A stretch of DNA of 64,000 nt. Source: Pyropia yezoensis. Lineage: Eukaryota; Rhodophyta; Bangiophyceae; Bangiales; Bangiaceae. Where the stretch lies: positions 25,084,020-25,148,019 of the forward strand of contig CM020620.1 in assembly GCA_009829735.1 (NCBI GenBank), in the 5' to 3' direction. The position numbers and the translations under genes were made by a program. The number at the start of each line of letters is the position of its first letter. Position 1 is the first letter of the stretch. Positions 1-64,000 of the stretch are shown in pieces. The notes under the pieces were generated by a model that worked only from the letters and a program-made list of their open reading frames with translations, searched no databases and was not told where the DNA came from.

Positions 1-1484
1 GATGAAGAGGGGTGCCCATGACTGGATGGGGAGTGGGGGGGCGCCCCCACGTAGTCTCTCCTCTACCCGGGGGGAGGAGGGACAACGCGGTCGCGTATTT
101 TTGCTGACAAGATGTGGGTACGTGGGTTTGGTTGGAGTGCTGGGGCGACAGCTATCGTGCGGCAGCCAGCGCGGGGGGTCGCAACGTGCGCAAGCCACGG
201 CATGGCTCGTACCAAGGTGCGTGGCGTTGGCGACCCGCGGCGGGATATGAAGATGGCTCCCTCTGTGATGGTTTCCCCCCCCGCAGACCTCGACCCCTTG
301 TGCAGGACTTCGCTGGCGAGGCACGGTGCTCGACCTACCCAAAGGTCACGGCGGGCGGGCGCCTCGCCTTGGCGTTGCTGTGTGACGCGCAAGGAAGCGG
401 TCACGCCCCAAGGAGCTGTATTTTCTTCTTTGCGGACCGCCTGGCAACATCTTGGACGCGACGGGGAGGGACTGGCCTGCCATCCAAGGAAGGAGTGCAT
501 GCGTGGTATACATTTGCATCGTGTCGGGAGGCACCAGAAGTAGGCGTCACTGCACTGCAATTTGAGAGTCACTGTTCCTTCAGTCCCCGTGGCCCCCTCT
601 GGCATGGAAGACGGACCGCGAGGCGACCGCCACCCCCCCATCCTCCCCTCTCTGTGCCCGCCCCTTGGGAGGGGTGCAGCCTGGCATTGAGGTGACGGTG
701 ACATGAGCAGGCACGTCCTGGCCCTCTCCTTCTTTACTCTACCAGTCCTGTGAGTTATCCTGGTGGGGAAAGGACGGTTGAGCCCCCGGGAAACACTATA
801 TCATTCTATGCATGTATTAGGCACAAGTCTTTCCCTAAGCATGCCGTTTAAGTCAGCTCCCGCCCCAGTCTATAGGAGTTAGAATCGTCCCATTCGTGGA
901 TATACTGGACAGGAAAGGTAGTCTCATCTAAGTGAAGTTCATGACGAAGAGAGGTGCCTACAAGTCATCCTGTCCATTGAACTATTTACTGTCAACCAGA
1001 CGCAATCTGGATGCTCCTGCCGCTTCGCCTGCAACATCTCGCCGGATCTGAACCTGACGAAAGCCCGAGCCCGGAACGCCCGGGTGTCTGCTCGACATAT
1101 GCGCGTCCCGCCGCGTTCGGACAGCCCGGCGTCGAGTCGGGGCGTTTCTCGGGAGCGCATCCGAGACGTTCTGTGCAACCGAACCGTCAGTGCTGGATAG
1201 TGGCGTCACTGCCGCGTTCTTTCATCACAGATGCTCCCGAGGACAGCATACGTCATGTTCTCTGCTCTGGTGTACTCTCAACGGCGTTCCGTTATCGATT
1301 CGTTGTCTCATTGAGAGGGTTTCCTGGGCGTTTCCTGGCCTGCAATGTGTATTTCCTGGGCCAAGTAACCAGCATAAAAACCGGGTTATTGTCCACAGGA
1401 AACGGTCCGCGGCCGACGCCGCCGACGCGGTGCCGACCGCGATCGCCAGCTCAGGTTGAAAAGTTGCGCACCAGCTGGCACCGC
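1..1484. other. GC-rich stretch with no recognisable gene
   Basis: Several overlapping open frames exist on both strands, but none shows a motif, a family signature or an amino-acid pattern that stands out from its shadows. Stops become common between about 700 and 1000. I see no RNA gene or repeat here. Confidence 0.5.
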
Positions 1485-1628
1485 GTGGCGGCGTGGCGGC
1501 GTGGCGGCGTGGCGGCGTGGCGGCGTGGCGGCGTGGCGGCGTGGCGGCGTGGCGGCGTGGCGGCGTGGCGGCGTGGCGGCGTGGCGGCGTGGCGGCGTGG
1601 CGGCGTGGCGGCGTGGCGGCGTGGCGGC
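1485..1628. repeat. 8-bp satellite, 18 perfect copies of GTGGCGGC
   Basis: The unit GTGGCGGC repeats without interruption for 144 bp. Because the period is 8, three units make 24 bp and every frame of a given strand reads the same 8-residue peptide cycle (VAAWRRGG on plus, HAATPPRR on minus). This explains the long open frames across this stretch without any coding function. The following 300 bp are also simple-sequence rich (GCC and CCA runs, poly-C). Confidence 0.97.
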
Positions 1629-2440
1629 AGCGGTGGCTGTGGAGGCGGCAACGGAGTCGGCTGGCCTCCGCCCCCACCCATCAGCAGCAGCACCACCCCC
1701 ACCTCCACCACCACCACCACCAACCCCACCACCGACCACTGCCGACGGCGCGCCGCCGCCGCCGCCGCCGCCGCCACGGCGTCGGCCGCCCCCCCCACAC
1801 GTTGCGGACGGCGGTGGCAGCGGTAGCGTCGGCGGGGCGTGTCGCCACGGCACCGCGGCCCGCGCCGGCCTCCCCCGGCTGCGTGGCCGCGGCGGGCGGC
1901 CGCCCCCCCCCCCCACCCCCCCACCAGTGGTGGTGGCGGCGGCGGCGGCGGCGGGCGTGGGGAAGGCCCGGGAGAAGGCGGGGGCGGGGGGCGCCCGTCG
2001 ACGCGGCCCAGTGGATTGGGCCACCCGCACGGAATCTCTCCACGCCTCGCTCCGCGCAGTGTTCCTCAGGAACGAATTCCGGCAAGTGCCGCACACCTGT
2101 GGGAAGTCTGGTCGCTACAGGTGAAGCGTCAAGAAGGCGTGACAGCCCGTATCCCAGAGGCAAACAATACTATATGTATGTGTACTTCTGAGATAAGGCC
2201 TGTCCAAAGGCCGGCCGACTGCCCGCGGCGGTCTGTCGGGTCACTCATAAAGCACACAGGATCCGCCACCCCTCTCTCGTGCGCACTCGTGGGAGTCCCC
2301 CTCCCAGCAGCCCCGCACAGGGCAGTGCACGGTGGCGGGCCAATGTCAGCACGGCACTGCGGTATCTACCGTGCACTGGCACCAACCTAGGCAGGCTGGC
2401 GCCACCAGAATCACCTCCCGTTCGACCACGCCGGCAAGGA
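1629..2440. other. Low-complexity GC-rich tract, no gene seen
   Basis: Proline, glycine and arginine runs appear in every frame because of GCC, CCA and GGT simple repeats up to about 2000. After that the sequence is ordinary with no recognisable product. It lies downstream of the minus-strand GATA-finger gene and could include its 3' untranslated region. Confidence 0.4.
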
Positions 2441-3244
2441 TTAGATATCCGGCCCGCGGACGGTCATGTAGCGGGAGCCCCCCCCGGGCGGCGGCACCCG
2501 CCTGAGCGCAGGCGTCCCCTTGTGCAGCCGCACCCCACACGCGTTGCACAGGGAGCGCGGCTCATCCGTGCCAGTGTACCACAGCGGCGTCGCCGTCGCC
2601 GCGCAGTGGACACAATTGAGGGCGGGGGGTCCCCGCCACCACCGCCCCCGCCGCCGCCACCGCCGCCGCCTCTGCCTCTGCCGCCACCAAGAGAGACGGA
2701 TGCCGCGGCCGACGCAGACGCCAACGAGCCGCCGCCGCCCCCCCCGCCCCTGCCACCGGTCGCCTTGGCCGCGTTGGCCGCCGCGGGGGGGCTCATCATG
2801 CCGCGCGGGTGACCGCGAGGGCGCGGCGCCCCGCCGTAATACCCCGCCGCCGTGCGCACGGCATTGGCTTTGGCGCCCTGGGGGCAGCGGGAGCGGCAGG
2901 AGCGACGGCAGCAGGAGGATCTCGGCAGAGCTGCGAGGGTGGTGGTGGGCAAGGAGCTGGCCACAATCATCTCGGGCACCTGTGGTGGGGGTGAGGGCGC
3001 GGCGTCGAACCGGGCGGCCAGCCAGGCGGCCAGCCGCGCTGTGTCCCGCCGGGCTGGCGGGCGAGCCTCTGCTGTCGCCGACGAGCCTGCGCAGGGCGGC
3101 GGCCTCCTCCTGCTGGACTGTGTCGCCCGTGGGGGGAGGGGGGGTGGCGGGGCGGCCAACGCCGCACCTGGTTCCCTCCGACTCGCCGCCAGCCTCCCCA
3201 CCGCCTCGCGCCTCCTTCCACGCGGCTTGCGAGGGCCTCTGCAT
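2441..3244 (-). CDS. GATA-type zinc finger protein (split between frames)
   Basis: The C-terminal 57 codons (about 2441-2614) hold a GATA-type finger: CVHC, 18 residues, CNAC, followed by the basic GVRLHKG stretch. GATA fingers bind WGATAR DNA in nuclear transcription factors, and an 18-residue loop is the spacing usual in plant-type GATA factors. The finger sits at the protein's end, about 30 residues before the stop. The finger frame upstream of about 2630 becomes an implausible Arg/Trp run. The neighbouring minus frame (open 2464-3405) instead gives an Ala/Ser/Gly-rich segment there, with stretches such as PQVPEMIVASSLPTTTLAAL. The two frames meet at a run of six G at 2624-2629, so a 1-nt indel (biological or assembly) or a small intron probably separates the body from the finger. 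A further switch near 3060-3080 is possible. The finger is clear; the start and exon structure are not. Confidence 0.7.
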   Translation of the reverse strand: MQRPSQAAWKEARGGGEAGGESEGTRCGVGRPATPPPPTGDTVQQEEAAALRRLVGDSRGSPASPAGHSAAGRLAGRPVRRRALTPTTGARDDCGQLLAHHHPRSSAEILLLPSLLPLPLPPGRQSQCRAHGGGVLRRGAAPSRSPARHDEPPRGGQRGQGDRWQGRGGRRRLVGVCVGRGIRLSWWRQRQRRRRWRRRGRWWRGPPALNCVHCAATATPLWYTGTDEPRSLCNACGVRLHKGTPALRRVPPPGGGSRYMTVRGPDI

Positions 3245-3837
3245 GGCTGGAGGGCAGCTACAGGCTGGGGGGAGGGGGGGTTGGTGGTGCTGGTGCTCGC
3301 GGCGATGGTGACAGCAAGCCCGGGACCGTCACGGCTCGCCGCCGCGTGCGCGTGCGTGCGGGCGGGCGTGCAGCCGTGCGGGCGAGCGACCAAGCAAGTG
3401 AGCAAGCGAGCGTGTGAGCGTGCGTGTGTCGCGGAGAGAGGGGGCGGGGGGGCTTGCTGACTGGCTGTTTGTTAGGTACCGCCTTCAACCGGGCGGCCAT
3501 GCTGGACAACGTTCCCCGTCGGGTAGAGCGTCTGACCAGGGCCAGGGCGGTGGGCGCCACGCTGTGTCGGAAGGTGGTGTCCTTTTTGCACTCCACCGCG
3601 TCAGGGCTGTGCTTGGGGGCCTGCGCCTGCACGACCGGAAACGTTACCGAGCTTCTGCGGGAAGCGGCAGTGGAGGCGGGGGGGGGGGGGGGGGGGGGGG
3701 GGGGAGGCATGGGGCGGTTTTGGGTGCGAGGACTGGCGCGGGGTATAAAAGTCGTCGCGTGGGCCGGGCTCCTGCACGGGTATGCGCCGGTGAGACGGGG
3801 CAAGGCACGCGAGTGGGGAGGCAAAAGGATCGCTGTC
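3245..3837. other. Upstream region with 27-G homopolymer, no gene seen
   Basis: This lies 5' of the GATA-finger gene on its strand and may hold its promoter or first exon. A run of 27 G occupies 3678-3704. A TATA-like word (GTATAAAAG) is at about 3752-3760 on the plus strand, but no plausible plus-strand gene follows it. Confidence 0.35.
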
Positions 3838-3984
3838 GAGGACGGCACGGCTCAGTGGCCCTCCTCAACCCCGTACCTTTCGTACACACACGCAAGCAAA
3901 ACCCGCGATTGAGAGGACGGCACAGCTCGGTGGCCCTCCTCAACCCCGTATCTTTCGTACACACACGCAAACAAAACCCGCGAT
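3838..3984. repeat. Two tandem copies of a 72-bp unit (period 75 bp)
   Basis: Copy 1 is 3838-3909 and copy 2 is 3913-3984, separated by 3 bp and differing at only a few positions. The 75-bp period keeps the frame, so on either strand it reads as two 25-residue repeats (plus: SVALLNP...FVHTRKQNPR; minus: NRGFCLRVCTK...). No start, signal or known family supports coding. Confidence 0.93.
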
Positions 3985-4054
3985 GGACAAACGCTACAAC
4001 GAGAAATCCGTCATTCTTCGCACTCGTTGTCGGCAAATGCAGCACGCCTGTGCA

Positions 4055-4768
4055 TCAGAGCACTAGCAGGAGTGCGAAGAAGCGGCGGTACCCATTGACG
4101 ACCATCCAGTGCTGCTCGCGGCGGCCGTCTCCGTCGCCGTCGCGTGCTGCGTCGATGGGGTGTCCACGCCCCACGTGGCGACGGCGGGGAGCCACCTCCG
4201 AAAGTGCGCGTGCACCTGCCGTGGCAGGCAGAGGCCCACGACGACGAGGGGCGATACCGTATGGCCCCCACACAACGCTGCTGCTTGTGGTGGCGGCGTC
4301 CATGTCCAGCACCACGCGCACGGAGCGCGGATGCCAACAGTAGCCCGGCTGGTGAAACTGATCGTGGTAGGCTGGGTCGGCGGGCTGCCTGGCGGCAGCA
4401 TCCACGTGAGTGGTGATCGGCAACGTCCCCAGCGTAACGTCTTGGAGCACCAGCGACGAGCGCGCAAGGTGATGGGGAACCCGTGCGATGGCGGCTCCGT
4501 CGGCACCCGTCGACGGTGTCGCGTTGACCACGTTCTCCACCACCACCTCTTCAGCACCCGGCGCGTCAGTGCGCCCGCGCTCCGCGAGCGACGCACCGCT
4601 GTCGTCCACGATCATATCGCCAACGTGGACGGCGCTCGCCCGCACGTCATGGTCGTCGTCTGTCAAGTCGGAGGGGCACGGATCGGCCACGCTGGCGGGG
4701 CGGGGAAAAGCGCGATCCGATCTGTCCATGACGGACGTCCGCGGCAGCACAACTGGAATGGGCGGCAA
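4055..4768 (-). CDS. Possible hypothetical protein, 237 aa
   Basis: Of the frames open here, this one has the most protein-like composition: acidic Val/Asp-rich segments (DLTDDDHDVRASAVHVGD, GAEEVVVENVV), mixed hydrophobic stretches and few homopolymers, ending in a short hydrophobic tail (FFALLLVL). I recognise no domain and no targeting signal. The overlapping frames are Arg/Thr-rich and look like shadows. The start given is the first usable codon in the frame and is not secure. Its real exons could extend into other frames. Confidence 0.3.
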   Translation of the reverse strand: MPPIPVVLPRTSVMDRSDRAFPRPASVADPCPSDLTDDDHDVRASAVHVGDMIVDDSGASLAERGRTDAPGAEEVVVENVVNATPSTGADGAAIARVPHHLARSSLVLQDVTLGTLPITTHVDAAARQPADPAYHDQFHQPGYCWHPRSVRVVLDMDAATTSSSVVWGPYGIAPRRRGPLPATAGARALSEVAPRRRHVGRGHPIDAARDGDGDGRREQHWMVVNGYRRFFALLLVL

Positions 4769-7404
4769 ACGATGATCGGGTCGGGTGGCCTGAGCGGGGG
4801 GTGGTCGTCAACAGCGCCCGGTCGGGCGAGGAGGGGGGTGGGGCAAGGGGGGCAAGGCGGATTGTCGGTGGGTGGGTGGGGGTGGGTGTGGAGCGTGGCG
4901 CGGGGGGTCCGGGGGGGTCTGGGCGAGTGCGGAAAAAACCGCGCGCCGTCCGTCACACTGACAGTCACGCGTGAGGCGGCTCAGGCCTGTGCCTGTGTAG
5001 TGCCAACAACTCTTAAACGCCGTGAAGTGCATGGTGCTTTAAAGTCCAGATTGGACCAATTCCAGAGGCCCTCCCTGGCGCTCCACGTGTTGCTCGCGCT
5101 GCTCGTGTTGCTCGTGCTGTTTGTGTTGACGGGGTTGCCCCCCCCCGCCGACCCCCCCACCCCGGGGGCCGAACCGTCTTACGGTCGCGAGACTGAACTA
5201 TCAGTGGAACTATCATTGAAAGAAGGATTGCCGAAATTCTAATTGATATAAGTTTTGTCGCCACCACTGACTGCCACGTCCCGGGCGGCCGGTGCACGCA
5301 TAATGGATATGCGGCGATCCGGCCGGGTGGGGATCCGGCCAGCCCCGCCCGCGAAAGACTTTGCCGTGGGCGCCTCCGCAAGCGGCCGCGCGGCCGCAAT
5401 GCGGGCAAGGGGTGGCAGAACAGGCACAGGTGCCATGCGCGTGGGAAAAAGGGCGACGCGGTAGGGAAGGTGTCGGGAGAACCGCCCCTCTCTCTAAAGA
5501 GCAAAGGCGCCAAAGTGGACACCTGGCACACAGGGCGGGTGGACGCCTCTGCCCTGCCACCCCGATCCATCGCCGCACACTGCCGCGCGCGGACGGAGGT
5601 GGCACACCCCGTCACCGGCATTGCTACGGGAGAGAGGGGCCACGCCAGGGACAGCGCCGCCGGCAGGGGCACCCGCCAGCCCCCGCCACAGCTGTGATCG
5701 TGCAGCGGTACGGGGGCGCTATGTGCCGACCACGCGCCAGCACATCGCCAAGAAACGAGAAAGAGGGGGCGGCTGCCGCCACTGGCTTCTTCGGGGCGCG
5801 TGGTTGGCGTAGCAGGTCCGCGACCGTACCCGGTAGATAGGGGCTGGAAGGCCGCGGCCGCCATGCCAAGCGCTGACCCGCGGGGGAGCAGTGGGGCCAC
5901 GTCCCCCTTCCCCCCCCCCCCCCCCCCCCCACCCCCGCCCCCCCCCCCCTCCCGCGCCGTCCCCTCTCCCTTCTTCCTACTCAAAAGTCAAAGGAGTCGA
6001 GGGTGCTCTTCCCCAACGCGCCAGCCCCGCTCGGTGCCGCAACGGTGACGCCCGCGACGGCACCAGCGTCGCCGCAGCCTCCACGGCGTTCGCCTCCACC
6101 GCCACCAACGTTGAGTAGCCAACCACACTGAGTAGCCCTCTGGCGGGGTGTGTACCGCATGGGGTGCCTGGTGGGGCGGCGGGTAGCCACCCACCGCCAC
6201 GGAACCCGCTGCCCTCAGCAAGGCGCTCGGGCATAACTGGCAGAGCACACGCGCCGCTGCTGATGGTAGTCGCGACGCAATGCGGGGCGAGGGGAGGGGG
6301 GCGCGCGCGAAGAGTCGGCCACGGCGTCCCCTGCCGTGGCACCCGTCACAGGGACGGAGCGGGGCATGACGGAGCAACAGCGCGCGGTCGAGACAGGACA
6401 GCAGCAGTGGGCGCCACACTGGCGAGGGGGGAAGCGGGGGTGGGGGGGGCGTTTGAAGTGGGGCGGGTGCGGGCGCACCCCCAGCGCTACTCCCCCCCCC
6501 CCCCCCCCCCCGTCAACGCAGCACATAAAAAAAAACAAAAGGGTGCTGGGGATGGAGGGAGAGAAAGGGGGCTGTATGGAACGGAGGCGGCGGCCAAGGC
6601 GGCCGCGACCCAGTCATCAATGGCAGGACGCAGCCGTCAAATGTCTTGCATGGGAGGGGGGACAACAAAGTGCGCAAGGGTGCCATACAAGTGGATATTG
6701 ACTGTACAGCGTATACATAGCCGGCAACAGGGCGAGCGCGGGACGGCCATGTAGAATGGTGCAGCAAGTAGTCGTCCGCGGTCAGGCTACAAGCACCCTC
6801 TGTGAAAAAAATTGGGCCAAGGAGACTGCGGCTGGGATTGGTGGGGCGACTGCCAGTCCGGTGCTCTATTCAGCCGATGGGAATACAAACTCTGACGTGG
6901 CTCTGAATGGATGAATTCTTGGCGAAAGAGTCGACCGGCGACTGGCGTGCCAACAGGGTGCAAGGCGAGACGACGGACGCGATCATCCTGCTGGATTATC
7001 CCTCTTGGCATTGTAGCCTTGTCCCCTGTCCCTCGTACCCTTCCTTGTGTGCACTGTCCCTGCGCGGCGGACGGGCGGTTCTCGTCGTGACCATGCCGCG
7101 TCGGTCCATGCAAACCGCCAATGGCGGCGCTTTGCACAGGGCCGTCGAGTCTTTCGTGCTCGTCCTGCGGTTTTTTGGCCTGCTGACGGGCGCCCCCGGC
7201 GCCGCGTCCTCCCGCGTCAACGACCTCACGGCAGGGAGGAGCCGCAGTGGAATGGCTGCGGCGGCGATCTTTATTGCGCTTGAATGGGACAACACGTACT
7301 CCGTTCCTGGCCGTCTCAACAACCCCCGGCCGGCGGCGCGGCCAGAGCCTGTGGCCGCCCAGTTTGTACCGACTGCCATGCTCATTGCCTGTAGGGCCGC
7401 TTGT
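4769..7404. other. GC-rich region with no recognisable gene
   Basis: Many frames are open but none carries a recognised motif. Poly-C runs lie near 5908-5950 and 6491-6512. From 6787 to the gap all frames on both strands stay open, so part of a gene could continue into the gap, but I cannot choose a frame. Confidence 0.4.
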
Positions 7405-7904
7405 NNNNNNNNNNNNNNNNNNNNNNNNNNNNNNNNNNNNNNNNNNNNNNNNNNNNNNNNNNNNNNNNNNNNNNNNNNNNNNNNNNNNNNNNNNNNNNNN
7501 NNNNNNNNNNNNNNNNNNNNNNNNNNNNNNNNNNNNNNNNNNNNNNNNNNNNNNNNNNNNNNNNNNNNNNNNNNNNNNNNNNNNNNNNNNNNNNNNNNNN
7601 NNNNNNNNNNNNNNNNNNNNNNNNNNNNNNNNNNNNNNNNNNNNNNNNNNNNNNNNNNNNNNNNNNNNNNNNNNNNNNNNNNNNNNNNNNNNNNNNNNNN
7701 NNNNNNNNNNNNNNNNNNNNNNNNNNNNNNNNNNNNNNNNNNNNNNNNNNNNNNNNNNNNNNNNNNNNNNNNNNNNNNNNNNNNNNNNNNNNNNNNNNNN
7801 NNNNNNNNNNNNNNNNNNNNNNNNNNNNNNNNNNNNNNNNNNNNNNNNNNNNNNNNNNNNNNNNNNNNNNNNNNNNNNNNNNNNNNNNNNNNNNNNNNNN
7901 NNNN
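7405..7904. other. Assembly gap, 500 N
   Basis: Exactly 500 undetermined bases, a typical fixed-size scaffold gap. It falls where the 3' LTR of the minus-strand gypsy element would be expected, so the gap probably marks an unresolved repeat. Confidence 1.
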
Positions 7905-9578
7905 GCAGCGATGGTCGGGTATGGGACCGCCTACGGGAGAAGTATCCCCGTAGGGTCGGGTTCCCTGCCGGCTTCAGGACGGACCAGTTTGCCTTCCTGG
8001 ACGACGAGGAGGTCGAAGACATACAGCGGGCCAAGGCCATGGTGGACCGCGGGGGAACTATTCCGGGTCCCGGCGACTTGCCGACCATTACTTGGGACGC
8101 GGTGGCAACTCGCCCTCCGTACCTCCACGAGGCCGATCCGCACACTCATCACTTTGATGTGCGGATGGAGAAAGACTTCCGGCGAGGTCCCTACTTGGTG
8201 ACCTCGGCTCAACTTGAGTTTCCTCAACAGTCTGCTGCCAGCAAGGAGCAGTACTATCCGAAGAAGCCCGAGTGGTGGCCTCAAGTTGAGGTCCCTACGG
8301 TTCCCGGCGTTGCTGCCACGGTTGCTTGACCACTTGGGCTCCGTCATGTTGACGGCTGGCCCTGATCACCTGGTGTGGGCCATGTTGGCCACCCAGTGGC
8401 TCCTCGAGGTCATGTCGACCTGGGTGTCCTGTGTTCAGCGGCGGGGGATGCTCTGGCATCTCCCCCTCCGGCTCATCCAAGGTTTGGAACAGCTCACCCC
8501 TCAGCTAGTTGCTGAGGGGTGCTCATCAGGACAACTCACTCTACTTGAGGAGATGCTCCGGCTCCATAAGTTCATCGAGTGGGAGAGCATTGAGCACAAG
8601 TTGCGCCGCCCCACTCGTGGGCCCAAGGACGATGGCGCACTTCGCCAGTTCGTGTGGGTCGCTCGTGAACTTCACGACGGCCGTGTGGTCCTACGAGAGG
8701 GGTTGGGCATCGGGGACTACCCGTATGCCCCGGGGGTGGATCGCCACACTGCGCCACCCCCGGACAAGCCCATAGTTATGGCTGTGCCCTCATATGATGA
8801 CCATATGACTCAACCTACTGCGGGGGCCCCAAGTCGGGGTCGCAGTTACACCCGGGTACCGCCACCTCGGCGTGCCCCTCCGCTTCCTCCTGTTCCTTTC
8901 CAGCCTCACGGGAACATCCCGATCAGCGTGGCCGTGGAGTCATCCACCCCGGTGTCCCCCAACTTGGGGGCCACCCTCCTGACGGTATACCCCAAGTTGG
9001 TGTTACCGCCCACGCCTCTAACCTCAGAGATGATGATCACCACGTTGGTGCGCACCATTTCCTGGTTGGCCGCGTCGACCGCAACCCTCCAAAGTTCCGA
9101 GACTCCTCAACTTGAGGAGCGCGTTCGTACTGCAGTGGCGACCGCGAGTTGCGAGTCGGTGGCGGAGTTTATGACAGCCGAGTTGGCTCGCATTGGGGCT
9201 ATTATGCCCCAGCCAGCCCCACTTGGGCGTGGCAAACGTCGCGCGAGCCGGGCATACTCGCCTCCTCGCCGTCGTCGCCGACACTCGCGGCGCTCTCCCT
9301 CCGTGTCGGAAGACGAGTTGTCTTACTCTGCTTCGGAGTCCTCTACCCCGTCGGAGACGGAGTCTGTCCAGCGTCTGCGTCGCAAACTTGCGCGCAAGAC
9401 CAGGCAGAAGAGTAGCCACGGTCGGCGCCACTTGCGCGACCGTGAAGGGCGCGACGGTTCCGACTTGGAGCCGCCGCCCCTTCCAACGAGTGGAGACCGT
9501 TATCGGCGTGGGTCTCGCCGCTCGCCTCCACGTGAGGGCGAGGGCCGTGGAGTGGGAGAGTCTAGCATGCGTGCCTAG
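7905..9578 (+). CDS. Antisense ORF inside the gypsy element, with one frameshift
   Basis: Two plus-strand frames join into one protein-like product. The first is open from the gap edge to 8329 (RLREKYPRRVGFPAGF, PTITWDAVATRPPYLHEADP, DVRMEKDFRRGPYL). The second runs 8214-9578 and takes over at about 8300. The C-terminal part has an SR-like tract (SPPRRRRRHSRRSPSVSEDE) and a basic end. It faces gag-pol tail to tail, its stop lying 110 bp from the pol stop at 9689. I recognise no family. Extra ORFs in antisense between pol and the 3' LTR are known from some plant Ty3/gypsy elements, and this position fits that. It shares the CAACTTG/CAAGTTG word bias of gag-pol, which supports membership of the element. 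A host gene or a fragment of another element is the alternative. The N-terminus is in the gap. Confidence 0.55.
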
Positions 9579-9688
9579 TTGGCAGCTGCCTTTGTGTGAG
9601 AGTGTGAGGGTTAGGGCTGTAGTTAAAAGCCACTCTGCGTACCACTTAGACTTGAAGCCCTCTCTTGGCACTGTTGCTCGGCCTTCCC

Positions 9689-10495
9689 TCACGTTGAGGG
9701 AGGGCTGTTAGGGTCTATCTCATTCCGGGCACAGTACGCCCGGACCTTCTCAGCGGGAAGGTCCTCCACATACTCCCACGTATCATCCTTGGCTTTGTAG
9801 CCGAACCAACGCACCCTCAACATGAGGCGGTCAGTGTCTTCATCCCATCCGTGGTCGATGAACGTATCAAACACGTACTCCTGCGGGCCCTGTTTGGCCG
9901 CAGGCAGTGGGGGGAGGCGCCACGCTTCCAAAGCACGCGCCCAAGCTGGGTCGCCTGCAGGCGGTGGTGCAACTTTGACCACGTCCTGTCCGTTCACTGT
10001 GCGGACCCCATCGTCACTTTCGATGGTGAAGCGCCGCCCATCAGTACGAAGGACCTGGTACGGCCCCTTCGTCTGGAATACCACCTTACCCCCAGTTGGG
10101 GTGTGCGAGTGTACCAGCACCCAGTCACCCTGCTCGGGGACGTGCTTAGCATTGCGCACCGTTTTGTCAAAGGTACGCTCGTAGCGCTTTTGTGCTTTGT
10201 CCATCTCAGCCCTGACTTTAGGGATGAGGTTTTCAAGCCTAGCAGCGAACTCCGCCTTACTCTCAGTAGGAGTAGGCGTACTGCCACCATCCTCCCTAGT
10301 TGGGAGCGACCGCCGCACGGCAATAGACCGCACACGACGGGGGGTCACAAAAGCGCGGGGTACTTCCCCGGTAGATGAGTGAACCTGCGAATTGTAGGCG
10401 GTAGTAAGAATAGAAATGTATTGGTCCCACGTCTTCACGTGCTCACTCACATAGTGGCGCAGCTGCCTAACAATAGTTTTGTTGAAGCGCTCCAC
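9689..10495 (-). pseudogene. Gypsy pol copy 1: integrase C-terminal part and chromodomain-like end
   Basis: The frame begins at the VERFNKTIV motif that follows the integrase HPQTNGQ region, so it is the continuation of the upstream integrase core in another frame. Residues around 85-160 resemble the integrase C-terminal DNA-binding region (GDWVLVHSHTPTGGK...GPYQVLRTDGRRF). The last about 60 residues form a chromodomain-like unit (EYVFDTFIDH, LRVRWFGYKAKDDTWEYVEDLP), which in chromoviruses targets insertion to modified chromatin. The frame ends at a stop at 9689. There is no start of its own; the start given is a GTG inside the integrase. Confidence 0.88.
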
Positions 10496-10884
10496 CTGCC
10501 CATTAGTTTGTGGGTGGTAGGGGGTGGCATAGTTTGCCTTAACCCCAAGATATCCAGCACTCCCTGAAACAGTACAGACGCAAATTGCGGTCCATTGTCC
10601 GATAGTGTACTATCCGGGATGCCATACGCGGCAACCCAGTGATCTAGGAAGGCTGACACGACCGACATGGCCGTGATCTCTGCCAGTGGGATCGCTCGCG
10701 TAAGTTTCGTGAAGCGGTCACAGATGACCAGGAGGTACTGGTTGCCCTCCTCGGTTACTGGCAGTGGCCCAAGGATGTCCATCGCCAACGCGGCGAAGGG
10801 CTCCTTGGCCGGGAACAATAGCATAGCCGTACTAGGCCGCCGTTCCATCAGACGGTTCTGTGCACAACTTGTGCAGGCAGCCAC
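10447..10884 (-). pseudogene. Gypsy pol copy 1: integrase catalytic core
   Basis: Contains CTSC (second half of the HHCC zinc site), AMDILGPLP with the first catalytic Asp, VICDRFTKL, and LSDNGPQF with the second Asp. It is in the same frame as the upstream RNase H segment, separated only by the TAG at 10885-10887. Beyond the core the product turns into nonsense (RQTMPPPTTHKLM). The +1 frame gives the expected YATPYHPQTNGQ, so one G has been lost from the run at 10543-10546. Confidence 0.88.
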
Positions 10885-11673
10885 CTAACTGTAGATGTCC
10901 ACCACCATGGACGGCCAGTAGTACCTGGTCCTCAGGGTCTGGTACAGTTTACTAGACCCCAGGTGTCCACCCATGGGAGCGTTGTGCTCCCTCTCAAGGA
11001 TACTGTCCTTGAGGGATGCGGGGACGACAAGTTGTTCAGCCCCTTGGAATACCCCCCTCCTCATGAGGAGGCCATCGTCTCCCAGAAAGAAACGCGTCTC
11101 CACCACTGTATCCAGTGTATCCCTCTGCGACTTGCAGAAGGGATCCTCGGCCTGGGCCTTCACCACCTCGTCCAGGGACAGGGGCAAGTACTTCTTGTTC
11201 CCTGGCGCCTCGGGGTTCAACGCCTGACCCGAGCGCGTGACTACCCCCACGATGGGGATGTCCTCATCGACTGGGTTAGTGTCCAGCCCCTCGGTAGGTA
11301 CCCGAGAGAGGCCGTCGGCAAGGGCATGTTGCCTGCCAGGTCGGTACTCAATGTCAAAGTTGAAGGGTGCCAGTCGCACCCTCCACCGATTGAGACGAGT
11401 GTTCGTACAGTCCGTCTTAAAGATGAACTGCAACGCGCGGTGGTCACAGCGGATGAGGAACTTCTCACCCTCTAGGTGGTGACAAAGTGACGTCACCGCC
11501 CACACCACTGCGAGTCCTTCCAACTCGGTGACTCCGTAGTTCTTCTCGGCCGAGTTCAGCCCCTTACTGAAGTATCCCACCGGCAAGTACTCCTTGTCCG
11601 GCTGCTGCTGAAGCAACACACAACCAATTTGGTCGTAGCTGGCGTCCACATCCAGGATGTAGTGGCCTCCCAA
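10885..11673 (-). pseudogene. Gypsy pol copy 1: RNase H and integrase zinc region
   Basis: Starts in RNase H (HYILDVDASYDQIGCVLLQ, TELEGLAVVW, IRCDHRALQF, RQHALADGLSR), the Ty3/gypsy-type RNase H with its D-E-D-D residues visible. It ends in the integrase zinc region (EREHNAPMGGHLGSSKLYQ...YYWPSMVVDIYS), where a TAG interrupts the frame. It follows the RT segment in a different frame because of the 1-nt deletion near 11709. Confidence 0.9.
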
Positions 11674-11699
11674 CCTGGGAATAGCCAGGACAGGGGGCT

Positions 11700-13670
11700 T
11701 CAGCAGAAGTCCCGAAGAGTCTCAAAGGATTCCTGCTCCACCCGACTTGGGGGAGGCAGGTTCTTCGGTAGCGTTGAGCTAACTAGCTCATTCAATGGCT
11801 TCGCCACCTTGGCGAAGCCCTTGATGAAACGTCGGTACACGTTACACATCCCGAGGAAGCTCCTCTTCTGGGTCTGGGTCCGGGGGTACTGAGCCTTACG
11901 AATGGCCCTCAAGTTCTTCTCTTTGACACTGAGACGCCCCGGACGGACAACATGTCCCAAGTACTCCACCTCTTGAGTGAAGAGGTGGCACTTACTCGCC
12001 TTCAGTGACACACCGGCGTCAGCAAGTAGCTTGAACACCTGGCCAAGATGGCCAATGTGTTCCTCCGGACTTCGGGAGAACACAATGATATTGTCTAGGT
12101 ACACAAGACAGATCTGCCACCGTACTCCGGCCAGAATCATGTCCATAGCGCGCTGGAAAGTTGCCGGCGCGTTACACAGACCAAACGGTAGGCGCTTGCA
12201 CTGGTAGGTACCACAGTGACAGGTTAAGGTAGTTTTATGCCTGTCCTCCGGGGCAATGGGAATTTGCCAGTACCCCGCGTTACAGTCCAGGGTAGAGAAC
12301 ACGTTTGCCTCCCCCAGAGAGTCCAGACAGTCGTCCATCCTAGGTAGGGGATAACTGTCCTTCACCGTGCTCTCGTTGAGCTTACGGTAGTCGATACAAA
12401 ACCGGGGGGTCCCATCAACTTTGGGGACGATAACCACCGGACTCGCCCACTCGGCGTTGCTGGCCTCGATCACATCGAGGGCCTCCATGCGAGCAACTTG
12501 CTCCTTAACGAGGGCCCTTGAACGAGGTCCTCCCCTATACGGTTGTTGGCGTATAGGGGGTGCACCGGGCTTCAACTCGATCCGGTGTTGGGTGGCTCTC
12601 ATGAGTCCCAATTGACCATCCCACAACTTGTGATATTGGTCCAAGAGGCGTTCAACTTGAACCCTCAACCTGGGGGGGACACCCTCCATGTTCACATGGG
12701 GCCGAGGAGAGGCGGCCGACTTGGCTTGATGCTTCTCCTTTCCGGACTTCGGGTCGCTACTTGAGCCCGCGTTGAGGGTGACCGCTACTACCGGTCCCTC
12801 GTGTTGGTCGATATAGCCGAACTTGGCTCCCGACTTGAAGTACTGGGGCGACGAGCTCAGGTTCATCACCTGTATCCTCCACGGGACTCCGGCTTTGGAG
12901 TCCATCGTGCCAAGGGCAACATGCACTTGGTGCTTGCGAGCAAGACGGGGGTGAGGGTGCACCAACCCGTTCCCCGTATAATCAGTTACAACGTCAACGT
13001 GCGCCACCGAGTTGGGGGGCAACGTGACTTTACGGGCTAGACGCAGGGTAGCAGTAAACCCTTCCCTCACAGAGCAAACAGGCTTCGACTGTGAAACTGT
13101 CACAGGAGCCACAGACTTTCCCTTACCAAGGATGGGGATAGTCTCCCCATTCATCAACTTGACCCAGTACTCAGGGCCACAAATCAAAGGCACTTGTGTA
13201 ACAACATAAGGGGTACCCAGAAGCAGGGGTACCGATATATTCTCAACTACACCATAGGTCACGTCGACCTCATGGGTCCCCAACCTAGTTGGCAGGGTCC
13301 CGGCACCAACGATGGGAAGTACCCCACCATTGATGTCCATCATATGGTCAGCTTTGGACCTCCAGCGTTGGAGCTTCACCTCCTTTGGTAATAGCGACTT
13401 GCGTATCAAGGAGGCTCCTGACCCGGTATCAAGTACGATACGGGCACAACAGGCGCAGCCGGGGGCAAGTTGCACCCGTCCAGCCACCTGGAAGTTCTCA
13501 TCCGTCAGCACCGCGATGACCCGACGTGGGCTTACGTTCTTGGGGTGTCCTACCCGAGGTGGGCGGACTCCCTTAGGTCGCCGCAGTATCCGGCACGGTT
13601 GGTTCGTCCTCCTGGCCCACTTGCCCGAGGCTGCCGTTGTGAGCTTCGGACGACCAGCCCCAACGGTCAT
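11700..13670 (-). pseudogene. Gypsy pol copy 1: aspartic protease and reverse transcriptase
   Basis: The ATG at 13670 overlaps the gag stop in an ATGA tetranucleotide. The protease motif LDTGSGASLI lies at about residues 80-89, a conserved LLLGTPYV block follows at about 150, and RT blocks follow: SPVVIVPKVDGTPRFCIDYRKLN, PEDRHKTT, LPFGLCNAPATFQR, and VYLDNIIVFSRS at about 523. The catalytic YxDD is YLDN here (Asp to Asn at residue 527), which should abolish polymerase activity. The second copy at 61.4-63.5 kb has YLDD. The frame ends early (ETLRDFC stop) because one G is missing near 11709 relative to copy 2. Product: gypsy-type polyprotein for processing and reverse transcription. Confidence 0.95.
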
Positions 13671-15613
13671 TCGTTTCCCGCCGACTTGGCGTCCGAATCT
13701 GAGGGCGGGGAGGAAGACGACGAGTCCGAGGACGTCGCGTCCGCCTCCTCCGCCGAGGGTGTGGCGACCGCGACGACCGGTCGAGACCCACCCTCGCGGC
13801 GTGAACGTACTTCGTTCGTAGCCGACTTCTTACTCGCATTCCTAACAAGTTGTTGGATGCGTTTACTCAACTTGGGGCAATCATATGCCCAGTGTCCATC
13901 GGAGTTGCAGTTCCAACACCGATGGTCTGTTCCGGGAGGGGTCTTCCCAACTGGGGAAGACGAAGGGATACCCTGGGAAGTTCCCACGGCAGCTACCACC
14001 CTCTCCTTGCGGATTCGGCGTGCCTCTCTCAACTCTCTGGCCTGGCGCGCCTCCTCCCGTTCCTTGGCCAACTCGGCCTGACGCTCCTGGCGTTGTTCCT
14101 CCCGCAACTTGCGGTAGGCCTCGCCTCTGCGATAGGCGAACCTGGCCAACTCGGCCAGGGTCGCCCGGGCAGTGTTATGCTCCCGGGTCTCCATCCGGAC
14201 TGACCAATGGAGTCCCTCCACAAACCGACTCTTCACCACAGCTTGTGGATGAAGAAACCCACAAAGATTGTTGAGCTTACGGACTCGCTCCGCAAAGGAC
14301 AACTCGTCCTCCGCCTCTTCCTGATGGGCTTGCGTAAACTCCTCGACTTGAGAGGCCAACGCTGCCTCATCAACCATGGCCCTCAACAACCAGTTGACGA
14401 GCTCCAAATAGGAAGTCACCTCCCCAGCGCCTCCACTTGAGGAGCTGGGCAAGATGGACATAAGTTCTGTCCGTCGGTCGCCCATCGTGAACTCCTGTAG
14501 CATGTAAAAAGCCATGCCTTCACTTATGGCATTGTCGTCGCAGGCTTTTGTGAAACGACGTAGGAACTCAAAGACACGGAGGGGGGGAGTTCCATCCCAC
14601 TCCGCTTTGTGCCCAAAAGAATGAAGTGCATTCTTCTTGGCACGGCCCATGGCTCGGGCCTGGTCAGGACCATACACCACCGACTTGTTGTGGAGGGCGT
14701 AGGTCTCACAGTCAAAGATCCTCTGGTAGACCGGGTTGGCTACCTGGATCTTTGGCGGCACCTCACGTTGAGGGAACAGCCGCTGTGGCACTGGGGTAAG
14801 TTCACCCTCAGTGCCTGTAGTCCGGCGCGGCGCGCTTGGTGTAGCCGCCGGCGTTTCCGGGGGGAACTCCCCCATGAAGGGCGTACGCCCCACCGAGTAT
14901 GGTGTGGCTCCCTCGTTGGGAGTCACAGGTGTCGCTCCCAGTTCGGGGCGACCCGAGATAGGCGTGAGGAGGGATCCCCCCTGTGCCTGCGGGCTCGAAA
15001 GCCCCAATCCGGTTTGGACATTGAGGCCATCTGGCAAACTCGCCACAATCTGATTCAGAATAGTATTCGTCATCGTGACCACCAGGTCCGGCAAAGTCTG
15101 CCGCAACACATTGGTCGCCTCCCGACGGACAGTTTCCGCGAGGAGTGGATTGACGACTCCAGTTGAGTCTCGGTCCGCCTCCGGGAGTCCACCTGAGGGG
15201 TAACCACGTTCCTCAGGGGTCTCAACCGGGGGCATGGGCGCGAGCCCATGGCCGACCAACGGAGGTCCGCCGTCCTCCGAAAGCCTAGTTGGCGACGGCT
15301 CCAAGCCAAAGTTGGCTCCAACCCGAGTGGAACCCGCGGGGACAGTCCTCACCCCTTGGGACGTTCCCGTTGAGTATACCACACGGTGGCCAGACTTCGG
15401 CCCACCCACATCATAAGTGTCACCCGAGTGAACTCCCGACTGATTCGGGGTGGCCTGTTGCCCGCCCGCACTTCCAGTCCTGCTGGCTTGAGGGACCTCC
15501 AGTCCCTCTGCGACCCCAGGTAAACCCACCTGTGTCTCACCAGTATTCAAAGGCACTGAAGTACGTGCGTCACCCGTGTACTCCCCGGACGACGGGCGGT
15601 CCGAGCTAGCCAT
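13667..15613 (-). CDS. gag: Gypsy Gag, 648 aa, with CCHC zinc knuckle
   Basis: The ATG at 15613 lies about 100 bp downstream of the primer binding site. The first about 270 residues are Gly/Pro/Ser/Thr-rich and disordered-looking. A helical capsid-like region follows (about 300-500; IFDCETYALHNKSVVYGPDQ, VFEFLRRFTKACDDNA, SFAERVRKLNNLCGFL). Next come a charged coiled-coil stretch (REEQRQERQAELAKEREEARQ) and one zinc knuckle CWNCNSDGHWAYDC (about 566-579) for RNA packaging. A Ser/Asp-rich tail ends the protein. The stop codon overlaps the pol ATG by 4 nt (ATGA). The frame is intact. Two further copies of parts of this gag exist in the window (17744-18019 N-terminus, 63538-64000 C-terminus). 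Confidence 0.93.
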   Translation of the reverse strand: MASSDRPSSGEYTGDARTSVPLNTGETQVGLPGVAEGLEVPQASRTGSAGGQQATPNQSGVHSGDTYDVGGPKSGHRVVYSTGTSQGVRTVPAGSTRVGANFGLEPSPTRLSEDGGPPLVGHGLAPMPPVETPEERGYPSGGLPEADRDSTGVVNPLLAETVRREATNVLRQTLPDLVVTMTNTILNQIVASLPDGLNVQTGLGLSSPQAQGGSLLTPISGRPELGATPVTPNEGATPYSVGRTPFMGEFPPETPAATPSAPRRTTGTEGELTPVPQRLFPQREVPPKIQVANPVYQRIFDCETYALHNKSVVYGPDQARAMGRAKKNALHSFGHKAEWDGTPPLRVFEFLRRFTKACDDNAISEGMAFYMLQEFTMGDRRTELMSILPSSSSGGAGEVTSYLELVNWLLRAMVDEAALASQVEEFTQAHQEEAEDELSFAERVRKLNNLCGFLHPQAVVKSRFVEGLHWSVRMETREHNTARATLAELARFAYRRGEAYRKLREEQRQERQAELAKEREEARQARELREARRIRKERVVAAVGTSQGIPSSSPVGKTPPGTDHRCWNCNSDGHWAYDCPKLSKRIQQLVRNASKKSATNEVRSRREGGSRPVVAVATPSAEEADATSSDSSSSSPPSDSDAKSAGNE

Positions 15614-15713
15614 GTTGGCTGACGATCCCTATGACACGGTCCAAGTCCACCGTTCCTCTGAGATAGAGGGCCCCCTACACCAGGGTGCACCCGGAGGTAA
15701 AGTTTACCTCTGT

Positions 15714-15730
15714 CCCCTGCTGCTCCACCA
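15714..15730 (-). promoter_or_regulatory. Primer binding site of gypsy copy 1
   Basis: On the minus strand TGGTGGAGCAGCAGGGG follows the LTR end by 2 nt. Its complement ends in ...GCTCCACCA, i.e. a tRNA 3' end with CCA, so it is the site for a tRNA primer of minus-strand DNA synthesis. The same 17 bases occur next to two other LTR ends (16909-16925 and 17627-17643). Which tRNA is used is not known from this window. Confidence 0.9.
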
Positions 15731-15732
15731 AA

Positions 15733-16201
15733 TGTGGCAAAAACCACATGCACACACGGCACCCAAGTTGGGGCGGTGTGCAAGCGCTGCCTCCCGTGTC
15801 GGGGGAACCGGAAGAAGTGCAAGTCGCACACACTCTGTCCCTGTTGTGGGGCAACCCCCCCACGGACAAACAAGAGGATGGTGTGTGGTCCAACAGTTTC
15901 TTGGTCGGGACGGGGACGCAGGGCCAAGCCCCGCTGTCCCTCCCCTTATCCCCCCAGGGTCCACTCAGAATCTCGCCACTCAGAATCTCCCACCCCAGCA
16001 CCTGCCCACCGGGCCACACGAAAATTCAAGACGATAAATGCAGAAAACCCTCAAATCCAAGTTGGATTTACTACTAAGCTAACTATCCCAAACTGAGGGA
16101 ATATGGACCCAAATGCAGGGGGAGGAACGGATCAGGCTAGTGGCCTGCCGCCCCTTGCATGGCACGTGTTGCCCCCCTACCTGGGGGTCAATACTGCCAC
16201 A
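15733..16201 (-). repeat. 5' LTR of gypsy copy 1 (469 bp)
   Basis: Read on the minus strand it starts TGTGGCA and ends TGCCACA, a perfect 7-bp inverted terminal repeat with TG...CA ends. It is followed by a 2-nt spacer and the primer binding site. A 468-bp copy lies alone at 31530-31997, which confirms both boundaries. The 5-bp flank on the 5' side is GCGAC (16202-16206) and would be the target duplication, but the matching 3' flank is not in the window. Confidence 0.95.
15734..16096 (+). CDS. Antisense Cys-rich ORF inside the LTR (uncertain)
   Basis: The plus strand of the LTR has a 120-codon frame with a striking Cys-rich core: CKRCLPCRGNRKKCKSHT followed by CPCCG. It begins with GTG at the very edge of the LTR, not ATG, and runs divergently from gag. 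The same frame is open in the solo LTR (31526-31960, minus) and in the divergent LTR at 17267-17623 (minus), with substitutions but no frameshift in the Cys core. That is suggestive of coding, but a short GC-rich frame could survive by chance and no family is recognised. Its expression would need a promoter in the gag leader region. Confidence 0.3.
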   Translation: MAKTTCTHGTQVGAVCKRCLPCRGNRKKCKSHTLCPCCGATPPRTNKRMVCGPTVSWSGRGRRAKPRCPSPYPPRVHSESRHSESPTPAPAHRATRKFKTINAENPQIQVGFTTKLTIPN

Positions 16202-16720
16202 GCGACCACCACGACGCCGTCGCCTCCGGCTGCTCCGGTTACCGGTCTTGGAGCTCCCCGCCCCATAGGACGCAAGGGGAGGAATAGCTTGGCCGGTCCC
16301 AGGAGTCGAGGTCTCAGGGTGACCCGTGGAACCAGTTGCAGCGTTGCCCCTGGCACTGCCAGTGCCCACAGGAAAAGATGTATACACCCAGCTGCCATGT
16401 GTGGGTCCAGGAGTAAACACACCAGGGGCTATCCCTGGAGGTTGAGGAGTAGAACCGGCAGGAGGGAGACGTCTGCTGCGAGCGGACTCAAACGCCGTTG
16501 ACCCCGGGGTGGCTCCCACAGGAGGAACAGCCGGAGGAACGGGCGCAGGAGGTACTTGGCCGCCTGTAGACTCCACTCCGCTACCGGATGTCACGCCCAG
16601 GTCTGCTTCACCCGTAGGGAGAACGCCGGGTTGGGCACCGTCCCCCGCGGTGACCAGGGATGCGTCAAGGGACGCCGGGTCTACCCCTTCGGGCACTGTC
16701 GCGCCAGGGAGGGTAGCCAT
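16202..16720 (-). pseudogene. Gag N-terminus of a second retroelement, cut by insertion of copy 1
   Basis: The ATG at 16720 starts a Pro/Gly/Thr/Val-rich, gag-like N-terminus (MATLPGATVPEGVDPASLDA), similar in style but not in sequence to the copy 1 Gag. The frame ends in an Arg run exactly where the LTR of copy 1 begins (16201). It lies downstream of its own primer binding site (16909-16925) and LTR (from 16930). So this element was inserted first and copy 1 later broke its gag. The remainder would lie beyond the missing 3' LTR of copy 1. Confidence 0.75.
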
Positions 16721-16908
16721 GTTGGTCTCTTGACAGCCACAGTCCTGTTGCCTGCGTGTCCAAAGATCGCAAGACCGCAAGAGAGGGGTTGGAGAGCCAG
16801 GAAAGGGATTCCCGTGAACGGGTGCAAATAATTCCTAAACCACAGAAAAAGACAGAACAGGAACAACCCAACCTCTGCTCCCAAATGTCTCTTCTCAAAC
16901 ACTCCAAT

Positions 16909-16925
16909 CCCCTGCTGCTCCACCA
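16909..16925 (-). promoter_or_regulatory. Primer binding site of the second retroelement
   Basis: The same 17 bases as in copy 1 (minus strand TGGTGGAGCAGCAGGGG), 4 nt from an LTR end in ...TATACCACA. It shows that this different family uses the same tRNA primer. Confidence 0.85.
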
Positions 16926-16929
16926 AATA

Positions 16930-17289
16930 TGTGGTATAACACTCGATCCTCTCAGACACGTGTCAATATCCCTCGGAGGAAAGGGAGAGGTAACACAGAA
17001 AGGGGAACTACGAGAGTGGTATGCCTGTTGCCTCACGGGCCTGCTCGCAGAGCAAACAGATACGCACGGTAGTGCACACGGGGAAGAGGAAAGCAAACGC
17101 GCAGTTGTCTTTTTCCTGAGGGCGCGGGCCAAGGGCGCCTCGCTGTCCCTCTTAACGTGCATCTGGGGGAGCCTCGGCACGTTGGCCAGGTAGCCCCCCC
17201 ATACCCCCGAGTGGCCCCGACCCGAGTCTAACCTCGTCAGGTCGGGGGCCACTATCACTACTAATTTTATTCCCACTCTCTAATCTCAC
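16930..17289 (-). repeat. LTR of the second retroelement (far boundary tentative)
   Basis: The 3' end of the LTR (minus strand ...TATACCACA) is fixed by the adjoining primer binding site at 16930. The 5' end is uncertain; TGTGAGATTAG at 17289 gives a TG start and a TGTG...CACA symmetry. Inside lies an inverted repeat (CCCCGACC...GGTCGGGG) near 17216-17248. There is no second copy in the window to confirm the length. Confidence 0.55.
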
Positions 17290-17479
17290 ACCCAAATTCT
17301 CTCAAGTCAAGTCCCTCACAAGTATGCAAAAACCCATTAGAAATCCCTCTCTCACGTGTGGGTAGCGTACTCCACCGCATCCCAGTGCCGGGCACGGGCC
17401 ACGGCCGCCAACCATCACCACACGGCGGGCGTGTTCTGGCACCTGGTGCCCTCTGGTTGCAGTCCCGGGTCGGCGCCAA

Positions 17480-17624
17480 GTCGGGGCCAGGGATGCTACA
17501 GATTGCCCCACAACAGGGATAGCGTGTGTGCGACTTGCACTTCTTCCATTTCCCCCGACACGGGAGGCAGCCCTTGTGCACCGCCCCAACTTGGGGGCTG
17601 TGTGCGCGAGTGGTTTGTGCCACA
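17480..17624 (+). repeat. Partial LTR of a divergent copy 1 relative, opposite orientation
   Basis: From about 17504 (GATTGCCCCACAACAGGG) to TGCCACA at 17618-17624 the sequence matches the last about 120 bp of the copy 1 LTR. Upstream of that the U3 part differs. It is read on the plus strand, facing away from copy 1. Its 5' boundary cannot be placed. TG-starting candidates include about 17359. Confidence 0.65.
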
Positions 17625-17626
17625 TT

Positions 17627-17643
17627 TGGTGGAGCAGCAGGGG
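17627..17643 (+). promoter_or_regulatory. Primer binding site of the third element
   Basis: TGGTGGAGCAGCAGGGG on the plus strand, 2 nt after an LTR ending in TGCCACA, exactly as in copy 1. Confidence 0.88.
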
Positions 17644-17743
17644 ACAGAGGTAGAGTGTACCTCCGGGTTCACCCGGGTGTAGGGGGCCCTCTGTCTCAGA
17701 GGAACGGTGGTCTTTATCTGTGTCGTGCGGATCGTTAGCCAAC

Positions 17744-18019
17744 ATGGCAGGATGGGACCCCCTGTCGTCCGGGGAGTACACCGGTGACGCACGGACTTCA
17801 GTGCCTTTGAATACTGGTGAGACACAGGTAGGTGTACCCGGGGTCGCAGACGGACCAGAGGTCCCTTCAGCCAGCAAGAATGGGAGTACGGAGGGGCAAG
17901 TGGCCACCCCAACTCAGTCGGGAATTCCTTCGTGTGACACCCCCAAAGATGGAGGTTTAAAGTTCGGCCACCGAGTAGTGAGTCCTGTGGGGACGTCCCA
18001 AGGCCAGGAGGCGTCTTAA
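17744..18019 (+). pseudogene. Truncated Gag N-terminus of the third element
   Basis: The ATG at 17744 opens a 91-codon frame whose product matches the copy 1 Gag N-terminus: SSGEYTGDARTSVPLNTGETQVG is nearly identical, then diverges while keeping KFGHRVV...GTSQG. It ends at TAA 18017-18019, soon after which (about 18060) the sequence changes to GC-balanced DNA. With its LTR end and primer binding site it forms a 5' fragment of a related element in head-to-head orientation to copy 1. Confidence 0.85.
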
Positions 18020-18059
18020 TCAGGAGCCCCTCGGGTGGGAGCCAACGTATCAAACTTTA

Positions 18060-21000
18060 AAACGTTGGGAAAAGTTTGTAGGGTTGTGCATCGCGTCTCT
18101 TTTCTGCCCGTGCTCGGGGCGGGTGCGCTACAACGCGCCTTGTCAGCACCCTAGAGATCAGTCATCGCGCCCTCGGAGCGCCCTTACAGCCCCCCACAAA
18201 GCAATTTTAAAGACCATTCTTTGAACGGTAGTCCACGTGACTAATTGAAATACAGTTCTTTTCAGTCACCTGCGAGCTGACCGCTCCTGATGTAGTCTCT
18301 TTCCCCACTGACCCTTTCGACATAACAAACCCCAGCTGGCTTAGGTCATGTATTGAATGTTTGATCGCGCCCAAATCACGCCCTGAGGCCCAGGACAAGT
18401 CGGGGCGCATCGCGTTCTGTTCGCGCCTTAGTGGCGCCCGAAAAGCACTTGCCATAGTGGCACCCGAAGAGCGCTTTCCAAAAGCGCCTCGGGCGCTTGG
18501 CACAGCCCCAGTTCCAGAACACCCTCCTTAGTGCCAGCGCACCAGCGGATGGGAACACTCGAAGATGGTCCTGAATCGTCTTTTTGATATCCCTGGCCTG
18601 AACGCAGTGGTGGAGCTTGCGGAGCGCACAGCGCAGACGGGCCGCTGGCCCGGGCCAAACACCTGAGGCCCCGCTCCCCCTTGACAAGCCCTGGTTGCAA
18701 CTTCATCTAGAGAAAAGGGGCACAAGACAATCTACGATGATTCGAGCTGCAGCTCGGGATATGCAGTAGCCTGCACGTGGTCGCCGAATTTTGACCGGCT
18801 CGATCAATATTGACCAGGCCCAGAACAATCCACTGGGACCGACTACCCGACCGATGTGCCCCAACAGGCCAGAATTGCACATGCTTTTACTTAGAATTGT
18901 AAAGACAAATACGGTCCTGCCCAGGTTTGCGGACATCGGGCTACAATTAAGTAAGCGGGGGCGCCCACGCGCCGCGCAGTGCGTTTAAGACTGTGTTCCT
19001 TAGACACCAGTTATTTGATGCGAATCGTTCATGGCTGCCAGTGCTGAGCATCAGTCGCGCAAAATTTCTCTGCTTCTTCATGTTCCACCGCGCATCATAC
19101 TTGACTGTTCCACACAAGCCACTGTCCTGCTAGGAGCACGTGTCTTGTTTGCCAGCGCGGAAGAAATGTCCAGATGAACAATTCAAATGGGATTTCTTCA
19201 CACAGCAACAGCCGATTACTCGAAAACCGGATGCGTGCAGGTCTCAAAGGAACACCGTCTTAGACCCAACGCCCCGCTCCCTTCCCGTCCTGCGCGACGC
19301 CGTCCTCACTTGTTCTCCAGTCTAGATTACGAAACTTCAGCCTCAAACAGGAGCAGTTCGTTTTGAATCGACCTGAAGGTCTCTCCAGAACCCCTTGCTC
19401 AGGCGTCCGACGGTCCGCATGAACGAAACCTTGTCCGACATTCCATAATCGCACACAAATCGGATAAGCTTCCCCAGCTTTCAAGCTCTTGAGCACCGTG
19501 CTGCACAAGTGCTGCCAGAAGAGCCAACACGTCTGCTAAAAGGGACCAGGCATGGTTGTCACGAGAAAAAATGTAAACGTTTAGTTTTTTAAATTAATCT
19601 CTTGATTAATCTATAGATGTATCAATCCGGGGCTCTGTGCTTTAGATTAATCACAGAACAAGTCCTGTCCTGAGATCGTGCACATTCCTGACTTTTCCCT
19701 CAATTGCGTGGACAATTGCTTTGCCTGAGACCGTCTTTCTCTCGCGTGAAGGTTTGTCCCCATCTCGCACTGACGCTGTCATCCTGGCGTCACGAGAGAG
19801 GGCTGCCACGTGGCAGAATGTCAGATAATCAATGCCCGGCTTCTCGAGCCCGTTGGTGCTCACACTATTGCTCGACTATAAATTATAGCACGAGAGTTTA
19901 GTTGAGCGATAGAGCCCGGACGAGCGGATCATAGGGTTCGCAAGTTCATTGGAATGAAGTGTCCTCGCTGTTGCTGCAACTACAATGTCGAACCTCGTCG
20001 AACCTGGTGTCGTTTTAGGGCTCTGTTGAGTGTGATGTAGAGCCCTGATACGTGCGACGTTTTGTCTCTTGGGCCACGTTTCGTCTACGTGGCACTAGTA
20101 CTGTCTTGTATGGGCGAAAGTCAAAATGGGTGGCCATGCCCTGAAGTAGAAGTGGAGATAAGATGTCGTCTCAAGCGAGGCTTCCATCGTTGCGCACCGC
20201 AAATCCATGCTTGCGGGATGATCTCAAGAGACAGATTAATTAGTGTTCTACCGTAATGCGCCACATATTGCAGTTCCCCAAAGTTTGTCTCATGGAGCTG
20301 TTGTTTTCCCTCACGATCTCAGCGGATTCCCCTTTATCTCGGCCCGATCCACGCAAGAGCACTGGGAGAGGTCTCAGCTGGTTCTCACGATGTCTGTTCC
20401 ATCTTCGATGTGGGTAGAAATCTCGAGAAAGTCTCAGATCGCACCGGTTCCACACGGACCCTCATTCGGAGCACTCATTGGCCAGTTGTGCGCCATCTCT
20501 GGCATGCCATAGGCCTGTTGTGAGCCTATTGTAGTTATTTTCGCCAGGAGACAAAGTTCGGGGAACTGCAGTATGAGCTGCATCAATGTCGATTTGGAAG
20601 TGTCGAATTATGACTAAGTGTGTTAAGTAATGCGTGTGTACTCCATGGTTGAAAGTGTTGCTTTCCCTATGCGGTTGACGGAGTTTTGCAGTACGCTGGC
20701 GAGACTTGAGAGAGCCGCAGTACAGTAGAAGTCCGCCCTGCATTCGAATTGTATGGACTCGCTTGTTTGCTGTCGTTGACATGCTGGTCAGAGTACTCTG
20801 AGTGTTTGAAGCACTTACATTTGTACCCTTTAATACTGAAAAATGCACCACAACACCTGTAGTAAAGACTACAGGTGTTGTGGTGCATTTTTCGTTATTT
20901 TCGACTTTGGCTCTCGTCGCAAGCATTGGCGCGACTTTTGACCAGCCTTTGGGGGGTCGTCCAGGTCTGACACACGACCGGAGGTCTGAAGGCGTCTGTG

Positions 21001-22000
21001 GATTGATCTACGAAAGGTTGGAACGGTCTCGCGGCTCTCAGTGTCCATATTGAGCCTGTTTTGGGACCACTTTCCAATTCGTGTCCCGGATCGCAGTTGG
21101 CTGGTTGAGTGATCCAGGCGGTTGCCGTGCGGGGTTCTCATGCGAGTCCCGGCTTCCTGCTCGCTTGGCCTCACGAATCCTTTGCGCATTCATGTTTATT
21201 GCAGTTTAGCTTACCAGGGGCGGATCGAGGTCGCTCCGTGGTACCTGACCGAGTCTTTCAGTGTGCAACAAGGTTCGAGACTGCTCCAGAACATTGACGC
21301 CTATCAAGTCAATAACAAAATGTATCTCAGAAGGCAACAAAACGACTTCCTAGCCAAATGGCATGAACATTTGTTTTTCGCACAATACCGGACGGGAGTC
21401 ACCAGAAGCGCATATGAGCACCGCTTTTAAGTACTTTGAACCGTTCCTTGAATTCGGCCCTCGCACCAAAAAAGTGATGACAGCAATTTCCTGAAAAACT
21501 CCTCGGAACGAATCTCAGAACAGTCCTGGAAACCGTCATACCACTCATTACCAAGCGTGCACATTGCAGTTTTTCCAACTTTTGTCGCATGTGGACAAGG
21601 GCAAGAACACACTGCATCGTGCGAGTGGAATGCCTCAGATGGTGCCTCTTTGGCCAATGACTGCTCGGCGAAGTGGAAACGACACCCACGATGGTAGCAT
21701 CATGACGGTTCGATGTTGTACGAACTGTGTGATCCGGGGTTTTCTCGGGACTTCTGACCAGCTCGAGGGGAGATCCTGCACCGGCTGAGTGCTTCACACT
21801 GTTTTGACAGAGATGTGCTGCGATGTAGGGAGAACCGGCGATATCCAACGAATAAACGAGAGTGCCTTGACTAACCCACGTTCCTTGCTAAGGCTGTTGT
21901 GGCTGTAGCCAATCATTGGCTTCTCTTTACGGACGTGCTGCAGCATGCCATTGCGCTTTTGTACAATTGCTCTTGCACTTGTCCCCGATGGCCGTAGATG
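18060..22000. repeat. Copy I of a long diverged repeat, no gene
   Basis: The GC content drops at about 18060 and stop codons fill all frames. Landmarks recur in order elsewhere. The stretch 18165-18450 (GAACGGTAGTCCACGTGAC; CGCGCCCAAATCACGC) resembles 32515-32850 and, in part, 36680-36790. 18770-18950 resembles 33520-33670 and 40560-40700. 20240-20560 resembles 37190-37460 and 40020-40300. 20755-21360 resembles 34360-34900. Divergence is high, with many indels. It could be an ancient transposable element or an old tandem duplication. No protein, LTR or terminal repeat is recognisable. Confidence 0.75.
20838..20893. repeat. Perfect 56-bp palindrome: 26-bp arms, 4-nt loop
   Basis: Arms 20838-20863 and 20868-20893 are exact reverse complements (GAAAAATGCACCACAACACC... 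in the left arm) around the loop AAAG. The right arm continues the surrounding repeat as judged by alignment with 34440-34500, so the left arm is probably a recent inverted duplication. A transcript would form a long perfect hairpin. Confidence 0.95.
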
Positions 22001-24230
22001 GCACAGGGCGACAATGCTCCCCGAGTCCGGCCTCTTTTATCTCTAGCACGCCCCGAACACGTCCTTCTCTTTTTCGAGCATGTCAGCGTAACACGCCTTA
22101 AACACTTGTCAATCACGACAAGGGCGTGTTTGTGCACATGCTCCAGGCGTGAGATGCAACTCTACGCATGTCCCTTTGAGCGTCAAAAAACGATTCAAAG
22201 CGCCCTTTGTAGCCTCCCGTACCTCAATGTTTTGACCTAGTACAACCCTGCCACGCACGTTCATTTGGAACTAAGCTCGAGTCAGTCCGGTTTCTTTGCT
22301 ATCTGTGTGGAGCTGCTAGGTCGCATGCACGTTTCTGAGACGTCTTTTGAACTCAAAGCAGACAGAGCCGGAGCGTCGAACCAACCAGGGTGCATTGCGT
22401 GAGACCAAGAACGGCACTCACAGGGTCAGACGCCATAGAGCCTCCGCCAACAGTTCGAAGGGTTCCGCGTTACTTGATGTCGCAGGCATCAACGGGGAGA
22501 TGGGCGCTCCGACGGCTGCACCGAGGGCAACGGACTCAGACGCAGCCTTCGGCGAGTTGGTTTCCGCGCGGCTGGCCATGACTGGAGGGCAGTCGAGGCT
22601 GCAGGAGTCCTCGGAGCGATTCGTGGCACCACACTGTCCGTGCTCGCACCCCTGGTCTGCCTACGTGAGGGAGTAACGCCCTCGAAAACTTGATAAATAA
22701 ACCGCGCCCAAGTCGCGCCCAACGACTCAGACGGGGCGAGGGCGTGTAGCGCCCTGAAAGCACCACGTATAGGCCTAATCCGATGCTACTGAACGCTTCC
22801 CAGGCGCGATTCATAGGCCCAGTCAGAAGGCATTACTCCACGCATTATCTAACTGTCCGGTACTTACCAGAACCGCTAGCACACAATGGCCTCAATTTGA
22901 CTAATGAGTGTCGGACTAGTCCGACGGAGTTCTCTGCATCGCTCTGTAGATTTTATGCGCAATGTCTCGGACTGGCAACCGCCGGAAGACGAACATCGAC
23001 ACACGCGCTCCGCAGCTAGGTCCGTGGCGCAGTCGTGAGCCGTTGGCTTCTCGTGCACAGCCGCAACGGCCAATTTTAAGATCAAGAAACTTGTGCGGAT
23101 GGCAGTTCGGGGAAGCCGCGCGAGCCAATATCTCCTGCCAGCAGCGCCCTCTGAGATTTTGACCCAGCCCGCCACGTTGTTTCGGCTAATATTTCGTTTC
23201 CTGCATTTTCGTGTCAGCGAGAGGTAAATCTGCTGGACTTTTTTCTGATTGTTTGTCATCATTGCTGAATACTTCTGGCGTCCTCTTGAACTTTGTCGTT
23301 CGGAAATTCGTCTTTGGTAAAGAAGTTGCAGTGAGAGCGCACTGATGCTCCGTTTGAACGAGAGGACGTCTTTGAGTGTCACGCGCCAGCGGTCATGGCG
23401 CTGGTCCACGGATGTTCCTCAACTCAGATTTCGTAAGGAGCGCGCTTGTCTGCATGGTGCTTTCCGAACCAGATGGCTCATGTGTGCTTCAACGGGAGAG
23501 CGCTTCTCCGTTGCGTTGACTAGTTTTCCCGGAAGTCTCTTTGGGCGTCGATTGACAGTCTTCTGGGTGTACCACCATCACTTGTGTCAGCAAGCGGTCG
23601 TGCGCTCTGTTCAGGCAACAACTGCATCTGCTCGTTTTTTGGGCAACATGCTCTGGCATCGTGCAGTGTGTTGTCCAATGAAGGAAAAGGACTGGAGCCA
23701 GCTAGCACGCAGTTCTCTTTCAGGGCTCGTGCCGCACAGAAGATGTCCAGCGCACAAGAAGATCATGAAAACAGCGCTTATTCTTTAGAAATGATTGGCT
23801 GATCCGTGAATTTGAGTGGACATCGCCTGATTGGGGCGTTTTTGCGCACTCATCAACGGGTAACCCTGGAGTCAACTGCGGCCGTCGACAGCACCTGCAA
23901 AGCAAGGAGCCACCGTGTTTTCAATCCCCCCACTCGAGCCGGTCTGTAAGCAAATGCACTCGAGCAAGGTCAGCTCATGGAAAGGGTCTCCTCTCACACG
24001 GGAAATCCACCACCGCTCGTCCTCAAGAATCAGCCAATCACTTCAGCTCGGATCCTGCCCAGTCCTCAACACCCTGGCCGCAACGGGGGACCGACGGTTG
24101 AGAGAGGTTGGCGCGGGAGGGGAGCCAGCAGCACCGGCGACGTGCCTTTCGCATCTGGAAGGGCGCTGGTGACCACACGTGAGGCCACGCTTCGGCTGCC
24201 GCAGCTGCTGAGGCTATGGTCGACCGTCAC
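22000..24230. other. GC-balanced region with no gene seen
   Basis: Stops are frequent in all frames. 22690-22760 (CGCGCCCAAGTCGCGCCC) is another fragment of the long repeat family. No RNA gene, terminal repeat or coding signal was found. The GC content rises again at about 23900-24250, where a poly-G run (about 24257-24273) precedes the next coding-like tract. Confidence 0.5.
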
Positions 24231-25518
24231 TGATGCTGTGGGCGAGAAGCGTGTGGGGGGGGGGGGGGGGGGGGGAGGGAGCAAGCGGTGAGGGGCCGGG
24301 GACGACTCACGCTGGAGGCCGATTACCCCCGCTGCCGGCCTGCCCCCGGTGCTGGCATGGGAGCAGCCCGCAGATCTGCAAGGTCGTTCAGATCATGGGC
24401 GTGGCGAGCGCCCTGCGCATCACCATGGCCGACGTGGTCGACGGCCGCCGCCGCGGGGGGGGCTCCTCCACGGCAGCGGCCGCCGCAGCCGCCGCGGCGG
24501 AGGCCAGCCTGGCGGCCAGCGGGTACAGCACGGGGGGCGACGCGGCCGAGACGCCCGCCAGCATCGGGGAACTGGCGGCTCTCCCGTGGACGTGTGTTCA
24601 TGAGCACGATGACGAGGTGCTTGGCGGCGGCATGGTCCTCCTTGGTATCAACGTGATTGGCTTCACCCGGGAGCAGTCGCCCGCGGGGAACCGGCTCAAG
24701 ACGCTGCTCAACGCGTCGACCAAGCTCCGCCTGGGTGGCACTGTCGCCGACCGCGCGGGCGCCGACTCGCTCGGCGCACTGGCGCTCCTCAACCTCCGAA
24801 AATACCGCCAGGCGGCCTAGTTCTTCACACGCGCGGGGGAGGCGGCGCTGGCCACCGCCGCCGTCGATGAGAGCCACGGCCTGGGCGCCGACGAGCAGCG
24901 CCGGTGGGCCTGTCAGCTGCGGTTGCTCGCTGGCCAAGCGTACCTCCCGGCGCAGCCTGGGCTGACGGACGGGCTGCTGGCGCTAGGGCACGTGGCGGCA
25001 TTGCGGGCGGGGGTGGTGGGGGCTCTCGCCGGGGGGGGGGGGCGCCCCGCCACGTCTGCTTGTAGGGTCGACGGCAATGGCAAGGTCGTTGCCGCCCTCG
25101 TGGTGCCGCTCATCCCTCTGGACCACCGCAGTCAGCTGTTTGACGTCCGCACGGTGCTACTGCAGTTCTAGCCCGCCCTGCTGACGTTGCTGGTCGACTT
25201 TTTGGGCACCGACGAGTCGCTGCCGACGCAGCTGGCCGCCACCCTGATGAGTATGTACCTTTCGAAGCAGCTAGGCGGCGCCGTCGGCCACGAGATGGCC
25301 GCCTTCATTGTCACGGCGGTGCGCAACTATGGGCACTGCCCGGCCGCTGACATCGCGGAAGCAGGCGTCCATTGTGTCCTTCCCCGACGAAACGATGGAG
25401 GAGGCGTACGACACGCTGCTCGACGCGTGTTGCCGGCTGCTGCCGCTGCTGGAGTTTGGTCTCCTTGCTGCTGCTCTCCACCGTGGTGCCGCTGCTGGTG
25501 GAGGAATTTCCGGAGAGC

Positions 25519-25578
25519 GCCTACTTGAAGCCCGACAGGCCAACAGAGGCCTACTTGAAGCCCGACAGGCCAACAGAA
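25519..25578 (+). repeat. 30-bp tandem duplication inside the decayed gene
   Basis: Two consecutive copies (25519-25548, 25549-25578) encode YLKPDRPTEA and YLKPDRPTEW. The frame is preserved. The near identity of the copies points to a recent slippage or duplication. Confidence 0.92.
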
Positions 25579-25700
25579 TGGGACGAGGCCGACCGCACCA
25601 TCACGGCGGTGAGCCACGTCGTGCGGCCGCTCTACATACTGCTTTCGCATCTCGCAGGGGAGATCAAGCTCCCCGCTGCAGGGCTGGAGCGTCTTGTGTG

Positions 25701-26035
25701 TGAGTTATGTCCCTGTACATATGCCACTTTGAGGGAGGTATTCAAGCATGTGCATCGCCGACCTGGCTCAATGTTGGGCGTACGTTTTGTACTCTCACAT
25801 GGTATGAGCTTCTCTGGATGGGAATCCAAGCCGGAGTCGTGGGTTCGACTTTCGGTACAACTTGCGTCAGGTGCAAGAGTGTTTGGCCTGGCTCTCCGAT
25901 GGTGGCATGTGCAATAAGGATGTATGTCAGTCATGTCCCTCCACATATGCCACTCGGAGGGAGGTATTGAAGCATGAGCGTCGCCGACCTGGCTCAATGG
26001 CTGGGCGCACGTTTTGTATTCTCACATTGTGTGCG
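25701..26035. repeat. Two direct repeats of about 105 bp (period 226 bp) in an AT-richer insert
   Basis: 25701-25805 and 25927-26035 share CATATGCCACT, GGAGGTATT, CGCCGACCTGGCTCAATG and CGTTTTGTA. Each copy has a polymerase III A-box-like word (TGGCTCAATG.TGG / TGGCTCAATGGCTGG), and a B-box-like GGTTCGACTTTC follows copy 1 at about 25844. This suggests a tRNA-derived SINE-like unit. The segment interrupts the decayed gene. A perfect donor word GTGAGT (25700-25705) and a pyrimidine tract ending in CAG at about 26063 could also make it an intron. Confidence 0.45.
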
Positions 26036-26559
26036 TTTTTCTCTTCCTCCCTTCGAGTCAGTCGCTACGTGGACTACGTGGTGCCACGGGCTGTGCTGGA
26101 CTACGTGCGCCGCGAAGTGCTGGCTTGACTGGCGGCCGCGCGTCTGCTTGCGCGGACGTTTCGTTTGTGAGCATCGACACGCTCTTGGAGGCGATATCTC
26201 GGTTGATTGGCTCTCCGTGGCGGACGCTCAAGAGGCTGTTGTTTTGGGTGCTAGCGGAACTGGAGAACGCGGCGCTCCACGCGGCCATCACGGCGCGGAC
26301 GCCCGGCCGAATACGCCTTCGCGGCAACGCGGTACTGCTCTTCAGATCCACCCACATTCTCTCGTTTTTGGCGCGCGCATCAGCGGCGACGCCTCAGGAC
26401 ACGCGCCTGGGGGGGATGCGGCTGCTCGAGGTGTGGGCTCACGGTCGTGCGCTTTGCATTTCTGCGGCCGCCGAGGCGGCGGTCGCCGCGGCGGAGGCAG
26501 CCGCAGACGGCAGCGGCGGCGGCAGCTGCGGCGGCGTCGGCCGGCCGCCACGCCACGCG

Positions 26560-29500
26560 ACCGCCCTCACCGCCGCGCGCGCCGGCAGCGGTCGCGGTTA
26601 CGGGACGGACGGCGGCGGGCGGGGGAGCCAACAGCAACGGCGCCCGGCGCCGACCGCGCCGTCTTGGCACCCGTTGCCGGCGGTGACGGTGGCGCCGGCG
26701 GCAGCGCCGGTGGGGGCGGTGACAGGGGGGCTATGGCGTCCTTGGCTGGGACGCCCCCGACATGGTGCTAGCCGCCGCCTGCGACGCACGGGTGGCTCTG
26801 GGCGGGTGGAAGTCGGCGGCGCGGGCGCTCGTACCGAGCGGCGGCGACGGCGGCGGCGGCTGGGGCGGGGCGGTCGACATGCGCGAGGCCGCGGCGGGCG
26901 GTGGCGGCCCCGCTGCTGGTGACATCCGCGGCGGCGGCTTGCGGACCACGAGACCGTGCAAGGCAGGGGGGGGGGGGCGCCACCGCGGGGGTCGAGCGTG
27001 GACACGACACGGGCCGCCGCCGCCGCTGGCTCGTCGCGGCGGCCGCGGTCGTGCGGCGAGCGCCGCCGTGAAGGGGCGGGCGGCCGCTCGCTGACCTGTC
27101 GCCGCTGCCGCTGCTCCTGCCGCCGCCCCCGCCGCTGGCCACTCCCGCCTCAGAGGCGGCAACGGCGACGGCGGCGAGGGCAGCGGCTGGCGCGTTGGGC
27201 GCGGCCGTGAAGGGGCGGCGTCGGCGGAGCCTGGTCGGCGCGACCCCCCTCGTGCGGTCCGCGTCGGGGGCGGGGGCGTCGGCGCCGGCCGCGCCGGGGC
27301 CGCTACCGTCGCGGCTGGCGGCGCAGGCGCGGGCGGCCGCGTCGCGCCATGCGGCGCCACCAACGACCTCGCCGGCGGCAAGTGCAGCGGCCGAGGCGGC
27401 CAACGAGCCGTCCGCCGCCGAGGCCGGCAGCCCCGTCGGGGGGGTGGCCGGCGGCACGGCGGCCGTCTGGCCTGCCGATGCGGGCCCCGAGCGCAGCGAC
27501 GGGGGTGCCAGCTGCGGCGGTGGGGGGGGCGGCGGGGGTGGCGGGCCAGCGTCGTCGCCCGTGTCGCCCTGCATTGGGCGCACCAAGGGCGGCGCGGGGG
27601 GGTTGTGCGGCCGTCCGCGCCCGCGTCACCGTGAGCGCGGACAAAGGAGCGCCGCTGCGGCGGCGGCGGGGCGACGCGCACCGGCCTCGGCGCACCCACC
27701 GGTGCCGGTCGCTCCCGTAAAGACGGCGGCAGCAGCAGCGGCGGCGACAGCAATGGCGGCGCGGGCGCCGGCGAACGCGCCGGCCGCTGCGGCGCCCCCC
27801 GCCGCTGCGGCGGTGATGGCGGGTGGCGGCCGGGCTGACCACGAGGCGGGGGAGGGCCCGGGTGCCCCGGTTACCCAGCCGGTGGCGGCTTGGAGGCAAG
27901 ACCCGAGGGGAGGCCGACAAGGCCGCGAGGGCCGGTGGTCGCGCCCGGCGGACCACAGCAGCGGCGGCTGCGGCGCCTCCACCGCGTGCTGTCGGGCCGC
28001 CGCCGGCACGGCCGGGCTCCATGGCCGACGCTGGTGGCGCCGCCGCCGGTGGCGCCGCCGCCGTAGCCGCCGTTGGTGGTGGTCGTGGCGCCGATGGCAC
28101 CGCCGACGGGCGGGCGTCGGCGGTGGCGCCGCCGTCCTCGGCGGCCGACGCGGGAGAGAGCTCCGACCGGCTGTCCCGCCTCAGCTCTGGCTCCCTCCGC
28201 ATGCGCCGGCGGCCCCCCCCGCTGCGAGTAGAGGTGAAGGCGCCCGCGTGGCGGCCCGCCGTGAGCGGTAGCGCCGCCACGCCGCCGCCCCTGGACGAGC
28301 CCGCCGGTCACGTCCGCCCTCCCGCTGGTGTCAGCGGAGCTGGGGATGCCGCCGACGACGAGCCCCCGTCCATCAACCTCGTCGAGTGGCTGGGCTGCGG
28401 CTCCCCGCGGCGCGCCCCGCCGGCGGCAGCGGCCGCAACGGCCGCCGCGCCCGAGCGGTGGCTGTCCGCCAGCGCGGTCCGGAGCAGCCACAGCGTCAAT
28501 CTGTGAGGGATGCCAGCGGCGCGGCCGGTCGCCGACCGCCCCACCGCCGACCGCCTGCCGTTGGTGGGGGTGGCAGGCCGGTGGCGGCCCAGCGCGGCCG
28601 CTCCGTCGGCGGTGCCGGTGGCGCCGGTGGTGGGCATGCCACTGACGTCGTCCGAGGAGTGGCTTATCTCGCTCATGGCGTCGTGGGACGCAGACGACGA
28701 CGACGCGTCTGACATCGACGACCTGCCAGACGACTCGACGGGCGCCCTCAGTGGATAATCGAACAGGGGGGAGGGCGCTCCGCGGGGGGCGCCAGAGGCC
28801 AACCGCGGCGGTGGCGGTGCGTCCGCCGACGCGCCCGTCGGCGCCGCCCCGCCCGCGGGCGGCGTCGACCACTCGCAGTCGGGGGAAGACCCGTCGGCCA
28901 AGCTGCTGATGGAGCGGGTGGTGGCGCACGTTGCCCTCTCGGCGGCGTTGCACCCACTCCGCGGCCACGGCGGCGACGGCGAGGGTGCGTCGGGCGTGCC
29001 GCCGCCGCTGCCGCCGCCGCCTCTGTCGAAGCCGTCGCCCCCCTTCGCCGCCGGCGTTGCACGGCGGCTGCAGGGGGGCGGCCACTCGTCGCCGCCCGGC
29101 TCGTCTTCCTCCCTGCCGACAACGTCCCCCGACGGCGGCGGGAACAACGAGCGCCGGTCTCGGCACTATGGGGGCACCCGCATGTCGAGCCGGTCTGCCG
29201 CGACGGTGGTGGCCGGCACGCCCGTCGTGCCGGGGGTGGACCCCGCGGGGTGCGGCAGACCACGTTTGTGCCGCCCAAGACGTCCACGTCGGCGTTCAAG
29301 GAAGTGCCGGCTGTGGCCATCAAGCCCAGCTGCTCGTCTTGGAGCGCTGGCGGCGCCGGCGGCGGGGATGACACGCGTGTATCGGCCAAGAAGCACCGGC
29401 GGGTGGCGGGCGGAGGGCGGTCCAAGAGTGCGTGGAGCCTGGTGGGCGACACTGCCGGGCAGGTGGCAGCGCGGTGTGGGGAGGGCTCGGAGGGGGGGCT

Positions 29501-29570
29501 GCGTGTGCGAGGCGGGGGCGCGCGGGCATGCTCTTTCCAAATCCTTAAGCTCTTTAATCAACGACCAGGA
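26560..29570 (+). other. Very GC-rich coding-like tract, frames unresolved
   Basis: All frames are open for long stretches because of GCG/GGC runs. Plus-strand segments with less biased composition suggest a continuing low-complexity protein: 27823-28506 (SSDRLSRLSSGSLRMRRRPPPLRV, DDEPPSINLVEWLGCGSP), 28510-28758 (MPLTSSEEWLISLMASWDADDDDASDIDDLPDD) and 29250-29450 (QTTFVPPKTSTSAFKEVPAVAIKPSC). This may be the C-terminal half of the gene starting at 24395, or a separate one. No domain is recognised and no exon structure can be supported. Confidence 0.35.
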
Positions 29571-29611
29571 AGAGAGCAACACGTGTACGATTGGCAATGG
29601 CCCTTGACCAT

Positions 29612-29853
29612 CACAGCCGACAACTCAATGTCGAGCTCGCGCAGCCGCGGGAGGGCCGGGCCATTCCCCTCAGGGGTTCCCCGACTCCGCAGTCGCCGCA
29701 GCGGCGGCGCTTACCGCGTGCACAGAGGGGGGCACAGCCGACAACTCAATGTCGAGCTCGCGCAGCCGCGGGAGGGCCGGGCCATTCCCCTCAGGGGTTC
29801 CCCGACTCCGCAGTCGCCGCAGCGGCGGGGCTTACCGCGTGCACAGAGGGGGG
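29612..29853. repeat. Two tandem copies of a 121-bp unit
   Basis: Copy 1 (29612-29732) and copy 2 (29733-29853) are nearly identical, including CCGACAACTCAATGTCGAGC and the junction GCACAGAGGGGGG. The 121-bp period is not a multiple of 3, so it is not a coding repeat. It follows the GC-rich tract and directly precedes the drop to GC-balanced DNA at about 30000. Confidence 0.95.
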
Positions 29854-29859
29854 CAGGTG

Positions 29860-31524
29860 GAGAGGGGGGATCTCCGTCTCAGGTGGCGCGGGAGGTGGGG
29901 GTGGGGCAGGTGAAGGTGGGTATCCCGTAGCAGGCGGCGGGGGAGGAGTGGACGGCATGGGGAGGGCGAATAGGGGATGACCCGTCCAGTGGGCTGTGGT
30001 GTGTGCCGGAGGTGAAATGAGATTGGGCCGGCCAGCAAGACCCGGACTGGACCATTTATAGTGAGAAACGGCCTGGTGCGACCAAGACGGCTCTGGCTCG
30101 ACCCACCAGAAGCACATCGCAGAAAAACTAACGTCAATGAATACGTAACCGCCAGCTTGATATTGAATCCAACTTCTTACAAACAATTTCTTACAATAAA
30201 ATCAATCATTGCCGCGGTTTTAAATTCACATGACATAGCATATATTCTTGGCATCAAAAACACACCGTCGCAGAAAACCTCTCACACGCCGTGAACGCGT
30301 CGGATGCAGAAACCTGATCATGGATTTCAAGAGAAATGCGGCACGTTTGTGCTGTTTAGATAGTCTATGCACTAATATATGGATGGATTGATGTGTAATC
30401 TTGGTTTCAGCTCGGCTGTGGCGACACTTGCAGGGCATGGCACAGGCTCTTCTCTAACAAAACCTTTCAGCAGGACAGGATGACTGCACCGTGGCCTTCA
30501 GCAGTTCATCGCGGGATGGGCGGAATCCATCTCATACTTGTAGTATGAGACACAAGAAGAAAAGAAACAAGAAATGCGTGTTCTTATAGCGTAAAGGATT
30601 AACAGATCGAAGCGGGAAACCCTTATATTTCAGGCATCTGCGAGCGTACTTCTGAAAAGTGCCACCACACAAAATTTCTTCAGTGAAAGTGCGCGCCCGG
30701 CTCGTGCAATCTCGAGAGCGAATATATGATGGGAAATGAGGATTATTCGCTACTACGAGTGTTCGCAGAAGTGCTAGCGCTCCTCTCCGCATCAGCGCTC
30801 TCTGAGATCGGGCGCTCGCTTACAGCAACAGACCAGTCGTATATCTATCCACGGCTCGATGGCCGTCCAATGCGCCCCCACAGTGTCCAGCCAATGGCTG
30901 ATTCGTGTGGTCACCCCGGCTCAGGATGGCGGTGTGCCTTGCACGAGAGACGATGAAACTTTCACAGGCCCACGCGTACCTCAGATTTCGGGCTCGTTTC
31001 CACCTCTGCCAAGCGCGGAGCGCGGTACTGAAACAGAATCCTGTCCACAGAGAGGCTCCGTCATGCGATGAGACGCTTTGCATGCCCACGTACACCTCCG
31101 TAATGAATTAATTGATGACTTAAGACATCTGATTATTGCGGAGTAGTTCGAAAGTCCCTAGATTAAATTCGTTCGGACGAAGTATGCTGGTACTCAGTGT
31201 GTAGCCGTTGAGCTCAGTTATGTGCGAATTTAACGGGCTCAACGATATGGACTTGATCTCTTTGCAATCTGTGGCAGGCTTTTCGTCTGGTTAGGGCGTA
31301 CCCACCAACGTGACTATCGGACAATTGGCTAAAATGTAACGTTACGGAGCGCATATTCTTGTAACGAAGCTACAGCCAATCAGATGAGCCCAGGGAGACC
31401 TTCGTCGGTCCGTAGACTATCGGAGTGACCAAAGCAGCGAGCTTTAGTCACATGGTTAGTCATCTGACTATTGGCGCGTTGTGATACGTGCGTCTAATTG
31501 GCTGAAAGCCGCAGTGGCTAGGTG
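29860..31524. other. Intergenic, no gene seen
   Basis: GC-balanced to AT-rich sequence with stops in all frames. ATTGG words occur near 31310-31510 as elsewhere in this region. Nothing else is recognisable. Confidence 0.5.
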
Positions 31525-31529
31525 TTCAG

Positions 31530-31997
31530 TGTGGCAATACTGACCCCCAGGTAGGGAGCAACACGTGCCATGCAAGGGGCGGCAGGCCACTAGCCTGACG
31601 CGTTCCTCCCCCTGCATTTGGGCCCATATTCCCTAAGTTTGGGATAGTTAGCTGAGTAGTAAATCCAACTTGGATTTGAGGGTTTTCTGCATTTATCGTC
31701 TTGAATTTTCGTGTGGCCCGGTGGGCAGGTGCTGGGGTGGGAGATTCTGAGTGGCGAGATTCTGAGGGAACCCTGGGGGGACAAGGGGAGGGACAGCGGG
31801 GCTTGGCCTTGCTTCCCCGTCCCGACCAAGAAACTGTTGGCCGACACACCATCTTCTTGTTTGTCAGTGGGGGGATTGCCCCACAACAGGGATAGAGTGT
31901 GTGCGACTTGCACTTCTTCCGGTTTCCCCGACACGGGAGGCAGCCCTTGCGCACCGGCACAACTTGGGTGTCGCGCGTGCGAGTGGTTTTTGCCGCA
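31530..31997 (+). mobile_element. Solo LTR of the gypsy copy 1 family
   Basis: The 468-bp sequence starts TGTGGCA and ends TGCCGCA, and matches the reverse complement of 15733-16201 along its whole length with scattered substitutions. It is flanked on both sides by TTCAG (31525-31529 and 31998-32002), a perfect 5-bp target site duplication. No primer binding site or internal region follows. Solo LTRs arise by recombination between the two LTRs of a full element. The terminal CA is mutated in its inverted repeat (TGCCACA to TGCCGCA). Confidence 0.97.
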
Positions 31998-32379
31998 TTC
32001 AGGACACTGGCTTGCGAGCGTATGGCTGAGAGCCTGCCAATCTCACGTCTTTATTCAAGAGGTGCAGTACTTGGTATGACAACAAATTAAGTACTAAGTA
32101 CGTATGTGTTCGACTATATGTGTAGTCGGGCCAAACGTGTCGGTGTGCACGAGAGGAACTTGGTGGCCAAACGAAACGCACAGCATACCCGGAACAAGGT
32201 GCAGATGAGGAGGTTCTCGGGATCTGACATGTGTACCGACGATTTACGAAGGGCGTTATAACGTAGGCCACGGCGTTGAGCGAGTTCTTCTGCATCACGT
32301 TGCCTATGAACCTTCTTCCTCAGATGATGGCAAAGCTAGAGCCCTGTAAGACCCTCTGTGCCATATTTTTGAGCCTTGT

Positions 32380-35300
32380 ATGGGACAGAATTTGGAAAAC
32401 TGCAGTACAGTATTTCAGCACGTTAGGATATAAGTGCCCGCGTACCGGCTAGTGGGGTTGTGCGTCATGCCCATCTTTTGCCAGGGCTTCTTGGGTGAGC
32501 GCAATCACGCGCCTTTTCGGCACCCTTGCGACCTGTTACCGCGACCTCGGAGCGCCTTCGCAGGCCCCCATACTTTGTTTGTTTAATACCCGTTCGTGAA
32601 AAGAGCCGTCCGCGTGACTCGTTGAAATGCACTTCTTTTCAGTCCCTTGCGAGGGGAAGGCTCCTAATGTGGTCTCTTACGCCACTGACTCGTTCCAAAT
32701 GAAGAAACTCCAGCTCGTTCAGTTCACATGAAGAAACCCCTGCTCGTTCAGTTCTTATTGTGAACTCTTCATCGCGCCCAAATCACGCTTGGAGACTCGG
32801 GACGAGTCTGCGCGTATCACGCCGTATTTGCACCTTAGTGGCGCCCAACACGCGCCCTTCAAAAAAACCCTTAGGCGCTTTGCACAGCTCCAGCGTCGGC
32901 ATAGAAGGGAATTTGATCGAGCACGTATCTTGAGAATCGCATCGAGATCGAATCATCTACCGCGTTGTTTTTTTCAGAACGTGCTTCAGTGTGTTCTTAA
33001 AAAAAGGCTCAACGAGAGTTCGCACTGCATCTCTTTTTAGGAACTGAGGACCATTAACTCCGCGTTAACAGGCTTCACGAAAACTTCTAGTCATGTTGAC
33101 GAGGTTCGAGTAGGCCAGTACAAGGAGAGCGTCTGACCGTAGGGCAGCGTAGCTCGAAGATGGTACTGAAGCGCTTTTCGACACCGCCGAAAGGAGCGCA
33201 TGCATACCCGGCTGTAATTATGAACTGTACAAGCATTTTCGTTATGAGCAAAAGAATTGTGCGCATATTCAGCTTCGAGCCAGTATGCTCTCAAGCCCTC
33301 GTTAGCCCCGGCCATCGCGGGGCGTCGCGCAGTCCTTCTTTTTGGGAGGAGAGACACTGAACGTGAGTTCAGGAAGATTTCTTACAGATGCAAATGCGCT
33401 TCATTTACATCATCCACGGGCCTGTGACGAGGCAGAATCGAAAGCTCGGTAATATTTGGGTGCATTGGTGACGGAATAATATGATCTACGATCAGTCTCG
33501 TTTTGGGATACATTGAAGTTAGCACGTGGTAGCCGAATGTTGACTGAAACAGGCCCGGATAGGGTATTCGGGACAGACTCACCCTCCGATGTGCCACGAT
33601 TGGCCGGAATCGTACATGCACTCGAAATTCTGAAGGTACATAGAGCGCTGCCAACATTTCCGGGCATCGACCTGCTATTAGTAAAGAAGTCCTCAGATTC
33701 TGAGAACCGATAGTTGGGGCACGGTGCAGTCGTCCAAACGGGAATATGGTTGGTATTTCAAGCAGCGGATCGCAGCTCGTATCTACTGTGGTGTATTGAA
33801 TTATGAGACAATGGCTGTGAACATGTCCCATTCTCGGTCTTTCAGGACAACAGTCAGCAAGCAGTCACTAAAAGAGCTCGAAAGTGCATACGACCAATAT
33901 CGTGGTCGAGTTTGTTGAGGCCAACGAGTGAAAATGTGAGACGACAACTCGAGTGAAGAATCCATCGTTATTAAGCACTGCTTTATCTTCATGCCCCACA
34001 CGTAAGGTTCAACAATGTCGTTCTGAAGTGTTCAGGGTATGACTGGGTGTGTGATGGATACAGGTAAAACATCAATTTTACATTTCTTACGATAAAGCTG
34101 ATCTTGTTCTATTTGGCCGGATGTTAATAATAAGCAGTTAATGATTATACCTTTGACTACGGCCACAAAGGAAATAGGTACAAAAAATACGAACCGATCT
34201 TTACTCACGATCAAGACATAGGAAAGCGGCTAATTATTCGCGCGTGTTATCTCAACAATCAGAAATGTGCTTTCTCTACGCTGTTTACGAAGTTGGAGCA
34301 CGCTGGACATACTTTAAGTAGCTCCAGAACATAAAAAAAGGACGCCTTGCGAGAAATTGCATGGACTCGCTTGTGTAATGTCGTCCACATGCGAGTGAGT
34401 GTCTTCTCAGTGCTCCAAGCACTAATATTTGCACGCTTCACAGAACGATTCGTGGTGCTCCTGTCCATATTTGCAAACTCGGCGCTCATTGCAACCTTTG
34501 GCGCGACCCATGAACGGCACTGGAGGGGTCTCTCGTGCCTGTGACACGCTCGGAGGGCTTGCGGTCGATGTGTCTGACAATGGATCCACTGGAGGTCAGA
34601 GCGGTCTCGCGGTCCTCAATGTCCGTAATGACCACGTTTGTGGACCACCTCGCAAGCCGTGTCGCGCATGCTAGTGGACTTGCGAAGTGCTTCATGTGGT
34701 TCCTGATGCAAGTCCCGGTTTGACAATTGTGTGACCTCACGACCCCTGAGCGCACTCTTTGTTTTTAGAGTTTCGAAAGGGACAGGCGAGTCGACATCTT
34801 TCCGTGATACCAGGCCTAGACTTTCAGTGCACTACCAGAAACGAAACTGCTCAAAATCATTGACGCCCATTTGCTCAGCAACGAAATATATCGAGGAATT
34901 CAAGAACACCGTTTGTAAACCATGTCTATGGCATCAACACGCAAAAGTAATACTCCACACTATGCTGGACAGTAGTCTCCCGAATAGATGGACTCTTTTC
35001 GGGAATCTTGAATCACTCCTTGATTCAGTCGGCCATCGCCCCAAGCGGAATAGCTCGTCAGACTGATTCTCGGAACAGTTTTATGAACAGCAATGAGAAT
35101 ACGTTCGCTATGAGTTAGGGGATTCTTCTAAAAATAGTCCTGGCATGGATGTCGTTGTCTCTTCCACTCGCCCATTTACCCTGTTGGGAGCGCGAGCATC
35201 CGCTCTCAGATGGACAGGAAGGAGTAGTGACGGGGGGATAGGAGCCGCGTGGTCACCGATAGCTTGCGACCGAGAGCTCCGTGGAAGCGGGAGTGCGGGT

Positions 35301-36680
35301 AGCACAAACGGGAAGTGCGTGAAGCGCCCTCTCCCCTCCGCCACGTGGTTGAGGTGTCCCGGAAGCCGCTGCCAGCTGCGGAGTCCACACTTTTTGGCAC
35401 AAGCGGCGGACTGCCGTTGGGAGAGGCGGCGAGTGATTGTGCTGGGGGTGGTCGACGAGGTGTCAAGACCGGTGCCCGCTGACGTGGAGACCCACTGCTT
35501 GCTCGAATGAGATGGCGGGTGAATATTGACGTCGAGAAGGCAAGTCAAGCGCTGGAGCCAGCACTGAAAGGGGCTTATTCTGTCAACCGGACGTGTCGTA
35601 AGGACATTGTATGGCTGTTCTTCCAAACATTGGCCGATCGGGACAAGAACAGCACTGCGTGAACAACTGTGTCAGCCAATCGCGTGCTGGTAGCTGAGGG
35701 CGAGCCAATCGCGTGCTCTAGGGGCCCGAGCGCCCGACGCTGATGATTGGCTGCTGCCACAGTGGGCCTTGTACCGATCTCTGATTGGTCAAAACATTGT
35801 TACATTCTCTTCTGGTATCGCCGGAGATTTCGCCCACCTCGGCTAGTTCCTCTCCAAATCAGTTGGCCAGCTTGCCTCGGTTGCCTGTTCCACTGGGGTT
35901 CTCCCCTGCATGTGCGCTGAGTCCCGGGAAAGTCGCAGATCCTAGTTTTTGCACAACAATGGAGGCAGGTGCGGGGCTCTCATTGGTCAGAGAGTCCTCC
36001 TGTGAGGCATGTCATTGGTCAGTGCACTTTACGCCCGGTGTCCAGGTGTGGTCTGCTGTGGCATGCTTGGAGGCGCACAGCTTCTGCAACACGCTGAGGA
36101 GAGCTCGTTGATATATCAGAGAAAGTAGCCCGCGTACGTATGGTACAATCCACAGTACCGCTCCGGTCTGCTGAAGCCTGCTGGGACCGCGCACGCATAA
36201 CAAGTCTGACACTTTAGTCGCTCCTGTGGGGAGGATCCTCTGCTCGGATAGTGGTCCGGCACAGTCTTGGAAAGTGGATCGGAGAGTGGTCGCACGCACA
36301 GCCCACAAATCGACAGAAACGCACGCGGTTCGAGCTGCTCCTGTCTCCTGGTCATAAAACTGAGCCAATAAGCGAGTTAAATCCATGCGTACTTGAGTGG
36401 AATGCTGCTTTGACCAGCTGGGTTTTTTTTTCGGGCTCATCGTTCTTCAGCAGCGAAACGAATACGGCCGCTCAGCGCAATCTTAATGTTTGATTATTCA
36501 TCTTGCTTCATACTGGTTTTGACCGGCTTTTTTTTGTTGAAGTGATAGGCTGTCGACAGCAGCTTTCGCGTGAACGGCGGAAGCTGGTGCTCACAACCAA
36601 AAAGCGTGTGTGGCACCCTCCTATATAGCTTTGCGTTGCAGCTCAAATTTACTCGCGCGCGGGGCAGAGGGACTCCAAAG
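32380..36680. repeat. Copy II of the long diverged repeat, no gene
   Basis: Collinear with 18060-22000: 32480-32900 with 18100-18530, 33520-33680 with 18770-18960, 34360-34900 with 20755-21360. It also contains CCAAT-type words, including the near-tandem pair at about 35672-35720 (GCCAATCGCGTGCT twice). No open frame exceeds about 170 codons and none is convincing. Copy II lacks the perfect palindrome that copy I has at the corresponding point. Confidence 0.7.
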
Positions 36681-39600
36681 CGCCTATTGAGCGCCCCCGA
36701 GATCAATCGTTGCGCTCCGGAAGCTCCCTCGTAGCCCCCCTAATATCAATATTGAATATGCTTTGAAACGGTAGTCCCTCTGAAAGGTCATCATGGCATT
36801 CTCCATTGTCGCTTCCCAGCTCTCAATCACGTTTTGGTGCCTTGCTGACCCAGGGATGGCAGCGATAGAATGTACATACAGTTCTTTTCTGGTAAATTAA
36901 CGAGTTTGTCTTAACTGAAGCTGGCCGCGGCCACGTGTTCTCCGGGACAGAAATGCTCGGCAAAAATTCCACCACCCTAGGCTTCTGGAGTTTGTTGTTG
37001 TCCTAAGCACGTCTACTCTCTTTCTGGACAATGAGAATGCCACTTACTGCGGCTCATTGAACTTTATTCTATGGACACAAGTGCAATAGCGCATGAATTG
37101 CGCGCTGGTATCTCACAGCGGACCAATAGCGTGCTGTGGCGCTGACTTTTCCTTAATAATGCGCCAATTGGCTGCAGTTGCAGCGGGTCTTGCATGTACT
37201 GAATGCAGGCTGGTGCGAACGCTGTTGTTTGGTCTCACGATCATGGCGGCATCTCCTCTATCTCAGCCCGTTCCGCCCAAGAAGGGGGAGAGATCGAAGC
37301 AGGTGTCTGTTGATGCCTGTTGCCTCTTCAAAGTGCTTAGACATCTCGAGTGATTCCCTAATCGCAATAGCTCTAGGACAGCGCGGAGCAGTCAGTGGTC
37401 AGACCAGGGCCATCTGAGGTATGGCATTAGCACGTTTTTGTTATTGCCACAGAAGACAACATTTAGGGAGCTGCTATGCTGTGTACGCTGGGCCTAACAC
37501 TTGCCGCAGGATTCGCACAACATGGCGCAAGCAGTGGCGCGCGTTGCTACAGTGGATGGTACCGTCAAAATCGATGCAATAGAGACACCAATAGAACCAA
37601 TCATAGTTTTCATTGTTAGAAAAATCCAATAAAGTCTCCCGCAACTCCAAACAAGTTTTTCAGCACCGACGAAACTCCCGCCCCCCTCCGGACCCCCTTA
37701 TGATTTTCTCCCACAATATTCACCAATGAACTGAGCGCATGCTGCTGGTCATGGCCCTGCAGCGGTAGACACCCAGTGAAGTGGCCACAGCACCGGCACA
37801 CGCTACTCCTATTTTCGCGCATCTGCTGTCATGGTTGTCTTCTCCACACTTCGAAGGCTACGTGGACCTTCCGAAAGAAACGAAAGAAGTGAGTTTCAGT
37901 CGCTTACGCTGATGCTGTCGTCACAATCTCCAACGCCAGCGCCACTCCAATGGCTTGCACTCACCATTGTTAGCCGCGCGCGCTGCCAGGAAGCGCCGAG
38001 CACACCCAACATCAGAAAGGAGGCGGATCGGACTAACCGGCGAGGTAGTCCAGCGGTCTCCCTTGGTCGATCCCGACGGCAACAGAAGCGCACGAACAGC
38101 CGGCGGAACCAATGGCGGGCTGGTGCCCAAGAACAGCCAATCATGCATTCTGATGGTCCTGCTCACTGGCTTCTGATGTCACGAATCTGGACCCCAGCGC
38201 TGATTGGCGTGCATGCCGTTCTGCCCCCCCGAGATCTGGTCGTTTTCTGCGCAATCTCACGGTGCTCTCGGCCAGACCAGTTGTCCAGCTGCACATCGAC
38301 AACTGCCCAGAGGGACAATTCCTGATTCCGCATCGATTCGCTCGAAAGCCTCTTTGATCGCACTGCTCGCAAACAAAAGCCCCTCGTACAAAGCAGTTAT
38401 TTGTCAGAGCTGCAACATATAAGGCATGCTATTGGTAAATTGCTGTTGCTCCTGTCTCCGTCCGGATCGTCCAAAAATGGGACGTCTGCGATGCATACAC
38501 TGTGCAAGACATGGCCATAAACTGTGACAGTAGAACTAAGGCCTGCATGCGAGCTCTGATTCTTCTTTTGTATATTGCACGTCCGCCAAAAAGTATTCAT
38601 GCCGAGAATGACCTGGAAGACCTCCCCCCCCTAATGCCTCGCCATCCGCAGGCCAGGCGAAACTTGGTTTTGGTCTGCAGACTGCGTCCCATTCTTGATA
38701 CACATGAGTGGGCCCGCTTGACTAATTTTCGTTCTGTGCGCCCCTGTGGGGGGACCACTGTGAATAGGACCAGCGCCGAGACAGATCTTTTGAGAAACTG
38801 TTAATCCTCGGGCATTGAGCCACCGAGGCGTTTAATAATCCGTACTTGGACGGGGGAGGGTTCGAATAGGGCTGGCCTGCCCCAACACGGGGACCGGTTC
38901 TTTTCAGGTACTTTTACGGCTCCCTTGGTTAACTTGGAGGGAGTTTTTTTTGTCAAGGGAGGGCTCGGGGGCCTGGTGGCTGGCAGGGGTGCTTCTGATT
39001 TGTGAGACGGCAAGCGGGGGTCCTTACGGGATCATCTGCTGATGGCGTGGCTCTAAGAAACGTTCCAACAGGCAGGAAAGCAGGTCCACTGGAAGACCGT
39101 CAGAGGGGCATGATCCCATTACCACGGGCGGCCAGTACTCATGGGATCTTTTCTCGGCTCGTGATACGCGGAGTTCGAAAACTCAAGCGTAGCACGACCC
39201 TGTCGGCTCGGATTCTGTTGTGTTTTTGCTCCTAGAACCGATGCCTCCCGGGCGCCTCCGCCACTAGAACCATGGATGCGTCGCCGAAGTCCCGCAGGCC
39301 CTCCGGGCGGTCCCCAGGGTGGAGCGGGTGAGGGGCTGACAAGCATCTTTGCAGCCTGCTGATGCGACGGAAGGTCAGGCGGTGCTCTCGGGCAAGCCCA
39401 AGCCAATGGCATGCACTCTTGCCAGCGCCCGTGCACCACCTGGCTCTGGAATGTCCCCAGGAGTCGTGACAACAGAGAGGCCCAGCGCAGGATCCCGTGC
39501 TACCTTCGGTCGTTAAGCACGCAGAAGAGCTATCAGAGAAGGGAATCAGTAACGCGGGAATATAAAGTGCGGTACATTCTCGTATATTGACCTGTTCTTC

Positions 39601-40820
39601 ATGCGCTGGATACTCTTGCAGTACTCATACTCTTGCCAAAGCATATTGCAGTTCCCCCAAGTGTGTCTCATGGAGACAAGAGCAACAGCGTGACAACGAG
39701 GCCATGAGCCAATCACGTGCTGGAAGCTCGCAGTGGACCAATAGCGTGCTGTGTGGCTTGCTGTGGAACAACGAAAAAGAAGATATCGACGAGTCGGAAT
39801 CGAACCCGGGCCCTTGAGAAGTAAGCGGAAAGACGCGCTCAAACCACTAGGCAACCGGGCGAAATCCCTGACATCTCGAGCCAGATTTAGGGTTTTCACC
39901 CCATCTCATTACGAGTACCTACCTTTTAGGTAAGCCGATCGGTGATTCTGTATTATGCTACACTTTCCATTTGATCAGGCGATGATTGGCTGCAGTCGCG
40001 GCGGATCTGGTACCGAAGGCTGGTTGGTCAGACAGCTGTTGTTTTCGCTCACGATCTCGACGGATTTCCCTCTATCTCAGCCCGATCCACTCAAGAGCAC
40101 TGGGAGAGGTCGCAGCTGGTTCCTGGGATGCCTGTTCCCTCTTCGATGTGGGCAGAAATCTCGAGAAATTCTCGGATCGCACTGTTTCCACACTAACGCG
40201 GAGCACTCATTGGCCAGTGGTGCTCCATCTGAGGCATGCCATTGGCCTGCTGTGGGTCTGTTGTTGTTATTGTCGCCATGAGACAAAATTCGGGGTACTG
40301 TGATACAACTGGCTAGTAAGCTAGTGAATACTTATGACTTCATTCACGGGCCCCACTACGCTTGGCGAGATGTCGGCTGGCTCACAGTAGATAATCGTGA
40401 CCCAGCCACGACTCCCAATACCATACGCTGGACAAGAACTGGTAAGCTTGACAACCCATGGTCCGGATGCCTTTGAAAAGCCATTTTTGTTTTTTGGTTT
40501 ATATTGCTGAATTCTGAATTCTGTCCTGGGGCGCCGAGACGAACTCTCTTAGAGGACTTCTCAGCCAATCAGATATGTCGCTCGGACCGACTCCTGGGCC
40601 GATATGCCCCCACAGGCTGGAATCGCCTCTACTTTTCTTCACATCATCGGGGCAACAAGTGGTTTTGCCAAGAGCTCCGCGTAGAGTGCTCCTGACAGTG
40701 AGAAACATCAAGCTTCTGAGAAGAAATAGTGAGAACCAGTTGCGGCGCTTCGCCCGGCATAAATACGACCAGATGATTAGGTTGTCAGGCCCGTTCGCGG
40801 AATCCCATCGCAGATGATGC
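36680..40820. repeat. Copy III (and partial copies) of the long diverged repeat, no gene
   Basis: 36680-36790 repeats the start landmark (GAACGGTAGTCC-like). 37190-37460 and 40020-40300 each resemble 20240-20560 (GCTGTTGTTT, TCTATCTCAGCCCG, CATCTGAGGCATG). 40560-40700 resembles 18790-18950. At least two partial units are therefore packed here. A tRNA-like relic lies at 39791-39861. No protein-coding gene was seen. Confidence 0.6.
39791..39861 (-). tRNA. tRNA-like relic (pseudo-tRNA or SINE head)
   Basis: On the minus strand there is a perfect B box GGTTCGATTCC and, about 40 nt upstream, an A-box-like TTGCCTAGTGG (one mismatch to TRGCNNAGYNGG). A D-arm-like and anticodon-arm-like sequence lie between them. 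The acceptor and T stems do not pair well, so a functional tRNA is unlikely. It is more likely a decayed tRNA gene or the promoter head of a tRNA-derived SINE. Confidence 0.45.
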
Positions 40821-40897
40821 GCCCCGGGATTCGACGATCCTATTGGCTGGTGTCTAGCGGCGGGGCCCCGCGGTGCATCCCGGCACCTCAACATTTA

Positions 40898-41012
40898 GTG
40901 CTTCCTGTCAAAAATGGATGTTGACGGTACGTGAAGGTGATGAAAATCGCTGTCTGGACCAATGGATCGGCTCCTTCACGTACCGTCAACGTCCATTTTT
41001 TACAGGAAGCAC
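40898..41012. mobile_element. Foldback (MITE-like) element, copy 1, 115 bp
   Basis: Arms of about 40 bp start with GTGCTTCCTGT and contain TTGACGGTACGTGAAGG. They are near-perfect reverse complements around a loop with ATCGCTGTCTGGACC. A second copy of identical length lies at 41234-41348. It has no coding capacity, so it is a non-autonomous element. No clear target duplication was found. Confidence 0.85.
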
Positions 41013-41233
41013 AGTACGCGGCGTCGCCGCGTATGTTGACTCCCCGGGGCCCGCCGCGCTACACTGCAGTAAATGCCTTCGAGCATAGTTAGAGTCATTC
41101 CAGTTCTTTCCATACCATCCAATTACGCATGAATGAGTCGTCATTTAGAGTGTCTTGGCCGCTCAAGGTCGGCGGCAGCATCCGTGAATGCTTGTCCCAC
41201 GCCCACTTGTGAGGCACCCAGCATACTCCCAGA

Positions 41234-41348
41234 GTGCTTCCTGTAAAAAATGGTTGTTGACGGTACGTGAAGGTGATGAAAATCGCTGTCTGGACCAATG
41301 GATCCCTCACCTCACGTCCCTTCAACATCCACCATTTACAGGAAGCAC
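41234..41348. mobile_element. Foldback (MITE-like) element, copy 2, 115 bp
   Basis: Same termini, loop and length as 40898-41012, and the left half and loop are almost identical. The right arm is more diverged (CCTCACCTCACGTCCC), so the hairpin is weaker. The two lie 221 bp apart in the same orientation. Confidence 0.85.
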
Positions 41349-42680
41349 GGTAACCCACCCATCAGGCACCAGTGACCGTAAAATGGACGTTCGCTTCTGC
41401 GGGTGATCCCCAGGCCTGCGTCTCGCTTTTCATTGTCGCGCGCGCGGGGGGGGCACCTGCTCCACCTTGGTGCGTCGCGTGCGCCCCTGCCGTGCGCACG
41501 CGTACCGTGCGGGCTGGGCCCCCACCCGGGACGACCGTCTACACCCCGCTAGCGTTTGGACGCTGCAAGTGGTGACGGTGGTGGTGGAGGTGGCGGCAGT
41601 TACGTGTGCGCCTTGGCCGCGAAAGAGGGCAGCAGTCGTTGTTGGTCAGTCAGTGCGAATAATTGCCCATTTTCCACGTCACCAACTTAGTGGACAATCA
41701 TTCTGCTTGTCTTCTCTGGGTGGTTAACTACTCCTTGTCCACGGGAGCGCGCACGCATCCTGTATCAGCTGTGGGCCCTGAGGATGCGCTGCGAGCGATC
41801 TGCGAAGTGCTTCTGCGAACGGGCCTCAAGCAGCGGTTTAGCTAATGCGGTGCCCGTATTTCTCAGAAGTTGACTCTACGTCTCAGTCTCAGGCCACCAG
41901 GACAGAATTCAGCAAGCAGCAATACGAAGCGGATCTGCGAACCGGCCTCATCCTGTGAGACGTTGTCTATGTAGAACAAGTTGGTTCATTGTGGAGTGTG
42001 AAGCCCCGTGGCGACCTGGTAACTCCACGTGGCAAGTGCAACCGTACCCTGAGCGCTCGAGCGTGTGAAGTTCTCAAGAGTTAAACGAAGAATCTATTGC
42101 CTTCAACGCGAGGGCGGCGTCGGCTTCCCTCCTCCAGTCTCTCTGCCGCCCCGCCTGCGACCATGACCGCCGTGGAGGCAACGGCTGCGGCCAAGACCAA
42201 GGCGTTTGTCGCCGTTTCTCGGCTTGCGCAGCTAGGGGGGGTGACGGCGGCGGCAGCGACGGCGGAGGCGGCTGCGTCGGCCGCCGCCTGACGGGTGGCA
42301 TTGCTAATAAGGCGCGGGGTTTCGCGTCGACTGCCATCGGCCGGGCGTTCCAGTGCAGCAACGAGCTCGAACACAGCGCCGCCTGTTTCACAAGTCAAAT
42401 GGCCGCCGGCTCGCCCAACCGAAGGACGGGGCAGCTCAGGCGGAGGGGGACGGAAAAAGAGGGCAGCGCACGATGGCAGGTAACTCCATTGTTCAAACTT
42501 AGCTTAGTGTGTGCCTGGGCTGGGAGGAATTGAGTCAAGAACATGTACCCTGGGAAGTGCTGACTTCCCCGCCAATGAAAATATTGCAATCCACTTCCCG
42601 TCGCGGGGGTGTGAAGAAAAGAGTTGTTCTGGATCAAGTAAAGCAACCTATGGTCTTCCGCTGGTACTTCTCAAGCGGTC
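41349..42680. other. Upstream region of the peptidase gene, no gene assigned
   Basis: The GC content rises again from about 42100. Short Ala-rich frames overlap at 42081-42398 (minus, with a hydrophobic NALVLAAAVASTAVMVAGG stretch) and 42159-42291 (plus), but neither is supported by a motif. The promoter and possibly a targeting exon of the peptidase gene at 42681 would lie here. Confidence 0.35.
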
Positions 42681-45524
42681 ATGATGATCCCAACCGTCCT
42701 CCTTGCGGGTCGGCGAGACGCCCCGCACCCGCCAGACGACGGCGCCACCCCTTGCTCCCACAGCCCCCCCCACGCCAACACCATGGGCCTGTACGGCATC
42801 CCAAACCTGCGTGTCCCTTCTGACTGGGCCCGCCTCTCTGCCAAAACCCTGGCCACCGCCAAGGCCATTGCCGCCGCCATCCGACAGATGCCCGCGCCGA
42901 CGCCCTCCCTTCTGGCTGCCACTCCCGCCGCTGCCGACGCGGCCGCTGCCGCGGCGGCCGCGGCGGGCACGCCGGCGTGGCGTCCCAGCAACAAGGGTCC
43001 CCCCGGCTGCCCCCCCCCCCCCCGAGTGGCCCCTCCCCCCCCTGTATTGCCGGCCATCGATGCCCTATCCAACACCCTCTGCACCGTCTTGGACGCGGCG
43101 GAGTTTGCGCGCCACACCCACCCCGACGCCGCGCACGTGGCCGCCGCGGCCGATGCGTACGAGGCGCTCGCCGCGTATACACATGGCCTCAATGCGGACG
43201 CGGGGCTGTATGGCGCGCTCGCCGCCGCCGCTGACGCGGTGGGCGTGAGCAGGGGGGGGGGGATTGGCGGCGGTGGCGGCCGGCTAGCCCGGGATGAGGA
43301 GGGGGGTGGCGGTACCGGCGGCGGCAGCAGCAGCGGCAGTGACCAACATCCGCACCCCCTGGCCGACATTGACGCCCGCATGTTGTCATCCCTGCTTGCT
43401 GACATGCGCCGCGGCGGTATGGGCCTCCCCCCCACTCAGCGGCAGCGTGTCGTTGGCCTGGCCGGCGCCGCCGCTGCGGCCTCGGCCACCTTTTACGCCG
43501 CCGCCGCGCGGGCAGAGCGCCTGTGCTCCCCCGCCGCCGCCGCCGCCGCCGCCGCTGCCGCTGCAGCCACTGCCACCGACTCTAGCCACTACGGCGGCGG
43601 CCGCGGCGGCTGCGGTGGTGGCCGCGACGCGGCCGTCGCTGCCGCGGCAGCCATTGTCGGCCCCGACGATGGCGGCGGCGGGGGCGACGCGCTGGTGGAC
43701 CTCCTCATCGTCCGCCACGCGCTGGCCACCGCCCTGGGCGAGGCCGACTGGATGGGCCTGGCGTTTGCCGGCCACGACCGGGCGGTGGGGGGGGTGGGGG
43801 GGGTGGACCGCCTGCTGGGGGGGGTTGCCGCCGCCCTTTGCGCCGGCGCGCCCGACCCGCTGGTTACCCGTGGACGGGAGATTAAGGCGGCCGACGAGGC
43901 CGCCGCCGCCGCCGCCACGGCGGCCGCCGCAGAGCGCGGATGGTGGGCACGGCGCGGGCGGGCGGCGGCGGATGGAACGGGGGGAGAGGGTGGCGACGGC
44001 GGCGGCGGTGGCAAGCTGCCCCCACTCCTTCCGTGGGACGAGGCCCACTACCGTGCCCGCGCAGAGGCTGAGGCCGAAGCGGCGGCGGCGAAGAAGACGG
44101 CGGCAGCAGGTCCTCCGCCTGCGGACACGCCCTTCCCCGCCCTCCCCCCCCGCATCCCCCTGTCCGTGTGTATCCGCGGCGTGCGCTTCCTCCTCCGCGC
44201 CCTCTTCTCCCTGCGCATGACACGGGTGGGTTGGGAGCCGGGCGAGGCGTGGGCACCCGGCGTGGAAAAGTACGCTCTGAGCCGCGCCACCGCATCCACC
44301 CCCGCCACCTCCACCGCCACCGCCGCCACCACCACCGCCGCCGCGTTGGCAGTGGGTGGGGGTGCCGTCCCCGCCCCCCTCTCTTCTGCCCCCCTGGCCA
44401 CCGTCTACCTCGACTGCCTGCCGCGGGCCACCAAGTTCGCCGCCGCCGCCCATTTTACCATCCGCTGCAGCCGCCACGTCCGCGGCGGCGGCGCGTACGC
44501 GGGCACCCAGACGCCCGTCGTGGCGCTGGTCACTAACTTTGGGCGTCCCCGCCCGCGGGCAGAGGCGGCGGTGCCCCCCCCCCCTCCCGGGCGTTGGCGG
44601 CAGCGGCCGCAGCGGCGGCTCGCGGCCGTGGCGCCGGCCGAGCCGACGCTGACGCCGCCGCAGCTGCGGACGCTCCTCCACGAGGCAGGCCACCTCCTCC
44701 AGTCGGCCCTTTCCGCGTCGCCTTACCAGCACACCAGCGGTACGCGGGTGGCGGTGGATGCGGTGGAAATCCCTGCGGTGCTCGCCGAGCGCGCCGCCGC
44801 GTGGCCGCCGCTGGTTGCCCGGCTGGTGCGCTGGGCGGGGTACGTGCCGCCGCCACCACGACCGCCACCGCCGCCACCACCATCACCGCCGCCACCACCG
44901 CCACTGGCGGGGGTCACCCCTCGCCCCCCTGGCCCGGTCCCAGTGCCTGACGCAGTGCGGGCGGCGCGGGGGCAGCTGTTGCTTGCCCGCCTCGACGTGG
45001 AGCTCCACTCGGCGGCGCTCCACGCGGACCTCCCGTCTGACAATCCCGCCGCCGCGCGGCGGGCGCTCAAGGCCCGAATCGCCGCCGCCGTGCGGCGACA
45101 CCGCGTCGCCACGGGCGGTGGCGGCGGCGATGAGTACGGTGGGGGTGGCCCGCCCACCGCCGCCACCGACGGCGCCGCCCCCCTCGCCGCCGACGACGCG
45201 GCTGCGCTGGAGGCGGTGGACCTTGCCGACGCCGTGTCAGTGGGCCACCTGGGCTCCTACGGCGCCGGCTACTATGCCTACCTGCTAGCCGAGGTGGTCG
45301 CGTCGGCCCTTGCGGAGGAGGTTGCCCGGGGGGGGGGGCGGGCGGTCGTGGCCCGCCTGTCGGGTGTCCTCTCCGCCGCGGGCGGGTGTCACCCAGCGGA
45401 CGCGGTGCGGGCGGTGGTGGGGGGGGCGGGGGAGGTGGGTGTCGGCGCCTACGCGCGGTCCCTGGGGATGCCCTATGAGGGGGTGGGGGTAGTGGAGGGG
45501 GTGCTGGCCCGAGGAGGTCAATGA
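42681..45524 (+). CDS. Mitochondrial intermediate peptidase (M3 family metallopeptidase)
   Basis: The M3 zinc site is clear: LLHEAGHLLQSALS with H667, E668, H671, and a third ligand in AVEIP (E696), 29 residues after the first His as in thimet-type peptidases. Flanking M3 blocks are YLDCLPRATKFAAAAHFTIRC, PVVALVTNF and YQHTSGTRVAVDAVEIP. The start region GLYGIPNLRVPSDWARL matches the N-terminal motif of mitochondrial intermediate peptidases, which remove an octapeptide from imported precursors in the matrix after the main processing peptidase. At 947 aa it is longer than usual (about 700-770) because of Ala/Gly/Pro insertions. The frame is a single uninterrupted exon. The ATG at 42681 is the first in frame; a mitochondrial presequence is not obvious and could be in an upstream exon. 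It is convergent with the complex I subunit gene. Confidence 0.93.
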   Translation: MMIPTVLLAGRRDAPHPPDDGATPCSHSPPHANTMGLYGIPNLRVPSDWARLSAKTLATAKAIAAAIRQMPAPTPSLLAATPAAADAAAAAAAAAGTPAWRPSNKGPPGCPPPPRVAPPPPVLPAIDALSNTLCTVLDAAEFARHTHPDAAHVAAAADAYEALAAYTHGLNADAGLYGALAAAADAVGVSRGGGIGGGGGRLARDEEGGGGTGGGSSSGSDQHPHPLADIDARMLSSLLADMRRGGMGLPPTQRQRVVGLAGAAAAASATFYAAAARAERLCSPAAAAAAAAAAAATATDSSHYGGGRGGCGGGRDAAVAAAAAIVGPDDGGGGGDALVDLLIVRHALATALGEADWMGLAFAGHDRAVGGVGGVDRLLGGVAAALCAGAPDPLVTRGREIKAADEAAAAAATAAAAERGWWARRGRAAADGTGGEGGDGGGGGKLPPLLPWDEAHYRARAEAEAEAAAAKKTAAAGPPPADTPFPALPPRIPLSVCIRGVRFLLRALFSLRMTRVGWEPGEAWAPGVEKYALSRATASTPATSTATAATTTAAALAVGGGAVPAPLSSAPLATVYLDCLPRATKFAAAAHFTIRCSRHVRGGGAYAGTQTPVVALVTNFGRPRPRAEAAVPPPPPGRWRQRPQRRLAAVAPAEPTLTPPQLRTLLHEAGHLLQSALSASPYQHTSGTRVAVDAVEIPAVLAERAAAWPPLVARLVRWAGYVPPPPRPPPPPPPSPPPPPPLAGVTPRPPGPVPVPDAVRAARGQLLLARLDVELHSAALHADLPSDNPAAARRALKARIAAAVRRHRVATGGGGGDEYGGGGPPTAATDGAAPLAADDAAALEAVDLADAVSVGHLGSYGAGYYAYLLAEVVASALAEEVARGGGRAVVARLSGVLSAAGGCHPADAVRAVVGGAGEVGVGAYARSLGMPYEGVGVVEGVLARGGQ

Positions 45525-45959
45525 GCTCGGGGGGGGAAGGTTGATTAGGATGGGTGGGGAGGTCAACGAGGCGGGCGGGCGGGAGGCAGTGCCGGGCTCG
45601 CCACCAGCCGGCGCGGGCTGCTCGCCGCCTCTGCAGCCCCCTGACGATGCGGTGACCAGCGGAGGTGGGGGAGCAGACGGAAAACGGTACCAGCCGCCGC
45701 AAACAGCCGCAGGCGGGCAAGGGCGATGCAACCAGGGCGCGGCGACAAAAAACAAGGGACACCGCGCACCCGAACCCCAATCTCATCTCGCACCCCCGTC
45801 GCCCCCCACGTCCCAAGCCGCCGGTACGCACCAGACGCCCGCCGCTTCTCCAGCTCCAGGCTCCATGCCCCACCCGCGCATCCTCCCGCCCCGCCCCCCC
45901 CCCCCACTTCACTCCCACAACCCGCTGGAATCTCGCGTCGCTGCCTGCGCCACCATCAC

Positions 45960-46766
45960 TCACTGGCGCGCCGACCCTGGGTGGCTGCTCAGCATTGGGG
46001 GCATATAGGACCGCGTCTTGTACACGTTGGTGTCGGCGTTCCAGTCGGGCTTCCCCGCCATCAGCTGCGCCTCCCATTCGACGTAGGCCGATTGCTGTGA
46101 AGGCATAAAAACGGAGGGGACGGGCCATCAGCATACCAGAAACAAGGGGAGGAGGAGCACGAACACGCAGATAGGCCGGGGGGATGAAACAGATGTAGGC
46201 AAAGAGGAGAGGGGGGGGTGGGGGGGACAGTAGCAGGGCAAAGATTGACGGGACAGAGAACAAAAGCAGAGCAGGGGAGGGGCGGTGAGTACGCTGCGCG
46301 TTGCCATGGGCTGGGCGGCTTCGCACGGCGTCTGCGCTGCTGGGAAAATACGCCTAGGTCCTGGAAAAGCAGGTCGCGAGGGTGCACCCCCTACGGGCAC
46401 GCACGGGAACCGGTGGTCGCGGTCCCGCGCCTCCCGCCCCAAGACCAAGGATCCCCCCAGAAACGGCCTGCAACATACAGCCCGCACAAAGCGTGCATCC
46501 TCCTCTGCCTGCAGCAGAGGCGTCAGCGCACGACGGATGGCGGCGCGCTCCTCCTTGAGCTCCCGCCGGTGCACGTTGAAGGTGCCCACCCGGTACAGCC
46601 CCCCCCCCATGACCAGTGCACCCGCCAACATCAGCAGCGACGCGCGGGGCCCCACACTCTTGGGCACATTCCGCGCCACGCCAATAGAGGCGTACCCGCC
46701 GGGCGGTGCCATATCCTGCACCCCGACCCGCGGCGGGGGGCGGGGGGGGGTCGCCAGCGGCGCCAT
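45960..46766 (-). CDS. NDUFA13: Complex I subunit NDUFA13 (GRIM-19), two exons
   Basis: Exon 1 (46766-46479, 96 codons) starts MAPLATPPRPPPRVGVQ and carries the family motif QDMAPPGGYASIGVARNVPK, a membrane segment (LLMLAGALVMGGGLY) and the helical RRELKEERAAIRRALTPLLQAEEDARFV. Exon 2 (46094-45960, 45 codons with TGA) gives YVEWEAQLMAGKPDWNADT and then NVYKTRSYMPPM, matching the family C-terminus. The 384-bp intron runs from donor GTATGT (46478) to acceptor TTCACAG (46095). It falls between codons, so both exons stay in frame. The protein of 140 aa compares with about 144 in animals. NDUFA13 is a single-pass accessory subunit of NADH:ubiquinone oxidoreductase in the inner mitochondrial membrane. 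The intron is direct proof of a nuclear eukaryotic gene. Confidence 0.95.
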
Positions 46767-47485
46767 GGTGGCCCGTCCGGCGATGACGGACGCGCACAGC
46801 AGGAAATGGGGAAAAAAAGGGATAGGAGGGAAGACGGCCTGGGGATGACCTCCGGGGTGGATCGAGGGCGAGTTGCGACAGACAGCGGCAGAGTGGCAGG
46901 AGAGAAAGGAGCGGGACGAGGATGTACAGTACGTCGAAGGGAGCACGAGGGTCTACGCTCGAGAATTCTAGTATCTTCCAGCCAATTGCCAATGAGAAGA
47001 CTTTGGCAAGTATTCTTCAGGTAATTTACAGAAGCTTTCTATTCATTTTCCCAAAGAAGCCGCTTTCCAGAAGTATTCCGCTGGGTATGTACCGTCTTTC
47101 TCCATTCTTATGACATCCTTTCTTGGTCTCGGTGTCCAAGAACGAAAGTAGGTCGACCGTGCGGAGAAGCCCTGCAGGCGTCGTGACCCCTACAACGCCG
47201 GCTCTCGGGAGTGAGGGCAGCTTTATCGCGAGCGCCAACATGGGCTGCAACCTGAAGTCACCTGCAGTCTAGCGAACCTACAAGGTCCCCAGACGTGGTT
47301 TGAGCGCCACCCGGAAGAGGCGCGACGAGTGACGTGTCTGACAGGAAGCATGAAGCAGAGGAGAGCTGCGGGGTTGCTGACATTGGCGCGACACCTGTTG
47401 CCGCAGGTCTGGAGTTCTGCGGCCCCGTTTCCTTGACTTGGCCCATTTCGCTTCCAGGGGCAGCGTGACCGCATTAGTATGTAGC
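46767..47485. other. Intergenic, no gene seen
   Basis: Upstream of the NDUFA13 gene, so it holds its promoter. Nothing coding is recognisable. The sequence becomes GC-balanced after about 46920. Confidence 0.45.
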
Positions 47486-47501
47486 GAGTCCGTATTGGTC
47501 A
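47486..47501 (+). repeat. 16-bp direct repeat, 3' side of the Fanzor ORF
   Basis: GAGTCCGTATTGGTCA here and GAGTCCGTACTGGTCA at 51082-51097, differing at one base and in the same orientation. They bracket the Fanzor ORF at a spacing of 3.6 kb. They might be element ends or a target duplication. Chance cannot be excluded for a 16-bp match found by eye. Confidence 0.5.
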
Positions 47502-47713
47502 AAGGTGACTCTCGTGAGGTGATGTGGTATCCATCGACCCGGAAAGGACCTTGCCGGGGATTGCTTTTTAGGGGACATAACTATCGGTTAAACCCCTCCG
47601 GGAACCATCCGACTCATCCTGGGAAAGGTCCCCGGGAAAAGCCGGCGTCTAACCTACTAGTGAACGGCCGACAATTACCCATAATTGGCTCGTAGGCGAA
47701 AAAGGGGGCGGCT

Positions 47714-47799
47714 GACGCACCCCGTGGTAGGTGAGGGTCACGGGCAAGATGCGCGCTGTCTTAGCGTGTTGCAGTGTCCACCAGACCACGGGGTGCGTC
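47714..47799 (-). ncRNA. Structured sequence downstream of Fanzor; candidate guide-RNA scaffold
   Basis: Two 15-bp perfect inverted arms, 47714-47728 (GACGCACCCCGTGGT) and 47785-47799, enclose a 56-nt loop about 130 bp beyond the Fanzor stop codon on its strand. TnpB and Fanzor guide RNAs are encoded at and beyond the 3' end of the nuclease gene, so position and structure fit. Nothing else shows that it is transcribed. A simple stem-loop unrelated to Fanzor is the alternative. Confidence 0.35.
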
Positions 47800-47926
47800 T
47801 GTCGCCCCCGTCTCCGCCCGACGTACCCCGTTCATGGCACTGCCGGCCGCCGTCACCTGTTCCCCACCAGGAGCACCGCGTCGCGTCGTACAGGACGCCG
47901 CCGTCGCGTCGCCGTCGACAACCCCC

Positions 47927-50900
47927 CTACCGCCACCGCCACCGCCACCGCCACCGCCACCGCCACCGCCACCGCCACCGCCACCGCCACCACCACCGCC
48001 GCCACCACCGTCGCCGACAGTGTCCACTGCAGCCAGTACGGGCCATACATCGACCCGCGTAGTTCGCACGGGTGCGACGTACAGGCGGGACGGGAACACC
48101 ACTTGGAGGACGCTTGGTCGTCCAGGCCCACCTCATACCAAACGGGCGCTTGAAAGGCCACACGTCCGTACCCGTTAGACGACGAGCGGCCACCCACGCC
48201 ATGTTGCGGGCCGCAACGTCGTCCCGATTGCGAATGACGGGCGGGTGTGGCGCTGGATGACCGGGGCCTTGTGGGGCCGCGAGAGAGCACGTGTAGCAGC
48301 CCTTGGCCGCCCACTCGCTCAGCCGCCTCGGGTCGGCATAGACGGCGCGGTCCTCGACGGCACAGGCGGCCAGCGCGGCCGCGCGCCGCGCCACAGCAGC
48401 AGCACGGGCAGTGGCTCGGACGGCCGCCCGGTAGGCGTCGGGGTCTGGCCCTCGGCGCGTCACGTGGGTAGCAGAGGGGAGGGCCCGCTTTGGCCGCCCC
48501 CGACGCGACCCAGCCGCCATCCGCACACGCCGTGTCGACGGCAGAGGGCCGGCCGGCGGCCCATTCAGTTCTCTTGGAATCTTGGGGGGGGAGTTGCCCG
48601 TCGAGTAGATGAGCACCATCTTGTCGTGACACTCGAAGCACGCCTGGCTGGTGTTGAACTCGTCCTGGTTGACAAACCAGCACAGCCGTCGGAGGTGGCG
48701 GCGGAGCCAGGCGTCCCCCCCGCGCACGCGCGCGGTGCCCATGGCCACGACGACCGCGCCGCCGCCACGGACCTGGCGAAGGAGGCCGCCGGTCAGGTCC
48801 CGCGCCACCGAGGCAGCAAAGCGGCCGCGTTGGATGGCCTTGCACACACGCGCCGCCCGCAGGTGTCGCGTGGCTTGCGCGCCAAATCGCTGGCCGTACA
48901 CGACCGTGTCCCGACGGGCGGCCCACTCGAGCGTTGCCTGCAGGTGCTTGCCGTCGTCGCCGGTACGCATCGTGCCGTGTGCTGCTGCCAGGTCGACGGG
49001 TGGTAGGTGGCCAGCGACGCCGCCTCCGTCACCCGCCGCCGCCGCCACCAGTCCCGCCACCGCCACCGCCACCGGTCCCGCCTCAGTACCGCTGCGTGCC
49101 CGCCACTGCTTCCACGCACGGGCCAAAAAGTTACCGCCGCTGGCCTCCCGAAAGTGGGCGGCACTCAGGCTGTAGCGAAGGCCAGGGACGGGTGCCAGTC
49201 GACGACACCCCTTGCGCCGGGGCAGCGCGTCCACCCGGTCCAGCAGCGGCGCGTCTGGGGTGGTGCCGCTGGCAATGTCGCCCGCCGCGGCAGTGGGGTC
49301 CACCAGCCACCGTGCCACCTTTTCCGCCTCGTGACGGGGCACAGTCCACCGGGACAGGCGCGTGCGACGCAGCACACGCCGCACCGAGGTGGCGAGCTGG
49401 GTGCGGCGGGCCCGTCGGATGGACGCCTGCGGCCCACGCCGCACGCGCCCGTGGCCACCGCCGGGGCTCGCCGTCTGGTAGGTCTTTGCCTCGGGGGGCG
49501 TCGTCGCACCCGCCGCCGCCGGGGCCACCGCCGCCGCATCATCGTCGCTGCCCTCGGGTGACGACCGCCGCACTTGTCGCTTGGAACGGCTCCCCCCTGT
49601 CCCCGCCCCTGCAGCCGGGGCGCCCGCCGCCGCCCGCTTCCTAGACCCCCCCGGTGGGTGGCCGTCGGGCACGGTTGCGGCTGCCGCCACCCCGTCTTGG
49701 ACGCCCGCCCCACGCAGGAGCGCCACGGCCGCCCGGTTGAGCGCGTCCAAGCCCATGTGGCGGGACCACGCGGCGCGCATCGCGGCTACAGCGGGGCGGG
49801 CTGGGAGGTCTGCCGTCGCCACGCGCTCACCCGGTGCTGCCGACAGTACGGCAGACCGCCCCGGGTCTCCGCCGACCATCTGGAGCCACCGGACGCGCGC
49901 CAACGGCAGGCCAGCCCGCTCGAGCTGCGTCAGTACCCCCGCCCGGGACGCAAAGCCTTTGCCGCCGCGGTCCCGCGCACGTCCACCGCCGTCCAGTTTC
50001 TTGGCCCAGGCCACCGCCCGCGCCTCGGCCTCTGCGGCCGTGTCGGGTCGAGACAGAAAAAATGTTACCGCCACGCCGTCGGTAGACAGCTGGGAGGCGG
50101 CCCGGTTGGCGCGGCCACCGACACCAGCCATGGCGGCCAGCACCGCTGCACCGCCCGTTCGCAGCTCTGGCCATGCCCGAAGACTGGGGTGGCCACGCAC
50201 CCCCACGCAAGTGGCGACCGAAACTGCCCGCAACAGGGCGAGCATCCTGTCCGGCACCAGCGTGCCGTGACCGTGGAGCACCGCTCGGGCGCCAGGGATG
50301 AGGGCGTACGGGCTCCCCACACCCACATTCAGGACGTGGAGGAGAAACGGCACGTACGCCCACCAGCGGCGCTTCTTCACAGGCGTTGCTGGAAAGAGGC
50401 CCGCCACAGAGGGTGGCATGGCCGCCCGCATGACGGCTACCCGTTGCGCCAGCGCCTGGACCAGGTGCTGGGGGACGCCGTCGAGGCCCCGCCGGCCCGG
50501 CGTTGCCTTGTCCGCGGTCCCCGCGCGGAAGCGCGCGGCCGCCCACCGCGTCAGCCGCCGCTCCGTGTCCCAGGCAGAGCCGCCCGCTGGAGCAGCCGTG
50601 GCAGCGGGGGGGGTGGCCAGCGCGTCCTTGGCCGCCTTGGCGCCCAGCTTGCGACACGCCGCGTCCACACACCGCCCGGCGTGGGTGGCCACGATGGTGG
50701 CGACGGGCTCCCATCGTGCCGTGTTGTTGCTCGCCGGAAGATACCGGTCGCACGCAGCTGCCGTGACGGCCATCACCTGCGTCAGGGCGTAGGAGAGCGC
50801 CTCTGCCAGCAGCGGGTGGCTCGTTGTCACCACAGAGCGGGCGCGCGCCATCCGCGTGTTGGTCCGCCCCTTGCCACACCCCGCACACACGGTGCCCGCC

Positions 50901-51016
50901 TGCAGGGGACTGCCAGACACACCCTCGCAGCCGCAGGCGTAGGCCAACCACAGCCAGACGGGCGCCCAGTTTGCGGGCACGGCCCCCGTCCAGTCGGCGT
51001 CGTCGGAGTGTAGCAA
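47927..51016 (-). CDS. Fanzor, eukaryotic TnpB-like RNA-guided nuclease
   Basis: The 1029-codon frame has the family motifs in order. There is an N-terminal CGC...CAGC motif (28-47), then the block STDGVAVTFFL (311-321) typical of Fanzors and GGDPGRSAV (382-390) with the RuvC-I Asp (D384). QDEFNTSQACFEC (784-796) supplies a conserved Glu and the first half of the zinc ribbon, CYTC (907-910) the second half, and VIRNRDDVAARNM (927-939) the RuvC-III Asp (D932). Fanzors are RNA-guided DNA endonucleases that derive from transposon-borne TnpB. No stop, frameshift or missing catalytic residue is seen. Residues about 435-510 are an Ala/Gly/Ser linker. The first codon of the frame is TTG; the first in-frame ATG is at residue 56, after the N-terminal Cys motif, so an upstream exon may be missing. 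The last about 30 residues are an Arg/Trp tail read from a hexanucleotide repeat. A zinc-knuckle gene lies 350 bp upstream in the same orientation. Confidence 0.92.
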   Translation of the reverse strand: MLHSDDADWTGAVPANWAPVWLWLAYACGCEGVSGSPLQAGTVCAGCGKGRTNTRMARARSVVTTSHPLLAEALSYALTQVMAVTAAACDRYLPASNNTARWEPVATIVATHAGRCVDAACRKLGAKAAKDALATPPAATAAPAGGSAWDTERRLTRWAAARFRAGTADKATPGRRGLDGVPQHLVQALAQRVAVMRAAMPPSVAGLFPATPVKKRRWWAYVPFLLHVLNVGVGSPYALIPGARAVLHGHGTLVPDRMLALLRAVSVATCVGVRGHPSLRAWPELRTGGAAVLAAMAGVGGRANRAASQLSTDGVAVTFFLSRPDTAAEAEARAVAWAKKLDGGGRARDRGGKGFASRAGVLTQLERAGLPLARVRWLQMVGGDPGRSAVLSAAPGERVATADLPARPAVAAMRAAWSRHMGLDALNRAAVALLRGAGVQDGVAAAATVPDGHPPGGSRKRAAAGAPAAGAGTGGSRSKRQVRRSSPEGSDDDAAAVAPAAAGATTPPEAKTYQTASPGGGHGRVRRGPQASIRRARRTQLATSVRRVLRRTRLSRWTVPRHEAEKVARWLVDPTAAAGDIASGTTPDAPLLDRVDALPRRKGCRRLAPVPGLRYSLSAAHFREASGGNFLARAWKQWRARSGTEAGPVAVAVAGLVAAAAGDGGGVAGHLPPVDLAAAHGTMRTGDDGKHLQATLEWAARRDTVVYGQRFGAQATRHLRAARVCKAIQRGRFAASVARDLTGGLLRQVRGGGAVVVAMGTARVRGGDAWLRRHLRRLCWFVNQDEFNTSQACFECHDKMVLIYSTGNSPPKIPRELNGPPAGPLPSTRRVRMAAGSRRGRPKRALPSATHVTRRGPDPDAYRAAVRATARAAAVARRAAALAACAVEDRAVYADPRRLSEWAAKGCYTCSLAAPQGPGHPAPHPPVIRNRDDVAARNMAWVAARRLTGTDVWPFKRPFGMRWAWTTKRPPSGVPVPPVRRTRANYAGRCMARTGCSGHCRRRWWRRWWWRWRWRWRWRWRWRWRWRWR
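47929..47988. repeat. Hexanucleotide microsatellite (ACCGCC)10
   Basis: Ten units, with further imperfect CCACC repeats to about 48010. The minus strand reads as alternating Arg/Trp and forms the artificial-looking C-terminus of the Fanzor frame, which stops at TAG 47929-47927 at the very edge of the repeat. Confidence 0.97.
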
Positions 51017-51081
51017 TATGGTTGTCCGTATTGTGACCCTAATATTAGGGGGGCTACTTCTAATCCTTAACTTTCAATTGA

Positions 51082-51097
51082 GAGTCCGTACTGGTCA
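51082..51097 (+). repeat. 16-bp direct repeat, 5' side of the Fanzor ORF
   Basis: GAGTCCGTACTGGTCA, the partner of 47486-47501. The stretch 51019-51130 is AT-rich and contains a third related word (GTCCGTATTGTGACC, 51023-51037) and an inverted pair (CTGGTCA...TGACCAG, 51091-51123), as might be expected at the end of a mobile element. Confidence 0.5.
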
Positions 51098-51365
51098 CGG
51101 TATCTATAAGTTACGTATGACCAGAGGGACTTGCATCTTGGGGTGGAGGGTAGTTAGTAGTGTCTCCGAGGGTTTATAACGTGGGGGCCGGCGGCGAATC
51201 CACCGCCGGCCAAGGTAGAACAACAAACCCCTCCCATTTGGGCTCCCATCTTGGTCCCGTGGCTTGCGCTCCAAGGACAGCAACCTTGGCCTCCCGGTGA
51301 CGTTGGTGCCGATCCCCCTTGGTGAGTGTTCCCTGAGAGTGGACGTGCGACGGATCCCTATTGTG

Positions 51366-52358
51366 CTACACGGCGGCTGCGTCCGCGACGGTCGACACCA
51401 GGCGGCGCAATGCCACGTCGAGGACGCGGAGCATGAGGAAGCGGAGCTTGGTAGCCGCCCCAGAGAGGTCCTCCAGCTCTGCTTGCAGCGCCGTCTCCAC
51501 CGCCGCGCGCGTGCCAGTGTCGTCCTTGTCGTCCCCAAACACCGCCCTTGCCAGGACGCCCACCGGCACGGTACACGCCCGCGTCTGCCGTCGAGTGCTC
51601 TGAAGCGGGTCCTTGCAGTCGGGGTTGACACCGCGGTCGTAGGCCGCTGACACGCCCCCACAGTGCCGCTGCACCGGGCAGGCGGCGTCCCCGCTGCTGT
51701 GGCCCCCTCCCAGGCAGTCGCGACACTTGGACGCGGCCGCCGCCGCCGCCGCCGGGACGGCGGCGGCAGCGGCAGCGGCGGCGGCAGCGGCCGCCGGCCC
51801 TGCACCAGCCGGGGCCTTGCAAGAGGTGACCTTGTGCCCGGGCTCGCCACATCCGCTACACTTTTGCGTCCGCCCCTTGCGGGCGGGCGGTGCGTCAGTG
51901 GCAGCCTCGCGCCGGGGCAAGCCCGCGGCGGCCACGCCAATCAGCCCAGCGGCCGTCTTGGCGCGTGCGGCGAGCTCCACCTCGGCCTCGCTTGCCGCCG
52001 CCCGACCACCACAGTACACGCTGACCGCCTGTGCCGCGCCTGTGATGGCCGCGACGAGGTCCTCGCCGGCGCCATCGAGGGGGCCCGCCGCCTCCTCATC
52101 CTTGGCCGCCTGCTGCAACTGCGCGACGGCGGCAGACCAGTCGGCCGACGAGGCCGCGTCGCCCCCGTGGGGTGCAGACACGCCCTGCAGGCGGCTCAGG
52201 TTGGCGGCGAGCACCGCCCGCTTGAGCGTCACCACGTTTCGTGCGTCTTGAACGTACGCCTGCTCTTGTGCCGGGTCCCACTCCTCGTCCGAGGTGGTGT
52301 CGCCGTCCAGCCCGTCGACGCCAATCTCTTGGTCGCTGCCGTCGTCATCATCGTTCAT
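51366..52358 (-). CDS. Two-zinc-knuckle protein, 330 aa, next to Fanzor
   Basis: The ATG at 52358 starts an acidic N-terminus (MNDDDDGSDQEIGVDGLDGD). A helical Ala-rich middle follows, then a CCHC zinc knuckle CSGCGEPGHKVTSC (167-180), an Ala run, and a second knuckle-like CRDCLGGGHSSGDAAC (212-227) with longer last spacing. A helical C-terminus (AAVETALQAELEDLSGAATKLRFLML) ends it. CCHC knuckles bind single-stranded nucleic acid. The family is not recognised; it is not the gypsy Gag. It has the same orientation as the Fanzor frame and lies directly upstream of it, so it could be its partner, its 5' exon or an unrelated host gene. Homopolymer G (52373-52412) lies just upstream of the ATG. Confidence 0.75.
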   Translation of the reverse strand: MNDDDDGSDQEIGVDGLDGDTTSDEEWDPAQEQAYVQDARNVVTLKRAVLAANLSRLQGVSAPHGGDAASSADWSAAVAQLQQAAKDEEAAGPLDGAGEDLVAAITGAAQAVSVYCGGRAAASEAEVELAARAKTAAGLIGVAAAGLPRREAATDAPPARKGRTQKCSGCGEPGHKVTSCKAPAGAGPAAAAAAAAAAAAVPAAAAAAASKCRDCLGGGHSSGDAACPVQRHCGGVSAAYDRGVNPDCKDPLQSTRRQTRACTVPVGVLARAVFGDDKDDTGTRAAVETALQAELEDLSGAATKLRFLMLRVLDVALRRLVSTVADAAAV

Positions 52359-54000
52359 CGTGAATCCGGGGCGGGGGGGGGGGGGGGGGGGGGGGGGGGG
52401 GAGGGGGGGGGGGCGGAGGCGGATGAGCGGGTTGTGTGTGTGGGAACGACTGTGAGGAGTGTGGGTGGGAGGGATTGTCGACGGTGGCTGACGGGGTTGA
52501 CAAAGATGGGGAACCTCGGGGCACCACCTACCGCCCTATTTATTGTCTGGCAAGGCACCATCCGGACCGGGGTTCTCACTCGATGCCGTACGCGTGCTGT
52601 AGACGCTGGCGATGGGCTGCACGGGCCGTCAGGAGGCCGGCGGTCCAGGTCCTCCCAACCCCCTCCCGCCCCCTCCCTCCCCCCCCCGCCGCCCGCCCCC
52701 CGCCACCCCCCAACCGACGCTACCTCTCGGGCAGGGGGCAGAGCGGAGGATGCTCGCACCGCCACGTGCCCCTGTGGGCTGTCTCGTGGCCTTAGCTCGC
52801 CGCCCCGGAAATGAAAGGTCCTTCTCATCTCCGCGGCACCCGTGGCCGACGGTGGCTGCCGTGAGAGTGTCCTGTAGCGCGGCGGCGGCGGCGGTGGCGG
52901 TGGTGGGGCTGGCGGTGGTGGTGTGGCGGCGGCGTTGGTGGTGATGGGGTTGGCGGCCCAATTGCAGACCGCGCACAGACGCTGTGCTCATGGCAGCCGC
53001 CAGTAGCGCGACGGTGGGTGCGGGACGGAGTGCACCGCATGCACTGCGGCATTTGAGCCGACTGACACGCCAGCATCCGTGCGGCTCGCCCAACCATGGC
53101 GAGCGAGCGCCCCCCCCCCCCCCCCCCCCCTCCCCCCCCCGCTCCCGACGGCACGTATTGGGAGAGTGACCGCCACCGTGCTGCGGGACAATAACAACAC
53201 TGCAATTGAACCCACCCTCGGCACTGCCTGCTCGCCACGGTGCATGTGGAGCGGCGTGCCGGGACGCGGGCACCCAGCCTTTTGGTGCTTCCGGTAGGCC
53301 CCGTCCGTTTGCAATGCATTACGAGCACCGTTTGGGAAAAATGCCATCCTGGACGTCTTGGTGGGGGGGGAGGGGGGGCAGTCGTGTACCTCAAACCCAC
53401 CGCCACAGACGGCATTGCCATGCTGCGAGCTCACCGCGCGGTGCCTCCAAATGGCCTGTCACCAGCACACGACACCGCGCGGGCCGCGTGGACCTACGGC
53501 TCTCGTCAGACCCGGGGGGCGCCGAGGGAAGCGACTGACCGGACCTGCCTGTGGCTGAACGTGCGGCCGACGGATGAGAGCACCCATCCCCGGACACCCC
53601 CGTCACCGTCCAATTCAACATCATCTCGCGCCGCCGCCCAAATCCCCTCCCCTCCCGTTCGATCCGCGTCGGTGTCAGCCGGTGGTCGGGGATCTCAGAT
53701 ATTGAAATTCAATTCGCCCCCCCTCCCCCGCCCGTCGCCCTCTCTTTATGGTTTCCCACCCCACCATGACGCAATCGGAAGACACTAATTCACGCGCCCA
53801 CACAATAGAACAACTATGTGAACAATGTCTACAAAGATCCGAAGAGCGTTACGTACAGTCGGTACCCAATATTATCCCAATATTATCCGTACGGCGAAAA
53901 ACGAGATTCGTACGGATTGATTTGACAACAGGCCACCCATCAAATCCAGGCCCTGGGCTGGACAATAGACAATACCTCGTGCTAGCACCCCCAGCGTAGC
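52359..54000. other. No recognisable gene; homopolymers and short repeats
   Basis: A near-pure G tract of about 40 bp (52373-52412) and a C tract (about 53109-53141) are present. Between 53800 and 53990 the sequence is AT-richer, with a near-tandem CCAATATTATC pair (about 53865-53890) and two CGTACGG words, possibly the end of an old element. The long GC-rich frames at 52600-53430 show no motif. Confidence 0.4.
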
Positions 54001-54007
54001 GGGTCTC

Positions 54008-54638
54008 AAACCGTGTATCTTATTTTCCGTGCCGGCACGTGCGCGCACTGTCGGATGCCTGTTTGCAGGCCCCGCGGGCCCGGGCGTCGCCGCTTCTGCA
54101 AAGCCGTAAAATTTCACATTGTCAGCGGTGCACGCCTTGGCATCATGTAAAACGCTGCAGGGCATGCACAATCTGAAGTGCGGCCCTGGTCGCGCAAAAC
54201 ACCGTGTGCCTGCAGCAACATTCACAAACACGTGAATGCCGTGCCCGTCGCATGCATTGCATTGCGCGGTCACGTGAGGAAGCCTGCACAGCAGTGCAGC
54301 AGTGCGGCACCAGCGACTGACACCATTCGGGCACGTCATGAAACGTGGATATTGCTGCATAGACACGTACTCTCGGGTCACGGTCGCCTTGTTGTGCGCC
54401 CCGCGGCACGCCCCTCTGGCGAGACGCACACAGGCCGTGGGAATGTAGGCCCTGCCGTCCTGATGCCGGTCGTCGAGGAGAGAAAAAAAAAAAAAAAAAG
54501 AGTAGGAAGCACGGTCACAACGCGGCCGTGTGCGCTCTTGCACGCGGAAATCGGGCTTTACGGGGCCCCTGGGCGCCCCCCTGCAATCCACTGCCCGCCT
54601 GTTTGGGCCCGATGCACGGAAAATAAGATACACGGTTT
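54008..54638. mobile_element. 631-bp segment bounded by 25-bp perfect inverted repeats
   Basis: The left end 54008-54032 (AAACCGTGTATCTTATTTTC...) and right end 54614-54638 are exact reverse complements. With a few mismatches the match extends about 14 bp further outward on both sides. The interior has no convincing ORF and a poly-A tract (54483-54499). The right repeat overlaps the stop codon of the Tc1-like transposase to its right, so the inverted repeat includes transposase C-terminal codons. It is either a non-autonomous Tc1-type element or two Tc1 ends joined by rearrangement. Confidence 0.7.
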
Positions 54639-55209
54639 TAGATCCGCTGCGCAGCGGCTATCACACCCCCCACACGACAGGGCATCGACTCCACGAGAGA
54701 CTTGAAAAACAAAGCAGGAATGGCGTCCCACCCGTCGCGCAGAGCCATCCAGCCGCGGTGCGCTGTGGCCCACACAAGGCGCTTGGCGACGTTCTTGGCA
54801 GACAGGAAGGGTTTTTTGGCCGCTTCCCCCTGGAGTGAAAACCCAAGCTCCAGACGGCCCTGCGGACAGCGGAGACTGACACTGGTCCCTTCTCGGGCCC
54901 TCTGGTCGCTTGGGTGCGCGTGATATTCACCATCTCCTTCAGGGATGCCACAGAGGAAAACCCGTCGGTGTCAAGCGCCCGCTTGACGTTACAGAGCTCA
55001 CGGTCCGTCAAAACCTTGGGGCGATCCCGCTTGTCCACCCTGGCGCGGGCGGACTCCGTGCGGATGGCCCATAGCTGCGTAGGCGATGGTGCTCTTGGAG
55101 CGCCCCAAATCCGTACCGATGGCCCGGAAGGACCTCTTCTGTTGGAGGAGGCCAGTGATGACCCCGCGCGCTCACCGTCGGACAGAGAGCGACGCGATGA
55201 GCCCGCCAT
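54638..55209 (-). pseudogene. Tc1/mariner-like transposase, core deleted and frameshifted
   Basis: The N-terminus starts MAGSSRRSLSDGERAG. In the adjoining frame it continues as a helix-turn-helix (GLLQQKRSFRAIGTDLGRSK, then TIAYAAM), then returns to VDKRDRPKVLTDRELCNVKRAL and VSVSAVRRAVWSLGFHSRGKRPK, the bipartite DNA-binding part of Tc1-type transposases. Next comes WMALRDGWDAIP, and the last part, FFKSLVESMPCRVGGVIAA, is the characteristic C-terminal tail (SMPRR-like). The catalytic DDE core that should lie between is largely absent, so there is an internal deletion as well as frameshifts. The stop TAA is at 54640-54638. Confidence 0.8.
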
Positions 55210-55431
55210 CGTGCCTGCCGACCACGGCGGAGTCCTGCGCGCTGAGCTGTGGGCTCACATACACGGACGAGGCTGTGGCACTTGGGCGCGACCTTGCCAT
55301 ATGAGCCTTTGTCCAACTGGTCACGCAACTCAAAACATCAACGCCAGCAGTTGGGAACAACACTGGGGAACAACCGACCACCACATGAAAAGCGACACCT
55401 TCAAAGCATAAAAAAGAGGGGGTGCCGTACA

Positions 55432-55462
<31 letters not shown>

Positions 55463-55494
55463 CTTGCCCCCCCAGAAACAAAAGATATTCCCGA
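55210..55494. other. Gap between transposase relic and helicase gene
   Basis: Contains a poly-C tract of about 30 bp (about 55433-55462) just beyond the helicase stop. No terminal repeat of the Tc1 relic could be placed here. Confidence 0.4.
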
Positions 55495-57621
55495 CTAGAA
55501 CACCCTGTCGGGAGCCACAATGTTGATGTGCTCGCGGTCCCGTCGATCTGGACGGCTCCACCTACGGCGGACGTTGTCCCACCAGCTCTTCCACACACCC
55601 CCAGAGCTTGAAAGGTAGTCCATGTCACCAATCACGTGGAGATGGCTCTGTGCCCGCGACATCATGACGTTCACGCGCCGCTCGTCGGACAAAAAGTCGG
55701 TGCTCCCGCCGGGTGGCGCCCCAGGCTCTGACCGCACGAGGGAGAGGATGACACAGCCCACAGAAGCGCCTTGGCAGCCATCCACGGTGGACACCCTGAC
55801 GTCGGCACATGGTCTGCGGGACAGCCGCCTGCTGTCTCTCATCGACTGCACCACCTCATTCAGCTTGTTCCGCTGCGCAGTGTACGGGGTGATGAGCATC
55901 ACCTTGAGCTCGGTAGCCCCGCTGGACGTCGCCCACGCCCGCAGTAGATCCGTAAGAGCCATCTCGACCAACCGAAGCTCTGCAACGTTAATCAGGCTCT
56001 TGTTGCTGGGGGTGGTGGAACCCGTCTTGTGCGCCCGATCGTCGGCCGGCAGGCGGGAGGTGTCTGTCACTTGCAGCTCCCCAAAGCGAATAGGCTGTCC
56101 CGGATGGTTTAGCCACGCGGGTGTTCCAAACCCCTCCTCATGGCGGGCCTCGGGCCCGCGCCCGTTCGACCATATGCCAATGTGCCGGTAAAAGACTTGT
56201 CGGAGGAGGGACCATAACAGCGGCCGCATGCGGTACTGCACGGAGAGGATGACGCAAGCGGACAGAAACCTGGCGAGCCGCTCAAAAACGCTGGATGCCA
56301 TCGGCCGTGTCTCGCCCCTGCACTCCATGCCGGCGCTCGGCCTCAGCTGGGCATTGTCGCCAACAAGGACAATGCTCTTGGTCCGCTCTGCCGGATGACC
56401 GTCCTCTTCTTCATCTGACGAGCCACCCGCACGCCCCGCCCGCTTGGCGCGAACAATGGCGGCGACAGACGCAGGGACGCTTGTTGCCGCACCCTCGTCA
56501 ACGATAATGGCGTCAAAGCCTTGACCCCCCACGAGCGCCCCCGTCGACGTTGACGTTGTTGTGACAATGACGGACGCGCCGCCCACGATGCGCTTGCGGA
56601 GCTCCCGTTCCGCACGCTGCTGGCGACGCAAGGCAGCCTCCAGGGCTTGCTCCGCATCGGCACATTCCTCGAGGAGGACTTGTGACCCACCCGCGCCCGG
56701 CTCTGCACCCTGGGCGCGGGAACGATCCACACGACGGCCCACATCGGCCACCCGTGCCCTTGCCCGTTCCACCGCGGCTGTCACGGACGGGTAGGCGACA
56801 GGATGGCGCTCGTCCACCACGGCGTCAATGTGCGTTGTCTTGGCACGGTGGCCATCCGGAGGGGGTTCACCCACACGGAGGAGCGTCACGGCATCGGGTT
56901 TCGCGACGCCGTGTCGAATGGCAGCCCCCGACGGACAGAACAACTCGTGCACTGCGTCCAACAGCTCGGCGCACGCCGTGTTGGTGCGCGACGTCAGCAG
57001 GACCCGCCCGTCTGGCAGGGTCCCAAGTACCATGTCCACCATGGAGACAATGGCGCGTGTCTTGCCCGTCCCGGGGGGGCCCGTCACCAGCTGCACGTCA
57101 CCCTCGTCCGACAACAGCCCACGGCGCATGCAATCGACTGCGCGCCACTGGAACTCGTCCAGGTGGGCGTAGCGTGGAGGCGCACTCTGCAGGGGTGGAG
57201 GCCCCGGTGCCGGTACAGGTACCACCTGCTGTCCCCCGTGCGGAGGCGTTGCGTGGATGGCGAGCGCCCTCTGCATGACTGGCGGAAGAAGGTCCCAGTG
57301 GCCGAGGCCGCCAAACTCGCGGCTGTCCGACAGGACACTATGAGACAGGGTGACGACCACATTCGCCGTCCGACGATGGAGCATCCGCCGCACGTCTGAA
57401 CGACGCACCGCAAACCACCACCGCCGGGGGGGACTGGATGCGCCACCGTGGCGCGCCGTGCCGGCGTCATCGTCCCCCTCGTCCAGCCCCGGGCCAGGCG
57501 TCTTGTCCACCCACCACTGGCCTGCCCCCGCGGGCGGTGGGCCACCAACCCCTCCGCCGGGTTGCCCCTCCTTGTCCTCGCAGCCGCCAATAAACACGGC
57601 GTCCACGGGGGTGCTGCACAC
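55495..57621 (-). CDS. UPF1/ZNFX1-like superfamily 1 helicase domain
   Basis: All SF1 motifs are present in order: Walker A GPPGTGKT (181-188), Walker B IIVDEGAA (372-379), motif III VGDNAQLRP (420-428), motif IV VQYRMRP (461-467), motif V STVDGCQGA (611-619) and motif VI RRVNVMMSRA (648-657). The QLRP in motif III is more like ZNFX1/Hrr1-type helicases than UPF1 (QLPP). Such enzymes unwind RNA or RNA-DNA in RNA surveillance or silencing. The frame begins with GTG at 57621 shortly after an in-frame stop, so the domain is probably the C-terminal part of a larger protein whose upstream exons are the frames at 57643-61373. No NFX1 zinc fingers are seen. Confidence 0.9.
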   Translation of the reverse strand: MCSTPVDAVFIGGCEDKEGQPGGGVGGPPPAGAGQWWVDKTPGPGLDEGDDDAGTARHGGASSPPRRWWFAVRRSDVRRMLHRRTANVVVTLSHSVLSDSREFGGLGHWDLLPPVMQRALAIHATPPHGGQQVVPVPAPGPPPLQSAPPRYAHLDEFQWRAVDCMRRGLLSDEGDVQLVTGPPGTGKTRAIVSMVDMVLGTLPDGRVLLTSRTNTACAELLDAVHELFCPSGAAIRHGVAKPDAVTLLRVGEPPPDGHRAKTTHIDAVVDERHPVAYPSVTAAVERARARVADVGRRVDRSRAQGAEPGAGGSQVLLEECADAEQALEAALRRQQRAERELRKRIVGGASVIVTTTSTSTGALVGGQGFDAIIVDEGAATSVPASVAAIVRAKRAGRAGGSSDEEEDGHPAERTKSIVLVGDNAQLRPSAGMECRGETRPMASSVFERLARFLSACVILSVQYRMRPLLWSLLRQVFYRHIGIWSNGRGPEARHEEGFGTPAWLNHPGQPIRFGELQVTDTSRLPADDRAHKTGSTTPSNKSLINVAELRLVEMALTDLLRAWATSSGATELKVMLITPYTAQRNKLNEVVQSMRDSRRLSRRPCADVRVSTVDGCQGASVGCVILSLVRSEPGAPPGGSTDFLSDERRVNVMMSRAQSHLHVIGDMDYLSSSGGVWKSWWDNVRRRWSRPDRRDREHINIVAPDRVF

Positions 57622-57642
57622 CGAGCCGACGGGTTCCGGTAC

Positions 57643-58452
57643 TCAAAAGGCACACAAATCACCCGGGGTGGCGTCTGTGGGGTCCACTTGACACTCTCCC
57701 CCGCGGTCCTTGTGGCGGCGGTGGTGGCGGCCGCCCCCACCGGGGGGACCACCCCGGGGGGCGGGCATACGCACGAGCACATTGCACATGCGACACGCCC
57801 GCGGGTCGTCCAAAATGGACCCCCCCACCTGCGGCGACGACAGGGTTATGGGCACGTCGATGCGAGCCACGCCAAAGCGGGAGCACAATGACGACGTGGT
57901 CACGCGCCCACTGCGTCCGCCGCCGCCGCCATGGCCCTTGTTGCTCCCTTCGATAGACTGCGCCACCGCATCTGTACCGCGGGCGGCTAGCTGGCACAGG
58001 GTGGCGACAACGATGGCCTGCCAGCGGCCCCCAGGTCCTCTTGCGTACAACGGGGACGGGCGCAGGTGGGTTGAGACACCCGTCCACCCAGACTCGGACG
58101 TACAGAGCGTCAGCTGACCGAGCGCCACCCGATCACCATCCGCGTCACACCGTGTGGGAGGACTGGCCTGGCTCACACCACCCCCCGCCGCCGCCGCGGC
58201 TGCCGCGGGCAGAGGTGCTGCAGTGGGAGACGCGTCCCCCCCACCACCCGGGGAACCGATACAAGGACCTCCCACGCCGGCAGTCCCACCTCCAACAACA
58301 GCCGCTTCCGCGTCTGCAACTGCAGACAACGCGGGAGAGAGCTCCTCCCCCCGAGCCACTGCCGGGCCCACCGCAGCCACCCCCGCCGAGTCGGCTGCTG
58401 CAGCAGTACCAGGTTCAGCAGGTGCACCTCCGCCAACACCCGCGTCGGCCAC
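57643..58452 (-). CDS. Upstream segment of the helicase locus (frame B)
   Basis: The stop lies 22 bp upstream of the helicase frame. The C-terminal half looks genuine: TGVSTHLRPSPLYARGPGGRWQAIVVATLCQLAARGTD, then SSLCSRFGVARIDVPITLSS and DPRACRMCNVLVRMP. The N-terminal half is Ala/Gly-rich. It is best read as an internal part of the helicase protein, joined to the downstream frame by a small intron or a frameshift near 57640 and to the upstream frame near 58400. A GT...AG pair enclosing only 29 nt at the junction is too short to trust as an intron. Confidence 0.5.
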   Translation of the reverse strand: MADAGVGGGAPAEPGTAAAADSAGVAAVGPAVARGEELSPALSAVADAEAAVVGGGTAGVGGPCIGSPGGGGDASPTAAPLPAAAAAAAGGGVSQASPPTRCDADGDRVALGQLTLCTSESGWTGVSTHLRPSPLYARGPGGRWQAIVVATLCQLAARGTDAVAQSIEGSNKGHGGGGGRSGRVTTSSLCSRFGVARIDVPITLSSPQVGGSILDDPRACRMCNVLVRMPAPRGGPPGGGGRHHRRHKDRGGECQVDPTDATPGDLCAF

Positions 58453-60566
58453 GGCCGCCGTGCCCGCAGGAGCCCACCAACGCCAGGAGCACCCACAGCC
58501 ACAGCATCCACCGCGCCTGTGGCTATACCCGCCGCCGATGGAGCATCGGGAGCAGCAGCGGTAACAGCAACCTCGGGCGTAGAGGGCCCGCCCGGGACGG
58601 CTGCCGTCGCGGAGGAGGTGGCAGCTACCGTCGCGACAGAGGTGGCAGCACTCTGAGCTACTGCCACATGGGCGGCCGCCCCAAAGGCGGAGGGCGTCCG
58701 CCGCTGCCCGACCAGTTGGCCGGCCCGGACCACCCGGGCCACACTGACGACAGTCACGTCATCGTTCTCTGCGTCATTCCAGTCATCGTCGTCGTCAATG
58801 AACACAATGACGTTGCAGGGTTCCGCATTGTAGACAGGGGAAACTGCCTGCGCAGCCAACACATTGTCTGGGACCGCCACTGCGGGTAGGTAGCACACAA
58901 ACTCGACTTCGCCCCTCGCGTCGTCGCCAATGGTAATGCCGTCGGGGTCACCGTCACCGGACGGAATCGCCATGGTCGCATCGGGCGCTGGGGGAGGCCG
59001 CCCATCTTTGTCGGCACCTGACCCGGCACCTACCTCATCGGCAGGCGCAGCCCCCGCCCCTGCGTCGTCTGGCGCAGCACCCGCCCCAGTGTCGTCTGGC
59101 GCAGCAGACCCGCCGAGTACTTCGTCGATGCGCTGACGAAGTTGCTCGACCAGGGGGCTGACCCGCTTGCTAGGCTTGGCAGGCGGACAGAGCAAACTCC
59201 TCAGCTTGTGCAGGGCCTGGGAGGTATTCTCGCAATCTCGTCCGATCCAGGGCGACATACCCGAGGGGGACGCCAACCAGGCAATTGCTGCGTTGGCCAG
59301 CGCCCTCCGAGATGCCCGCACACCAGACGCAAGCGGCATACTCCCCAGGTTGTAAATGGCCGCATAGTACACCCAGCCGTATCGCGTCCGCGCCGCCTCG
59401 TCGTTTCCGACGGCAACCTGCCAAAGGCTCGGCAGCGAGTCAACCAACTCGTTGACATCGGGGGCGATGTGTGCCGCGTCCAAGATGTCAAAATGGGTGG
59501 AGCACCCAGCGGGATCGGCGAATCGGGCGAGGCACCCGACGAGCGCGTAGAGGATGACACTCTGTGCTTCCGACACGTCTCGGTGGATGCCCAGCCGCAT
59601 GAGCAGGTGCAGGACACGGGCGAGCGCCCCACCCTCTGACATTTTGTCCGAATCGCCTTGAGAGCCCACAGCCGCAGCCGGGGGCCCCGCGCTCACGTCC
59701 GTCAGCACCTGTCGGCCGCCCCGCAAAAACGCCGTACTTACGGCAAACAGCTGCAGGGGGATGCCGTTCCAGTGACGAGCCGCACGAGCAGTGCGCGCAC
59801 TAACACCCAGCAAGTGCAGGGCGTTTTGGATGACGCGCAGGGCGTCAAAAGTTCGCGGACCACCACAAGGCGGACCCGGGGCGGCAGCGCTGGTGGTCTC
59901 GCAGGCGGAGTCACCGCGCCCCCCCCCGTCGGGCAGGACGGGTGAGCACCCATCAAACAGGTCCATGACGGACCACGAATCAGACCGACCGCCCCCCCGC
60001 TCACCCACCACACCGGCTAGGTGACGGATGACGTCCCGGGCGGACAGTCGGAACTTTGAGCTGGGCGCCACCAGCCACCCGACGCCAGTGTCCGAGGCAG
60101 TGACCCTCGCAAAACGTGAAAACAGGGCCGCAGCCGGGGCGGGAGCAGCAGCAGCGCCCGGGTGTCCCAGAACGGTTGGGAAGAGCAAAGCCGCCATGTC
60201 ACACATGGCCGTTCTCCACGCCTTGACTTCTTCAAAAGCATCGAAGAAGTCCGTCGGCAACATTGCCAGCGTCCCTGGCATGGACATCAGCAGGGCAACG
60301 TCGTCAGGGCTGCCCGCACCGGCCGGGACAGGCTCGTCGTCACCGCCACCCCGCTCCACGACGGCAGGTACGAAGACCGACTCGACCAGATGCGACCACA
60401 GGCGGGTGTGCAGTTTTAACGGCTGCTGGGGCGCTCCAGTACCACCCTTGCCCGCCAGCACCGCCTGATGCACGGTGGCAGTGTCTGTCGCACATGCGTC
60501 GAGCAGGAAGCGCTGGGCCCCGGGTGGCCAGACGCCCGTGGACCAGGCGGTACGGAAAAACCGCAC
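58173..60566 (-). CDS. Large helical N-terminal region of the helicase locus (frame A)
   Basis: The 797-codon frame is rich in helices: VRFFRTAWSTGVWPPGAQRF, DFFDAFEEVKAWRTAMCDM, TFDALRVIQNALHLLGVS, ARVLHLLMRLGIHRDVSE, YYAAIYNLGSM. An acidic stretch (VIFIDDDDDWNDAENDD) follows, then an Ala/Val-rich tail that turns into nonsense after about 58400, where frame B takes over. The start given is GTG. The same frame continues upstream through a TAG at 60675-60677. I recognise no domain. Position and orientation suggest a regulatory region fused to the downstream helicase. Confidence 0.55.
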   Translation of the reverse strand: MRFFRTAWSTGVWPPGAQRFLLDACATDTATVHQAVLAGKGGTGAPQQPLKLHTRLWSHLVESVFVPAVVERGGGDDEPVPAGAGSPDDVALLMSMPGTLAMLPTDFFDAFEEVKAWRTAMCDMAALLFPTVLGHPGAAAAPAPAAALFSRFARVTASDTGVGWLVAPSSKFRLSARDVIRHLAGVVGERGGGRSDSWSVMDLFDGCSPVLPDGGGRGDSACETTSAAAPGPPCGGPRTFDALRVIQNALHLLGVSARTARAARHWNGIPLQLFAVSTAFLRGGRQVLTDVSAGPPAAAVGSQGDSDKMSEGGALARVLHLLMRLGIHRDVSEAQSVILYALVGCLARFADPAGCSTHFDILDAAHIAPDVNELVDSLPSLWQVAVGNDEAARTRYGWVYYAAIYNLGSMPLASGVRASRRALANAAIAWLASPSGMSPWIGRDCENTSQALHKLRSLLCPPAKPSKRVSPLVEQLRQRIDEVLGGSAAPDDTGAGAAPDDAGAGAAPADEVGAGSGADKDGRPPPAPDATMAIPSGDGDPDGITIGDDARGEVEFVCYLPAVAVPDNVLAAQAVSPVYNAEPCNVIVFIDDDDDWNDAENDDVTVVSVARVVRAGQLVGQRRTPSAFGAAAHVAVAQSAATSVATVAATSSATAAVPGGPSTPEVAVTAAAPDAPSAAGIATGAVDAVAVGAPGVGGLLRARRPWPTRVLAEVHLLNLVLLQQPTRRGWLRWARQWLGGRSSLPRCLQLQTRKRLLLEVGLPAWEVLVSVPRVVGGTRLPLQHLCPRQPRRRRGVV

Positions 60567-60674
60567 TTGTTCCGGCCAGGAAGGAGAATTGACCAGCGGC
60601 CCGTGCTCGCGCAGCCATTTCGAGCAGACGGCGCCGACAGCAGCGACCGTCTCGCGGCTGAAGTGGGCGAGCTC

Positions 60675-61373
60675 CTAGCCACCACCACTGCCAGCGTGCG
60701 CTACAACATGCGCATCTTGCCGGGGAAGCGTCGCCGGCGGCTCGTCCGCCCTAGGGTGTCGAAAGTCCGCGCGGGGGGGGGTCAACGCCAATGAACGGGA
60801 AGACGGCATCGCAGCCGGACCCGCAGGGCCCCCAGGACCGCCCAAGGCCGGGACGGCAAGGCCACCAGGGGCGGTGAGACGCAGCCGCTTCCGCCCAGAC
60901 CGGCCGGTCACCAGCATCTGTGCGGGCGCCGCCACCGCCGCCGCCCGCACCGCCAGGCGGTGGAACGTTGTTTTTGCCCGCCACACGTCAGGAACCATGA
61001 CGGGGAGGACAAACATGTCCACGAGTGCCTCGAGGTTGTCGCGAGGCAGGTTTGCCAAACCCGGGCCGCGAAGGGCATGTCGAACGGCGGTTGCCATCTC
61101 TCGTGCCACGACCGGGACGCCTGCGTGTGGCAGATACAAGTGGGACAGGTGGGCAACAGCGGCCTGGGCAATCTGCACACCTTGGTCCGTACGACGAAGC
61201 GTCGACGTGGCCTGGATCACACACAGGGCGTCGGCCTGGGTCGTCTCCCGAGGGCCGATGCGAGCGAAGAGGGCGTCGCACTCATGCACCAGTTCGAGGG
61301 CACCCGGGTTGTGTGCCCGCCTGGCCACCGCAACCCCTGACTGGTCGGTGCCAACCGCCACAGCCGTCCCCAC
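60675..61373 (-). CDS. N-terminal segment of the helicase locus, truncated by the gypsy copy 2 junction
   Basis: In the same frame as 58173-60566 but closed by a TAG at 60675-60677. Directly after the TAG the frame reads convincingly (ELAHFSRETVAAVGAVCSKW). The segment itself contains LELVHECDALFARIGPRETTQADALCVIQ, LPRDNLEALVDMFVLPVMVPDVWRA and TTFHRLAVRAAAVAAP. The TAG might be the AG of a 3' splice site (GGCTAG|GAG) or a premature stop. At 61373 the sequence switches to gypsy pol, so the true N-terminus is missing; the GTG at 61373 is not a real start. Confidence 0.55.
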   Translation of the reverse strand: MGTAVAVGTDQSGVAVARRAHNPGALELVHECDALFARIGPRETTQADALCVIQATSTLRRTDQGVQIAQAAVAHLSHLYLPHAGVPVVAREMATAVRHALRGPGLANLPRDNLEALVDMFVLPVMVPDVWRAKTTFHRLAVRAAAVAAPAQMLVTGRSGRKRLRLTAPGGLAVPALGGPGGPAGPAAMPSSRSLALTPPRADFRHPRADEPPATLPRQDAHVVAHAGSGGG

Positions 61374-63541
61374 ACCACTGCGAGTCCTTCCAACTCGGTG
61401 ACTCCGTAGTTCTTCTCGACCGAGTTCAGCCCCTTACTAAAGTATCCCACCGGCAAGTACTCCTTGTCCGGCTGCTGCTGAAGCAACACACAACCAAGTT
61501 GGTCGTAGCTAGCGTCCACATCCAGGATGTAGTGGCCTCCCAACCTGGGAATAGCCAAGATGGGGGGCTTCAGCAGAAGGTCCCGAAGAGTCTCGAAGGA
61601 TTCCTGCTCCACCCGACTTGGGGGAGGCAGGTTCTTCGGTAGCGTTGAGCTCACTAGCTCATTCAACGGCTTCGCCACCTTGGCGAAGCCCTTGGTGAAA
61701 CGTCGGTACACGTTACACATCCCGAGATAGCTCCTCATCTGGGTCTGGGTCCGGGGGTACTGAGCCTTACGAATGGCCCTCAAGTTCTTCTCGTTAACAC
61801 TGAGACGCCCCGGATGGACAACATGTCCCAAGTACTCCACCTCTTGAGTAAAGAGGTGGCACTTACTCGCCTTCAGTGACACACCGGCGTCAGCAAGTAG
61901 CTTGAACACCTGGCCAAGATGGCCAATGTGTTCCTCCGGACTTCGGGAGAACACAATGATATCGTCTAGGTACACAAGACAGATCTGCCACCGTACTCCG
62001 GCCAGAATCATGTCCATAGAGCGCTGGAAAGTTGCCGGCGCGTTACACAGACCAAACGGTAGGCGCTTGCACTGGTAGGTACCACAGTGACAGGTAAAGG
62101 TAGTTTTATGCCTGTCCTCCGGGGCAATGGGAATTTGCCAGTACCCCGCGTTACAGTCCAGGGTAGAGAACACGTTTGCCTCCCCCAGAGAGTCCAGACA
62201 GTCATCCATCCTAGGTAGGGGATAACTGTCCTTCACCGTGCTCTCGTTGAGCTTACGGTAGTCGTTACAAAACCGGGGGGTCCCATCAACTTTGGGGACG
62301 ATAACCACCGGACTCGCCCACTCGGCGTTGCTGGCCTCGATCACATCGAGGGCCTCCATGCGAGCAACTTGCTCCTTAACGAGGGCCCTTGAACGAGGTC
62401 CTCCCCTATACGGTTGTTGGCGTATAGGGGGTGCACCGGGCTTCAACTCGATCCGGTGTTGGGTGGCTCTCATGAGTCCCAATTGACCATCCCACAGCTT
62501 GTGATATTGGTCCAAGAGGCGTTCAACTTGAACCCTCAACCTGGGGGGGACACCCTCCATGTTCACATGGGGTCGAGGAGAGGCAGCCGACTTGGTTTGA
62601 TGCTTCTCCTTTCCGGACTTCGGGTCGCTACTTGCGCCCGCGTTGAGGGTGACCGCTACTATCGGTCCCTCGTGTTGGTCGATATAGCCGAACTTGGCTC
62701 CCGACTTGAAGTACTTGGGCGTCGAGCTCAGATTCATCACCTGGATCCTCCACGGGACTCCGGCTTTGGAGTCCATCGTGCCAAGGGCAACATGCACTTG
62801 GTGCTTGCGAGCAAGACGGGGGTGAGGGTGCACCAACCCGTTCCCCGTAAAATCAGTTACAACATCAACGAGCGCCACCGAGTTGGGGGACAACGTGACT
62901 TTGCGGGCTAAACGCAGGGTAGCAGTACACCCTTCCCTCACAGAGCAAACAGGCTTCGACTGTGAGACTGTCACAGGAGCCACAGACTTTCCCTTACCAA
63001 GGATGGGGATAGTCTCCCCATTCATCAACTTGACCCAGTACTCAGGGCCACGAATCAAAGGCACTTGTGTAACAACATAAGGGGTACCCAGAAGCAGGGG
63101 TACCGATATATTCTCAACTACGCCATAGGTCACGTCGACCTCATGGGTCCCCAACCTAGTTAGTAGGGTCACGGCACCAACGATGGGAAGTACCCCACCA
63201 TTGATGTCAATCATATGGTCAGCTTTGGACCTCCAGCGTTGGAGCTTCACCTCCTTTGGTAATAGCGACTGGCGTATCAAGGAGGCTCCTGACCCGGTAT
63301 CTAGTACGATACGGGTACAGCATGCACGGCCGGGGGCAAGTTGCACCCGTCCAGCCACCTGGAAGTTCTCACCCGTCAGCACCGCGATGACCCGACGTGG
63401 GTTTACGTTCTTGGGGAGTCCTACCCGAGGTGGGCGGACTCGCTTAGGTCGCCGCAGTATCCGGCACGGTTGGTTCGTCCTCCTGGCCCACTTGGCCGAG
63501 GCTGCCGTTGTGAGCTTCGGACGACCAGCCCCAACGGTCAT
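61374..63541 (-). pseudogene. Gypsy pol copy 2, truncated in RNase H
   Basis: Nearly identical to pol of copy 1 from the ATG at 63541 (ATGA overlap with gag) through protease (LDTGSGASLI) and RT (VYLDDIIVFSRS intact at 61961-61972). It continues into RNase H without the deletion seen near 11709 in copy 1. It ends abruptly after ELEGLAVVW at 61374, where helicase-locus sequence begins; integrase and chromodomain are missing. The RT motif FCIDYR of copy 1 is FCNDYR here (about 62264). The frame stays open by chance to 61217. Confidence 0.93.
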
Positions 63542-64000
63542 TCGTTTCCCGCCGACTTGGCGTCCGAGTCTGAGGGCGGGGAGGAAGACGACGAGTCCGA
63601 GGACGACGTGTCCGCCTCCTCCGCCGAGGGTGTGGCGACCGCAACGAGCGGTCGAGACCCACCCTCGCGGCGTGAGCGTACTTCGTTCGTAGCCGACTTT
63701 TTACTCGCATTCCTAACAAGTTGTTGGATGCGTTTACTCAACTTGGGGCAATCATATGCCCAGTGACCATCGGAGTTGCAGTTCCAACACCGATGGTCCG
63801 GTCCGGGTGGGGTCTTCCCAACTGGGGAAGACGAAGGGATACCCTGGGAAGTTCCCACGGCAGCTACCACCCTCTCCTTGCGGATTCGGCGTGCCTCTCT
63901 CAACTCTCTGGCCTGGCGCGCCTCCTCCCGTTCCTTGGCCAACTCGGCCTGACGCTCCTGGCGTTGTTCCTCCCGCAACTTGCGGTAGGCCTCGCCTCTG
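63538..64000 (-). CDS. gag: Gypsy Gag copy 2, C-terminal part (partial at window end)
   Basis: Matches the last about 150 residues of the copy 1 Gag: the coiled-coil stretch REEQRQERQAELAKEREEARQ, the zinc knuckle CWNCNSDGHWAYDC and the Ser/Asp-rich tail ending SDSDAKSAGNE. The stop overlaps the pol ATG by 4 nt, exactly as in copy 1. The frame is open to the window edge. Confidence 0.93.
   Translation of the reverse strand, partial: RGEAYRKLREEQRQERQAELAKEREEARQARELREARRIRKERVVAAVGTSQGIPSSSPVGKTPPGPDHRCWNCNSDGHWAYDCPKLSKRIQQLVRNASKKSATNEVRSRREGGSRPLVAVATPSAEEADTSSSDSSSSSPPSDSDAKSAGNE

Follow-up and report, generated by a model that had tools for sequence, protein, structure and literature searches.

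A probable Fanzor1-type nuclease gene, damaged in the copy examined, that terminates a large multi-copy element of the red alga Pyropia yezoensis

In the retention model for TnpB and Fanzor, the nuclease cuts the empty site after excision and repair restores the element. The Fanzor1 proteins SpuFz1, GtFz1 and PpFz1 have in common with the Pyropia family reported below a TDG motif, a DPG motif, a relocated glutamate before a CxxC, CxxC pairs and an NRD motif (PMC10432273, PMC11423790, PMC10711439, PMC3627910). The TDG motif was recognized by Yoon et al. as characteristic of Fanzor1 (PMC10711439), and a published Fanzor1 pattern reads D-X(125,275)-[TS][TS]XX-C4 finger (PMC3627910). Fanzor1 genes and the Pyropia family are also alike in being present in multiple copies per genome, in a conserved 3′ end past the stop codon and in the existence of Fanzor-less repeats with the same end. 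CMe-1A of Cyanidioschyzon merolae is a red algal Fanzor1 and is described as having no terminal inverted repeats and about 150 copies (PMC3627910).

Here we report a locus of Pyropia yezoensis that likely represents three quarters, on the 3′ side, of a damaged Fanzor1-type gene, located where a large multi-copy element ends. The window, that is, the whole stretch of DNA analysed, comprises 64,000 nucleotides. Its features are the following, with residues numbered along the ORF at 47927-51016:

47579-61371, no strand: portion of a large repeated element contained in the window; it begins sharply on the left and is truncated on the right, beside a retrotransposon pol fragment
47579-47596, plus strand: element terminus AACTATCGGTTAAACCCC, from genome matches
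47579-47841, minus strand: terminal 263-bp module, candidate omega-RNA scaffold or transposition end, common to a second repeat family
47761-47763, minus strand: stop of the family reading frame, at a distance of 182 nt from the terminus; the ORF of the window copy is in a different frame
47927-51016, minus strand: ORF with the Fanzor-type core, probable 3′ three quarters of the gene, from the open-frame reading
48065-48079, minus strand: frame shift, where the window frame departs from the frame of the open copies
48221-48223, minus strand: D932 of NRD (NRD at residue 930), RuvC-III
48287-48298, minus strand: second CxxC, CYTC, residues 907-910
48629-48640, minus strand: first CxxC, CFEC, residues 793-796
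48659-48661, minus strand: E786, alternative RuvC-II Glu (DEFNTS at residue 785)
49865-49867, minus strand: D384 of DPG, RuvC-I (GGDPGR at residue 382)
50066-50083, minus strand: TDGVAV at residue 312, Fanzor1 WED-type TDG motif, assigned to WED by motif only
51009-51370, no strand: 362-bp insertion dividing the gene, probably a solo LTR (TG...CA, 5-bp flanks CGCCG/CTCCG, repeat match)
51371-52358, minus strand: 5′ part of the Fanzor-type gene, ATG at 52358
51660-51863, minus strand: two zinc-knuckle-like motifs, CX2CX4HX4C and CX2CX4HX6C, from the sequence
55498-57642, minus strand: helicase frame (AAA_11, AAA_12) within the repeated block, presumably of the Upf1 type
58176-60674, minus strand: open frame of 833 codons within the repeated block

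The ORF encodes 1029 aa uninterrupted by stops, with its earliest in-frame ATG at residue 56. A previous sequence-only reading had placed Fanzor motifs in a single stop-free frame, and the translation and motif positions agree with it: TDG, DPG, E-x6-CxxC, CxxC and NRD follow each other in the Fanzor order. The full ordered motif was found in none of 20,000 residue shuffles of the ORF and in one of the 55 open frames of at least 250 aa in the window, the looser pattern of DPG, E-x6-CxxC, CxxC and D in 3 of 20,000 shuffles. The same reading had noted the lack of a glutamate at the canonical RuvC-II place and pointed to that of DEFNTS downstream. Indeed, this place reads VVVAMG (residue 755) without Glu, and E786 matches the E-x6-CxxC spacing relative to CFEC at 793. 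The RD is located 20 residues past CYTC, within the 5-50 residues after the finger that are expected for Fanzor1. D384 and T789 are 404 residues apart; the order is kept, and the X(125,275) spacing of Fanzor1 is exceeded. CFEC and CYTC, which might form a four-Cys zinc ribbon between RuvC-II and RuvC-III, are separated by 110 residues, compared to 12-18 in the Fanzor search pattern.

In the proposed profile search, no Pfam or NCBIfam model passed, also for the 1029-aa frame; the best Pfam match was PF07282 (E 0.16, 12.6 bits against a cut-off of 26.3), which matched 2 of 12 family members at E values up to 10. A local hhalign match was obtained against four TnpB proteins (18 columns, probability 66.6, score 41.8), while the best of 100 column-shuffled profiles scored 21.9. 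The proposed Fanzor-type identity is supported by this match as well as by the motifs present, their order, the relocated Glu and the TDG. The solved Fanzors were not found with a single sequence or a profile, protein searches with the ORF returned only members of its own family, and phage records gave no informative match. An AlphaFold2 model, the second proposed check, reached a mean pLDDT of 35.7 and a pTM of 0.24 and is unusable for residue placement. A literature search that paired Fanzor with Porphyra or with Pyropia found no report.

Among 25 candidates scored, 24 further places at 96-98% were found on three contigs. Half of these other copies (12/24) are open from the ATG past NRD in one frame of 1266-1417 aa. 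All 12 keep both Asp residues and DPG, 11 have the Glu (Gly in L027), 11 have TDG, and all three catalytic residues occur together in 11 of them as well as in the homologue P0004. The first Asp and the Glu are conserved in P0004 (62% identity) and P0006 (37%); the NRD Asp is conserved in P0004, and P0006 ends short of it. P0004 is without the last Cys of the CxxC pairs, P0005 has Lys in place of the Glu, and P0008 and P0009 have DTG. Over 66 pairs of open copies, which were selected for openness, the pooled dN/dS is 0.50, compared to 1.11 and 1.30 in the other forward frames; one antisense frame gives 0.56. The family protein of ~1,400 aa, compared to up to ~800 in the description of Fanzor1 (PMC10711439), consists of a zinc-knuckle N-terminal extension, which sets it apart from the described Fanzor1, followed by the TDG region, a putative RuvC-type core with a relocated Glu, split by long insertions, and a putative CxxC...CxxC ribbon with 110 inserted residues. 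The best Pfam match to the zinc-knuckle region, zf-CCHC_6 (E 0.29), is under the cut-off.

The window copy is interrupted and frame-shifted. The insertion has the same sequence as the first part of an abundant repeat of 3.8 kb, which is present at 34 scored places, and the insertion site is crossed without a break in 23 of the 24 other copies; the 24th, L028, is cut elsewhere. Its repeat identity, TG...CA ends and 5-bp flanks ruled out an intron, and a MITE with a 3-bp duplication was dropped in favour of the probable solo LTR. About 45 C-terminal residues of the ORF (RWRWRW tail) belong to a different frame from the open copies. Since the insertion sets the upstream end and the tail is frame-shifted, 47927-51016 are not the gene boundaries. 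A single gene for a Fanzor nuclease, intact at this position as the earlier reading suggested and perhaps with the 362-bp stretch as its intron, would fit the open frame and the presence of D384, E786 and D932; against the repeat start at 34 scored places, the 5-bp flanking repeats, the 3′ edge without AG, the uninterrupted copies and the shifted tail, it is the least credible of the explanations considered. The earlier description, catalytically intact and possibly functional, is borne out as to the presence of the three catalytic residues but fails for the window copy as a gene; it is plausible for the sister copies.

A GC-rich, alanine-rich frame without any relationship to TnpB and Fanzor could have matched the motifs by accident, but this is very improbable. 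No curated profile passes and long frames are common on both strands of the window DNA, but the shuffles, the hhalign score of 41.8 against at most 21.9 and the conservation of the motifs in homologues at 37-62% identity speak against chance. Somewhat less remote, though still unlikely, is a Fanzor-derived protein without RNA-guided cutting that now acts as a DNA- or RNA-binding factor of the element, e.g. by acting at its terminus or by taking part, with the helicase, in its replication. The unusual size and insertions, the added zinc knuckles, the lack of detected similarity to solved Fanzors, the moderate dN/dS (0.53 for the 150 codons that include the Glu) and the substitutions of Glu in L027 and P0005 and of DPG in P0008 and P0009 would suit such a factor, whereas the three jointly kept residues and the low dN/dS around DPG (0.33) and NRD (0.22) speak against it.

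The Fanzor-type gene lies at one end of an element block of at least 21 kb, copies of which are repeated with differing flanks; from this repetition, the element is probably mobile. An element end at 61371 was ruled out because other copies extend past it: all 12 compared there carry on with one common sequence. The far end was sought across the other copies and not found, and an element bounded on both sides by inverted copies of one motif was rejected, as no second terminus match occurs inside the spans of the nine copies with Fanzor and C48 frames. In these nine copies, a C48 protease frame is located 17-65 kb from the Fanzor-type gene, and methyltransferase/SET frames are also borne by the large element. 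No Pfam family exceeded the cut-off for 58173-60566. The helicase, C48 protease and methyltransferase/SET frames distinguish the element from Fanzor1. Viral Fanzor1 elements also carry a DNA methyltransferase; these possess a Mariner transposase, whereas a scan of the present frames revealed no transposase, Mariner included. CMe-1A is described as an element of ~3 kb (PMC3627910), compared to at least 21 kb here.

The terminus AACTATCGGTTAAACCCC has 82 genome matches with up to 2 mismatches, compared to 1 for a backwards control. A second repeat family with a different body, whose other end was sought and not found, has the same last 263 bp; in this it is comparable to the ghost Spu-1 elements (PMC10432273). 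The 182 nt past the stop are less variable than the coding sequence (distance 0.016 against dS 0.047 and dN 0.023), and in the same five copies the 3′ non-coding distance is 0.018 compared to 0.033 upstream. Both the low variation and the sharing of 263 bp would be anticipated for an omega-RNA or for an end used in transposition, and the conserved module is a candidate for either. It overlaps the last codons, as the omega-RNA of GtFz1 does in its available description (PMC10432273). The fold z for 47600-47926 is -6.2. Covariation support for the terminal hairpin was discarded, since none of 120 and none of 65 base pairs was compensatory; in L056 and L074 the long hairpin has no 5′ arm, and an Rfam search gave no family match.

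As a proposed extension of the favoured reading, the terminal 208-263 nt would be transcribed as an omega-RNA, with the flank beyond the terminus as guide; the nuclease-RNA complex would cut empty sites left by excision, and repair would copy the element back. Repeats with the terminal module only would exploit the same machinery. The window copy, which makes no complete enzyme, could yet supply the terminal RNA or end. In a bolder model, which is possible rather than probable, this might be a giant red-algal mobile element of tens of kb, possibly virus-derived, that carries at one end an oversized zinc-knuckle Fanzor1 with its omega-RNA. The helicase, the Ulp1-type protease and the DNA methyltransferase with SET would replicate and mark the element, and the second repeat family would have taken over the terminal RNA module. 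If true, the range of Fanzor-type nucleases would come to include a much larger architecture as well as a giant element. Many near-identical open copies in a cultivated alga provide a natural test of the role of Fanzor for its element, and raise the questions of whether excised sites are cut and whether a terminal RNA module serves elements without the gene.

The search of viral contigs yielded four TnpB loci and one locus judged unrelated. The TnpB in the four contigs have open stretches of 279-494 aa and a compact ribbon, unlike the Pyropia family. Around CxxC and NRD, the residues of TnpB, including the relocated-Glu type, are similar to those of the Pyropia family, and one of the viral loci, L002, has E-x6-CxxC as well.

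The reverse-strand frame at 47927-51016 (1029 aa) was verified as a real open reading frame (ORF), in which the motifs named by the sequence-only reading follow one another in order:

ORF residue 312, (-): TDGVAV, read from the sequence
ORF residue 382, (-): GGDPGR, read from the sequence
ORF residue 785, (-): DEFNTS, read from the sequence
ORF residue 793, (-): CFEC, read from the sequence
ORF residue 907, (-): CYTC, read from the sequence
ORF residue 930, (-): NRD, read from the sequence

When the residues of the ORF were shuffled 20,000 times, the full ordered motif never came up; of the 55 open frames of at least 250 aa in the window, 1 has it. A looser pattern appeared in 3 of 20,000 shuffles. 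The first in-frame ATG is residue 56. No Glu stands where RuvC-II canonically has one (the sequence reads VVVAMG), and, as had been claimed, the alternative residue lies downstream: E786, six residues ahead of the first CxxC. Yoon et al. (PMC10711439) give DPG with an alternative Glu of this kind as the arrangement seen in Fanzors, and they regard TDG as a hallmark of the WED domain of Fanzor1.

The Fanzor identity proposed from the sequence was upheld in part. It is favored by motif order and identity, the relocated Glu and TDG, all of which the ORF has in common with Fanzors, by the repeated element and terminal module, and by a local match of 18 columns to TnpB, for which hhalign gave a probability of 66.6 and a score of 41.8 (100 controls reached at most 21.9). 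Against it, the profile check gave only E 0.16 for PF07282, and the solved Fanzors were not matched by sequence. PMC3627910 gives an Asp-to-[TS][TS] spacing of 125-275 residues for Fanzors, whereas it is 404 in the window ORF. The two CxxC pairs lie 110 residues apart, the last Cys of the ribbon is missing from the homologue P0004, and the structure model of the protein was unusable. Protein searches (up to E 10; partly among 8000 candidates sharing most words) returned this family only, in 6, 5 and 8 rows; 6 of the 11 homologues carry the label Pyropia yezoensis, all six annotated 'hypothetical protein'. Weighing these points, we therefore name the gene Fanzor1-type, treat it as a candidate member of Fanzor1, and give a Fanzor-like mode of working a fair probability. 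A viral contig (L002) also contains a TnpB-like frame with a relocated Glu (DERWSSQVCSTC) and D-L-G instead of DPG in RuvC-I.

The description of the nuclease as apparently intact did not hold, as the window gene is split by a 362-bp insertion (51009-51370) and leaves its frame near 48065. In the homologues P0001 and P0004 the upstream frame (51366-52358) joins the ORF frame directly, without a gap. The intervening 362 bp start with TG, end with CA and are flanked by CGCCG and CTCCG. The insertion site is crossed without the insert in 23 of the 24 other copies, L028 being interrupted elsewhere by the same stretch, and all five copies displayed at the empty site are continuous. In L028, and in L027 at a place outside the gene, the stretch occurs without a 3.8-kb repeat in the aligned part; it is taken for a putative solo LTR. 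The 3.8-kb repeat (L052:2978-6798, contig C1), which starts with the stretch inserted in the window gene, occurs at 34 scored places including the query; its copies are 98-99% alike, it is apparently very young, and its 905-aa frame matched no Pfam family above the cut-off. Near 48065 the window frame departs from that of the open copies, hence the RWRWRW tail is not the family's. Residue 783 is N in the window versus D in all 12 open copies, and residue 794 is F versus S in 11 of 12.

Within the 107-Mb genome (11 contigs) 25 candidates were scored and the 24 besides the window examined. A copy was called open if a single frame of 1250 aa or more led from MNDDDDG to beyond NRD. Twelve of the 24 qualified (1266-1417 aa, no intron); the 12 that missed this criterion include L030, fetched as a partial stretch, and L011 and L019, which have long frames and were excluded because of the MNDDDDG start. 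Eleven open copies finish in TARR and P0004 in AARR, while L027 stops right after NRD. Both Asp are kept in 12/12 open copies, the Glu in 11/12 (Gly in L027) and TDG in 11/12. The pooled dN/dS over 66 pairs was 0.50, with 0.33 (TDG and DPG), 0.53 (Glu) and 0.22 (NRD) in 150-codon stretches and 0.80-0.88 in N-terminal and linker stretches. Control frames gave 1.11 and 1.30 (shifted forward) and 1.12, 0.56 and 1.23 (reverse), and variable sites numbered 153, 151 and 225 at codon positions 1, 2 and 3. These values suggest purifying selection on the open copies, in a sample picked for openness, with non-independent pairs and one antisense frame that is low too.

The repeat extends past the gene: 53400-61371 recurs, in whole or part, at 17 other scored places (86-98%). 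It holds a helicase frame (AAA_12, E 2.5e-34) and an 833-codon frame with no Pfam family above the cut-off. The window copy is truncated at 61371 by a pol fragment, and all 12 other copies fetched at the equivalent position run on into one common sequence. L049 and L050 are alignable for nearly 8 kb further; therefore, the repeated block spans at least 21 kb. A frame for a peptidase of Ulp1 type (matching Peptidase_C48 at E 3.3e-16) is also repeated and lies, by coordinates, 17-65 kb from 9 of the 24 Fanzor copies in the same orientation, distances inflated by nested repeats. Beyond it, in the far part of the block, are:

L054:1579-3780 and L053:713-4048: N6_N4_Mtase (DNA methyltransferase) and SET-domain frames

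The N6_N4_Mtase match has E 3.8e-7, and the Fanzor terminus of that copy is 40-42 kb away. SET scored E 0.031 there, below the cut-off, and E 1.1e-4, just above it, at a second locus 96% identical over 5.6 kb. No transposase was recognised among the frames scanned. Because the copies are collinear, we infer that the block may be one mobile unit. Pol fragments (RVT_1), probably Ty3/gypsy, lie at 61369-64000 and 11499-14129 and are 97% alike; the former adjoins the truncated element at 61369-61371. Near the element, 42681-45524 (+) is a 947-aa frame matching Peptidase_M3 (E 1.8e-24), and the GC-rich stretch 2960-6592 recurs with 96% identity next to a different copy of the element (L048:3620-7249).

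On the gene side the element ends at 47579, 182 nt from the family stop codon. Among the 21 of 25 loci displayed there (window included), AACTATC precedes GGTTAAACCCC in 19, and L025 and L027 differ by one base; the flanks beyond vary. Over the 182 nt the 12 open copies differ by 0.016 and a set of 23 copies by 0.017, less than in the coding sequence (dS 0.047, dN 0.023); in five copies compared for both, the distance is 0.018 versus 0.033 in upstream non-coding DNA. The terminal strand forms a better fold than its shuffled versions (z -6.2), but compensatory changes number 0/120 and 0/65 pairs, and the long hairpin's 5′ arm is missing from L056 and L074. The data show a repeated element with a conserved shared end and with open nuclease-like frames, which look constrained. 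In the mechanism we propose, terminal RNA would serve as scaffold and the flank beyond the terminus as guide; the complex would cut empty sites, and repair after cutting could lead to element retention. In the window copy, the terminal module could be the sole part still able to act.

AACTATCGGTTAAACCCC gave 82 matches with at most 2 mismatches (35 and 47 by strand), versus 1 for the control, and T stands directly ahead of it in 21 of the 38 termini examined with the exact motif. Twenty of the 82 are termini without a listed Fanzor, where likeness to the window spans 18 to about 960 bp; in 8 of these, similarity exceeds 400 bp and reaches Fanzor coding sequence. Of 40 candidates scored, 26 are alike over the terminal 255-263 bp alone (97-98%) with a sharp switch at 263, and 14, including the query, match a different body. 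The terminal module (47579-47841), comprising the 182 nt, the last 26 codons and the stop, is therefore common to two repeat families; it may serve as a transposition end. Saito et al. (PMC10432273) report that a right-end region is common to ghost Spu-1 elements and that the GtFz1 omega-RNA overlaps the last 17 codons, compared with 26 for the shared module here. The second family (L062:61-961 and L076) carries, next to the Fanzor terminal 263 bp, another body of more than 3 kb with a long alanine-rich frame on the opposite strand.
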